64,000 nt of DNA. It comes from Chondrosia reniformis. Its lineage: Eukaryota > Porifera > Demospongiae > Chondrillida > Chondrillidae. The translations under genes were made by a program, and so were the position numbers. Where the stretch lies: contig OX359189.1 of assembly GCA_947172415.1 (NCBI GenBank), forward strand, positions 9,996,501 to 10,060,500. Direction: 5' to 3'. This document shows positions 1-64,000 of this stretch, piece after piece (position 1 is the stretch's first letter; the number at the start of each line of letters is the position of its first letter). The notes below the pieces were generated by a model, which saw nothing but the letters and a program-made list of their open reading frames with translations, was not told where the DNA came from and ran no database searches.

Positions 1-342
1 CCGTTGTCACTTCTTGCTACGAGACCGAGTTGGTAAATTACCGCACGAGCAGTTGCGTTGATAGTTCTCTTTGGCGGCCCCATCGCTTGTACCTCAGTGC
101 CATTCCAGTAAAGGAGTAACATTACAAGGTTATTTTCGACTCCTGCTAGACAGGTAATGACTAGTGGAGATCCCTCTATCACTTCCAGTCTGCCGAGGTT
201 ACCGGACGAGATGGTGGGAACTGCTGTTGTACCACATATCATAGCCAAACCTAAATACATGGAGAGATCCAAACTTCCGTGCATTCTAATTCACTCTTAT
301 TTCAACCTACTTACCAAGAAAGGAGATGAGTACAGCCATCAT
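1..342 (-). CDS. Gene M: 5' end of an Ig receptor, cut by the window edge
   Basis: Two exons are visible. The signal-peptide exon 315-342 encodes a start of the type MMAVLISFLG; its donor is GTAAG. After a 64-bp intron the exon 1-250 continues with LAMICGTTA and then an Ig strand series (RLEVIEGSPLVITC, a tryptophan-containing C strand YWNG, then ARAVIYQLG), running off the left edge before the second Ig cysteine. The join is phase 1, as everywhere in this locus. It is clearly paralogous to the first Ig of genes C and G ([18 protein letters not shown]). The ATG is taken because it opens a perfect hydrophobic leader. The product is expected to be a secreted or membrane receptor; everything after the first Ig is unseen. 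It lies head to head with pseudogene N. Confidence 0.72.
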
Positions 343-519
343 ATCAAATATTAATAAATCTGTAGGTGAAGTTTCTGTAGAAAACCTATCGACCAGTATA
401 CGAAGTAATGATGATGTTGGACTCAGAACTCTGGGGACTGCTATCTGTGCAGGCATTTTGATTTTTGCGAAATTTCCGGATCCGGCTTAATTTCGAATAT
501 AGAGGAGCTGTACTACAAG
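343..519. promoter_or_regulatory. Bidirectional promoter region between genes M and N
   Basis: The two start codons (342 on minus, 520 on plus) are 177 bp apart with nothing else between them. The sequence AAATTTCCGG sits at 470-479, 40 bp before the N start. The same ten bases occur in the same orientation relative to the N-type partner in the E/F-G divergent promoter (34262-34271), 44 bp from the E/F start. CCGGAA is the core bound by ETS-family factors in animals; binding here is inference. Confidence 0.5.
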
Positions 520-955
520 ATGAAGTCGTTGATTTTAGCACTCCTCTTTGGCTGTCTTCATTTATGTTGTTAATTTACCGAAATCTAGTTTTGGGAACAG
601 AATTATTTTCCCTTCCATAGGGGGACAGGCGGTTATCGATACTTCACCAGAGGACACTTTTGTGGTCGAGGGGAATGACGCTGTTTTCACCTGTATTGCA
701 GAAGAAAATGATATGATTCTTCCTCCTGGTAACATTGAGTGGAGGTTTAGTGTTCCTTCAATGAGCTCTAATGTACCGAGTATCTTTTTTAATGGTACAT
801 CAACGATTTCGTGTGTAGAAAATGGCATATCTGAGTACTAATGCTACACAGCTTATCCTTAAAAGTGTCGAAAGACGTGCCAACTGTGGACTGTCGTGGT
901 TATGGTACTGGAGGAGATATTGCAACTTCATCTGAAGCCAACTTAACTGTTCTAA
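520..955 (+). pseudogene. Gene N: leader and first Ig exon, frameshifted
   Basis: ATG at 520 opens a leader (MKSLILALLFGCLHL). An intron of about 60 bp ends at TCCATAG (about 619), and the Ig exon follows in phase 1: GQAVIDTSPED, then VVEGNDAVFTC, then NIEWRF. It is paralogous to the first Ig of E/F (VIEGKNANFTC). The frame breaks near 820-830, where one extra G gives a stop at 839-841. Compared with the copy at 10.1 kb, about 11 bases are also missing near 885. The expected donor at the exon end reads AAGTAA instead of GTAAG. I call it a pseudogene of the E/F type, though later exons (1333-1581, 2181-2349) still look clean. Confidence 0.7.
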
Positions 956-1332
956 GTAATTTCTGTACCAAGTTCCACACATGATTACATCTTTGTGCAT
1001 CCAAATGTAATGTAGACTGTGTAGAAGTTTCATGATCACTTACCTCATAGCTTGTTTACTAAAAGGGGAAAATGAGACTGTTAACATTTTCAATAAGGAA
1101 ATTTAGAGCCTTAAATTAAATGAATAAATTTGGCAAAACATATTTTCTGAAAGAGTACTCTAAGTAACCAGGTTAAAATTATTTATGTCTTAATGATCAC
1201 AACAGAAATTGATTATAATTGAAGTTTGATTGTAACTACAATTATTCAAAGACAGCTAAACATCACTACTTTCTACATGAATAATTTCTTAACAATCAAG
1301 TGTATATATAATTGTCTTAATCTTTTATGTAG

Positions 1333-1581
1333 TATGTCCTTATATATATGAAAACTTTAGAGTTGTGAACCAGGATGTATCTTTTACGGGATCATTGACA
1401 ATACAGTATAAAATAGTAAATTCAGAGAATGCTTCATTGTCAATTCCTAGCTTACCTGGTAGTGATATGGAACTAGAGGATGATGGAAGTAGCATTCAAA
1501 TTAAAGGCTTTGGTAGCTTTACTTTTGGAGAGCTAACATTGGTATATTCTAATCCATTGTGCTCAACAAGCTATAATACAG
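1333..1581 (+). CDS. Gene N: unrecognised membrane-proximal exon
   Basis: A 249-bp open exon flanked by a good acceptor (TTTTATGTAG) and a weaker donor (GGTAATT). It is phase 1 on both sides, so it is a symmetrical module of 83 codons. It starts CPYIYENFRVV, has a serine/glycine-rich middle (SLSIPSLPGSD) and ends LVYSNPLCSTSYN, giving one cysteine near each end. I do not recognise the domain. Its position between an Ig exon and the TM exon matches the cysteine-rich exon of E/F (25151-25363), but the sequences are not obviously alike. Because the upstream Ig exon is broken, the gene may no longer make a full protein. Confidence 0.45.
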
Positions 1582-2180
1582 GTAATTAATTTATTTTAAG
1601 TACTTTTTGTAGCAGCTTTGTGGTATTATTGCCTTGCCTAATAATGCATATTATTACCCTAACCATAAAATTTTCCAATACCTACATATATATTAATGAC
1701 CTCTTATGTGTAAACAATTCCTGTGAATCGTCAATTGGTGACATCTAGTTTCCAGGCTAAAAGTTATATATGTATCAGACTTATAAGCAAGGTTACAAAT
1801 ACAATAAACATGAGTCAATTTTTAAAACTTTCTATCCTGTCAACCTCTATATATATAGTTGGAAGTATATAAGCAAACAGTAGCTAGTATGTTTTAGGAC
1901 TGTCTCATGTTACACCACCTCCTAAGAACTGTTTCTATGACCTCTAGTAGATAAGTTTCCTGTACAAGTGAGATTACCAAACATAAGATTTAATTAGACC
2001 TTTTATTTAGGTTTAGTTCCCTATAGAAGTAGGATGTAATGTATTCAAAATTGGTGTGTTAGATTATTGTGAATTATATTATATGTTTACATATTCATAC
2101 GAATGACTGCCAATTTCTAAGGTCTGGAAAAAGAGGCTCCACTCTACTATATGATGTCTTATTTTTGTATATGCATTCAG
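1582..2180 (+). other. Intron-like stretch, no gene seen
   Basis: AT-rich sequence between the two gene N exons. I see no open exon, RNA gene or recognisable repeat. Confidence 0.5.
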
Positions 2181-2349
2181 CTGGTGCCACTGCTGTTCTG
2201 GTTGTCGGGATGCTTCTCATCATCATCATCATAGCAGTTATAATAGTAGCTGTTGCATGTATTCTAAAACATAAGGTACGTAAGTCAACGATAATGTATT
2301 AAATATCTATTGTTTCTTTTTCTTTTTTATATAGTCTAAAGGAAGTTGA
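2181..2349 (+). CDS. Gene N: transmembrane exon and very short tail
   Basis: Exon 2181-2275 (acceptor GCATTCAG, donor GTACGTAAG) encodes AGATAVLVVGMLLIIIIIAV and onward to CILKHK: one TM helix of about 28 hydrophobic residues and a basic stop-transfer. It enters in phase 1 and leaves in phase 0, exactly as the E/F TM exon does. After a 59-bp intron ending TATATAG, exon 2335-2349 would add only SKGS and a stop. No tyrosine motif and no charged residue lies in the helix. The last exon is short enough that its assignment is uncertain. Confidence 0.45.
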
Positions 2350-2699
2350 ATGTGTATGATGACATAAGAAACTCTATTTCTGTACTCGTTTGGCATTTTC
2401 TATTTGAAATATATTGTCAAAGACTCAATAAATGATAGCAGCTATTTATATATAGTCGAAACATTATATGCAAGTAGCTATATTATGTTGCAATACATTT
2501 CAATGGTTGTTGTAAACTCAAACTAGAGACTTATGGATTGATATTGAAAGCTTGTTTGATCTCTACTAACCAAACCCTGTTTGGATCAAAAAAGAAAAAC
2601 TTTAAGTTCTGAAAATAAAGTAGTTTCATTTTTCAAGTTTTCATGTACCTTATAAGCTTCGCCATTTTCTTAAACAAAATTCTTAATTAAATATTATGC

Positions 2700-4075
2700 C
2701 ATATGTTAGCAAGCTTAAGATGATTAAGTAAAATTGCCCCTTCCTTGTCAGCCATCTTGTTTACATTGCCCCTTGCCTTTGACTCAGTCAGTTGAGATGG
2801 TACAGCATAAAAAGGATTATGTTGCATATCAACAACTTTCTTCATCTCACAGTCTCCATATATACGTATATGCATATGTACCATTATCAGATTCTGAGCG
2901 GTCATCTGCAGCTGTAGATACTATATATTAAATGTACATATGAAAAATCTAAGATACCATTTTCCTACATGCTATGCCTATTCTGTAAAAGAGACTATAG
3001 GGGAACTAAACCTGAAGAGAGCTTTGGATGAAGATACAGGAGTCTTTTCTTCCTTCTTTTCCCTTCTTTCATCTTCTTCTCCACTGGGTCAGACAGCTAT
3101 TTCTGGGAATTCCACCCTTCATCAGTGATCCTGGGAGTCTTTGTCTTTTTCTTTATCTTTATCTTCTGTGAATCCTTGGCTCTCTATGCTAAATCTAGGG
3201 GCCTTATAATTTCAACAGAGGACGACTATACGGTATATATACTTACTAGTGAAACTTGTTTTAAATGGTGCACTAACACCAACACTGTTTGTAGCAGTTA
3301 CAATAGTGCTATAATTCTCTCCTTCAAGTAAGTTGTGTACATTCAAAATATAAGGTGTTAACTTTGTTAAAGGAACAGACATCTTGAAGCTGTAATTGCA
3401 ATAATAATCTAATTTTGAATACACAAGTAAAAACAGTAAAATATTATGGTTTAAATATTCTTAATTACATCTACATCTATGTATTTATGTCTGGTTTTTA
3501 TGAGAGAAATGATGCTCAATTAAACAACGCAATAACAATTAATGTGTCTATATACAATAGGTGTAATATTCAAACACTCACAGTATAATTATCAACATTC
3601 TGTCCTCCATCAGTCAGTAGTACAACATCCACTGATAGAATAGTCAGTGAGAGTGCTTCAACTGATACACTCTCAATAATAGGAACTACATAACAGACAA
3701 ATACTCATATACCTCACTATACACTACATGGAACTACATCTCACATACCTGAGTCAGGTGTAGTAAAGGTACTGGCTGCTGGAGGACTCGCTCCATAATC
3801 ATTCATTCTCAGCTACTACTCTTACACTATACATTGAACTGTGCCATATTCCATCATCCATAGTTAAGTTCAGTTGAGTTGAAGTTGTATTGAAGGACAA
3901 GTTGACAGTGTCATTCATCACTCTGACAGCTATTGTAGCTTGTTTATCAACTTCATAAATCAGTTGATAAAAAACTGCTATAAATGATCTCATCTTGCAA
4001 CACGCCACTATCTGGAGGCTCAGTTGGGAATGAGTATTTGTAGGTTGAGGTGGGTCTGGAGTTGTACTATTCATG
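2700..4075 (-). pseudogene. Decayed FN3-FN3-tail receptor fragment
   Basis: Reading from the high coordinate: 4075-3749 is the second half of an FN3 exon ([24 protein letters not shown] as in gene C), broken by a 4-base insertion near 3800 that destroys the NEYGVSPPA strand. 3691-3590 is the first half of the second FN3 ([18 protein letters not shown]), and 3410-3243 is its second half (ENYSTIVTATNSVGVSAPF). 2860-2700 is a tail exon with YGDCEMKKVVDMQ and HNPFYAVPSQ, lacking the usual terminal TYETP. No leader, Ig or TM exon is present. It is a C/D-type remnant. Confidence 0.75.
2940..3185. repeat. Dispersed CT-rich repeat, copy 1 of 3-4
   Basis: A block of about 240 bp runs from GAAAAATCTAAGATACC to CTGTGAATCCTTGG. 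It recurs at 26585-26840 in the same orientation and at 13832-14065 inverted, with a shorter relic near 43281-43320. In the 13.8-kb copy it lies inside the intron between TM and tail exons; in gene C that intron lacks it. Several frames are open because the sequence is pyrimidine-rich, so I do not call a protein. Confidence 0.65.
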
Positions 4076-4389
4076 GTTTTTGTTGGGTTGGGTTGGACTG
4101 CTTGTGTCCTGAGGTGGAGGTATCAAAAAAGCAAAAGGCTACAAATGATGAACAAATATATAACCACATGTACACATGTACATCTATACCAATTGACCGT
4201 TCATGGCTAAATTTACAATCAAAGCCTACAATACTGAGCGAGTGCATTGAAAGAGAAAGAGAATATTCAGACCTATATATATATAAGTCATAACAATTAG
4301 TGTAAGGGATGGGCTTGGTGTATATATCTCCAACAGTGTCACAATATAGTTGTTAAATGTCTTCAAAAGTTTTATGTTTTGTACCCACT

Positions 4390-4780
4390 ATATTGGTATT
4401 AGTAGCACTTGTCAACTTCCATGCAATTACCTTTAGTCCCAATCAGGTATATGCTTCTAGTTACAGCAGATGCCCACGCTTCCTGTGCTGTATGGGGATA
4501 CACACATGTATATATATATATACGTAGATTATTTGACCACATCTACAGTATAGACTTAGACTGGCCATACGTACTACAAGCCATTGCCATATACTATTGG
4601 CACATTTACCATGTAATTGATAGTTCCCATTTAAAACTTGAATGCAATAATCATATTCAACTTTTCCATCAGCCAAAGAAAGAGTAGAGAATACAAAGGT
4701 CATTTTCAGGTTTCTTCTTACCACATATAACAGGAACATTAATTCCTTTCTTACGTATATAGATCTAAGGTAATCTTGAA
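4390..4780 (-). pseudogene. Unrecognised exon-like block, copy 1
   Basis: About 390 bp matches 11950-12310 with scattered changes. The better copy is the 12-kb one, which reads as exon pieces on the minus strand; see that entry. Here the piece with EYDYCIQVLNGNYQLHG is retained but the neighbouring piece has lost its reading frame. Confidence 0.4.
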
Positions 4781-4924
4781 GCTTCAATATTAAAATCAGA
4801 TTTTACCCTCTCATGAGCTAAGAGCACAAAAAAGCTAATGGATGGAACCATCAGGGATTAGTAGGGTAAAATGCAGAAATATAATATATATTATACTCTA
4901 ATATACAACTGAATTGACTGTTTA

Positions 4925-5280
4925 TCATAGTCAGACAACACCAACTTTACTATAAACAAGTAGTCGTGTTTTGCATATCAGAAAAGAGTTAAGTTCACAT
5001 TCAAATTGTTTAAACTGAAAGAATATTAAATGAGGAAGTGTAACAAAAGACATTTGAAAACAAGCTGATAGAAAATGAAGTTAGTTAACAGTTAACAGTA
5101 TATAGGAAGTCACTTACAGTAGGAATAATAACAATACACAACATTCCTATTTACATATATACATGTAGACAAGGAAATTTTATGCAATATATATATATGT
5201 ACATATACAGTACGTAATATACTGTATAATACATATTGGACTAAACACGAAGAATGATGAGAGCCATTGTAATCTAGTCT
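4925..5280. repeat. Duplicated 3'-flank segment, copy 1
   Basis: AT-rich sequence containing GAGGAAGTGTAACAAAAGAC, GAAGTCACTTA and ACACGAAGAATGATGAGAG. It recurs at 8600-8970 and 12790-13060, and more weakly near 20370-20470, each time just downstream of the tail end of a receptor gene or fragment. It marks repeated duplication of gene 3' ends. Confidence 0.6.
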
Positions 5281-5336
5281 GCTGTGAAAGATACAGAAAG
5301 TAATAGAGTAGAGGTTTATTACTATGTTGAGTATAT

Positions 5337-5474
5337 GGCGGTTAATTATTGAGCTTGCTATAGCGTTATGAAACAAGAATTTCAAGATGTTTTTCAACTG
5401 ATGAAGGTCCACAGCCTGAAACGTCTTGAAATTCTTGTTTCATAACGCTATGGCAAGTTCAATAATAAACCGCC
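5337..5474 (+). repeat. Foldback element with a hammerhead-type core
   Basis: Arms 5337-5389 and 5422-5474 (53 bp each) are nearly perfect inverted repeats. The 32-nt centre contains CTGATGA (5398-5404), a 3-bp helix AGG/CCT (5405-5407 with 5415-5417) closing a 7-nt loop, and GAAA (5418-5421). The last A of GAAA can pair with T5390 and C5422 with G5389, so the arm stands where hammerhead stem III would be. Stem I is collapsed to one or two pairs. This is the core of the hammerhead family; activity is not shown. Confidence 0.55.
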
Positions 5475-5547
5475 AGATACAGAAATTACACAAAAAATCA
5501 GAATGTTATAAAAATGGCTTCATTATAAATATTGAACATCTTTGTTG

Positions 5548-8221
5548 TTAAAGGTTGTTGTACTCTGTGGGTTTGGTCAGAGCACCATAAGCAGGGTTCT
5601 CCTCAATCACCACTCTGTCCCTCATCTCACACTCTTCATACACTGGACCCTTCACCTGACCAGACAGACCAGGTGAGGAGAGGGGAGAGGAAACAGTTAC
5701 ATAAGAGGGGTTGGGCTGGAGGAGGTGAACCTCTTTAGAATCTACATCTTCATACACCACCTCTTTAGTCTGTTTTGTGTGACCTATTAGAGTACAGTAA
5801 ATATATGGTAAAAATAAATGCAATGAATATAGTATATATGTATGAATATAATTTTACAAATACATAAATTAACATCATGTATGTATGTACGTATGTACAC
5901 TGTATTGGTTAAGAAAATGTCTGCCTTTAAAGCATCACAAACCTTGAGATCTAGTCTTATGTCTCCAATACAGTCCAATAAGCAGTACGAATGTGGTGGT
6001 TAATATAATTACAAGAATAGTTCCTATAACTCCTCCAACTATACCAACTACAGCTGGTATGTAGCCTTCAGTTGCAGGTATAGCTATATACAGCAGAATT
6101 GGACAATTATGATTACCTGAGAACAAAGAAATGCATGATTGGCAATATAAATGGCAGTATTGGCTATATAAATACAACAGCAGAAACTAAAATGGAAATG
6201 GATTCACAAATTTCATACAAGAGATCCCATGGTTTCTTATTAGACATGTTATTCAAGTAAAAAGACAGTTATAGACTGCAATAAACTAATGTTCTATGAC
6301 TATTATATAAGAGAGTGTACATATACCCCAAATACACTATTAATTTAACACAGTTAAAACATAAAACACTTAAAACCGTTTACCTGTTGTCATGTCATTT
6401 ACAGTAATGTTTGATTGAAATGGATCACTCTCTCCAACAATGTTTGTAGCAGTTACTGTAATTGTAAGCTTCTGTCCGATCCTAAGCATAAGATTTTCAA
6501 TCATCAATTCAGAAGATGAAGGAATGGTTTCCTCAAAGCTATAGTTACATCCAACAAGTAATACCTGTAAATGTATGTATAGATATACATATACATAAAG
6601 ATTATATTATATATTTAGCCATTATATTCCAAGACTCACAGTATAGTTAGTAACATTCTGTCCTCCATCAGTCAGTAGTACAAAATCCACTGATAGAATA
6701 GTCAGTGAGAGTGCTTCAACTGATACACTCTCAATAATAGGAACTGCATAACAGACAAATACTCATATACCTCACTATACACTACATGGAACTACATCTC
6801 ACATACCTGAGTCAGGTGTAGTAAAGGTACTGGCTGCTGGAGGACTCACTCCATATTCATTCTCTGCTACTATTTCCACTCCATATTGAGTGCTGTGTTG
6901 AAGGTTAGTCAGTGACAGAGTAGTCACATCTGATGTAGTGAAGGAGAGAGTGACAGTGTTGTTTGTGATGTTGATGGAGTACTTGAGTGGTTTAGTTCCA
7001 CCATTATCGGATGGGCTCCAACTGAGAGTGGCTGAGAATGGACTTACATCTGATGAATTCATTTGTCTTGGAGCAGTTAGAGGAGCTGTATAAAGGGTGA
7101 CATTACATAATTTAAGTATCATTCCTATTCCATTGTTCCAACTACTCACCTCTAACCATTAACTGTACAGTCACTGAATCCCTCCCAACTCCATTGCTCA
7201 CTTCACAACTGTAGTATCCTCTATGGTTTCTAACTACTGAAGATATACTCAACACATAACCAGTTGTAGTGACACTCTCCTCAGCTGCTCCAGTGTTGTT
7301 GTAAGAGAAGGAGACATTAGCTGGAGGATTGCTTTCTACTGGAGTGCAGTCCAAAGTGAATGGAGCACCAGCATTTAGTGCAACACTCTGTTGAATATCA
7401 CCAAGTACAGGAGGATCTGAATATAAGGAACACTATATAACAAATGTATATACTTTTATTAGATAACTAAACTGAGACACTCACAGTATACATTCAGTGT
7501 AAAGTAGGCAGATCCATTTCCAACTACATTACTACTGAATATAGTGTACACTCCAGAATCACTTCTATTGACACTACTGATTGTTATACTGTTTACAGTT
7601 ACAGTAATTCTGCTACTATTAGAGATACTCTGACCATTCCTTCTCCAAATGTAACTGTCTGGTTGAGGGTCAGCACTGATAATATAGTTGTACATGAAGG
7701 TGTCTCCTTCAGTTGGAGTAGTGGACTGGATTAATGGAGATGGAGTGTAGGAGGGAGGATCTGTAGAAAGATAGGTAAACAAGATATATCGATATTATAG
7801 TCCACAATGTGATTAACTCACTTGCTACGTTGAGAATAGCTTTCTCAGATGAAGTATCAAGTACGATATTCCTACAGACAAGTGTTGTTCCACTTTGTTG
7901 TCTGGTGACTGGTCCGAAGCTGTAGATGACTACGTGATTAACTGTGTCTAATTCGGAAGGGGCTAAGTCTGCTATCGTATTATTCCCTTCGACCTCGGAC
8001 AGTCTAATCGCACCAAGAAGCTGTTCAGTGCTCTCTGGAGTGCAGGTCAGTCTTAGTGTACTACCTTCTACTAGTAGTACTTCACCTTCCGGAGAGATGG
8101 AGATGGAATTGACTCCACCTGTGAGATGTAGAAGCGGGACTAATCCTGATCTGATAGGAAATAGATAGATCGTACCTGGAAAACTGCTTAATAATATCGA
8201 AATGAAGTAAACAACTTTCAT
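5548..8221 (-). CDS. Gene A: Ig3-FN3(2) single-pass receptor with NPxY tail
   Basis: Nine exons (8221-8176, 8118-7822, 7760-7485, 7416-7150, 7085-6807, 6743-6640, 6564-6384, 6083-5943, 5783-5548) sum to 1827 nt, 608 aa. All introns are GT-AG and phase 1 except the phase-0 intron splitting the second FN3. Order: leader MKVVYFISILLSSFP; Ig 1 about 16-114 (EGSTLRLTC); Ig 2 115-206; Ig 3 207-295 ([12 protein letters not shown]); FN3 296-388 (NEYGVSPPA); FN3 389-483 (TVTATNIVGES); TM about 494-519; tail 531-608. The tail carries VVYEDV (fits the ITIM pattern VxYxxV), NPSYVTV, VYEECEM, NPAYGAL and terminal TEYNNL. NPxY motifs bind PTB domains in known receptors. It is likely a plasma-membrane adhesion or recognition receptor; the ligand is unknown. 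An in-frame ATG 15 codons upstream was not chosen because the leader starts at MKVV. Confidence 0.86.
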
Positions 8222-9190
8222 CGCTTTTGGATCAGAGACCTTAGACACTGAACTTGTACTGACCAAATTAGTGCTTTTTTGAAGTTTTGATGCTACTATG
8301 CCATCTTAATTATGCTAATTATGCTAATGTGCCCATTATGATCATTATTGTTAACTTTCTTATACACGAATAATTTTACTAAAAAGGTTTCAGTCTTTTG
8401 TTAAGTTTAATTATAAGCAATGTGAATGTTATATGTTGTTATATATTGAAGAGTGTGTATAGCTGATTATGATAAATTTACATTTAAAAACATACTTCAG
8501 TACCTTATGACTTAATATCAGTAAAACCAAAAATACGACATTGTATTAAAGTGTTATAATTAGAGCAGGGTTCTCCTCAATCACCACTCTGGTAAGTATG
8601 TAGTTGTGTTTTTTATATATCAGTAATCTCACAAGTTTATCATAATCATGATCAGCTAGGTTACACACATAACATATAGTTGTGTCATAAAGGTTCACAT
8701 TCAAATTGTTTAGACTGAATGTATATTAAATGAGGAAGTGTTACAAATATCATGTAACAAAAGGCATTTGAAAACAAGCTGATAGAAAATAAAGTTAACA
8801 ATTAATCAATTTATATATAGGAAGTCACTTAGGAATCAATAACAATACACAAAATTCCTATACATATACTGTATATACAAGGAAATTTTTATATACTGTA
8901 TAATACATATGTACTGGACCAAAACACGAAGAATGATGAGTGATGAGAGCAATTGCAATCTGGTCTGAAAAATATATACAATACTGTTTTTTATTGGAAG
9001 ATCTAGATCACCATCGAATGAAAGTTCAAATTATTGCAATGTTTCTCGGGCTTCATCAGGCAAATGATTTCACAACTTAAAAAATTTGAAAAGTAATGAT
9101 TGGGTGATGATGGGTGGGATTTAGAGACAAGCAAAAAACATGCACATGCAGAGTGTATCTGACTAATTAAACAAATTTCTATGAGTGGGT
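8222..9190. other. Intergenic: duplicated flanks, no gene
   Basis: Upstream sequence of gene A (the first 60 bp are shared with gene B), then a 28-bp scrap of the gene A tail (AGCAGGGTTCTCCTCAATC near 8565), then the 3'-flank repeat at 8600-8970. At 9042-9059 on the minus strand CTGATGA and GAAA stand only 7 nt apart, a degenerate version of the hammerhead-like core. No coding exon is seen. Confidence 0.55.
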
Positions 9191-9433
9191 CCCATATCAG
9201 GAGGAACAGAACCTACAAACATGGACTCAGAGTACTCCCTGAAACCAGTGATTTCCTCCCAATATACGTAATCCAAGATGGAAATCAATAGAGAGCTGTC
9301 TCTTATTATAAAACCACAATTGTTTCTTTCTATGCCAAAAAAGTCTTCTTACAATGTGAGAACACAGATATAGAAAATTAGTTTAAAATAGCAACTCAAA
9401 AAGAACTAAACACAACACTCCATTTTTGTATAT

Positions 9434-10074
9434 TCATGATGGTGTTTCATATGTAACAATGTCCCCTCCCTTGTCAGCCATCTTGTTTTCATTTCCTCTC
9501 CTTTCTAATCCTTTCATTGTGATGGTCTCTTTCTTCTCAGTAGATCCTGTTACTTGAGATGGTACAGCATAAGAAGGATTGTGTTGCATATCAACAACAT
9601 TCTTCATCTCACAGTCTTCATATGTGGGATTTTTAGGAGGAGGTGGTTTGGAAGGGACATCTGTGAAAATAGTAAGTTTAATGCATAGATCAATCAACAA
9701 TTTAAATGTAATGTAAATGCACTGAGCTATATCATGCAATTGAATGTCTCTGATATGTTTATATATAATGTCTCCTATATATACATGTACGTATGTTGTA
9801 TTGTCCAGACTGGATGTTGCAATCGGTAACTAACAACTACCATTTGAAAATTCCCACTAGATTGACGTCACCGTGCATGCAGCGATAACCTTTTCAGATT
9901 ATCGATTGCACTGTGCAGTCTGGACAACTGACCCAGAAATACTGTATTATTCTCTATGTATAGATAAATAATGTTTAGAATGCACTACAACACTCACTAG
10001 TTCTGTTGCACTGTTTACCACTACAGATGAATATGATTGTAGTGATCACTGCTCCCATTATCAGACCAATATAG
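9434..10074 (-). pseudogene. Orphan TM and tail exons, duplicated from gene C
   Basis: Tail exon 9660-9434 is intact: PTYEDCEMKNVVDMQHNPSY, AVPSQVTG, a longer Lys/Glu-rich linker, then DIVTYETPS and stop. Upstream, the TM exon starts at 9998 but is cut at about 10072, in the middle of its GAVITTIIF segment, and joined directly to the plus-strand pseudogene copy at 10.1 kb. The intron holds the same 127-bp MITE as gene C, so it was copied after that insertion. No ectodomain is attached. Confidence 0.78.
9801..9927. mobile_element. 127-bp MITE, TTGTCCAGACTG termini
   Basis: The ends TTGTCCAGACTG and CAGTCTGGACAA are perfect inverted repeats, and subterminal GCAATCG / CGATTGC also pair. An identical-length copy sits at 21410-21536. 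The homologous intron of gene B (13576-14160) lacks it. Family unknown; no transposase inside. Confidence 0.75.
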
Positions 10075-10098
10075 AATATAGGGGAGCTGTTCTACAAG

Positions 10099-10553
10099 AT
10101 GAAGTCATTGATTTTAGCACTCCTCTTTGGCTGTCTTCATTTATGTTGTTAGTTTACCGAAATCTAGTTTTGGGAACAGAATAGCAGAATTATTTTCCCT
10201 TCCATAGGGGGACAGGCGGTTATCAATACTTCACCAGAGGACACTTTCGTGGTAGAGGGGAATGTCGCTGTTTTCACCTGTATTGCAGAAGAAAATGATA
10301 TGATTCTTCCTCCTGGTAACATTGAGTGGAGGTTTAGAGTTCCTTCAATGGGCTCTATTGTACCGAGTACCTTTTTAATGGTACGTCAACGATTCTGGGT
10401 GTACGGGAGGCATATCTGAGTAGTAATGCTACATAGCTTATCCTTAAAAGTGTCGATAGACGTGCCAACAATACAGTTATGGACTGTCGTGGTTTTGGTA
10501 CTGGAGGAGATATTGCAACTTCATCTGAAGCCAACTTAACTGTTCTAAGTAAT
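10099..10553 (+). pseudogene. Second copy of gene N leader and Ig, frameshifted
   Basis: Starts with the same MKSLILALLFGCLHL leader as 520 and the same small intron, then GQAVINTSPEDTFVVEGN and the Ig body. A T is missing in the run near 10375, which shifts the frame, and a TAG replaces CAG at about 10433. The region downstream to about 11145 follows 960-1290 with one insertion of about 230 bp (10820-11045). Homology to the 5' side of N stops about 25 bp before the ATG, so the shared promoter was not copied. Confidence 0.78.
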
Positions 10554-11157
10554 TTCTGTACCAAGTTCCACACATGATTACATCTTTGTGCATCCTAATA
10601 ATGTAATGTAGACTGTGTAGAAATTTCATGATCGCTTACTTCATAGCTTGTTTCCTAAAAGGGGAAAATAAGACTGTTAACATTTTCAATAAATTCTGCA
10701 AGGAAATTTAGAGCCTTAAATTGAATGAGTGAATTTGGCATAACATATTTCCTGAAAGAGTACTCTAAGTAACCAGTACAAAAAAGTGTTAAAATTATTT
10801 ATGTCATAAAATGCTAGCTTATGTCTTAACCTCTAATCATTGTAGGGATATAAAACGTGGGTTGCCTGTGACAAGATGACCACCCCACAGAAGGCTGGTC
10901 TCTGATGTTTATATAGCTTAATCTAAAAAACTCGAAATACTTGTTTAGTTACATAGATGGGAGGGAAACATACATCTATAGCATACAATTGTTACCCAGT
11001 GCCGGTCCTGGGCTTAATTTTTTGTTTCTTTTTCCTCTTAATGATAATTGACAATTGATTATAATTGAAGTTTCACTGTATCTACAATTATTCACAGACA
11101 GCTAAACATCACTACTTTCTACATGAAAATTTCTTAACAATCAAGTGTGCCTTTGAC

Positions 11158-11495
11158 GTATCAGTCAGTTGAGATGGTACGGCATAAGAAGGATTGTGTT
11201 GCATATCAACAACATTCTTAATCTCACACTCTTCATAAGTACCATTATCAGCTAGATTCTAAGGGGTCATCTGTAGATACTATTAAATGTACATATGTAT
11301 ATGTAAGTACTGCAATGCCTATTTCTAACTTTATTTTTTACTTGTATCTGTTTGAGTGGTGCAACATACTCACATTCACCACGTTGGTATTTGCATATGC
11401 CTGCAGTAAGCAGAGCTCCAAGGACCACTCCAAGTACTAGTCCACCAAATGATCCTACTGTACTATATCGGGAAGTGGGATAAAATATTTCCCTC
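11158..11495 (-). pseudogene. Degenerate TM and tail fragment
   Basis: 11495-11374 reads SFGGLVLGVVLGALLTAGIC, a TM like that of gene D, followed by KYQRGE and a GTGAGT donor. 11270-11158 is a partial tail (YEECEIKNVVDMQHNPSYAV) with no proper end. The same tail relic, with the same flanking ACCATTATCAG, is at 2770-2900. No consistent upstream phase could be found, so I treat it as a remnant. Confidence 0.6.
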
Positions 11496-11949
11496 AATTC
11501 TTCTTTAGTTAAAGTAGTCTAAACACAGTCCCCCAAAATATAGAGAACATGTTGTCTCGCTGGTTGCTTAGTTCTTGCTTTTAGAGTATGTGTAAATTGC
11601 ATGGCCCAGTGGAGAAGAAGCCTGAATAAATAAAAAGAAGACTCTTGTATCCTCATCCAATTCTCATTAGGTTTAGATGTCTATTAGAACACTAAACTAT
11701 AGTAAAAGGCCTACCTTTTACTATATGCTGATGTAGTTTGTAAATAGGAAATGAATTTTAGAGTGTTTCTGTACTCTCCTATATGACCAATTAGATAAGG
11801 TATTACCCTTTCACTTTCCAGTGATGTGATGTGAATATCAGCAACATATAAATCGCTGATAGAGCACTGGTGGTCATAACCAGTACAGTCTTCATCCAGG
11901 ATAATGTGAAAGAATAATATTTAAATTTACCAAACTTGTTCATCAACTC

Positions 11950-12310
11950 CATAAATGTATATACAATTACCTTCAGTCCAGCCTGTGGTAGTGTGCAAGT
12001 CAGATATATGCTTCTAGCTACAGCAGACACCTTTCTATCCTGCATGGGGATATACATTTAGATTATTTGACCACATGTACATAATATACTTAGACTGGTA
12101 CATTAGTACGTATTACAAGCCAATGCCATATACTATTGGCATATTTACCATGCAATTGGTAATTCCCATTCAAAACTTGAATGCAATAATCATATTCAAC
12201 TTTTTCAACAGCCAAAGAAAGAGTAGACTGAAAGGATAACCAGAAAGAATACAAAGGTCATTTTCAGGTTTCTTCTTACCACATATAACGGTAACCTTCC
12301 TTTCCTATAT
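11950..12310 (-). pseudogene. Unrecognised exon-like block, copy 2
   Basis: On the minus strand a piece bounded by TATCCTTTCAG and GGTAAATATG (about 12228-12150) reads STLSLAVEKVEYDYC and IQVLNGNYQLHG. A second piece bounded by CCCATGCAG and GGTAATTG (about 12047-11972) reads SAVARSIYLTCTLPQ. The splice signals are good but the two pieces do not join in a clean phase. I cannot assign a domain. The relation to 4390-4780 is direct. Confidence 0.35.
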
Positions 12311-12583
12311 AGATCTAAGCCAATCTTAAAGCTTCAATCCTCTTTAATTCCACCCTTTAACCTTTTTGTACTCTTAGCTCAGGAGATATGAGAGGGTAAA
12401 ATCTGATTTTATTAGTAAGTACATATGCAGTTTTACTGATCAGGTTAAGCAAAAGAACAGTAAAGCTCTAATAAGAATAATACATTTATATATGACATTG
12501 TAGGATTGAGCAATATCTTAATTAACAAAGTGTATATACATGTGACAGTGTAAGGTAGGTAGATATTATTTCTTTATTTGTTG

Positions 12584-12610
12584 CTGATGAAGACCTCAAA
12601 AAGGTTGAAA
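12584..12610 (+). ncRNA. Hammerhead-like core motif
   Basis: CTGATGA (12584-12590) and GAAA (12607-12610) enclose a 16-nt segment that folds as ACCT/AGGT with a CAAAA loop. No clear stem I or III is seen in the flanks, so this is a motif match only. Confidence 0.3.
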
Positions 12611-13831
12611 TAGTCCATTGCAGAAATTGTGTTTATGAGATTCATTTAAATTTAATTATGCATGAATAACAGAGATAATTATATAGTACATACATATACA
12701 TACATGCACACTGGCTATAACATGTCAAATATGTACTTCTGTCCATATAAGGTAAACTTGTATATCATTCCTCTTACTTCATTATATAAACAACTGAATC
12801 GACTGTTTATCATAAATGAGGAAGTGTGACAATGTATAACAAAAGACATTTGCAAACAAACTGATAAAAAATGAAGTTAACAGTTAATAGTACGTATATA
12901 GCTATAGGAAGTCACTTAACAATCAATAACAATACACAACATTCCTATATACATACGTATACTGTAATAAATTTTTATATACTGCATGTAGAATATGTAT
13001 TGGACCAAAACATGAAGAATGATGAGAGCAATTGCAATCTGGTCTGAAAAATACAATAGTGGGATTTAGAGATAAACAAAAACATGCACAGTGTGTATCT
13101 GACTAATTAAACAAATGTTCTAATGAGTGAGTCCCATATCAGGAGGAACAGAACCTACAATATGGACTCATGGTACTCCCTGAAACCAGTGATTTCCTCC
13201 CAATATACGTAATCCAAGATGGAAACCAATAGAGAAGTACAGAGAGCTGTTTCTTATTATAAAACCACAATTGTTTCTTTCTATGCCAAAAAAGTCTTCT
13301 TACAATGTGAGAACACAGATATAGAAAATTAGTTTAAAATAGCAACTCAAAAAGAACTAAACACAACACTCCATTTTTGTATATTTATGATGGTGTTTCA
13401 TATGTAACAATGTCCCCTCCCCTGTCAGCCATCTTGTTTTCATTTCCTCTCCTCTCTGATCCTGTTACTTGAGATGGTACAGCATAAGAAGGATTGTGTT
13501 GCATATCAACAACCTCCTTCATCTCACAGTCTTCGTAAGTGGGATTATTAGGAGGAGGAGGTTTGGAAGGGACATCTACAAAAAAGTCAGTAAGTTTAAT
13601 GCATAGATCAATCAACAATTCTAATGTGTAGAGATACATGTAAATGAACTGAGCGAGCTATATCAGTTGAACACTTTTAATGTCTCTGATACGTTTATAA
13701 TTAATGTCTTCTATACGTAAACGGTATGTACACAGATTATCATGCTTAGATTCTTAATTAGCTTGTCGTGTAAGACACTGTTAATTACATTCACACATAA
13801 ACAATTTTTATAAATGATTAACAATCCATAT

Positions 13832-14065
13832 ACCTGAGGATTCACAGAAGATCAAGATAAAGAAAAAGACAAAGACTCCCAGGATCACTGATAAAGGGTG
13901 GAATTCCCAGAAACGGCTGTCTGACCCCGTGGAGAAGAAGATGAAAGAAGGGAAAAGAAGGAAGAAAAGACTCCTGTATCTTCATCCAAAGCTCTCTTCA
14001 GGTTTAGTTCCCCTATAGGCTCTTTTACAGAATAGGCATATAGCATGTAGGAAAATGGTATCTTA
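13832..14065. repeat. Dispersed CT-rich repeat, inverted copy inside a gene B intron
   Basis: Reverse complement of the block at 2940-3185. It lies between tail and TM exons where gene C has no counterpart, so it probably inserted after duplication. Confidence 0.6.
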
Positions 14066-15499
14066 GATTTTTCATTTACAATCTATATACGTATGTACAT
14101 ATACGTATAGAATATACTCAGTCAGTGTGACCTTATTTTACAATGCACTAAAACACTCACTAATTCTGTTGCACTGTTTACCACAACAGATGAATATGAT
14201 TGTAGTGATCACTGCTCCCATTATCACACCAAGAATGAGTCCTCCAAGTGAATCAGCTACTGAACCAACTACCAGTTGACTGAAGGAATATGAAGGGGAA
14301 GTCCCTAGTGATGTTAACACTATATAGAGGACCAACAAATATATAACAGTAAAAATACTTTTGTGTTTCAGATAGAACAGAATGATGAGTGTAATCAAGA
14401 TGATGAGGAGAATTAGGATAACAGCTCATACAATAACTCCAACAATGGCTGGTATGGTTTTATGAGGTGCTCCAAACTAACATTTACATATATATATATG
14501 TGTGATATATATGTGTATATCTAGTAATTGTCATCAAGGATGATAAGGATATTTGTACGGAATATGAATATCCGTGGTACTATATATCCCATTGTGATGA
14601 AGGAAATTTTACCATAGGCGTGGGAAAGGCAAATTAAAATAGGGAGACACATCAGCTGGTTAAAAATAAAAATTGTAGTACGTATATATTGTAAATTCAG
14701 TATAGAGAGCACTGCCATGATGTTTATATTCATCAAATGTCTTTCTTTTCGAATTCGTCTTGTAAAGGATTCTCATGAGAACCATAGAACTCCAACAATG
14801 AGTAGCCATTTTTCCAGTTAGGTTCCGTAGCATGTGTTAAAGGCAAAATTAACACATAACACACCAGATGATTATGCTTGTATTTATGAAACGAATTGCA
14901 AAGATATTAAAGCATTTAATTATAAGGAATCATAATTTTGAGTTATTGTTCATCTCAATAACACTTTATGCATAAATCATATGAGGAGCATCACAGAGGA
15001 CTTGATATTTGATGGGGCCCAAACTGGAAACCGAATTGAAGGGAGTTGCCCCAGTGAATCGTCTATGTGTACATATTCTTGGTATAATACTAAGTCTTAC
15101 TATAGGAATTCCACTCAATATTGAGTGCTGTGTTGAAGGTTAGTCAGTGACAGAGTAGTCACATTTGATGTAGTGAAGGAGAGAGTGACAGTGTTGTTTG
15201 TGATGTTGATGGAGTACTTGAGTGGTTGATCAGTTCCTCCATTATCGGATGGTGGGATCCAACTGATAGTAGCTGAGAATGGACTGACATCTGATGAATT
15301 CATTTGTCTTGGAGTAGTTGGAGGAGCTGTAAAGGGAGACATTATATGTACAAGTAAATAAAAAACATTTACAAAAATGATGTTAGAAGTAGGAATGGCA
15401 GTGTTCACTAATACATCTGCAAAAAGTATCGAAACAAGACACTGATTATATGATAAGACTAATCATACAGAAGTTGCATATATACTGAAATTTAAGTAA

Positions 15500-15815
15500 C
15501 TTAACTATACACTTCTGTGTTTGGGCGCACCAAGCTGAAGTAGGAATGGTGCGCCCAAAAAGAAGAAAAAATGAATTTTGGAAATGGGTCTATTCCTGGT
15601 TAGCCGCTTTTCGAATGCTGTAGAGCGTATAGAAACATGTTTTGGCATTTAGGAAAGTGTGTATCAATGGCTGCAAATAACCGAATATAACCGAAAATCG
15701 CCTTGTTGGTGATTTATGAGGTGTTGCTTGCTAATACATTGGATAGGGTGGCCATGTTTTTCCGGCCATTACTACTTAGAGAGTACTACCGTATACGTAC
15801 TCTCTGATAATTTAA
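15500..15815. mobile_element. MITE-like repeat with GGGCGCACCA hairpin
   Basis: Contains the inverted pair TTTGGGCGCACCA / TGGTGCGCCCAAA and ends near AGAGAGTACTACCGTA. Related sequence occurs at 26530-27010, 27430-27950 and 28205-28455, and weakly at 53040-53120. Here it separates FN3 and Ig exons of gene B. No coding capacity seen. Confidence 0.5.
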
Positions 15816-17249
15816 GTTCCTTCCTATTATTCCACTACTAACCTTTAACCATTAACTGTACAGTTACTGAATCCCTCCCAACTCCATTGCTCACTTCACA
15901 ACTGTAGTATCCTCTGTGGTTCCTAACTACTGAAGATACACTCAACACATAACCAGTTGTAGTGACACTCTCATCAGTTGATCCAGTGTTGTTGTAAGAG
16001 AAGGAGACAGTAGCTGGAGGATTGCTTTCTATTGGAGTGCAGTTCAAAGTGAATGAAGCACCAGCATTTAGTGTAACACTCTGTTGAATATCACCAAGTA
16101 CAGGAGGATCTGAAAGTATGGAACACTACATAACACATGTATACACTTTTATTAGATAACTAAACTGCCACTCACAGTATACATTCAGTGTAAAGTTGGC
16201 AGATCCATTTCCAGCTACATTACTACTGAATATAGTGTACACTCCAGAATCACTTCTATTGACATCGCTGATTGTTATACTGTTTACAGTTACAGTAATT
16301 CTGCTACTATTAGAGATAATCTGACCATTCCTTCTCCAAGTGTAACTATCTGGTTGAGGGTCAGCACTGATAATATAGTTGTACATAAAGGTGTCTCCTT
16401 CAGTTGGAGTAGTGGACTGGACTGATGGAGATGGAGTGTAGGAGGGAGGATCTGTAGAAAGATATGTAAACAAGCTATATCGATATTATAGTCCACAAAG
16501 GGATTAACTCACATGCTACGTTGAGAATAGCTTTCTTAGATGAAGTAGCAAGTAAGATATTTTTGCAGACAAGTGTTGTTCCACTTTGTTGTCTGGTGAC
16601 TGGTCCGAAGCTGTATATGACTACGTGATTAACTGTGTCTAATTCGGAAGGGGCTAAGTCTGCTATCGTATTAATCCCTACGACCTCGGACAGTCTAATC
16701 GCACCAAGAAGCTGTTCAGTGCTCTCTGGAGTGCAGGTCAGTCTTAGTGTACTACCCTCTACTACTAGTACTTCACCTTCCGGAGAGATGGAGATGGAAT
16801 TGACTCCACCTGTGAAATGTAGAAGCGGTACTATATTATAGGTAATCCTGATAGGAATTAAATACGATGGAATTGCGTTGCATATTATAATTCTACATTG
16901 TATAACGTACACGAGTATGGTCCTTAGTTTACGAACTTATACGTACCTGGAAAACTGCTTAATAATATCCCAAAGAAATATAAACGACTTTCATCACTTT
17001 TGGATCAGACCAAGACACTGAACTTATACTGACCAAATTGTGCTTTTAGAAGTTACTACTGTATTATAGGAAATACGCCATCTTCAAACCAACCCCACCT
17101 AGTTGATATAGATGAGTGCCTAATTTTGCAGTGTTTAGTCTACTAAAGGAACTTGCTAATTAAAAGCAAACACAAATTGAAATTGAAACTGTACATGTAT
17201 AAATAAACAATGTAACACAAGAAATATAATTGGAGCTCAAGGAGGAGAT

Positions 17250-20004
17250 TCATAAACAATGGTGTTTCCTTTTTTTGTCAACCATCTTGTCCTGTCCTTC
17301 CTTCCCAGTTGATCCAGTTACTTGAGATGGTACAGCATAAGAAGGATTGTGTTGCATATCAACAACATTCTTCATCTCACACTCTTCATATGTAACAGGA
17401 GCAGAACCTGACTTGCTGGAAGGTACATCTGTGAGGAGTAAATAAATATGCACGTATACCATTCATCTCACACTTATCTTAGAGAGGTAGATTTGGAGGA
17501 GACATCTGTAGAGTGTGTACATAAAGAGTTGCATGTATATGGTAGGGGCCAATAGCAGCATTGTACCAGTAGAAATATATATAATCTCTCTAATGTATTA
17601 ATATTAATATTAATACTACTTCTTTGGTTTTGTGTCATATGCAACAAAGTAAAATATACCTCTTTATGTAAATTATTTTAAAACTTGTATTTAACATTTC
17701 TTTATAAACAAGTTTCATTATTAAAGACATGTCTAATGTACAACTCACGTTTAGCGCCACAAAGATGTCTGTGATGGCAGACAAATATGAAAACAGAAAT
17801 AAGAATTCCCAGGATCACTCCAATTGTTAATCCACCAAAAGATCCAGCCACTGTACCAGTTATTGAGGTGGTTGTCGGACAGGTACATGTACACAGAGTC
17901 CCTGCATGTATTTAAATGTTTACACATAATAAATAACACTTATAAGTACTAGCAATGGTAACATAATAAACGTACATAATATACGTACGTATATATATAA
18001 GAATAACTTCAACAGAGGAAACTATATGGTATACTTACTAGTGAAACTTGTTTTAAATGGTGCACTAACACCAACACTGTTTGTAGCAGTTACAATAAAG
18101 CTATAATTCTCTCCTTCAATTAAGTTGTGTACATTCAAAATATATGGTGTTAACTTTGTTGAAGGGACAGACATCTGGAAAGTGTAATTGCATCCAGTAA
18201 TTATAATCTAATTTTGAATGCAAATGAACAAACAGTGAAATATTATGGTTTAAATATTCTTAATTACATATACCGTACAATGGATGAGAGAAATTATGAT
18301 CAATTAAACAATATGTGTCTAGCAAGCAATAGGTGTAATATGAGTGTACTCACAGTATAATTAGTAACATTCTGTCCTCCGTCAGTCAGTAGTACAACAT
18401 CCACTGATAGAATAGTCAGTGAGAGTGCTTCAACTGATACACTCTCAATAATAGGAACTACATAACAGACAAATACTCGTATACCTCACTATACACTACA
18501 TGGAACTACATCTCACATACCTGAGTGAGGTGTAGTAAAGGTACTGGCTGCTGGAGGACTCACTCCATATTCATTATCAGCTACTACTCTTACACTATAC
18601 ATTGAATTGTGCCATATTTCATCATCCATAGTTAAGTTCAATTGAGTTAAAGTTGTAATGAAGGACAAGTTAACAGTGTCATTTATCACTCTGACAGTGT
18701 AGGAGAGAGGTTGACTAGTTCCTCCATCATCAGATGGTGCCTCCCAACTTAGAGTGACACTGAATGGACCAACATCATCAGATGTGATGTCTTGTGGAAC
18801 ACTTGGAGGACCTTATTGAGATTGAGACATGTCAGAACTAAAAGGAAGAATTACTACACATACATACAAAACACATACCCAACACATTCAAGTGTGTTGC
18901 TATGGTAACACTTCCTGCTTCATTAGTCGCCATACAAGTGTAGTTTCCACTATCTTCACTTCTATTAAGAGGAGAGACAGTTAAGATGGATCCACTCACT
19001 CCTTCTGTGATCTCCACTCCATCTCTCTCAAACACATAACTACTAGGTGGAGGGTTGGCAGCTGATGGAGTACAGTTGAATGTGAATGTGTTCCCTTGTT
19101 CAATCTCCTCCATTCTCTTCACTTCAGTGAACTCTGCAACATCTGATGTGTCAGAGAGAGAAGGATATTGTTACAGTTATATTAAAGGTCACTTCTCCAT
19201 CAACTCACAGTACACATCTAGATAGAATGACACAGAGTAACTCCCAGCTAATGTAGTCACTGTGATGGTGTAGTTTCCTCTGTCATTACGAATCACATTA
19301 CTGATAGTCAAACTTGTCAAGTCTACACTAAATCTTCCTCCAGTTAACAAGATAGTCTTTCCATTCCTGGACACTGTAAAGTTAGCAAGGTCTAGATCCA
19401 GAACTCCATCAACACTGAATGAGAAAGTGAACGTTTTTCCTTCTACTGAACTGCTAGTAGTTACAGCAGATGTGATTTTTGGAGGAGCTATTGATATATA
19501 AAAAGATGGAGGTATTGAGTGGTTTGCAATTGCAAAATATATAGTTTCAAAACTATCTCACACAAAACTGTTACAGTAGGTCTGCTCTGTTGTGGTTGGA
19601 CAATACCATTCACTCCATCATCATATAGGCAACCAACTATAGCTCCATCTAGCTCTCGCGACGCGTTAGTGAATACAAGAGGAGAACGATATTCATTGCC
19701 AACAAACACAGTTGTTCCTAGAACGGTTTGGTTATTGATTATTATAATATCGCCTCCACCATTTGGAGGTGATATAAACCAGGCGACAGTAGTCCTCGCT
19801 CCATTGACAGTTGGAGTACAAGAGAGTTGAGCGGTTCCTCCTAACACAACAGTCACATCTTCTGTTGGAAAGTTATCGACTGACTGACCTGCAACTGACG
19901 AATTTGAAGACACCATTTAATAAGAATAGATTCTGGAGGAGTGACTCACTTAAGGTGAATATGTAGGCGAGAAAGACGATCTGTAACTCTGAGAGTATAG
20001 ACAT
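17250..20004 (-). CDS. Gene D: Ig3-FN3(2) receptor with NPxY tail
   Basis: Nine exons (20004-19950, 19888-19562, 19487-19209, 19142-18879, 18811-18521, 18457-18354, 18207-18039, 17901-17749, 17428-17250) total 1821 nt, 606 aa, all phases closing. Leader MSILSELQIVFLAYIF; Ig about 19-127 (GGTAQLSC, DGAIVGCLYDD); Ig 128-220; Ig 221-308 (DSGNYTCMATNEAG); FN3 309-405; split FN3 406-496 (TVTATNS-like IVTATNSVGVSAPF); TM near 515-537 (SFGGLTIGVILGILISVFIF); tail 548-606. The tail has VTYEECEM and HNPSYAVPSQV. The usual last block (VTYETP) is replaced by KKRKHHCL because a run of A just before it appears one base too long; the +1 frame would read IVYESP. The Ig 1 acceptor could lie a few codons upstream without changing frame. 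Confidence 0.86.
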
Positions 20005-21078
20005 CAATTACTTTCGATATCCCTAGATCTCCATATTATGAAATGGGTCCCAATATTAGAGCTACGTACCGTAAATCTTCAAGTCTTTATTTTTCGTTTT
20101 CTGTATATGATCGTGAATTTTGGTCAAACTTCAAGTACTAAATGCTGACTTAGAGATGTGTTAAGCAAGCAGCAGAAGTTGAAGAGGTACAGGTGAAGTT
20201 TCAATGAGTAAGAAGGTCAAGTACTTTGGGGAAATGGATTGATGGTGAGTTGAAGTGGAATAGCAAAGCACATGACAGTAAGCAATCTTGTGTCATCCTA
20301 TATTTTGTGTCACCTGTCAATCAATGTGTCAATCTTGTGTCCACCCTGACTAAGGGAGATTCTTGTTACCTGTAAACATAAGAAGTACAGAAGTATACAA
20401 TCAACAACAATGCACAACATTTCTAATAATTATGAGGAATATGACCAAAATATGGAGGATTAATGAGAGCAAATGTACACGTACGTACATATGTACACTT
20501 ACACTTGTGTATAAGATACAGATGTTAAAATTGGCTTCATTATATATAAAGTGGTGTTATAGAATACACATATGGTACCAGAGGAGATGTGACAGTGAGT
20601 GTTGGGTATAGAGTCAGTGCAAAGAGACAAAGTGACAGAGTAGAAATGACTTTAGTATTATCCTGATGCAGCACAACCTATAGCTATACCTAGGCCTGTA
20701 CCAATGAGCTGCATGAGAAGAAAGAGCAGGAAGAAAAAATGGCTGATATAGAAGGGGATATATAGTTACATATGAAACACTTTCTTAAGATTAGAGATTA
20801 GATTAACTTATAGAAATACTGTACATACGTAGCTAATTAATATATTTGATGCATATGTTAATATGTGTGCTTTAGAATTTCATTACATTAATGTCATACA
20901 TATAGTCATGAAACATGCTATATAACTCAAATATAGAAATATAAACTCTAACAAATCAAAACCCATGTGGTTAACTTAGAAATATAGTAAATAACACAAA
21001 TACTGAAAAGCAGGTTTATATAATTAGGAACTCATTCTGAAAACACACTACCTAAGAATACAAAACAGTAGTGTAGTT
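20005..21078. other. Intergenic, no gene seen
   Basis: Upstream region of gene D and downstream region of gene C. A weak copy of the 3'-flank repeat lies near 20370-20470. No coding exon or RNA gene is supported. Confidence 0.5.
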
Positions 21079-23979
21079 TTAAGAAGGCATTTCATACGTA
21101 ACAACATCTCCTTCTATGTCTACCATCTTCTCTGCTTTTCCCTTCTTTTGAGATCCAGTTACTTGAGATGGTACAGCATAAGAAGGATTGTGTTGCATAT
21201 CAACAACATTCTTCATCTCACAGTCTTCATATGTGGGATTTTTAGGAGGAGGTGGTTTGGAAGGGACATCTGTGAAAATAGTAAGTTTAATGCATAGATC
21301 AATCAACAATTTTAATGTAATGTAAATGCACTGAGCTATATCATGCAATTGAATGTCTCTGATATGTTTATATATAATGTCTCCTATATATACATGTACG
21401 TATGTTGTATTGTCCAGACTGGATGTTGCAATCGGTAACTAACAACTACCATTTGAAAATTCCCACTAGATTGACGTCACCGTGCATGCAGCGATAACCT
21501 TTTCAGATTATCGATTGCACTGTGCAGTCTGGACAACTGACCCAGAAATACTGTATTATTCTCTATGTATAGATAAATAATGTTTAGAATGCACTACAAC
21601 ACTCACTAGTTCTGTTGCACTGTTTACCACAACAGATGAATATGATTGTAGTGATCACTGCTCCCATTATCAGACCAAGAATGAGTCCTCCAAGTGAACC
21701 AGCTACTGAACCAGCTACCAGTTGTCTGAAGGAACATGAAGGGGAAGTCCCTGGTGATGTTAACACTATTATAGAAAACCAACGAATATATAACAGTAAA
21801 AATACAAGGTAGAACAGAAATGGGGGGGATATCAAAAATATTGTAGTATGTATAATTTATTATAATTACTCATCAAATGTCTTCCTTTTCAAATTCATTA
21901 AGTTGGCTTGTAATTAAGGATTCTCATGAGAACCATAGAGCTCCAACAATGAGCAGCCATTTTTCCCATTAGTTTCCATAGCATGTGTTAAAGGCAAAAT
22001 TAACATGTAACACACTGACAATTACACTTGAATTTATGAATTGCAAAGATAATAAAGTATTTAAGGTATCATTGTTCATCTATATATACTTTATGGATAA
22101 ATCTTGTAAGCATATAAGTAGTAACAGCATCAATCACAAAGGACTTGATGTTTGATGGGGCACAAATTGGAAACAGAATTGAAGGGGCCATGTCCCTCAG
22201 TGCTTCCTATGTGTACATACTCTTGGTATAATATAATACTAAGTCTTACTAGTTTGTTCATCATTTATGAAATCATACGAATATAGTGATACGAATATTT
22301 AATTAACGGAGTTCCTTACCTGGTATATATAATCTTGATTCAATTGGAACACTCCTGCCAATACTGTTTGTAGCAGTTACTGTGTAACTCGTTCCTTCTG
22401 TTGACTCATTTACTGTCAAGTTATAAGAGGTTCTGTTTGGCTGAGCTAAAATTGTAATGTTACTATTGAAAATTCTGACCTGTAAATAATTAAACATTCC
22501 CTCAAAAATGTGTTACAGCTAAGCATGAAGATACTACTACTCACTGTATAATTATCCACATTCTGTCCTCCATCAGTCAGTAGTACAACATCCACTGATA
22601 GAATAGTCAGTGAGAGTGCTTCAACTGATACACTCTCAATAATAGGAACTACATAACAGACAAATACTCATATACCACACTATTCACTACATGGAACTAC
22701 ATCTCACATACCTGAGTCAGGTGTACTAAAGGTACTGGCTGCTGGAGGACTCACTCCATATTCATTATCAACTACTACTCTTACACTATACATTGAACTG
22801 TGCCATATTCCATCATCCATAGTTAAGTTCAATTGAGTTGATGTTGTACTGAAGGACAAGTTGACAGTGTCATTTATCACTCTGACAGTGTAGAAGAGAG
22901 GTTGACTAGTTCCTCCATCATCAGATGGTACCTCCCAACTTAGAGTGACACTGAATGGACCATTGACTAGTGACATCAGTTGTCTCGGAACAGTCGGAGG
23001 AGCTGTAGAGATTTATAAATGTAACCACAGCTTTCTAGTTTTTCATATATATACTCACCTCTGACCATTAACTGTACAGTCACTGAATCCCTCCCAACTC
23101 CATTGCTCACTTCACAACTGTAGTATCCTCTGTGGTTCCTAACTACTGAAGATACACTCAACACATAACCAGTTGTAGTGACACTCTCCTCAGCTGCTCC
23201 AGTGTTGTTGTAAGAGAAGGAGACAGTAGCAGGAGGATTGCCCTCATCAACTGGAGTGCAGTTCAAAGTGAATGGAACACCAACATTTAGTGTAACACTC
23301 TGTTGAATATCACCAACAAGTACAGGAGGATCTGAAAAGCATACATATATATACATGTACATATTATTGACTGGCATCAATCGAGTATCTGGAGGTAAAA
23401 ATACTTCCTCTCGCTAACCCCTGCTTATTCATCTGCAGTGGGCGAACGAATACTTTCTCGCCCCTGCGCAATCATTGTCAACGGGCAGAAAGTTACCCAT
23501 AGAGCTCCCCAAGCTACGTACCACAATGCTCAAAGCAATTATCTCACTTACAGGAGACGATCAATAACAAATCTTCTGACACCGCATTCGGGTCACTTTT
23601 AGGCAGCAAATTGTCTATGCAACTGAATATTGACCCAGTATAGCTTCTGTTAACCGGACCGAGTGAATAGGTCACCGAACGAGCAGTTTCGTTTAAAGTC
23701 CTAATTCCCATTTCATAAGGGAGCTCGGAACCATTTCTATAAAGAAACAACCCTTTGTGGTTGATATTTCCTTCACCCGCACAACATGTGATTTCCAAAC
23801 TTGATCCTTCAACTAATTGTACTCGGAGACTAGGAGAAATGGTTGGAGCTGCCGTAGTTACACCAAGAAAACCTGGAGGATTCAAAATACAGCCATACCG
23901 TGTTTGCATTTATTATATTTATATATTAGTATATAAGTGATTGTTGCTTACCAAGGAGACTCAGGAGTAGATACCACAT
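21079..23979 (-). CDS. Gene C: Ig2-FN3(2) receptor with NPxY tail
   Basis: Eight exons (23979-23952, 23872-23552, 23331-23059, 23002-22712, 22648-22545, 22479-22320, 21750-21607, 21269-21079) total 1512 nt, 503 aa. The TM-exon acceptor may instead be at 21765, adding five residues in frame. Leader [10 protein letters not shown]; Ig about 10-116 ([19 protein letters not shown]); Ig 117-207 ([16 protein letters not shown]); FN3 208-304; split FN3 305-392 (YTVTATNSIG); TM about 408-433 (GLILGLIMGAVITTIIFICC); tail 441-503 with NPTYEDCEM, HNPSYAVPSQV and VVTYEMPS. Exons 1-5 and their introns are nearly identical to plus-strand gene G, whose tail is entirely different. It is likely a membrane recognition or adhesion receptor; PTB- or SH2-type adaptors are the expected partners of the tail by motif only. 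Confidence 0.88.
21410..21536. mobile_element. 127-bp MITE in gene C intron 7
   Basis: Same termini and length as 9801-9927. It lies in the intron between TM and tail exons. Confidence 0.75.
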
Positions 23980-24882
23980 TCTGTATAAAGAGTATTATTG
24001 AATCTCGTCGCATATATGACATATCGCGCAAGTGCGTAAACGCGTGCGTTAAAGAAATCATGTAACAATTACACAATGCAAGGTCTATGATGCCCCATTT
24101 AAAATTAACCAACCAAAGTTTCTGTAAAAAACTAAAGCACTAAGCAATAAAACTACATATATGCCCTTTCTTCTTCTTTTCCTTTCAAAGAGGCTTTGAG
24201 CCTTGAGCTGTAACCTAAATAAGTATAATACCTTTGGTATGTAACTATTGAAAATGTATAAGGTAAACCAAGAAGTTTGCGATGGGCAATACAGTTGCTT
24301 CAAAACATATCTTATGACTATGCATACCTTTAGCACTCTCAGAGCATCAAAGGTGTTACAGTGCAAATGCAGGATCAAGCCGTGTGGAAAAGGCACATGA
24401 AGTCAGGGCTTGAAATCATTAGCAGTGCAAAAACTGGGGTACAATTTAAGAGTTGATGAATCAAAATGCGTTACCCCAGGCAGGGTTTCATCCAGAAATG
24501 CTTGTAAGGGGGGCAAAAATTGACTTTTAAAATTTTTGCAGGGGCGGTGGAAATATGCACAATAACATGTGATCTAAGAGGGTTTTGGGCAATGGCACAT
24601 GCTCCTTGATTTTTAAACTGTTTAAAAGTGCTTCTGGTGTATCTTCTAAGCCGAAGCCAAATTAAGGCATGAACAACAGTTACACTAGTCTACACAATGA
24701 CATGTTGTTCAGTACTAATTATTGAATATATACGTATTAATAGCTAACTGGCAGGACCAATTAGCACTTCGTCAGCACTGACAATATATTCTGTCATACC
24801 TTGATAAAATAGTTAAGTGGCAAAACCTAAATCCAAGGGGGGCGAATGCCAGGTGACAAATTTAGAGCAAAGGTTGTTAGTT
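23980..24882. other. Intergenic, no gene seen
   Basis: Upstream region of gene C with a CG-rich stretch near 24020-24050 (CGCGCAAGTGCG), then repeat-like sequence with GGGGCGG and GGGGGGC runs at 24530-24850. An open frame at 24085-24396 has no splice or domain support. Confidence 0.45.
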
Positions 24883-27800
24883 CTAGTACACATGGTGGTA
24901 TACATTTTTGTATGAAGCGTGCAGTTCTACCTTACACATATTGTATATAGAATATATCTGTAATAACTGAGAACTCACTTTCTTCTTTTTCACTTTGCAA
25001 ACAACAGTAATCAGTACCACAGCAATAAGAATTACTACAAGTCCTGGAATTAGTACACACATGAATATCACAAAATCCCATGGTCGATCCACTGCAAAGA
25101 GAAAATATCTGTTTATAAAACTACAGTTATACAATAACATAAAAGCTAACCAGATATTGTAAACTCCTTAGTTGGGTTATCCACTTGACACGTGTACATA
25201 CTGGAGCCATAATTACAAGGAAATTGAAACTGAACACCATTATATACACTGCTGTTGCATGTTATAATAGGTTGACGTTTGCAATTTACTATGTGATTCC
25301 ATGGGAGATCTAACCCAAACTCCAGCCAACCACAATTAATTGGGTACTCATCAGGCACAACTTCTATACCATTAAATAAAGACAGAAAATTATTATTCAA
25401 CATACGTATAGTTAATGAAAGCCCTATACATACCTCACTTAACCGCACATATCTGTTTCATGCAAATATCCAGATAAACTGAGGGAATTGGGTAAGTGAG
25501 GGATATATCATTGATATAAAATATGTTTATGTAGGGATGGTACTGGTTGTTTCGTTTTCCCAATACATTGGTATAGGAGCAAAATTTCGAAATAAGACTA
25601 CATACAGTTAAATATAGAACAACCATGCTATAAGCTGGCCTTGAAGGCAAGCGACCATGTTCCGCTGGCAAATGAACGAACTTTGAAATTTCCCATTTTC
25701 GTTTTCTTCTTCATCTCCTTCGCCTGCTATAACTAAAAAAGCAAATAAGCTTTCAGACTACTTCTTAAGTGAAAATACTCTGCGGTGTTTTCTTTTGTAG
25801 AAGCAAGAACGATAACGTTATTATTGAGCTGACAGTTTTTATGGCCCAAGAGAGTCAAGGCTAAAGTCACCATTTTAATGATGTAATATTCAGTCAAAGA
25901 TTGCGAATCAAAAACAAGTATTTCAAGTTTAAAATCTTGTAGGGCTGCCGCCCCCGAATTAACTCGAAATAGTGACAGAAAAGCTTCGTTAACTAAAGCA
26001 TCCTTAACGCCGCCATTTGCAAAATGATGTATTGACGTATAAATTAAGTGGAAAAATAGGGGAACTTTAAGATCTAAAGCCGATCTTAAAGCATCGATAT
26101 CATCATCATTGAACTCTGGATATTACCCCGCCCACTCATGTCCCCTAAGGAGCGCAATTCTCCATATTAGTGGTCAGCCACACTTTTAGCTGTACCCCTT
26201 ATCTGCTGATAAGGAAACCACAGGTTTTTTGCTTTTGGGAATATTTATTAACAGACTAGCCACTCAAACTTTCATTGTATGCCATACTGATGAGTCATAA
26301 TAAGGATGAAACAGCTGTCTATGGCTCGACCATCTTTTTGAGTGGCTAGGGGGAGCTAGACTCTGGTTCCCATCAAGTGAACTTCGGTTCCGCCCTTTAG
26401 CTCATTGCACTCCTCAAGGGACATGAGTGGGCAGGGATAATATCCAGAGTTCAATGATGATGATATATATTAAGTGTTATAATAGTTGCGTATGAACACA
26501 TATAGTATATATATATCGGTCTATATATTAGAGATTACGGGAGTACTCTCTAAGTAGGAATGGCCGAAAGAAGATGGCCACCATATCTAATGAAAAATCT
26601 AAGATACCATTTTCCTACATGCTATATGCCTATTCTGTAAAAAGAGCCTATAGGGGAACTAAACCTAAAGAGAGCTTTAGATGAAGATACAGTAGTCTTT
26701 TCTTCCTTCTTTTCCCTTCTTTCATCTTCTTCTCCACTGGGTCAGACAGCCGTTTCTGGGAATTCCACCCTTCATCAGTGATCCTGGGAGTCTTTGTCTT
26801 TTTCTTTATCTTGATCTTCTGTGAATCCTTGGCTAATGTATTACCAATTAACACCTCATGAATTGCCAATGAAGCGATTTTCGGTTATATTCGGTTATTT
26901 CAACCATTCATGCACTCTTTTCTAAATGTCAAAACGTCTTTCGACGCTCTACAGTGTTCAAAAAGCGGTTAACCAGGAATAGGCCTATTTCCAAAATTCA
27001 TTTTTTCTTCTTCTTTTGTCAAATGGACTAGTGCTAATATGCAAACTTATGCGGGCATGTACAAGTTATAAATCGTTATAAATGTTTCCGAACTAGGGAA
27101 TAGACAGCCCTAAATCTGAATGCGCTCTACAGGAAACAGGTTAATTATGAAAAGAGAAAATTGTGGTCTTCTCGGCCACCATTTTAAGATAAGAGATCAT
27201 GGTTTTTGGCATATTTCTCTTGTCTGAGACGTTATTTCGAGATTTTTGCCAAGAAACCTTTAAAAAATAATTAGAGTAAGTAAGTTTAACAAGAAAAAGG
27301 GGGAATACAAGGAAAAAACATTTATAAAAATAATGTTAGAAGTAGGAATGGCAGTGTTCATTACTACATCTGCAAAAACTATCGAAACAAGGCAGTGCAC
27401 ATGATTATATGATAAAGCTAACATAGAAGTAACTTAACCATACACTTCTGTGTTTAGGTGCACCATTCCTACTTCAACTTGGTGCACCCAAACACAGTGA
27501 AGCATTAGCTATGCATGAATCCTACAAGCAAGGGTGTTGTATGATTCATGCATAGCTTATATGCTTCACTGTGTAACATCCCTTTCTTGTTTATGTGCTT
27601 TTTATGCCATCCCTACATCTTCTATTATTTTTGGAGAATTTTTTTATTGTTCTCTATATATGTATATATAATCATCAGAGAGTACGGTAGTACTCTCTAA
27701 GTAGGAATGGTCGAAAGAACATGGCTGCCCTATCTAAAGTATTAGCAAGCAACACCTCATAAATCACCAACGAAGCGATTTTCGGTTATATTTGATAATT

Positions 27801-29297
27801 TGCAGCCATTTATGTAAGCTTTTCTAAATGCCAAAATATGTTTCTCTACATGTTCTACAGCGTTCAAAAAGTGGCTAACCAGGAATAGGCCCATTTCAAA
27901 ATTCATTTTTTCATCATTATCTTTTTTGAATGGACTAGCGCTTACGTATATATGAACTTATGTGGGCAGCTACAAGTTATAAATCATAAATTTTTCCAAA
28001 CTAGGGAATTGACAGGCCTAAGTCTGAATGCACTCTACATGAAGCATATTAATTGTCTTCTTGGCCAGTTTTAAATAAGAGATCATGGTTTTTGGCATAT
28101 TTTTTCCCTCTGAGACATTATTTTGAGATTTTTGCCAAGAAAACAAAACTAATTAGAGCAAGTAATTTTAACAAGAAAATGGGGAATACAAGTAATTAAA
28201 TAAAAACATTTACAAAAATGATGTTAGAAGTAGGAATACAGCACATCTGCAAAAAGTATTGAAACAAGCTGAAATAGGTGCGCCCAGACACAGAAGTGTA
28301 CGTATATGCAATTAAGTTACTTAAATTTCAGTATATATGCAACTTCTGTATGATTAGCCTTATCATATAATCACTGTCTTTGTTTCGATACTTTTTGCAG
28401 ATGTATTAGTGAGCACTGCCATTCCTACTTCTAACATCATTTTTGTAAATGCTTATTTTAATTTACTTGCATATATATAAAAATTGGTCAGAAAATGCAC
28501 CTAAATGGCATCATATGTTGATATAAGAAAGAAATATGTCTGTATAAGCAATCACACCCTCCTGCATGTACAGACATATTTCTTTCTTATCTTTTCCTGT
28601 CAGTGTGTTCCCTGGCCTTTTTAGTTGTAAACAAACAACCATTCCCTATTTCGCTAAAATAATGCTGGACTCTCGAGGGAAAAGTATACTGAAAGTTAAC
28701 GTTTGTATATAAAACAACGTAACTGGATGCAGACACTGAGGTTCCTTATAAGTGCGGTAAAATTATACAATGTAAACGTGTTACAAGCAAATCAGCAACA
28801 GAATGTGTGGGAACAGGGTATGAGAGTTATGTTTAAGTGAGTTCTTACTGTATACAAAGAAATTTATAGTAAAGCTGCACATTTCAAATGTCAAGACTTT
28901 ACTACAATTTACGCTAAATATATTAAGCAAGCATCCTAGCAGTTTATTAACTTCATAATAAACTTGGCTGCAGATCTTTAAATATATGCCTTACCTTGGA
29001 CAATGAGGTTGAATGTAAATGTGGCTTTCAGTTCTTCATAACTGTTCGATACAACGCAATCATATGTACCATGATGCGCAAGAGTGACATTTAAAAACTC
29101 CAGACTACAGTTATTTATTCCTAAAATGGTCTCAGGAAAAGGATCTGGGTTATCACCTCTGAAGGTACAAGTACAACTTTCCACCGGTGGATTTCCTTCT
29201 TCAAAGACAAAAGTATAATATCCATTGTTGCATGTGCTTAGAGTTTCATTTTCCGAAGGGTCTGGAAATACAGCTGTCCCTACATGTAACCATATAC
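24883..29297 (-). CDS. Gene E/F, 3' part: Ig, Cys module, TM, short Tyr tail
   Basis: Three exons: 29297-28995 (Ig, phase 1-1, NNCSLEFLNVTLAHHGTYDC then VVSNSYEE), 25363-25151 (phase 1-1, 71 codons, six cysteines including NCGWLEF, VNCKRQPIITC, FPCNYGSSMYTC) and 25091-24883 (phase 1 in). The last exon gives a TM (FVIFMCVLIPGLVVILIAVV) and, if a GTGAGT at 24978 is read through, a 37-residue tail with SIYNMC, SYKNVYHHVY and stop. No leader is visible nearby. The entry phase matches the leader-Ig exons at 33759-34217; together they sum to 1119 nt, 372 aa. The cysteine module is not a domain I recognise. Confidence 0.6.
26051..26468. mobile_element. TIR element of about 418 bp with an 8-bp target duplication
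   Basis: Inner inverted repeats ATCATCATCATTGAACTCTG (from about 26099) and its complement (to about 26464) run about 60 bp each. ATTAAGTG flanks both sides (26043-26050 and 26469-26476). The uninterrupted site is preserved in the paralogous repeat at 36100-36120. An 8-bp duplication is typical of hAT-type elements. No transposase is encoded. Confidence 0.75.
26585..26840. repeat. Dispersed CT-rich repeat, copy in E/F intron
   Basis: Close match to 2940-3185 in the same orientation, ending CTGTGAATCCTTGGCT. It is followed by sequence of the GGGCGCACCA-type MITE family. Confidence 0.6.
27497..27572. repeat. Hairpin with arms of about 27 bp
   Basis: GTGAAGCATTAGCTATGCAT continues to GAATC and is mirrored by GATTCATGCATAGC...GCTTCAC with a loop of about 24 nt. 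It sits between two copies of the GGGCGCACCA-type repeat. Confidence 0.6.
28205..28455. mobile_element. Inverted-repeat element of about 250 bp
   Basis: AAAACATTTACAAAAATGAT at the left is mirrored by ATCATTTTTGTAAATG at the right, and internal ATCTGCAAAAAGTAT is mirrored by ATACTTTTTGCAGAT. The ends also occur singly at 15350-15430 and 27310-27390. Confidence 0.6.
28524..28589. repeat. Perfect 21-bp stem hairpin
   Basis: TAAGAAAGAAATATGTCTGTA (28524-28544, 21 bp) is exactly complementary to 28569-28589 across a 24-nt loop. The arms are A/T-rich and may be a MITE remnant. Confidence 0.65.
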
Positions 29298-29417
29298 CTA
29301 GGATAAAACTTTTAAATATATATATAAATTAACTCAATTATGAATAGTTGTTATGAAGTTATATACTAACCAGCGTAAGTTACAAAGTATAGTCACACAA
29401 GGAATATTCAACTACAT

Positions 29418-29457
29418 TGTAAAATATAGGGTGTTCATGAACACCCTATATTTTACA
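29418..29457. repeat. Perfect 40-bp palindrome
   Basis: The sequence is symmetrical around GTTCATGAAC (29433-29442) with no spacer; the left half reads TGTAAAATATAGGGTGTTCA. It lies about 120 bp upstream of the E/F Ig exon on the minus strand. Confidence 0.8.
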
Positions 29458-29829
29458 CAATCAACTTTAAACATTCCCAAACAAATATTTTACGAAATAA
29501 TTGTAACCCATAGATGATAGTAAAAATAGCAGTGGGGAAATATTATTAGGTTTTTTGAGAGATAACAGGTATGTTATATTAAAGGTTCTGCGCATGACTA
29601 ACACTTTATATTAATGTTTAATAGATATTTTAACTTGAAGGTCTCCTTCCTCACTTTGAATAGTAGATCTGATTGGGACAATTTTATCAGTGTGTCATCG
29701 CTATTAGTTACTGTTTAGTTAAATGTGAAGATCTTGATAGATTTCATGGCTTTGAGGTTATACCAATGTCAGACTTCCTATAGCTATGGAGTCTGAAAAT
29801 GAAGTTAGAAGAGAATGCTGGTTCTAGTG

Positions 29830-31510
29830 TTTTTTTGGAAGTGAGTCAGGTCTATTGGTTTGGCCAATAAGTGTAGACCCATGGTTAACTTGGAGGAGGT
29901 ATATGACAAGCAGGGTGAGGTCAAAACTGGGAATAATACTGCAGAGGTGAGATGGTCTTATTTCGCATTGGGCAGTAAAACTGAGCAGGGTGAATCTGAC
30001 ACTGGAGGTGAATTTGATGTTCTGTGGCCATCTGTTTGCAATGGAGATGACTATCAATTGGACTTGAGTAGCCAGCTGGATATGCCTATACTCCAGGATG
30101 AAGTGGATCTTGCTTTCTCCCAGGTTAAAAAAGAAGCAGCAGCTCCATCAAAAGATGGTATCTCCTTTCAAATGATGACTGTTGATGTTCTAAGAGATTT
30201 GTGGCTTGCCTTCTTTGGAGCATGTTGGAAGAGTGGTATGATTCCCTTGGAATGGCTGATAGATTTAAAGGAATTGCAATAACTTCAGTGGTGTGCAAGG
30301 TTTTTGTCATATTCTAAAGGAGAGGCTGGCTACTGTGGTTGAGGAATAAAATTATATCAGTGGCAGCCAGTTCAATATGATTTGCCCTGGGTGTTTTCAA
30401 ATTGAACGAAACAGATAAAGCTGTTATTTTGGAACATCATCACCCTTTGTCGAACTCTCCAGCTCACAAATCCTTAGGGCACTAGGACTATGAGGTGTCA
30501 GAATACTTAAATTCACTTGGCTTCCTTTCCGTAAAACTTAAGAACCATGCCCCCCTGGTTCCAACGCCTATATCCTAGGACATCACTTTTTGCAGAGATT
30601 AAATTATTGTCTGTGGAATGGGAAGGCAGAATAAGGTGCATTCTTTTCTGGCTTAGAATATTGACAGACCAGTGGTATCATCATCATTTGATACAGAGAT
30701 TGGTTTATGTGGCTTTGATGGCACCGGGAAGAGGTCAGTGAATGAAGCTGAGAACCTGTTTTGAAGCCCTTGGTTGGCATAACTGCAGCTGTGCCTCTTT
30801 TGGCTGGGGTGTCTAGGGGACAACTCAGGAAAATGGTGAGGAGTGTGGTGTGCAGTTGTGTGGAGAAAGATTGGGCTGAACATCTTGGTAACTCTGCATT
30901 TTGAACTCTGTATGGGTGAACTGTTCTGATGGTAGGTGTTCGAAGGTGACGTACAAGACAGGTCATGATGAAGGAACTGATCCTGCTGCAGAACACAGAG
31001 GCATGTAGTTGACAAATTGTTACCCTCACTCTGAGGCCAGAGCATCCAAATGGTGTCATTAGACATTTGTAGACCAAGAGACAAGACTTGGGGGTGCATT
31101 GAGCCATGCACCAGACTGGCCGGAACAAGCTGCTAAGAGGTGGGCTCTGGACACCTCATCATTGTAATTTGACAGGAGAGCATGGAACATTTGACCAACC
31201 CTTGGTTTGTCCTATGATTTTTGTCGGTTATGTGAGCTGCAAATGGGAAAAGGAGTGTCTTCTGGGAGCCAATAAGCTATACAGATATGCTGAATCTCTT
31301 TCGCTCTAGCAGGTGGATGCCAGGTGTGGTGGAAGCTGCTGCACCAGGGTGAAGGCTCCATCAGCAGAGGCCAACAAGGCAGAAGGTGCAAGATGGGAGG
31401 CACTCCTAAACCTAAAGCAATGATGCCTGCAGCCAAGATGAATCTCCTGGTTGGAAATCAATGTTGGTATAATCCTGGATATGATGGACAGGATAACAGG
31501 CCAGGTGAAT
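29830..31510 (+). mobile_element. Degenerate non-LTR retroelement
   Basis: 29860-30280 is open and contains LQDEVDLAFSQVKKEAAAPS, KDGISFQMM and CWKSGMIPLEW, which have the layout of the N-terminal reverse-transcriptase region of LINE-type elements (EV..A...K...A.G.DGI.....L, then CW..G.IP..W). After a frameshift, RFKGIAITSVVCKVF and LKERLATVVEE follow at 30255-30345. Beyond 30350 stops occur in every frame. No poly-A tail or target duplication was identified. It lies in the large intron proposed for E/F. Confidence 0.65.
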
Positions 31511-31842
31511 AAAAATACAGTACGGATCATAAATAACTAAATGATAATTTCTTTTGCCGTTTACCGAAAAAAGTGTAAGGGTTACCGCATATTCGTTACA
31601 CTTTGTTACTTCGATAGGGCAGCCGTTAACCATTAAACATTCACTATTAAACTGTTAACCGTTAACTGAAAGCCGTGAATCACCAACTGGTATTATCTGG
31701 TTTCTGTTAACCATTAATTTAGGGGCCTGCCCTTATATTGTTTTCATTAGCCGATTACGTTGTACGGCTTCATGTTACGGAAAGATATATATATATATAT
31801 ATATTATACGTACTATTTAAAATACTGATTATCCTATAGGGG

Positions 31843-32135
31843 TCACTTGGATCTCTTTAAATTTGTAACTGGAACTGTGTAGCTAGTACTTGATTGTAAT
31901 TTTAATATATATTGTATAGTCACTTGGCCCTCTTAAATTTGTAACTGGCACTGTGTAGCTAGTATTTGATTGCAATTTTAATATTGTATAGTCAGTTGGC
32001 CGTCTTACATTTGTAACTTGCACTGTGTAGCTAGTACTTGATTGTAATTTTAATATTGTATAGTCAGTTGGCTCTCATAAATTTGTAACTTGTACTGTGT
32101 AGTACTTGATTGTAATTTTAGTATTTTATATATAT
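31843..32135. repeat. Four tandem copies of a unit of about 71 bp
   Basis: Units start at about 31843, 31921, 31992 and 32063, each containing ATTTGTAACT, CTGTGTAG and TTGATTGTAATTTTA. Divergence is low. No coding content. Confidence 0.75.
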
Positions 32136-32179
32136 ATATTTATCAGTAACTTGCACCCTATATTAGATATATATATCTC

Positions 32180-32510
32180 TATATTTCGTGTTGCTGACGT
32201 TCAACTAAGATTTATTCTTATCCATGTGTGTACTTATATATATTGCACTGTGTAGTGTACTTGAGTGTAATTAGCTAACAAAGTATTTCACTATACTTAT
32301 AGACATTCACTATGAGCAATTTCGTTACTGTATGTAGTACACATGGATAAGAATACAGCCTTGTTGAACGTCAGCAACATGAATTTACTAATTCTGGACG
32401 TTTCAAAACAGAGGTCTTCATCAGCAATACATGAGAAATGGGAATACAATTCAGTATAAATAGGAAATTAGTAAATTCATGTTGCTGACACTCAACAAGG
32501 TTTTATTCTC
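32180..32510. repeat. Foldback repeat with a hammerhead-like core
   Basis: TTGCTGACGTTCAAC at about 32187 (plus) is mirrored by GTTGAACGTCAGCAA at 32363-32377, and a third, direct copy is at about 32482. On the minus strand CTGATGA (32424-32418) and GAAA (32404-32401) flank a 13-nt segment with a weak helix. Same architecture as 5337-5474 but more eroded. Confidence 0.45.
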
Positions 32511-32639
32511 ATAATGATCGCAACAAATACTCCTAATTCCTACACATGGACAAGTAAAATTATTAACAGATAACGTAAGAAGAGAAGACAGAGCTTAAAT
32601 TACCAAAGTAACAAACGAATTCAGTCTTTCGCATCAATA

Positions 32640-33093
32640 TACCGTATTCTCTCTAAATATTCGTCACTAACTTTGTCCAGGAAAATTCGTCACTTGGTCG
32701 CAAATAGAGTTGGAATGAACAAGCTGGCCGAGGGTGACGAATATTTAGATTATTTCGACGAAACATTAGAGCGGACGGCGAAACCTTGGAGCACTTTGTT
32801 AGGGGCGTTTCTCGAGACGAAATGGCGGGTTTTGAACTCACCGTATGGACAGCAGTTCGAGGGTATCACATTTACAAAGACTCCTGGGCGCCGACAGTCG
32901 GGGAAGAATTCATCGGCTACCAAGAATGGGCCAATGGACACGACAGGCACGCCTTCCAGCTGTCTGGCGAATAATTAGAGTGATGTGACGAATATTAGAA
33001 AATGGAAATTCGTCACCTATTAGAATGCGTTTGCACAGGTTTCTAGCGGATGACGAAAATATAGAGTGACGAAATTTTAGAGAGAATACGGTA
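32640..33093 (+). mobile_element. TIR element carrying a HIRAN-like fragment
   Basis: CCGTATTCTCTCTAAA at the left and TTTAGAGAGAATACGG at the right are inverted, each flanked by TA, as in Tc1/mariner-type MITEs. GTGACGAA is repeated several times inside in both orientations. The interior 32820-32975 is GC-richer and reads VRGYHIYKDSWAPTVGEEF, then EWANGHDRHAFQLSGE and stop. This resembles the start of HIRAN domains (GYH.Y...W.P..GE.....E..N..D..A). Frame and family are judged by eye. Confidence 0.55.
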
Positions 33094-33758
33094 GGAACAA
33101 CTCTGCCTCAAACTTGACGGGAACGTATACAAAAACGCTTTATCTAACCTTCGCTACAACTCGCCTGTTCGGTAGCTCCTTCTCGTAGGAGAGCGTCGAC
33201 TTGTCATAGCCATCAACAGAAGGATGATCTTCTTTAGCAACGAGGTGGTGACGTTTTTGCAACGTCACAGATTCACAACCCTGTGCATGTACGAAGTGAC
33301 ATACAAGGGTGTCGGTGACGTAATACAAAGACATCATAATACATCACCAGATTGCACAATCATAACCGTGAATTATATCTCAATTGTTTTGCAATTTTAA
33401 TTAAACTATATTTTGCCAGATGTTAGATATAACACCTGGTTTCAATATAAATTTCCTAAATGTTTTCTATAGTCCTATGGCATTTTATATGCAGACTTTG
33501 TCCTCCGTTTTCTAACAAACGGAGGCCTAAATAAGAAATCCCTTAATTTAAAATGAGTTTTATACCCTCAACTTTATGATGATATGCCCATTTTGTTTCT
33601 AGGTCCTTTCTTGGAGCCATATGAATTATTGAATTACATTACATTATTCATTTATTTATATCATTTATATTAGATTACCTTAGTATATTGTAACTTGTAC
33701 TGTATATACAGACGGAATGTATATGTGCCGTCCGTCTTATACTTGTAATGGAACTTAC

Positions 33759-34217
33759 AATTGACAGTTAACTTAACCTCAGGTGAGGTTGGAGCATCAC
33801 CTCCCATGCCAAGTCCTCGGCAGTCCACTATCAATCCGTCGGCTGTCCGATTTACATTATCAAGCATAAACATGGTTGCATCACTACTTAGATAGGCGTT
33901 CTCTATACCAGGAATCCTTGTCGTTCCGTTAACAAATGGATTCTTAGAAGACGAAGTAGGAACTATAATCCTCCAAAATATATGAATAGGATTAAGCTGC
34001 ATTGCATTTTCTTCTATTACACAGGTAAAATTAGCATTTTTACCCTCAATCACATTGGTGTTCGTAGGCTCTGTCGTGATAGAGGCTTGTCCATCTAAAT
34101 GAAGAAAATTATCTTCGCTATAAACCCATATTCGCTAGTATGTGATTAAGTCAACTAACCACTTAAGTTAAAAAAGAAAGAGCCCAGAAGAAATACTACG
34201 ATCAGTTTCTTCATCAT
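33759..34217 (-). CDS. Gene E/F, 5' part: leader and first Ig
   Basis: Exon 34217-34160 gives MMKKLIVVFLLGSFFFNLS; after a 65-bp intron, exon 34094-33759 (336 bp, phase 1-1) gives DGQASITTEPT, VIEGKNANFTC, HIFWRIIVP, then ADGLIVDCRGLG and KLTVN before a GTAAG donor. Both exons are clean. No further receptor exon lies within the next 4 kb, which is transposon-derived. The next phase-compatible minus-strand exon is the Ig at 29297-28995, so I propose one gene spanning 24883-34217. The alternative is an orphaned, secreted Ig. It pairs head to head with gene G. Confidence 0.68.
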
Positions 34218-34375
34218 ATCTTCGGGCAAAAGGTAGGAATCGGATGTAGTGGTTCTAGTCACCGGAAATTTGGTCCTAAATAAAACACGTGGTATTTTTT
34301 TAGGAAGTGCTCTAGCATTATGCATAAATTACATGAGATGCGACAACTATGCGATTGTAATACTCTTTATTCAGA
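34218..34375. promoter_or_regulatory. Bidirectional promoter between E/F and G
   Basis: Only 158 bp separates the two start codons. CCGGAAATTT at 34262-34271 matches the inverted element at 470-479. The G side shares GTAATACTCTTTATTCAG just before the ATG with gene C, where the sequence has one change. Confidence 0.5.
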
Positions 34376-37300
34376 ATGTGGTATCTACTCCTGAGTCTCC
34401 TTGGTAAGCAACAATCACTTATATACTAAGTAAATGCAAACACGATATGGCTGTATTTTGAATCCTCCAGGTTTTCTTGATGTAACTACTGCAGCTCCAA
34501 CCATTTCTCCTAGTCTCCGAGTACAATTAGTTGAAGGATCAAGTTTGGAAATCACATGTTGTGCGGGTGAAGGAAATATCAACCCCAGAGGATTGTTTCT
34601 TTATAGAAATGGTTCCGAGCTCCCTTATGAAATGGGAAGTAGGACTTTAAACGAAACTGCTCGTTCGGTGACCTATTCACTCGGTCCGGTTAACAGAAGC
34701 TATACTGGGTCAATATTCAGTTGCCTAGACAATTTGCTGCCTAAAAGTGACCCGAATGCGGTGTCAGAAGATTTGTTATTGATCGTCTCCTGTAAGTGAG
34801 ATAATTGCTTTGAGCATTGTGGTACGTAGCTTGGGGAGCTCTATGGGTAACTTTCTGCCCGTTGACAATGATTGCGCAGGGGCGAGAAAGTATTCGTTCG
34901 CCCACTGCAGATGAATAAGCAGGGGTTAGCGAGAGGAAGTATTTTTACCTCCAGATTGATGCCAGTCAATAATATGTACATGTATGTATGCTTTTCAGAT
35001 CCTCCTGTACTTGTTGGTGATATTCAACAGAGTGTTACACTAAATGCTGGTGCTCCATTCACTTTGAACTGCACTCCAGTTGATGAGGGAAATCCTCCAG
35101 CTACTGTCTCCTTCTCTCACAACAACACTGGAGCAGCTGTGGAGAGTGTCACTACAACTGGTTATGTGTTGAGTGTATCTTCAGTAGTTAGGAACCACAG
35201 AGGATACTACAGTTGTGAAGTGAGCAATGGAGTTGGGAGGGATTCAGTGACTGTACAGTTAATGGTTAGAGGTGGGTAATTTACAAAGTTTGTTTTTCCA
35301 TATGCTATACATATATTAATGTATATCTTCAGCTCCTCCAACTGTTCCAAAACAACTGATGTTACTAGTCAATGGTCCATTCAGTGTCACTCTAAGTTGG
35401 GAGGTACCATCTGATGATGGAGGAACTAGTCGACCTCTCTTATACACTGTCAGAGTGATAAATGACACTGTCAACTTGTCCTTCAGTACAACTTCAACTC
35501 AATTGAATTTAACTATGGATGATGGAATATGGCACAGTTCAATGTATAGCGTAACTGTAGTAGTTGAGAATGAATATAGAGTGAGTCCTCCAGCAGCCAG
35601 TACCTTTACTACACCTGACTCAGGTATGTGAGATGTAGTTCCATGTTTAGTGTATAGTGAGGTATATGAGTATTTGTCTGTTATGTAGTTCCTATTATTG
35701 AGAGTGTATCAGTTGAAGCACTCTCACTGACTATTCTATCAGTGGATGTTGTACTACTGACTGAGGGAGGACAGAATGTGGATAATTATAATGTGAGTAG
35801 ATAATGAAATATTATACTTTGTTGCAATGCAATTGCCAAGCATTAAACAAAAATCATTAATTTGAAATCTTATATGTATACACTTTAAGTTACCTTAATT
35901 AACTTAACAAGTATTTTGAGTTTAAAAACTGCTGCCCCCGAATTAACTCGAACTACCTGGCCGCATCGTTCGGCTTTAACATCCTAATCCTAACGATTGA
36001 GGACACTTAAGTGACCTGAACATTATAAATAGCGACAGAAAAGCTTCGTTAACTAAAGCATTCTTAACGCCGCCATTTGCAAAACGATGTATTGACGTAT
36101 AAATTAAGTGTTATAATAGTTACGTATGAACTCGTATTATATGTAAAAATACAACAAATGAGAAAAAGAGCAAACTAATCAAAATGTAACGTTTACAATG
36201 CAATCATATAAAAGATAAAGGTGATTAAATATATAATAAGAAGACATGCATGAGAGTTTAGTCAGCTGCAGAGGAAACAAGACCCCTCTGCAGTAATTAT
36301 TTGGACACTGTCAAGATCCTGTCCTGATTGAGTGGCATGATTGATGCCCATCCCACCTGTAACGGACATAACAAGGGGTGTGAATGATCCATGCTCAATT
36401 TCACGGACTCTTTGATCATAAGTCCTCTTCTTCTCCTGCTCCCGTGCTTTGTAGGTAGTAGGTGGTAGTACTCTGATGGCTTGACACTAGGGGGTTAAAA
36501 ACCCTCACATCAAAGAATGCATGAGAGCTTGACCAGAATCCTCTACATTTCACGTCTAGTCAGCAGTTGTCATCAACCTTGGCTGATTTATGATTCATTC
36601 TCTCACCTGTAATCGGCTGGAGTATGGGCTCCACTTTGACACTTGAGGTCACCTCCCAGAGCAAGGTGGCCGTTATGTCTCAAATCTCGTTGTGTCTCAT
36701 GATGTCATACCCTCCCCTGGCACAACTTAGTGCATGGCTGACATTATTCTGTTTTCCACATATACAGACACTTGACATTCCTTGTGGTCGCCATCCATAT
36801 CTCAGACGGCCTTCTTCATGGTTGGAGATAGTTGGTCACTGATTTCAGCTGCCACTTTCTTCCTTTCATTTCTAGTCCTTTCTTTCATGATCTTTCTTAT
36901 CCTGTATTGTTCCTCATCGATCAAATCTTCATTTCTACCTCCATTTCTTATTTCCTCTTTCCGGGGGCTGGCTGATGTAGTTGGTAAGCAATTGCCGGTG
37001 GAATATCAACGTATAAATTAACTGTTGTAATAGTTGCGTATGAACACATGCATTATATATAATATTATCAACATTTTCCGTAACATGAAGCCATACAACG
37101 TAATCAGCAAATGAAAACCATATAAGGGGCTAAAAACCTGAAATTTCTGAAAAAATGTTTCACATATATAACTTGTGTATACATGTATTGTGCAGATAGA
37201 GTATATAAATGTAAAACATTTTGGATCCCAGTAAATATAGATAATCTTTGGTTATATAGACCAGTTGTAATTGCTGTTTTTCAAGAACAACTGCATGCTT

Positions 37301-39766
37301 CCATGTGGTACTGCACCAAAATGTGTGGCTAATTTATACCAGACCAACATAATTTGTTGACCAGATAAATAAAATTTGCAAGTAGTGGGGAAAACTACGT
37401 ATATATAGGCCATGTGCTTCAAAACGACCTCTCTATATGTATCAATCCAACTACTGAAATAGGTGGTGATTGCTGGAAGTGATTACTTACAATTTGAATA
37501 TACGTATGTTTAGAATTAATATTTTTTATATTCTAATCTATAGATACTGATTACATCAGCAGGCTACATGAATGAGAATGTAGTTTCTACAGCTCAACTG
37601 ATGTCTCATAATTTTACTGTAGAAACATTAAGAGAAGGAGTGTATTATAATGTTAATGTAAGAGCTGTAAACAGAGTTGGACCAAGTGAAACATTTCAGA
37701 CTGGCTTTACTGTTAACATTAACATGCCAAGTAAGAAAGACATGCTCAGTGGCAGAGCAACTGGTGGTCATAACCAGCTGTCCAGGGTTCAATTCCCAGC
37801 AATTGCTTCTTTCGTGTTTTTCCCTCTTTATGATGTTTCATTGATAATTACTTGTGGTTTGATTATCACATCGATTTTTCATGCAATATTTTAATTTGTA
37901 ACTTGAATCAGATATACACTGTAATAAAATTAAATTTATCTTTTATGAATGAATATATAGCTATATATATATATAGTAGTCTTGACATTCTGTGTATTAC
38001 TGTATATACTGTAGCTATATATACACCATTTCCACAAGTGAACACACCAGCCATTGTTGGTGGTGTTATAGGAGCAGTTGTGCTTATTCTCCTCATCATC
38101 TTGGTCATCTTAATTATCCTGTTGTGCTACCTTAAGAGGAAAGAGATAAGTAAGCTTTGTAATATGTGAATGTACATTTATACGTATATACAGTACTGTG
38201 AATTTTGCTATAATGCCTATATATAATATAACATGTAATTTGTCCTATTGCAATGTAATTTAACATACATTCAATATGTTGCATAAAATGTCTATCTGTA
38301 ATAGCAAAGAAATTTGTACAATTTGAAAAATTATTTTTCTGGTACCTTTTGTAGGAGTTACAAAGGAGTAAGTGAAATATAAAAGTTGCAGACAATTGAA
38401 CTATGGGACTTCCATACTAAAAACTTCTGTCCAGGAATATCTTTTTACTTCACCTCCAACCCTTTGGAATGATTTTGCAAAGTTATAATTTACTGTTCAC
38501 ATTTTGTCCACATTGCAATTGCTATGACATTGTTATAATTAACTCCCATTTTACTTAGTTACCTTCAAATGTTACAGGAACAAGGCAGCAGGTCTACACT
38601 TAACTAAAGAGAGAGAAGTAAATAAGGCAGAACCAATTGTCTCAATGTATGCTGACACTATACATGATGAACCAATTAATGAAAAGTCTGAGACTAGCAA
38701 TATCAATAAAGAGGTGAAGTTACACAACTGTAAGAAATAGTATCTACTAATGTATTGAAAACAATTGTTAGGTATAGCTTGACAGTATAATAGAGTGTAC
38801 CTGTAGCTGTGACCTGATATGTGACTTATTCTTAGACTGGTACATTATTAAACTTTCACATCCCTTCTCTTCTCTCCTTTGATCCTTAAAGTAATAAGTG
38901 CATTTGTAGATACATTTGCAGGGATTGTATGTATGTAACAATATACTCCTTATCTTTGAGATGGTTCATCTTTTAGTCGTTTGAGTGTCTAGAGACCCAA
39001 TTGGTTCTTTTAGGTTTGGAGTCTTCTTCAGCCCTTGTAAGACTAATAGGTGAACCATTTCAAAGATACATTGGTGCAGTTAGAAGAATTCCCTATCTTC
39101 TAATTTAATCCTTTTGCAGCACCAATCTATCTATATACACATATATGATCATATAAAGCTTAGTCTATACTATTATCCATTTGCCCCTAGTACCATTAGT
39201 ATATATGTACATACACATATTATATTGACTCACCTTAAGCTACAGTAAGTCACTGGTTTCATCTACAAGCAGTTGTCTTTAGTTACTAAACTATTCCTCA
39301 GCTCTTCTCTCCCTATTTATATACATGTGTAGAGCTTCCTGCTCTTGTGGTGTCTTCGTTTCCGACTTCTTTTCCGCTTTCATTCTCTCTTGTCCACACA
39401 CAGTGTTGGTTTTATATTTGAATCAACTTGCTCTTACTCATTATGTTATGTGTCTAGTGCATTCATAATGTCAGGATCACTTGTGACCTTAACCCAGGGA
39501 AGATCTATTGCTGGATAGGTATAATACTTGTATTCTATGGTGGATATATAGCTCTGATTTTATAATATCAGTTCTTATAATAGTAGTATATCCTTCTAAC
39601 TACCACTGACAATACTACTATCAAAAGACATGACATTCCACTTCTCCATGTACAGGGACTAGTGTATGCAGATTTAGCATTTGCAAACAAGTCAACAAAG
39701 AAGCCTCCAAAAGATGTTAAACAAGAAGAGGCAGTCATCTACTCTGAAGTGAGAGTGGCTGACTGA
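34376..39766 (+). CDS. Gene G: Ig2-FN3(2) receptor with ITIM-like tail
   Basis: Ten exons (34376-34403, 34471-34791, 34999-35271, 35333-35623, 35689-35792, 37544-37730, 38015-38149, 38355-38367, 38578-38713, 39656-39766) total 1599 nt, 532 aa. Leader [10 protein letters not shown]; Ig 10-116; Ig 117-207; FN3 208-304; split FN3 305-401 (second half [13 protein letters not shown] unlike gene C); TM about 413-439 ([20 protein letters not shown]); tail 447-532. Exon 8 is a 13-nt micro-exon. Tail tyrosines: Y475 in SMYADT, Y500 in LVYADL, Y525 in VIYSEV, spaced 25 residues apart. The last two fit the ITIM pattern (I/V/L/S-x-Y-x-x-I/V/L), which recruits SH2 phosphatases in vertebrate receptors. Exons 1-5 copy gene C almost exactly. 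Intron 5 (1.75 kb) holds transposon debris. Confidence 0.88.
35920..36140. repeat. Repeat shared with 25930-26050
   Basis: Contains GCCCCCGAATTAACTCGAA and ACAGAAAAGCTTCGTTAACT. The copy at 26 kb carries the 418-bp TIR element inserted at ATTAAGTG; this one does not, and it has about 75 bp not present there. Confidence 0.65.
36230..37000 (-). mobile_element. Degenerate retroelement 3' fragment in gene G intron 5
   Basis: On the minus strand, frames interrupted by shifts read [56 protein letters not shown], then FFDVRVFNP and [16 protein letters not shown]. The CxCG...HAxxC...RHNEIRD-like series is one I associate with the C-terminal region of reverse-transcriptase-bearing elements in cnidarian and sponge genomes. 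It is opposite in strand to gene G and clearly dead. Confidence 0.55.
37738..37812 (+). repeat. tRNA-like sequence, possible SINE head
   Basis: GCTCAGTGGCAGAGCA matches a pol III A box and GGGTTCAATTCCC a B box, 34 nt apart. The middle CTGGTGGTCATAACCAG resembles an anticodon arm with CAT in the loop but has an extra base. A T-rich stretch follows. It begins within 10 bp of the gene G exon 6 donor. The acceptor stem does not close well, so it is a pseudo-tRNA or tRNA-derived SINE. Confidence 0.5.
38954..39065. repeat. Foldback element, eroded core
   Basis: CTTTGAGATGGTTCATCTTT (38954 on) is mirrored at 39041-39065 with three differences over 25 bp. The centre on the minus strand has CTGAAGA and CCAAACC where the related elements have CTGATGA and GAAAC. 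It lies in the gene G intron between the two ITIM exons. Confidence 0.5.
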
Positions 39767-42700
39767 GTAGAACTGGAGGGATAAGAGGGAAGGAGGTCAA
39801 CTTAATGCAGTTGTGTAGTGTGTTGTTATATACATATTTAAATCCTGCTCTCTCAAGACTACATATACATCCCATGTGATGCGTGTGAAACTATATATAA
39901 ACTACATTTGACGGTAGATATGTGTGAATACATGTACAAGTGTGTCTATTATGAGATGTGATGCAACATCAAATCACCAGTGAGATCAATTTAGTGAATA
40001 CAATGTCTCACAAATGTGTATATCGAATGTGATAACATTACAGAGCTATATATTCCTTCTAAATTAGCTACTTTTCTATTTCTCAAGTTATGCACAATCA
40101 CTTGAACTTAGATACAGCACACCTCTCTACACTTTTAGATGTGTGCACATCTAATAAATGTATCTCATCTCATTTCACTGCCATACATATGCTGTCTAAT
40201 AGAGGGAATTAATTACTTCCACATTGCGCATAATGCATGCGCAGAACAGAAAATTATTGTAAACTTTAAAACTAAAACTACATAATTCACCATCACAATT
40301 TACTGACACTGAACATTCATTGAAAACAGTGTTATTTTCATTGTGAGTGAGATTTACTAAACAATTTTATAAATATTTGATTAATACATAAAAATAAATA
40401 TTTATAATACTTACTGCATATTTCATTTCACATACAATAATACAAGAACTGACTAGTAATATACTGCAACTCATTTCATGAGGTCTCTTAATTACATATG
40501 CCCCATGCAGTTGAATTGCAATACGGTGTTCCATAACCATCTATATAAAGTGTCAACTATATGTATGATATACGACAATTGACTTATTCAGAGGTTTTCC
40601 ACTGTCATATGTATTATTACTGCAGAACCTGTAATTAATTTCAAAGCGCTCATAAGGGAAAACAGATTAAGAATTCCTCAAACGTATACTGTCACGTGAC
40701 AGGTTAAGCCAAGGGCAAGATTTTGGAAGATCCCTGAAGAAGCCACTGGCTAGCTCAGACGTAATCATCATTTCTCAGTTGTCACGATTGTCACAACTGA
40801 TACGTAAAGGAAGGTTGATCTCGAATGAAGTGAGTTATTCGAGTGTCTAGTGAATGTAGTGTGTACAGAGTCACGAGTACAAGTGATGACATGTTTGTAG
40901 GAGAAAGGTTTCCCACTGAACAGACAATGAGAAGACTCAATTTCAAGGTTTTCAGTTAACTGCTTAACTTTCAATTTCACTGTACCAGTATAACACTAAA
41001 TTGAATGGTAAACACAACTTATGGTTTCAAAAAATTCCGTAACAGTAAACATGAAGTGAATAACAACGCTAGTAAAGCAGCACATTTCAGCAGTAAGGAT
41101 ATATTTGGAATGCTGGTTGAATCATCACGTGACCCTTGTATTGCACCACATTGGTGTGCAATAATAAGCCATACTAGACCCCTTCTATACTAGTATTGAG
41201 AAATGAAGAATATGAAACTGCTATAACATGAAAAATGTGTAAATTAGTAAATGTTGACATATACAAGGTTTCTGTAAAACATCTTCTTATTTAACTACTG
41301 TTGACTTACTTACATTGTAAAAGAATGTACAATATCAAGGTGTGTCCTGTAACTAAGGGTGTGTATTCAGTTTCCTCTTTCCTACTTCATGTGTTTTCCA
41401 AGAACCCGACTATTTCTGAAATATTATGCATAATGTATTCATAGTTGGTATTATACTAATGAATAAATGTCCCCCTTGGTCAGGAGGAGGTACCTCAAGC
41501 TCCAGTCTGAGGGTCATTTGTTTGTGTGGTTCAGTTCCCAAGGGAGTAGGTAGTAATATAATGAATGGCCAGGACAGTCTGTTCTCAATGTAACTGTCAA
41601 ATACACAAAATATTAAGACCTTTGTATGTAATAGAAAATGCAAAATTAAGTATCTCATTTAGATAGTATATGGAACTGGCTAAATGGGATATATAATATA
41701 ACAACTACAGGTGATGTATGTATAGTCGATAATGCTATTGTGTAGTAATCTAAAACAGTTGTTCATGTATATTGAACTCATCAATAAATAAATAAATGAA
41801 TAGCTTATACATATTACACTGTATATTGAGTGAGTGTAGTAATATCTTTTGTTATGAGCTGTAACTCCTTCGTAATACTCTTTCAATTCTTCTTGCATTC
41901 TTCAATGGTCATGTATCTTTAGTAGTTTGAGTACATCAATGGGTTTATGGTTTATCAGTTGAAACTGCTATACATTACAACCTACACTAGTACATATACA
42001 GTCTGTCTTCCGTTGGTACAGTAGGAATGCACTTGAATATTAGAATTCAGTTACTCTGTCTGTTACTATAAATAGATACATCCATATATAGAAGTAACCA
42101 GTATCTTTCCAACTTCCCACTACTGCTCATGTGGAACATTAGATAACCACAACCTACCCTCCCTTGCTATGCCAAGGTGACCACAGATAAAGTGTTGGGC
42201 AGTAGTTGTGAGGTCTGTTCCTATGTAGCAATGCTAACACACTACATGTAACATTGTTCTACAAACTGTATCAGTACAAACTAGTTCATTCTTGTCTACA
42301 CATAAAATAGTAACATATTTTAGAGGATGGAAAACTATTACTGTAAAAGGCTTCAATTCAAATTGTCAAATCATGATATATGAAGTGGTATGTATATACA
42401 GTGGATCCTGCACAATGGAACTATTGTATATACTGATATCATTGGGAAACTGACACAAATAGAGTGACAGATCATTTTATCCTACAAATATCTGAATATC
42501 CTCCTAAATCCTAAATCCAATTATGCAGCTTCTATTTTATGCATAATAATAGTCTCCTATATAGTATTAAAGGGTGTACCAATGTTACAGACATACATAC
42601 TATAGTATATGTACACTCTCAGTACAGTAGTACTAGTGATTGAATAACTTGTTATTTCCATTAGCTGACGGTGTGTATGTTATTCATGTAATGCGTCTCA

Positions 42701-44176
42701 TTTTCCATATAGGTATGAGGTGTTATTGAATGTTTAAAAGGGTTATTACCAATTACAATAATGTTATGATAACTTATTAGGTTTAGGAGAATGTTTTGCC
42801 AAAGTGACTTTGCCCATAACATCATGTCTGCTCTAGAAGGGTCTGTATGTGCAAGACTTGAGTGATCCTTTTTCTTCTTTTTCACTTTTTGTTCAAGAGA
42901 TAGCTAACATTTCAATTTACTTTTTGAAGCCAACCAGAAGTGTACATAGGATAGGATAGGACACAATTAGCAATACACTTGACAATGCTGAGTGCATGTT
43001 ACACTGCACAGTTGAACTCAACAATTCAAAGTCAAATATATATAAAACCTATGTATAGAAAATCTGAAATAATTTTCCTATATCCTGATCATTTACAAGC
43101 TATACATATACTTCAAATTCATACAGTATAGACTGTACATACGTATGTTCACATCACTCTACCACTCTACAGCAATGTGAAGGTGTGAAAGTGACGAGAA
43201 GAAGATTAAAGAAGCTGATCAACACATGAACATGAACCAGGGAATGAGAATATCATCCCAGATGTGGTCTAGGATTGTGGTGATCGGTGATCCTGGGAGT
43301 CTTTGTCCTATTTGTATGTCCTTGGCATGTGCACACTTTATGCAGCAAACATTTAACATTTGTAATTTAAACATTCTATGACTTGTACTTGTACATGTGA
43401 ATGAAAGGAACACTTTACTGAACTGTTCATGATCAGTGACAATATCCTGATAGCTAAATATTAAATACTATTCACAGACATCCATATATCTATACAAACA
43501 TTTGCCCTACATACGCATTTCTCAACACATCAGTTAAGAAGTACAGTGATAATAGCATAGATACAGCAATATAATAGGTTTAGCTCAATATGTAAACAGC
43601 AACATTACTAAATCAAGTTAAATAGTGATTAGTTGAGCTGTGCAGTTGAATGGTTGAAGGAGTGAATATTTTCCCTTTTTTCCAAATGCTATGTATGTAT
43701 GAAATTCGACTAAAGAGAAATCACAGGTAAGTAAGAAAATGAAAGCCTATATATTTAACTTTCTGTTTAAAACTTGTTCACGCTGTATATCTTATCAATC
43801 AGCGATTCTTGCTGTATACAGTAGATAAGGCCTTTCCATTATCAGCTCGTTGCAATGCAGGACAACATTAATTAGCTGAAAATGTGTACTAGAATGCATA
43901 TACAACAAAACATTAATGACATTAATGTACATATATGCCACATGAATAATTTACACATGCTGTCCTATAATAATTTCTAATGATACGAAGTGCTGAATAT
44001 ATATATGGTGTTTTCTGGATAAATTAAATTAATGAAACATTATTGATCCTATAAATTGACAGCTGTGACCTACTTGAAAGTTTTTACCAATGAATACTTG
44101 AATGCACATAGCTATGAGCCTTTATAACACATATTTAATGCTAATATTATATACATGTATAGATCCAGAAACTCAC
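39767..44176. other. Long intergenic stretch, no gene seen
   Basis: About 4.4 kb downstream of gene G. A relic of the CT-rich repeat is at 43281-43320 (GGTGATCCTGGGAGTCTTTG). Short open frames (for example 40768-40980) have no splice context, domain or composition support. I see no RNA gene. Confidence 0.5.
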
Positions 44177-44473
44177 AGTACACATCCAAGTTGACAACAG
44201 CTGTATCACTTCCTGCTGTAGTAGTCACATTTACTGTGTAAGATCCACTGTCAGTACGATTAACATTTTCTATTGTAAAGCTAAATGCTCCATTACCAGA
44301 TCCAATATTAACAGTAATCCTGCCATCTTGTACACTAACTCCATCTCCAGTTATAACAATATTACTACTTACTGGAAATGGATCACCAGTTATAGTTAGA
44401 GGAGTAGTGAAGGATGTTCCTTCTATAGCAGACTCGTTTGTGATGGGTGGAGTGATTATCGGCCAAGGAGGTA
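44177..44473 (-). pseudogene. Orphan Ig exon of the gene I type
   Basis: Open 297-bp exon with intact acceptor and donor: ITNESAIEGTSFTTPLTITG, VQDGRITVNIGSGNG, VNRTDSGSYTVNVTTTAG, LDVYC. It matches gene I exon 2 closely. Upstream, 44557-44665 encodes the end of another Ig (GSSLRYWFVGLP, SPDILLNVV) with a good donor but no start. No TM or tail exons follow downstream on the minus strand, so this is a remnant. Confidence 0.72.
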
Positions 44474-45520
44474 CTACACAAAAGAATACGGTAGAGGACA
44501 GTAAAACTTATGTAGCACGTTGTATTCTGGTAATAACAAACTTATTCGATAACTCACCAACAACATTGAGAAGTATGTCAGGAGAATATTGACTCTCAAC
44601 TGGTAATCCTACAAACCAGTATCTCAATGAACTTCCGTTGTGATCCCAATAGTAAGAGTAGATAGGTTGAATAAAATGTTTAATTAACTAAAACTGAATG
44701 CATAGAATGGCTGAATAAATTAATGAAAGCACTTTCACATTTTTCAGCCAGAAGAATTACTCACCTTTTTGAGTACTTGCATATTTTCTACAAATTGTCA
44801 TTACAATCATAACAAAATACTCATTGCTAAGGAGAAGATGGTATTTCCTGAAATCCATCTCTTCCAGCAATTAGATCAGCTCATTTAGTAGAGTTACAAC
44901 TAACTAAGATGTCTGTGAATGCTGTCAGCAAGTATATATAACATATACGATACAGTGCATATATTATGGCTAAGTAGCCCTACCATGTATGGAGGTTATT
45001 AGCTATAGAACATGCTAAGAAAAAAGGAAAAAAAGGAAAAAAAAGAAAAAGATCTATAATCATGACTACATGATGTTCATATCTATTGAGTAAATAAAAG
45101 TTTTTCTTTTTAAAGTTAAGTATATATTAGCACCATAAGTTCTATATAAACCACCTACGTACGTACATATATAAATAAAATCTGAAATAATTTTCCAATA
45201 TGTGATCATTGCAACTGGTTGTACTTATTTACAAGTTCTACATATTCTTATACATAAATATACGTATGTACGTACACTCACTTTAAATTCATACAGTATA
45301 TATAGGCTATACATACGTATATTTACTGTACATATCATGATATAAATACAAATCTAGATGTACACTTCCATTCATTGCAAGATTGAGTAAGATTCAGTTT
45401 TCAAATATTATATAGGACTTGTGAATGATGTCTTTATGTGTATACACAATTTCAGTATGTTTCAAATGATTATTATACAAATTATGGAAATGGAATACAC
45501 AATTATTAGTTTACAAATAA

Positions 45521-45693
45521 TCATGATGTCTCATAAGTAATGTGCTCAGTGTCAGCCATCCTGTTGCCTTGGTAACCTTTGCTCTCAATTACTTCAGAAG
45601 GCACAGCATAAGCAGGATTACACAACATATCAATTTGTTTCATCTCAATCTCTTCATATGAAACATGCTGTGAATTGCAATCAGTAGGAACAT
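45521..45693 (-). pseudogene. Orphan tail exon of the gene I/L type
   Basis: Intact 173-bp exon: DCNSQHVSYEEIEMKQIDML, CNPAYAVPSEV, then HITYETS and stop. The adjacent intron to about 45850 also matches genes I and L. At 45920-45950 an abrupt scrap of an Ig exon end (CACTTGAATGTGTTGG) replaces the expected TM exon. Confidence 0.78.
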
Positions 45694-45699
45694 CTAAAA

Positions 45700-48600
45700 G
45701 TATAAAATTAGCTCTTTATAGGAAGACAATTATAGCTATAATGTCATTGAGCCTCATTGCTACGTATAGTAACTATTAGATTTCAAAGTTTTGAACATTA
45801 ACAGGAAAATTAATAATAACAATAACATGTTTATTCATACACTTTCTCACTGATCACTATATTTAAACATTCTGCATTGTTATTGTTATTACTAATAATA
45901 TAATTATACTGAACACTCACCCAACACATTCAAGTGTTGCAAGAGAGAAAGTATCAAAACAAGACAGTGACCTTGAGAGACTCTTTCCTGATCCTAGTTA
46001 TAAATAAAGGTGATCATTGCAGCAAGTTAAGGTTGCTATACCTATCTTCACATGTAGTATAGAGCATTGTAATTCTTATAACTTAAGGGATTACAAAATT
46101 AACTTTTTAACAAGAATACATTGTAACTCCCAAAGAAGTTGCTATTCAATTAGTACATGCTCAGACACAAATCTTTCCAAAACATGTTATTGCATCAACC
46201 ACTGTCATGTGCTGTTACAATGAAGCAGTTGGACAGAAAAGTTTCAATGAAAATTATAATCTACAAAGCTTATACTAGTACAGTAGTTACAGATAGGTCC
46301 TGTTAAAAGGACATGAAGTACTATTACATCACCTTTACATACTGCACAACAAATCACCTAGTCAGCTGATTCCAATTGAGACCAGGCAGTTTCTCCAAAG
46401 TCAATATTAATGGATGTACAAGAAGAAACAAACATTAGTGAAGATACCACTTTGACTTACATGTGTAAAGTTTGTTTTACAAGTGAGAGCCACATGAACA
46501 ACTGATTGCTTTATTTCCATTTGATGGTTGCCAGGGAACTGCACCTGGTTGCTATGGAGACTTTCTATTATTAGAAATAATAATAATATATTTTTAGGTA
46601 GAGAAGTAAACAAGATGTACAATGTAAGCACATTTAGACAATTGCTTATTTACACCTCTGATGGTCAGCACTGTAACCAATCCCCCAAATGAGTGTAGCC
46701 ATAGCTACTTGGAGCTGGAAGGGGCCATAAACCAGTTGGACAAATTTAGGGTTCTTTGAACTGTCTAGTTACCATGGATACTCAAGAATATTAAAAACAA
46801 GTAGATTATCTAAGTAGCTACAGAAACAAGAAAGATTGTGAATAGTTTCACAATTTACCTACAAACTATAACTAAGCCAATAAACTTTAATAATCTTGCG
46901 CAAATAGATTGTAAAGTTTCAAAGCCAAATGCAAGGTAAACTGATCTACAGGATACAGAGAACCTGATAAGCATGTACTACACACCTCCTCCAACTGAAC
47001 TATGGTAGCTTGGAGTTACTAGTTACTAGGGACTGGTAGAGATGCTAATCTGGTAGTCCCATTGGACAAATGTAACACAGGTCCTTTACAGTTGTTATAC
47101 TCACTGCTGATTCCATGCAAATTTCCCCTTGATCCAATACCTTCTTTCACTATCTTTCCAACCTGGATATTGGTGTAGTCAATAACTTTAATAATCTCCC
47201 ACCACTCAGTCCTTCTGCTTGCTTAATTGGACATGTTGCTAGGTAACTGACATGTGATTTCCATGACAATTCTTCTGCAGATAAAGCAAATAAAGTATAG
47301 GCTGCACAATAAGCCATATACGTGTGTAATCAAATGTTGGTTTGCATTTTGAGCAGTCTCACAAGTAAATATTATTACTGACGTAAAGATGCTGATTAAT
47401 ATGCTAATCGTGTAACTTAAAAGAAAAAAAACATCATTTAAAGAGACTATAATTTGTCTGATTCCCTAAACAAGATGACCTACCAATTAGTGAAGTTTAG
47501 GGCATGTACAACGCCAAAGTTCCTCAAAAATAGGCAATTAGCCTTCAGCTCTACGTTGCAACGGCCATTTTGGATTCACAAATTGATTGAGCAATAAAAC
47601 GTATGCACGAAGAAATCGCTCACAAACTTTGATTCATTCAATAATACCTATGGATATCATAATTAAGAACCCTGTTCTGTTTAACATATGATTCTTAATG
47701 TCCCGTGTTGTTGCATGAAACATGCCGCATGACATATGTATGTCAATTCATGCGATCGCAGGAGCTTGTATGTTTAATTAACATTTTTGTATATGTTTAA
47801 TGATTTTTGCTGAACAACTGAGGGTTCATTGAAACATTAATAGTTTGTGTAAACACTTCCATTCATGGGGTCAATGCAATTGTTATATGATTCAATTATG
47901 GCTTCGCTGGATAGCCATGCATGCATGTTTTCGAGTTTGAACTCAATAGAAATAACAACTTGCTGAATAGGTCGGTGCATGTACTGCATGTTGTCTATTG
48001 TTCTTAAACATGACATCGAAAACAATTTGGTTCCACGATTTTCCGCCAAGTTCACAATGTTTCCCGCCGACAACTTCTAATAAATAGGCAAGGAAATTTT
48101 CAGTCTTTGGCCTCCGGGCTATCAACTCTGGAGGTCTACTTTGGTGTGGATCGATGCGCCAACCATTCTTGGAGTACGAGCAATGGTACATGCCTATCCG
48201 AAGGGTCATCGGTGTTCGTATAGTGGGGTGGTCTCTCTATCATGGGTTAGTGCCTGGAGATGTATCTCACTATTAATCCTGCTTGTGTGTTAAATTGGCA
48301 CTTGCGGGATTCTTGCTATACGACCCGTACCTGGAGGTTGGTGTGGTCCAGTGCCACTACGTAGTCGGTCAGGAACCCCTGTTGTAGGCTGCAGCTTCAG
48401 GTTGGTTTGGAAGGAATTTGCATTTAATTTGTATTCAAAGCAGTATTTCTTTGTATTTTATATTATGTATTTTCAATTCTTTTCTTGCAGTTCAGTGAAC
48501 TGATGGGTCCCTACTCTAAAGCGCCTGGCCGATCCCAATGAGCTAAAGTCTGTGTACAGTACTCTCAAGCTGCGTTGTGTGCACATGATGATTCTCATTG

Positions 48601-50224
48601 GTGGGAGTTTGTGGTCCGCCAGGGTCGGGCTTGTTCTGTCCGTAGCGTGAGGCAGTGCAAGACTAGTAACTGGTCACAGGTCGGTCAGGTACGCCGGACC
48701 GTTCCCGAGCAGCTTCTCTTACGACGCAAGTAGTGGAAGTGTCAAACAGAGTTGAGAAACCGGAGGCCTTTTGGGGCACGAAGTACTTCTACCTCCACGT
48801 GGTGTGTCCTGGGGTCACCTTTACAGTCAGTAAAGTGATGCGAAAAGAAGTACTACAGCAAACCAATCCAAGCCACTCAAAAGGAGGAAGAAACAGCATG
48901 TTTTTAAGAACTACATTGTTTGAACATTTTTCTCATTTTATAATTTAAGTATAAATGTATATTGCACAAATGATCATTGATTGTATATACAATCCAAATT
49001 GGTGATATTAATAAATCTATATCGTATACTATAGCTTCCATCTATAAGCATTCAGTATACTCTTGTAAACTCTTGCATAACAAGCAAATTTATAAAATTG
49101 TATTATACACACAAAGAGCATTGAATCAATATTAAGTGAATGCTGTCAGTGTATATATATTATGCTGAGTAGCCGACACATATGACACATATTATGCAAG
49201 GTAGGAGAACATGTTAGGAAAAAAGGAAAAAAAGAAGAAAATATAATGAGGTATGACTAAGATGTTCATCTATATAAGACTTTTTCATTTTTTTTCATTT
49301 CCCATTAGGTATATAAAGCATTGCATAAAAGTAAAAATTGCAAGCATATGACAGGTCTATAAGAACCAGCTATTACCAGAATCACTATATAGATTATATA
49401 AGACATATTTTACTTTTGAAAATATTTTTGTATATTTATTGTACTACTTCATAAGTGATTTTTATACTAATCCTATATACCACAAGTTATATCCAATAGT
49501 TACAAGTTGTGACACAAAATGTACATCAAGTGCCAATGCAATCACTAAGATTTACGCATGTACTATGTGGCGACTGTAGAATTTTTAAACTTTAAAAATC
49601 CTCCGATCATTGGTTGCATTGTGTGTTTAAGTGTCAGTCATAGTGACACAAAGGGTACATAACTACATAATATGCGTATACCCAAGCTTGTACTCTATAT
49701 ATGAAATTTACACATATTATATACACATCTTATATATGATAACACAAATCCTATTCTCTATTTACACATGTTCATGTATGAAATCTCATGAATATCAACT
49801 GAAACTTAAGTACCTTCACATTTCAACTATATATATATAGAGTGTGTATATCTACATATATATGTACACACATAAACATGTATTCATTCATTGCACTATT
49901 GAGTACTAATGTATTTGTAATATTAAAGATTCATTTTTCATTCATATAGAATCTGTGAATAATGTCTCAATATTATTCGTGACCATTCATTTTTATCAAT
50001 TTAGTTATATACATACATTATAATAATATCTTCTTTTGAATTATTTAGTTCTTTCAACAACATATACATAATACGCAGCATGCAGAACATTAGTTTTTCT
50101 GATTGATTTTATTGGTATCTCAAAAAGGTTTATTTATATATTATTGATTATTATACAAATTGTGGAATGTTTATACTTTTAACTGTAAAATATACACAAT
50201 TATGTTCAATTCAGTTTGCAAAAA
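45700..50224. other. Intergenic stretch, no supported gene
   Basis: Mostly AT-rich. 48100-48780 is distinctly richer in G+C. It contains a plus-strand stretch without stops (about 48543-48733) reading HDDSHWWEFVVRQGRACSV and a minus-strand open stretch at 47943-48209. Neither has a start with leader, splice sites or a domain I recognise. I suspect an old transposon or a captured gene fragment. Confidence 0.45.
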
Positions 50225-52591
50225 TCATGGCGTCTCATTAGTAATGTGCTCAGTGTCAGCCATTTTGTTGCCTTGGTAACCTTTGTTCTCAATTACTTCA
50301 GAAGGCACAGCATAGGCAGGATTACACAGCATATCAATTTGTTTCATCTCAATCTCTTCATATGAAACATGCTGTGAATTGCAATCAGTAGGAACATCTA
50401 AAAGTATAAAATTAGCTCTTTATAGGAAGACAGTTATAGCTATAATGTCATTGAGTCTCATTGCTACGTATAGTAACTATTAGATTTCAAATTTTCAATT
50501 ATGAACAGGAAAATTAATAACAATATAGAATATTTATTTATTCACTTAAGCAAGTAAATTTCTCATGATCACTAATCATGTGCACTCACTCACTCACTCA
50601 CTCACTCACTCATTCACTATCATTAGTATTACATGTACAGCTGATGAAGAACATTCTGTATTATTATTACTAATTTTCCTGCTGTTTATCCTCAAAGGTT
50701 CACAATCAAATGTATAGCTGATTATCATAATATCATATACGTACGTATATACTAACCACTTTTCTTCTTGTGATAGTAATATACAATGATCAGTATAATA
50801 GAGATGAGTAGGATGAGTATGAGAATCACTCCTACAATAGCTCCAATGATAGCTAGTGTTGTGTCTTCAGACACACGATAGGAATTAGCTGTATGCATAT
50901 ACATGTATAATATGGCCATTTGTAAAATAAAGTCATTAATTTTTAATTATTGTGAAAAATATTCTACTAAATTAACACATAAATATAATAAACTTACATG
51001 GTAAATGAGTCACACTTAATTCCAACTGAAATGGAGTACTTTCCCCAACACTGTTCATAGCACTCACATTAATGTTATAAATCTCTCTAATAGTCAATGT
51101 ATCTACTAACATGACACTGTGAGATCTCAGATGAGCCGAAAGAAAGGTCATGTTGAAACTGTAGTTTCCTCCAGCAATCTCCACCTGTCAACATGTTAGG
51201 AAAATTTACATAAACAAAATTTATTCTTTGTAAAATTAATATTCATATTTTTATATATTTTATATATTACATACCTGACCATAACTGAAATTCACATTTA
51301 TTGCCTACATACACTGTACTCACAGTATAGTTAGTAACATTCTGTCCTCCGTCAGTCACTAGTACAACATCCACTGATAGAATAGTCAGTGAGAGTGCTT
51401 CAACTGATACACTCTCAATAATAGGAACTACATAACAGACAAATACTCATATACCTCACTATACACTACATGGAACTTCATCTCACATACCTGAGTCAGG
51501 TGTAGTAAAGGTACTGGCTGCTGGAGGACTCACTCCATATTCATTCTCAGCTACTATTTCCACTCCATATAGAGTGCTGTGTTGAAGGTTAGTCAGTGAC
51601 AGAGCAGTCACATCTGATGTAGTGAAGGAGAGAGTGACAGTGTTGTTTGTTATGTTGATGGAATACTTGAGTGGTTGATCAGTTCCTCCATTATCAGATG
51701 GAGGGCTCCAACTGATAGTAGCTGAGAATGGACTTACATCTTCAAATGTGATATTATGTGGAGCAGAAGGTGGAGCTATGGAATTATATTAATCGATTTA
51801 CATTGTTATTTCTATATACATCACTTCAATCAACTCACCCACAATGTTTAAATATGTTGCTATGGTAACACTTCCTGCTTCATTAGTTACATTGCAAGTG
51901 TAGTTTCCACTATCTTCACTTCTCTTCAGAGAAGAGACAGTTAAGATGGATCCACTCACTCCTTCTGTGATCTCAACTCCATCTCTCTCAAACACATAAC
52001 TAATAGGTGGAGGGTTGACAGCTGATGGAGTACAGTTGAATGTAAATACTTCTGTAAAAACAACATTCTGCACTTTAGAGTGTACAACAAATTCTGGGAC
52101 ATCTATCAATATAGGAAAATATATTGTATACTTTAAATATAGAATACAAAGAATAGTCACTCACAGTACACATCCAAGTTGACAACAGCTGTATCACTTC
52201 CTGCTGTAGTAGTCACATTTACTGTGTAAGATCCACTGTCAGTACGATTAACATTTTGTGTTTTAAAGCTAGATGCTCCATTACCAGATCCAATATTAAC
52301 AGTAATCCTGCCATCTTGTACAGTAACTGCATCATTAGTTATAATAATATTACTACTTACTGGAAATGGATCACCAGTTATAGTTAGAGGAGTAGTAAAG
52401 GATGTTCCTTCTATAGCAGTCCTATTTGTGATGCTTGGAGTGATGGATGGAGGAACTATATAATAAAAACACAGAAGTGTATATAGAAGGGGTATGTCCA
52501 AATGACTCACTGATGGTTGTAACGTACTTTGACAAAGATTATTGCGAAATAATCCAAAAAGAAAGATCACGACGTACAACAGACAAATCAT
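50225..52591 (-). CDS. Gene I: Ig2-FN3(2) receptor, YEEI/NPxY tail
   Basis: Eight exons (52591-52528, 52455-52165, 52102-51839, 51775-51491, 51427-51324, 51184-50998, 50888-50757, 50397-50225) total 1500 nt, 499 aa. Leader MICLLYVVIFLFGLF; Ig 22-118 (DSGSYTVNVTTTAG, without a standard cysteine pair); Ig 119-206 (DSGNYTCNVTNEAG); FN3 207-301; split FN3 302-398 (INVSAMNSVGES); TM about 408-431 (IIGAIVGVILILILLISIIL); tail 443-499. The tail has HVSYEEIEM, which fits both ITIM (VxYxxI) and the pYEEI optimum of Src-type SH2 domains, and NPAYAVPSEV. The terminal ITYET of paralogues reads ITNETP here, so that tyrosine is lost. The first Ig of H and L is absent from this gene. Confidence 0.85.
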
Positions 52592-54541
52592 TCCACCTCT
52601 CCTTGATAGTGTTCTAATCTTCTTCCTTGATATATATATCTTGCGTTAATGCACGTGCAGTATACAGTTGCTAGGTGAAATTGTAATACACTAATTGTGG
52701 AGACAATCTATAGCTAAGTACAGTATACTAATATAGGCTCTATATAGGCTTAAGTGAGGTATCCGAATTGAATCGAAATTGACATGATATTCAGTCGAAA
52801 TTCGGACGTACACACGCGCATCCGAAGTATTCAGTTTTAACTTTATGTCAATATCACTTGCATTAAAAATCTAACATGCATAAGGTGTTGTCGATTTATA
52901 TTTATTATACCTCACTATACACTACATAAAACTACATCTCACATACCTGAGTCAGTTGTAATAACAATGAATAACATCTGGATAATGTACTACCAAACAA
53001 GACAGTGATTATGAGAGATAACCATACAGAAGTACATATGCATGGCATACTGAAATTTAAATTATATCCTTATCCATACACATAACTTCTGTTTGGGTGC
53101 ACCATGGATAGCTGATGTAGGGATGGTGCCATTAAGAATATATAATCTGTAGAATTGTGCTATGAATGAAGTGTGCTATCACTATAGCTCTCTCTCATTA
53201 GCTTAGGATTTTGTTTCCAACTGGATCAAAATTTGAATATTCACATATACTGCACATATTCACTGATACATTTTAATTAGTTTTACGTATATTGCCATAA
53301 TTTAATGAGAGTGGTGATTACAAAATTTGTGAAGGTTTCTAATAAAATAATAAGTTTTGCTCTTGACACCAGTTTATACACATCAGAGTAACATATTTGA
53401 GAAAAAGAAAACACTCTAATTACATGTATTAAATATGCTTTACATACAATTCTGTCTACATTACTCTACATATACAATAATTGAATACAAATGTACACAT
53501 GTACATGTATATACACCCAATCCATTGTGCTTCACATATCTTCTCATTACATGAGTTTGCCCAATCAGTTGTGTGTATACACTGAAATTATATGTATATA
53601 TTTGTATTGTACTTCTTACTGCATGAAATCAGAGTAAAAGTAATAGCACAAACATGACCAATGGAAGTAATACACTGAGATAAGCACTACTGGATGCCAG
53701 CTGAACCTGCAGGTGAGAAGTTAATTTAAATATCTGACAATTACACAGCTAGTGATTATAATCCTTTCTTCCTAATTTAGTGAATCCCAATAAACTGATC
53801 ATTGCACATACAACTATAGCATATTGAAATGGTTAACAAAAATGGTGTATGTGGTTAGCCTTATATAGGCCTTAGCAAAATTAATGTTTCAGGCTTCCTT
53901 ACAATCTCTGTTTGTCCCAATAACACCAGCTCAGTGCAGCAACAGTAATTGATCTCTGCACCTATCTTATGTATAATTAGATTGGTGGAACTGTACATGT
54001 ACCATTGAGATCTAGAATGGAAACTGAGAAGATACTCCAATGAACCCCAATTGGTACAGAGTGTATAACAATCCAAATGAGATTGAGGATGCTAATCAGT
54101 TCATGTGTCCCAAACTGAATGACAGGAGACAAGAGACTTATTAACTGGGATGCGGGCGGGGACGATAAACTGGGATTGGAATTTGCCTGGCCTTATGAAA
54201 TATTTATGCAGTGTTATATAAATTATCATCTCAGTATAAACCACATTTTAAATATATGTCTATATATCTGATTCTGTATTCTAATATATTTATTATGCTA
54301 ATACGGATCCGAATATTAAATATCTCAACATACTAATGTAGAACCTCTCTCCACCATAAGTCGCACAGCGTCTCTGGTTAGGGATATGAATATCATTGGA
54401 ATTCACACTCTCATTCAAATTGGCAACGGAAAAATTGCGAGTCAGATGTAACGTTTTTACCTAGCAGCTATATAATATACTGCACGTGAACTTATATTAT
54501 TTAACGTTTCTCTACGCTATCAAGGAAGAAGATTAAAAGTT
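52592..54541. other. Divergent intergenic region between I and H
   Basis: 52592-53300 is duplicated upstream of gene L at 61178-62040, including ATCAAGGAGAGG just before the leader and GTCGAAATTCGGACGTAC. Gene H shares ATCAAGGAAGAAGATTA before its ATG, so these three genes have related promoters. 53300-54480 has no supported gene. Confidence 0.55.
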
Positions 54542-57711
<3,170 letters not shown>

Positions 57712-58173
57712 AAGGTCAAAAAATAAACTTGATCATTTCATCCCTTTTAACTGATTTACTTTAGTAAACTCATTTATGAGTATTGTATATTCATTTGTTC
57801 ATACATTCACATGTCATGTCAATTTAACACTTATTGATGGAGTAGATATAGAATCTAAATGGATATATAATGCACTGAAAACATTCAAATAGCAGTACTT
57901 GTAGTAGATAGCCACTACTTGTGCAGTGTTTGGTCAGTCTGTTAGCTAGGTTACCAACTGAAGAATATTAGGCTTAGTCATTTACATATTACATAAATAT
58001 ATGTACGTACACTTCAAATTCATACAGTATTTTCAAAATATATAATACTTGTGAATGATATCTTTATAATTATTATTATGTGTATATAACAAAAAACTAT
58101 ATATTTTTATTGTTATCACTTATCTCATATTATTATACAAATTATGGAATTGGAATACACAATTGTGTTTCAT

Positions 58174-61100
58174 TTAGTTTAAAAATGTCTCATAAGTAAT
58201 GTGCTCAGTGTCAGCCATCTTGTTGCCTTGGTAACCTTTGTTCTCAATTACTTCAGAAGGCACAGCATAAGCAGGATTACACAGCATATCAATTTGTTTC
58301 ATCTCAATCTCTTCATATGAAACATGCTGTGAATTGCAATCGGTAGGAACATCTAAAAGTATAAAATGTACTTCTTTATAGGAAGACAATTATAGCTATA
58401 ATGTCATTGAGCCTCATTGCTACGTATAGTAACTATTAGATTTCAAAATTTCGAGCATTAACAGGAAAATGTATAATAATAACAATAACAGAATGTTTAT
58501 GTTTATACACTTAAGTAAATTTCTCATTATCACTAATCACTATACTCACTCACTCACTCTCATTAGTGTTACATGTACAGCTGATGAAGAACATTCTTAT
58601 TGTTATTATTACTAATTTTCCTGCTGTTAATCCTCAAAAGTTCACATAACCCTAACTGATTATATATAATCATATCATATACGTACTAACCACTTTTCTT
58701 CTTGTGATAGTAAAATACAATAATCAGTATCTTTAAGATGAGGAGGAGAATTACTACAATCACTCCTACAATAGCTCCAATGATAGCTAGTGTTGTATCT
58801 TCAGACACATGATCGGAATTAACTGTATACATATACATGTATAATGACCATATACACATATATACGTATACGTAAATAAACTAAAGTCATTAATTTATAA
58901 TTGAGAACAATGTTCTACTAAACTAACACATAAATATAATAAACTTACATGGTAAATGAGTCACACTTAATTACAACTGAAATGGAGTACTCTCCCCAAC
59001 ACTGTTCATAGCACTCACATTAATGTTATAAATCTCTCTAATAGTCAATGTATCTACTAACATGACACTGTAAGATCTCAGATGAGCTGAGAGAAAGGTC
59101 ATGTTGAAACTGAAGTTTCATTCAGAAATCTCCACCTGTCAACATTTTAGGAAAATTTACATAAACAAAATTTATTCTTTGTAAAATTAATATTCATATT
59201 TTTATATATTTTAAACACTCACAGTATAGTTAGTAACATTCTGTCCTCCATCAGTCAGTAGTACAACATCCACTGATAGAATAGTCAGTGAGAGTGCTTC
59301 AACTGATACACTCTCAATAATAGGAACTACATAACAGACAAATACTCATATACCTCACTATACACTACATGGAACTACATCTCACATACCTGAGTCATTT
59401 GTAGTAAAGGTACTGGCTGCTGGAGGACTCACTCCATATTCACTCTCAGCCACTATTTCCACTCCATATTGAGTGCTGTGTTGAAGGTTAGTCAGTGACA
59501 GAGTAGTCACATCTGATGCAGTGAAGGAGAGAGTGACAGTGTTGTTTGTGATGCTGATGGAGTACTTGAGTGGTTGATCAGTTCCTCCATTATCGGATGG
59601 AGGGCTCCAACTGATAGTAGCTGAGAATGGACTTACATCTTCAAATGTGATATTATGTGAAGCAGAAGGTGAAGCTATGGAATTATATTAATCGATTAAC
59701 ATTGTTATTTCTGTATCACCTCAATCAACTCACCCAACACATTCAAGCATGTTGCTATGGCAACACTTCCTGCTTTATTAGTCACTGTACAAGTGTAGTT
59801 TCCACTATCTTCACTTCTCTTCCGAGAAGAGACAGTTAAGATGGATCCATTCACTCCTTCTTTGATGTTCACTCCATCTCTCTCAAACACATAACTACTA
59901 GGTGGAGGGTTGGCAGCTGATGGAGTACATTTGAATGTGAATACTTCTGTAAAAACAACATTCTACACTTTAGAGTGTACAACAAATTCTGGGACATCTA
60001 TCAAAATATAAGAAAATATATTGTATTACTTTTAAGTTATACATATTAGCCTGTATTCAAGTTTATATATATTACTTCACTTATAATACCTTATTATAGC
60101 AAAACATATTCATAATATTCTGCAGTAACTCACACCATACAGATATTACAGGAAAGGGTTCTGGCTGATCATGATCCACTGATTCTGAGCCATCACTAGC
60201 AGCACAATGTACAGTAGCTCCATTCCAAACTCTGTTTATGTTAGACAAAGTGAGATGAGAATGGTAGTCACTACCAACTGTTGCCATGGTACCATCTGAT
60301 AGGGTCTTGTTAGAGGTAATGGTTGTCTCTGTACTGCCATTGTTCAAGTACCACTTTGCATACAGTCTCCCGGATGTACTATTTGCTGCACAAGTAAACG
60401 TGAGATTGCCTCCTTCCAATGTGGTTACATTGCCTCTCGGATAGTCAAGAAAACTGACCTGACCTTAGTAACAGAGAAATAAGCTTAGACATTAGCTGAA
60501 AGGTGTGCAGAATATTGTGAATAAGTTATGCTATAATTAAGGTATTATAAGTGAAGTAATATATAAACTTGAATACATTTATACCTGGTTGCTGAAGGGG
60601 TAAATAATAATAACAATAACAATAACAATAACAATTATAGGCCTATAGCGTGTGTATACGTATCATCGTGTATATAGAAGGATGTTCCTTCTATAACAAT
60701 CTCGTTTGTGATGGGTGGAGTGATGGATGGAGGAACTAATAAAAACACAGAAGGAAGAAGGTGTATGTAGAAGGTGTATGTAGAAGGTGTATGTAGAAGG
60801 TGTATGTAGAAGGTGTATGTAGAAGGTGTATGTAGAAGGTGTATGTAGAAGGTGTATGTAGAAGGTGTATGTAGAAGGTGTATGTAGAAGGTGTATGTAG
60901 AAGGTGTATGTAGAAGGTGTATGTAGAAGGTGTATGTAGAAGGTGTATGTCCAAATGACTCACTGATGGTTGTAACGTACTTTCACAAAGCTTATTGTAA
61001 AAAGTGACCTGACCTTAGTAACAGAGAAATTTAACTTGTATTAGCTGAAAGTCCCTAGCGCGTGTATCATCGTATGTCTAGAAGGTAGTGGTGTATTTCC

Positions 61101-61177
61101 AAACGATATGACTTACTCTCACACAGATTATTGCTAAATGATCCAAAAAGAAAGATCACGACGTACAGCCAAATCAT
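58174..61177 (-). pseudogene. Gene L: Ig2-FN3(2) receptor with one in-frame stop
   Basis: Eight exons (61177-61117, 60463-60134, 59997-59734, 59674-59390, 59326-59223, 59135-58949, 58822-58691, 58352-58174) total 1542 nt with all phases closing. Leader MIWLYVVIFLFGSFS; first Ig (EGGNLTFTC, WNGATVHCAAS) as in gene H; second Ig (DSGNYTCTVTNKAG), two FN3, TM and tail as in gene I. The tail keeps all motifs: HVSYEEIEM, NPAYAVPSEV, HITYETF. A TAG at 59965-59963 (CAG in gene I) ends the frame after codon 141, leaving a leader plus one Ig. The second Ig also has FKC where gene I has FNC. It is either a recent pseudogene, a source of a short secreted Ig, or a sequencing error. Confidence 0.82.
60757..60950. 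repeat. 13-bp minisatellite, about 15 copies
   Basis: Unit AGAAGGTGTATGT, perfect over nearly all copies, in gene L intron 1. Gene I intron 1 has a single related unit at the same place. Just before it, 60680-60735 is a 56-bp scrap of the gene I-type Ig exon. Confidence 0.92.
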
Positions 61178-62090
61178 TCCACCTCTCCTTGATAGTGTTC
61201 TAATCTTCTTCCTTGATAATGAGAAACGTATATATCTTGCGTTAATGCACGTGCAGTATAGCAGTATAGGTGAAAATGTAATACACTAATTGTGGAGACC
61301 ATCTATAGCTAAAGTACAGTAATTACAGGCTCTATATAGGCTTAAGTGAGGTGTCCGAATTGAATCGATATTGACGTGATATTCAGTCGAAATTCGGACG
61401 TACATACGCGCATCCGAAGTATTCGGCACCCAAGTATTCAGTTTTAACTTTATGTCTATACCATCTCCATTAAGAATCTTATACAACATCCATAAGGTGT
61501 TGTCAATTTATATTTACTCACTATACACTACATGGAACTACATCTCACATACCTGAGTCAGGTGCAGTAACAATGAATAACATCTCGATAATGAACCAGG
61601 GCCGGCGGCCATAGCCGCCCCACCTTTTTAGTCATAACAAAATTTTGCATCAATACCTAACTGTTTATACCTTTAAGGCTTGAACCGCTCGAGCATTTTG
61701 TTGCAATCAACGCTGTATGTAGTCAGGCTGCACCGACCTCCATTTTCTAATGACGTCATGGCCCACTATGGCCCAGCGAATTGGTCCTACGATGCTCCAG
61801 ACTGGCAGAGAATTTGTTATGGGCAGAAAGGGCAGATTAGGGACATTTGGTAACTTTAAGTAATATGTTTTTGCTGATAGATGATGTAGGGATGGTGCCA
61901 TTAAGAATATATAATCTGTAGAATTGTGCTATGAATGAAGTCTGCTATCACTATAGCTCTCTCTCATTAGCTTAGGATTTTGTTTCCAACTGGATCAAAA
62001 TTTGAATATTCACATGTAACTGATACATTTTATTAGTTTTGAATTGACAACCCTGCATGTAGCTATATTTGTATATTCAGTAGAGTAATC
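61178..62090. repeat. Upstream duplication shared with gene I, with an insertion
   Basis: Parallels 52592-53300. An extra block of about 270 bp (about 61600-61870, richer in G+C, starting GGGCCGGCGGCCATAGCCGC) interrupts it and is absent from the gene I copy. No coding exon. Confidence 0.6.
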
Positions 62091-62104
62091 AATCAGAATT
62101 GGGA

Positions 62105-62998
62105 CACATCAGAATTGGAACACCTGGTTCTCGGCGAATACAAGGGCTATGAGCTTCAAACTTGGACTGACTTGTAGCTCTCATCAAACGTAATTCACAT
62201 GCTTACAACAAGACAGATGCATCTGGATTTCGCTGAGAATGAGCGGTTTATCTAGCTGTCCCAAAACAATCAAAATTAGGACAGTTTAATCAGAAATGGG
62301 ACACTCCCATCTGGTGCCTTCAGTTTTAGATGGATATAGCTCTAACTTGCACAGAAGGTAGCCCTATGCCTCCTCTATGAAGTGTCCTACTTTCATCAGA
62401 AACCAACTGAAACCCACTGAATGTGGCCACGACGATCCTAACACATTCTCCCAATCGGAAATGGGACAGCTCCCCTATCAGAAATGGGAACAATGTTGGA
62501 AGCTGGTTCTCTGCGAATACCGGAGTTATCAGCTTCAAATAAGGATTGAAATGTAGCTCTCCTCGCAGATGATTGGCATCCTTACAACCAGACAGTTAGG
62601 TCCTGATTTTGCAGAGAACGAGCAGTTCATCTTGATGCCCCGAAACAATCAAAATTGGGACACTTTCATTATGAACAGAAGAAGTACATCTGACTCCTTC
62701 AGTTTTAGATGGACATGCATCTAAGTTGCACAGAAGGAAGCTCTATGTCTCCTCTAAGAAATAGTCCACTTTCAGTGAAAACCGTTTGAATTCCACTGAA
62801 TGCGGCCATGCACGACTATCACAACATAATACTCATGCACCCAATCAGAAATTGGGGTCTTGTTTGCAGCTGGTTCTCTGTGAATACTGGAGCTATCGGC
62901 TTCAAACAAGGATTGAAGTGTAGCTCTGTTTGCAGCTGATTGGCAGCAGAGAATGAGCAATTTATCTGGATGCTCAAAAACATTCAGAATTGGGACAC
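62105..62998. repeat. Tandem repeat of about 370-380 bp
   Basis: CTGGTTCTC... recurs at 62124, 62503 and 62870, with the shared phrases CTTCAGTTTTAGATGGA, TGCACAGAAGG and AATTGGGACA. About 2.4 units. No protein frame is kept across units. Confidence 0.8.
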
Positions 62999-64000
62999 CG
63001 TAAAAAGCACCTGAAGAAAAAAGGTTGCTGCTGGTGCAGTCACTTCAATTGTGATGGTACCTCTGGCAGTTCATCACGAGGCAGAAAGGGCAATGCGCAG
63101 TGATAGAGAGAGATGTTTAGTTGTTTCAATGTCTAAACATGCCAGGTTCAAGGTGTGGTGTCACCACCACTACACAGTGGTAAATCTGTGCCTCTTCTCC
63201 AGAAGACTTCAATCAGTGATTTCCTAATTGAACCACCATGCCTCCGCACACATGAGTGTCAAAGGGTAGAAATGCTTTTGGCCAAGTCTTGTGAATCACT
63301 CTATAAAGCTCAGAAATGAAAGCTTTTTAAACAGAACCTCAGTTAATTTTCAAAGTTACATTTTTAAAGTATTTAATAAACCCTACACACAAATTTGCAT
63401 GAAAGTAACTAAATTAACTAAATTAAGTTATTATATATTCCTTATGTACTGTATAGATCTGTGATTATCATGTAACATCTGTTCATGTGTATTTCCCGTT
63501 TTTAACCTGACCATGGACTGTATTCTCCATATGCTCTGTACATATTCATGTCCTAATGTCTGTTCATGTATGCATCTCCCTTTTGTATCCTAGTGTGCTT
63601 TGTGTAAATATTCATAAGATTATAAGTGTCTGTTCAAGCATATGCACTCATGACCAGGCATACGATGTCCCAATTCTGAATGTTTTTGAGCATCCAGATA
63701 AATTGCTCATTCTCTGCTGCCAATCAGCTGCAAACAGAGCTACACTTCAATCCTTGTTTGAAGCCGATAGCCCCAGTATTCACAGAGAACCAGCTGCAAA
63801 CAAGACCCCAATTTCTGATTGGGTGAGTATTATGTTGTGATAGTCGTGCATGGCCGCATTCAGTGGAATTCAAACGGTTTTCATTGAAAGTGGACTATTT
63901 CTTAGAGGAGACATAGAGCTTCCTTCTGTGCAACTTAGATGCATGTCCATCTAAAACTGAAGGAGTCAGATGTACTTCTTCTGTTCATAATGAAAGTGTC
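62659..64000. repeat. Large inverted repeat, arms of about 340 bp
   Basis: 62659-62998 is the reverse complement of 63666-64000 with very few differences; the right arm is cut by the window edge. The spacer of about 670 bp has no supported gene. The arms are one unit of the tandem repeat. It is probably the end of a larger foldback or satellite structure. Confidence 0.8.

Follow-up and report, generated by a model that had tools for sequence, protein, structure and literature searches.

The window examined here – a 64,000-nucleotide stretch of the genome of the demosponge Chondrosia reniformis – holds two receptor genes, C and G, lying head-to-head with 10.4 kb between them. Gene C (23979-21079, minus strand) has eight exons and encodes 508 amino acids; gene G (34376-39766, plus strand) has ten exons and encodes 532, and the span 21079-39766 runs exactly from the stop codon of the one to the stop codon of the other. 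All introns of both genes are GT...AG and both reading frames are open; the first exon of each was placed by hand, the automatic model having put both gene starts elsewhere. The second domain scores above the Pfam cut-offs (Ig_3, 46.2 bits in C and 51.8 in G) and is of Ig-fold; in the two ectodomains Ig and fn3 match, with no Pfam match to EMI or EGF at E 0.1. Table 1 collects these features together with their relatives in the window.

Table 1. Exons of genes C and G and related features of the window
Feature	Position	Strand	Remarks
Sister receptor -8116: SIS-type IgV, NPc tail (two NPxY, YGALTKPTEYNNL)	5548..8221	-	
C-type TM/tail fragment	9542..10069	-	99.4% to C 21151-21678 over 528 nt; no adjoining ectodomain exon found
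Sister receptor -16807: SIS-type IgV, two Ig, partial FN3, NPa tail	13385..16809	-	first exon uncertain
Relic like G transmembrane exon	14396..14456	-	83.6% over 61 nt; in-frame stop; within NPxY-tailed gene
Sister receptor -19892: FPT-type IgV, two Ig, FN3, 104-nt exon, NPa tail	17250..19916	-	
C exon 8, NPa tail: NPTYEDCEM, NPSYAVP, VTYEMPS	21079..21269	-	
C exon 7, transmembrane	21607..21765	-	best 21-residue stretch without charged residue
C exon 6, second half of FN3-2	22320..22479	-	differs from G
C exon 5, 104-nt exon, first half of second FN3	22545..22648	-	final exon common with G; 101/104 nt vs G
C exon 4, first FN3 domain	22712..23002	-	277/291 nt vs G; fn3 23.6 bits, slightly below 25-bit cut-off
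C exon 3, second Ig domain (Ig_3/I-set)	23059..23331	-	266/273 nt vs G
C exon 2, outer Ig-like (V-like) domain	23552..23872	-	314/321 nt vs G
C exon 1, leader	23952..23979	-	hand-placed; identical to G exon 1 (28/28 nt)
G exon 1, leader	34376..34403	+	hand-placed
G exon 2, outer Ig-like domain	34471..34791	+	
G exon 3, second Ig domain	34999..35271	+	
G exon 4, first FN3 domain	35333..35623	+	profile FN3a
G exon 5, 104-nt exon	35689..35792	+	likeness to C stops 8 nt further on, at 35800
G exon 6, second half of FN3-2	37544..37730	+	
G exon 7, transmembrane	38015..38149	+	
G exon 8, 13-nt micro-exon	38355..38367	+	
G exon 9, part of tail	38578..38713	+	with SMYADT
G exon 10, double ITIM	39656..39766	+	LVYADL ... 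VIYSEV
Sister receptor -52453, NPb tail	50225..52455	-	
+54712, ITIM member of second inverted pair: SMYADV, ILYADL, VIYTEV	54542..57711	+	shorter ectodomain, IgV + FN3a only
-60461, NPb member of second inverted pair: VSYEEI, NPAYAV, Lys in TM	58174..60492	-	IgV 90.7% to +54712; first-exon model poor

Extent of the common ectodomain

A sequence-only reading of this locus had held that C and G, inverted with respect to each other, have in common a leader, two Ig domains, the first FN3 domain and half of the second, introns included and with about five changes in the first Ig, and that they diverge at the intron following the 104-nt exon. Most of this was borne out by alignment. Over the five common exons 986 of 1017 nucleotides are identical, the differences comprising 20 nonsynonymous and 11 synonymous changes; the first Ig exon carries seven of these, five nonsynonymous and two synonymous. 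The similarity is not confined to exons: introns 1, 2 and 4 also match (65/67, 207/207 with 13 gap positions, and 61/63), but intron 3 does so at 34/53 only, and on this point the earlier claim has to be narrowed. The blastn match between 34358-35800 and 23997-22537 (93.7% over 1471 columns, E reported as 0.0) starts 18 nt upstream of the ATG – the upstream sequences being unrelated past about 20 nt – and stops 8 nt inside the intron at which divergence had been placed.

Identity between the two genes is a mosaic, with intron 2 identical, intron 3 replaced and the second half of FN3-2 different. Exon 6 of G is closest not to C but to NPc-tailed genes (93-96%, in windows starting in its first 60 nt), and the relative that matches the whole G ectodomain, second FN3 half included, is a minus-strand gene outside the window (C1:9931301-9929048).

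Tails and transmembrane segments

As had been noted from the sequence, C ends in an NPxY/YEDC tail (NPTYEDC, NPSY and VTYE, with two NPxY motifs) and G in a tail with two ITIMs, LVYADL and VIYSEV. Following the consensus definitions of the two motifs, ITIMs were scored as (I/V/L/S)xYxx(I/L/V) and strict ITAMs as YxxI/L-x6-8-YxxI/L. Two ITIM matches occur in 1.35% of shuffled G tails, and across the ITIM class shuffled tails equal the observed number in 0-2.5% of trials. Every one of the ten ITIM-class models whose tail could be used shows two matches or more; in an eleventh, +-95057, whose last ITIM has Thr at -2, the transmembrane segment was mis-picked. When seven hand-chosen ITIM tails are aligned, with identity to G down to 29%, the Tyr and the +3 residue of both motifs are invariant, and one of the seven has Thr at -2 of its second motif; outside this alignment, Ser has replaced the first ITIM Tyr of the last exon in +65871 and its duplicate (ILSADL). 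Single ITIM-like matches in NPb and NPc tails (VSYEEI, VVYEDV) were dismissed as chance-level, with shuffled tails giving 16-36%, as was VTYEVL in the NPa tail of --25833, where they give 21%. That G would be the inhibitory half of the pair is well supported at the level of sequence.

The suggestion that C is an activating receptor found no support. Its tail contains no ITIM, no YxxL and no ITAM, strict or loose, and neither C nor G has a charged transmembrane residue of the kind used in DAP12-type coupling, which removes activation through an ITAM or through such an adaptor. Since C lacks both, its tail is likelier to be of an NPxY plus pYED type, of the adaptor or endocytic/engulfment kind; ‘opposite’ signalling by C and G is a hypothesis. 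Among 38 models a transmembrane Lys is confined to -60461 and the duplicate of that gene, -133398; four of the 38 (+-95057, --50222, -3939 and -87525) had the segment mis-picked and are uninformative on its charge. Strict ITAM spacing is found in 0 of the 38, two of them (+-95057 and -87525) also having incomplete tails. The closest approach to an ITAM – YGxLTxxTEYxNL, with a five-residue gap – accompanies two NPxY motifs in all nine NPc models and is absent from C.

The surrounding cluster

Related gene groups, some of them fragmentary, number 42 across the 284 kb examined, and the C protein had no relative among 7,995 candidates scored. The FN3a exon, the 104-nt exon and the C-type tail recur in many other genes, C/G being one of several pairs. 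The 104-nt exon, present in 32 groups, matches its closest relative at 95-100% identity in every one of them, and a 20-kb block (49970-70000, window plus flank) is repeated 73 kb away at 99.36%.

Tail class goes with strand. At C1:9.88-10.21 Mb, ITIM-class tails number 14 plus to 1 minus and NPxY-type tails 35 minus to 1 plus, in a tally that took matches up to E 10 (many above 0.001), dropped one fragment match (10005937) and left out two weak ITIM-like matches on the minus strand at C1:6.82 and 6.84 Mb (E 0.4-0.7); four more NPxY-type matches, on the plus strand, lie outside the counted interval at C1:9.69-9.71 Mb. The bias has a Fisher p of 6e-7 if genes are treated as independent, which they are not. 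At C4 2.58-2.62 Mb the polarity may be reversed (ITIM 3 minus/0 plus, NPxY 5 plus/1 minus), with few NPxY matches, four of the six reaching no better than E 0.001 and one of those having a stop. We do not take orientation as evidence of function, because in-place tandem duplication explains the bias equally well and the genes are not independent.

Probable reassortment of ectodomains and tails

Several inverted pairs are 91-99% identical in the outer Ig. The pair --25833 (NPa)/+-18499 (ITIM) has its whole ectodomain in common (2,248 bp at 97.2%, outer Ig 98.8%), and +150799 (no recognised tail)/-158218 (ITIM) matches over 2,211 bp at 96.8%; the outer Ig is 94.4% identical in +80373 (ITIM)/-87525 (degenerate NPa) and 90.7% in +54712 (ITIM)/-60461 (NPb). 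The junction between ectodomain and tail immediately follows the 104-nt exon in C/G and in one further pair; in a third it sits directly ahead of the transmembrane exon. Outer-Ig changes amount to four nonsynonymous and no synonymous in each of the first two pairs; as clade dN/dS for this domain spans 0.33 to 1.59 (0.95 in the DYP clade), we make no claim of diversifying selection.

Whether a module keeps company with its tail was scored against shuffled labels in the 33 groups with a tail that are left of 37 once 4 copies in the duplicated block are set aside. The nearest relative is of the same tail class in 13 of 26 cases for IgV (14.5 shuffled), 12 of 28 for Ig2 (16.1) and 19 of 30 for FN3a (18.9), as against 26 of 30 for the transmembrane exon (17.0, p 0.001). 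For IgI, tail class is kept in 18 of 23 (12.8 shuffled, p 0.035, binary classes), and with five tail classes IgI, FN3a, FN3b1 and FNb2 all keep it above shuffles (p 0.022 or less); both results count against free reassortment. An NPxY-class gene is the nearest outer-Ig relative of six of eight ITIM genes, with 5.8 expected under random labels; as this is the random level, it points to reassortment and is not proof of pairing. Gene conversion or recombination between inverted copies would be the simplest source of ectodomains that cross strands.

Predicted tail readers and a proposed mechanism

The tandem SH2 domains of SHP phosphatases bind ITIMs, and the Src SH2 domain prefers pYEEI. Tandem SH2-SH2-PTP exons on C3 form two SHP2-type phosphatase copies, in tandem, one SH2 piece of one copy having PTPN11/SHP2 as its best PDB match (E 5e-32), which agrees with the ITIM reading of G; the genome also holds seven PTB-domain matches.

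Given how the two sequences are related, their mosaic make-up, the classes of tail and the readers found in the genome, we consider it probable that C and G are members of a modular cluster in which an ectodomain cassette – leader, outer V-like Ig, Ig, FN3 and the homogenised 104-nt exon – has been joined repeatedly to different transmembrane/tail modules, one ligand being read with both outputs. Tail lineages would be nearly always strand-bound in the cluster (ITIM plus, NPxY minus), with the cassettes crossing strands. On ligand binding, Src-type kinases would phosphorylate the tails; the two ITIMs of G would attract the sponge's tandem-SH2 phosphatase of SHP2 type and lower signalling, and the NPTYEDC/NPSY tail of C would recruit PTB and SH2 adaptors for a non-inhibitory output, probably engulfment- or adhesion-like. 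Because the ectodomains remain nearly identical, a single ligand could lead to both outputs, as it does with the paired receptors of vertebrates, although identity of the ligand is not assured given the 20 nonsynonymous differences and the different second FN3 half.

Alternative explanations

That one copy is an assembly artefact or a pseudogene is highly improbable: retained haplotypes could exist in this assembly, as the recurrence of 49970-70000 allows, but C and G differ by 3% in their common exons, their flanks and the introns after exon 5 are unrelated, and neither frame is interrupted. A more serious contender, which we nonetheless regard as unlikely, has exons shuffled and genes duplicated in tandem within a rapidly evolving cluster of adhesion receptors, with tails that set NPxY endocytosis trafficking or adhesion strength and no functional pairing. 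FN3-containing architecture is typical of adhesion molecules, and the modules are widely copied, as seen in the 104-nt exon, in the near-identity of the C tail to a solo fragment, in the block duplicated at 99.4% and in the random-label level of tail class among nearest outer-Ig relatives. Against it stand the ITIM positions kept in seven divergent tails (one other gene and its duplicate having lost a Tyr) and the --25833/+-18499 pair, whose ectodomains are nearly identical throughout and whose tails differ.

Two further readings are possible without being what we expect. In a homophilic allorecognition complex in the style of Hydractinia Alr or Botryllus fuhc, near-identical ectodomains would bind across cells and the tails would signal self versus non-self; the grouping of diversified IgSF genes that bear ITIM tails, as described for Hydractinia Alr and Botryllus FcoR in the accessible text of PMC12065747 and PMC11999971, and the outer-Ig dN/dS near 1 in the DYP clade fit this, but C found no relative among the candidates scored and such receptors are not named in the sponge literature covered, as far as its accessible text goes. 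Alternatively, C might be an engulfment receptor resembling CED-1/Draper, with NPxY and a pY motif, and G its built-in brake. Draper is described as having NPxY and ITAM motifs, and Draper-II as binding the SHP2 orthologue Corkscrew through an ITIM and so braking Draper (PMC8092387, in the part available); the two NPxY motifs of C and the composition of the NPc tails point the same way. The Ig/FN3 ectodomain without EMI or EGF matches, the missing YxxL in C and the want of strict ITAM spacing among the models, two with incomplete tails, speak against it.

Relation to known receptor systems

The vertebrate parallel is closer in layout than the sequence-only reading had claimed. As far as the accessible text of PMC5701461 goes, primate SIGLEC11 and SIGLEC16 lie head-to-head, about 9 kb apart, and conversion has homogenised the N-terminal region that binds the ligand; ITIMs are present in one of the two, and SIGLEC16, itself devoid of signalling motifs, relies on an ITAM adaptor for activation. 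C and G are likewise head-to-head, matched in their N-terminal region and include one ITIM member. Unlike SIGLEC16, C has its own NPxY tail and no charged transmembrane residue, and unlike SIGLEC11/16 the sponge cluster holds several such pairs, built of Ig plus FN3 domains. CEACAM1/CEACAM3 and Xenopus Ceacam are described as ITIM and ITAM genes in opposite transcriptional orientation, with conversion centred on ligand-domain exons (PMC5112662, PMC2832619, in the parts available); the sponge genes differ in domain make-up and, with strict ITAM spacing in none of the models, from the activating CEACAMs with their ITAM or ITAM-like tails.

Compared by description, Botryllus FcoR and Hydractinia Alr are also invertebrate IgSF clusters with ITIM-type tails (PMC12065747, PMC11999971). 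FcoR, however, combines V-Ig, sushi and C2 domains and has fester genes as partners, and inverted pairs with the same ectodomain, as found in the sponge, are not described for FcoR or Alr in the accessible text of those papers. C resembles Draper in its NPxY motifs, and G resembles the splice form Draper-II in its ITIMs, but these are separate genes with Ig/FN3 domains, whereas Draper is described as one alternatively spliced gene with an EMI/NIM-repeat ectodomain (PMC8092387, in the part available).

Significance

The accessible text of PMC5701461, PMC5112662, PMC2832619, PMC12065747 and PMC11999971 describes paired stop/go receptors and opposite-orientation clusters for vertebrates, and receptors with ITIMs for one tunicate and one cnidarian; among the matches listed (titles and abstracts, few subscription journals) there was no report of ITIM-tailed or paired receptors in sponges. 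A sponge cluster with the same layout and an SHP2-type reader would take paired-receptor logic to one of the earliest animal branches. It is a tentative idea, which we would not yet favour, that opposite gene orientation is itself a working part: with tails bound to their strands and ectodomains copied across, each new ligand domain would soon be provided with both an inhibitory (double-ITIM/SHP2) and an engulfment-type (NPxY) output. The cluster would allow a test, set up by nature, of whether selection favours inverted orientation for the copying of ligand domains between tails. If the idea is true, the Siglec/CEACAM arrangement of vertebrates either had a separate origin or goes back much further, to the base of the animals, and the complex would serve allorecognition, or symbiont sorting, in a bacteria-rich sponge. 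The cluster would supply concrete candidate receptors for self/non-self recognition in sponges.

Inverted genes with one ectodomain and two tails

In this cluster the same outside is joined to different insides, in inverted orientation, several times over. C (minus strand) and G (plus strand) stand head to head, each with an open reading frame and GT...AG at its introns; exons 1–5 encode the leader, the outer Ig domain, the second Ig domain, the first FN3 domain (FN3a) and a 104-nt exon, and are followed by the second half of the second FN3 domain (exon 6), the transmembrane (TM) exon (exon 7) and the tail. The exon alignment of exons 1–5 gives 986 identical nucleotides of 1017. Of the differences, 20 are nonsynonymous and 11 synonymous. 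Seven changes fall in the first Ig exon, five of them amino-acid changing, in agreement with the sequence-only reading, and the similarity – which begins 18 nt upstream of the start codon – stops 8 nt inside the intron that follows the 104-nt exon, where that reading had placed the split. Its near-identity 'including introns' holds for the exons and for introns 1 (65/67), 2 (207/207) and 4 (61/63), but not for intron 3, where 34/53 is no agreement. The shared ectodomain is thus real, one of the four introns excepted.

Exons of C and G, inverted pairs of the cluster and a relic exon. Genes other than C and G are named by strand and by the window position at which their first recognised exon lies (--65199: minus strand, 65,199 bases left of the window start); tail class in brackets
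Feature	Position	Strand	Remark
C exon 1, leader	23979-23952	minus	placed by hand
C exon 2	23872-23552	minus	
C exon 3	23331-23059	minus	
C exon 4	23002-22712	minus	
C exon 5	22648-22545	minus	
C exon 6	22479-22320	minus	
C exon 7	21765-21607	minus	
C exon 8	21269-21079	minus	
G exon 1, leader	34376-34403	plus	placed by hand
G exon 2	34471-34791	plus	
G exon 3	34999-35271	plus	
G exon 4	35333-35623	plus	
G exon 5	35689-35792	plus	
G exon 6	37544-37730	plus	
G exon 7	38015-38149	plus	
G exon 8	38355-38367	plus	
G exon 9	38578-38713	plus	
G exon 10	39656-39766	plus	
C(NPa)/G(ITIM)			inverted pair, outer Ig 97.8%
--25833(NPa)/+-18499(ITIM)			inverted pair, outer Ig 98.8%
-87525/+80373(ITIM)			inverted pair, outer Ig 94.4%
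-60461(NPb)/+54712(ITIM)			inverted pair, outer Ig 90.7%
-60461(NPb)/+65871(ITIM)			inverted pair, outer Ig 90.8%
-158218(ITIM)/+150799			inverted pair, outer Ig 98.6%
Relic of G-like TM exon, in-frame stop	14396-14456	minus	inside NPxY gene -16807

The ITIM consensus is I/V/L/S-x-Y-x-x-I/L/V, and both tyrosines of G's last exon (36 aa) fit it; when the G tail is shuffled, two matches arise in 1.35% of trials. Among seven ITIM tails chosen from this genome, as low as 29% identical to G, seven columns are invariant, including both tyrosines and their +3 residues (four columns), and one tail has Thr at -2 of the second motif. Outside this alignment, +65871 and its duplicate read ILSADL, the first tyrosine gone. 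The tail of C carries NPTYEDCEM, NPSYAVP and VTYEMPS; neither an ITIM nor an ITAM was found in it, nor a charged residue in its TM segment. The ITIM-like and NPxY/YEDC tails first read for G and C are both borne out.

Between the two genes lie an Ig–Ig–TM gene with a very short tail and without the FN3 exons of the receptor family (24979-29279, minus), together with transposon-like reading-frame remnants and a 72-nt tandem repeat (29560-31500 and 31833-32124). A short Ig gene (33759-34217, minus), divergent from G, starts about 160 bp from the G start codon; its Ig type recurs on the plus strand (621-955 and 10208-10548), and genes of this kind may serve the cluster as co-receptors or ligands.

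The cluster and its tail classes

Profiles made from exons in the window were used to search the window with its surroundings, first 264 kb and then 284 kb, in a genome of 117,379,552 bases in 15 contigs (the window spans 9,996,501-10,060,500 on contig C1). Gene groups with two or more ectodomain exons number 42 in the 284 kb, fragments among them, and 37 have a recognisable tail; these models are computational, with the first exon doubtful in several and a stop in three. Tails are double-ITIM (two subtypes) or of the NPxY classes NPa (that of C), NPb (VSYEEIEM...NPAYAV) and NPc (VVYEDV...NPSYVTV...YEECEM...NPAYGALTKPTEYSNL), which by eye look related. Some NPc genes (C1:9910217-9913867 and others) have two extra FN3-like exons, PFPPNFTSPSTPLDLS... 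and GAPSQPSTPTYSVSG..., absent from C and G. A protein search with C, scoring 7,995 candidates, found no relatives outside this genome.

At C1:9.88-10.21 Mb (counting matches with E no higher than 10 and leaving out one fragment), ITIM-class tails number 14 on the plus and 1 on the minus strand, and NPxY-type tails 35 on the minus and 1 on the plus. Four NPxY-type matches left of the cluster (C1:9689104-9708052) are all plus. In a second small cluster at 2.58-2.62 Mb on contig C4 (C4:2584377-2617991), polarity looks reversed relative to C1 (ITIM 3 minus, 0 plus; NPxY 5 plus, 1 minus), with E of at least 0.001 in four of the six NPxY matches.

A 20-kb block, 49970-70000 (extending beyond the window), recurs at window-relative 122899-142937 with 99.36% identity; it may be a recent segmental duplication or a retained haplotype, affecting some gene copies, and C and G are not among its genes.

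Linkage of ectodomain and tail

In the pair --25833/+-18499, the inverted repeat covers 2,248 bp (97.2%) and takes in the entire ectodomain; that of +150799 (no recognised tail) and -158218 spans 2,211 bp (96.8%) and, like C/G, stops just past the 104-nt exon. The tail of -87525 is degenerate and NPa-like, with a stop within the model.

Among 33 tail-bearing groups, four copies in the duplicated block having been dropped, the nearest IgV, Ig2 and FN3a relatives share a tail class no more often than under shuffled labels, and the nearest outer-Ig relative is of NPxY class for 6 of the 8 ITIM genes that have an outer Ig (random labels give 5.8). IgI shows some association (18/23 vs 12.8 shuffled, p 0.035), and the TM exon agrees in 26/30 (vs 17.0, p 0.001). 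All 32 groups possessing the 104-nt exon show 95-100% identity between that exon and its nearest relative. Taken together, these relationships and the uniform 104-nt exon indicate that the linkage of ectodomain to tail weakens before the TM exon. In the TM exon of -60461 (58691-58786, minus) and its duplicate copy, Lys replaces the Met of ITIM relatives (LLLILKILI vs LLLILMILI), possibly an adaptor-coupling residue in this one gene and its copy.

Traced window by window, both genes are mosaics. The 120 nt from 24060 downward in C are 99.2% identical to --65199, an NPc-tailed minus-strand gene 89 kb away; G is the best match for both Ig exons of C (97.8% and 97.4%), narrowly ahead of --65199 in the case of the first, and +150799 is the best match for its FN3a (96.9%); its TM/tail region matches a solo tail fragment, 9542-10069, at 99.4% over 528 nt. 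For the greater part of its exon, the second FN3 half of G shares 93-96% identity with NPc genes, --65199 among them; the full ectodomain of G is therefore matched by --65199 and not by C. Close copies of the C-type outer Ig number four genome-wide (92-100%): C, G, --65199 and C1:5830791. The relic TM exon in -16807 suggests a scar of past tail replacement.

Candidate readers and comparison with known systems

Two tandem copies of an SH2, SH2, PTP exon set lie at C3:9105336-9116548 (minus), recognised partly by profile matches and partly in frames read by eye; one SH2 piece, compared with PDB, matches PTPN11/SHP2 (E 5e-32), with SHP-1 (PTPN6) next. Domain matches in the genome number 7 for PTB and 82 for SH2. 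Judged by its motifs, G probably dampens signalling by recruiting an SHP2-type phosphatase. That C would give a non-inhibitory signal, through adaptors on NPxY and pYED, is put forward more tentatively, at slightly under an even chance, and the odds that C and G would sense a single ligand seem evenly balanced.

The activating/inhibitory parallel with vertebrate paired receptors, drawn earlier, stands for the layout and, by motif, for the inhibitory half, but not for the activating half: C and G are not classed as such receptors because C has neither ITAM nor charged TM residue. The closest functional parallel for the NPxY/ITIM opposition is fly Draper/Draper-II, NPxY plus ITAM versus an ITIM read by Corkscrew (PMC8092387). 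ITIM-tailed IgSF clusters in other invertebrates are described for Botryllus FcoR and Hydractinia Alr (PMC12065747, PMC11999971).

For CEACAM it is argued that conversion between inverted copies can align ligand exons (PMC5112662, PMC2832619), and SIGLEC11/16 reportedly underwent conversion repeatedly across about 9 kb (PMC5701461). The inverted layout of the sponge genes may likewise matter: in copies that face opposite ways, intrachromosomal conversion could align the ligand exons.
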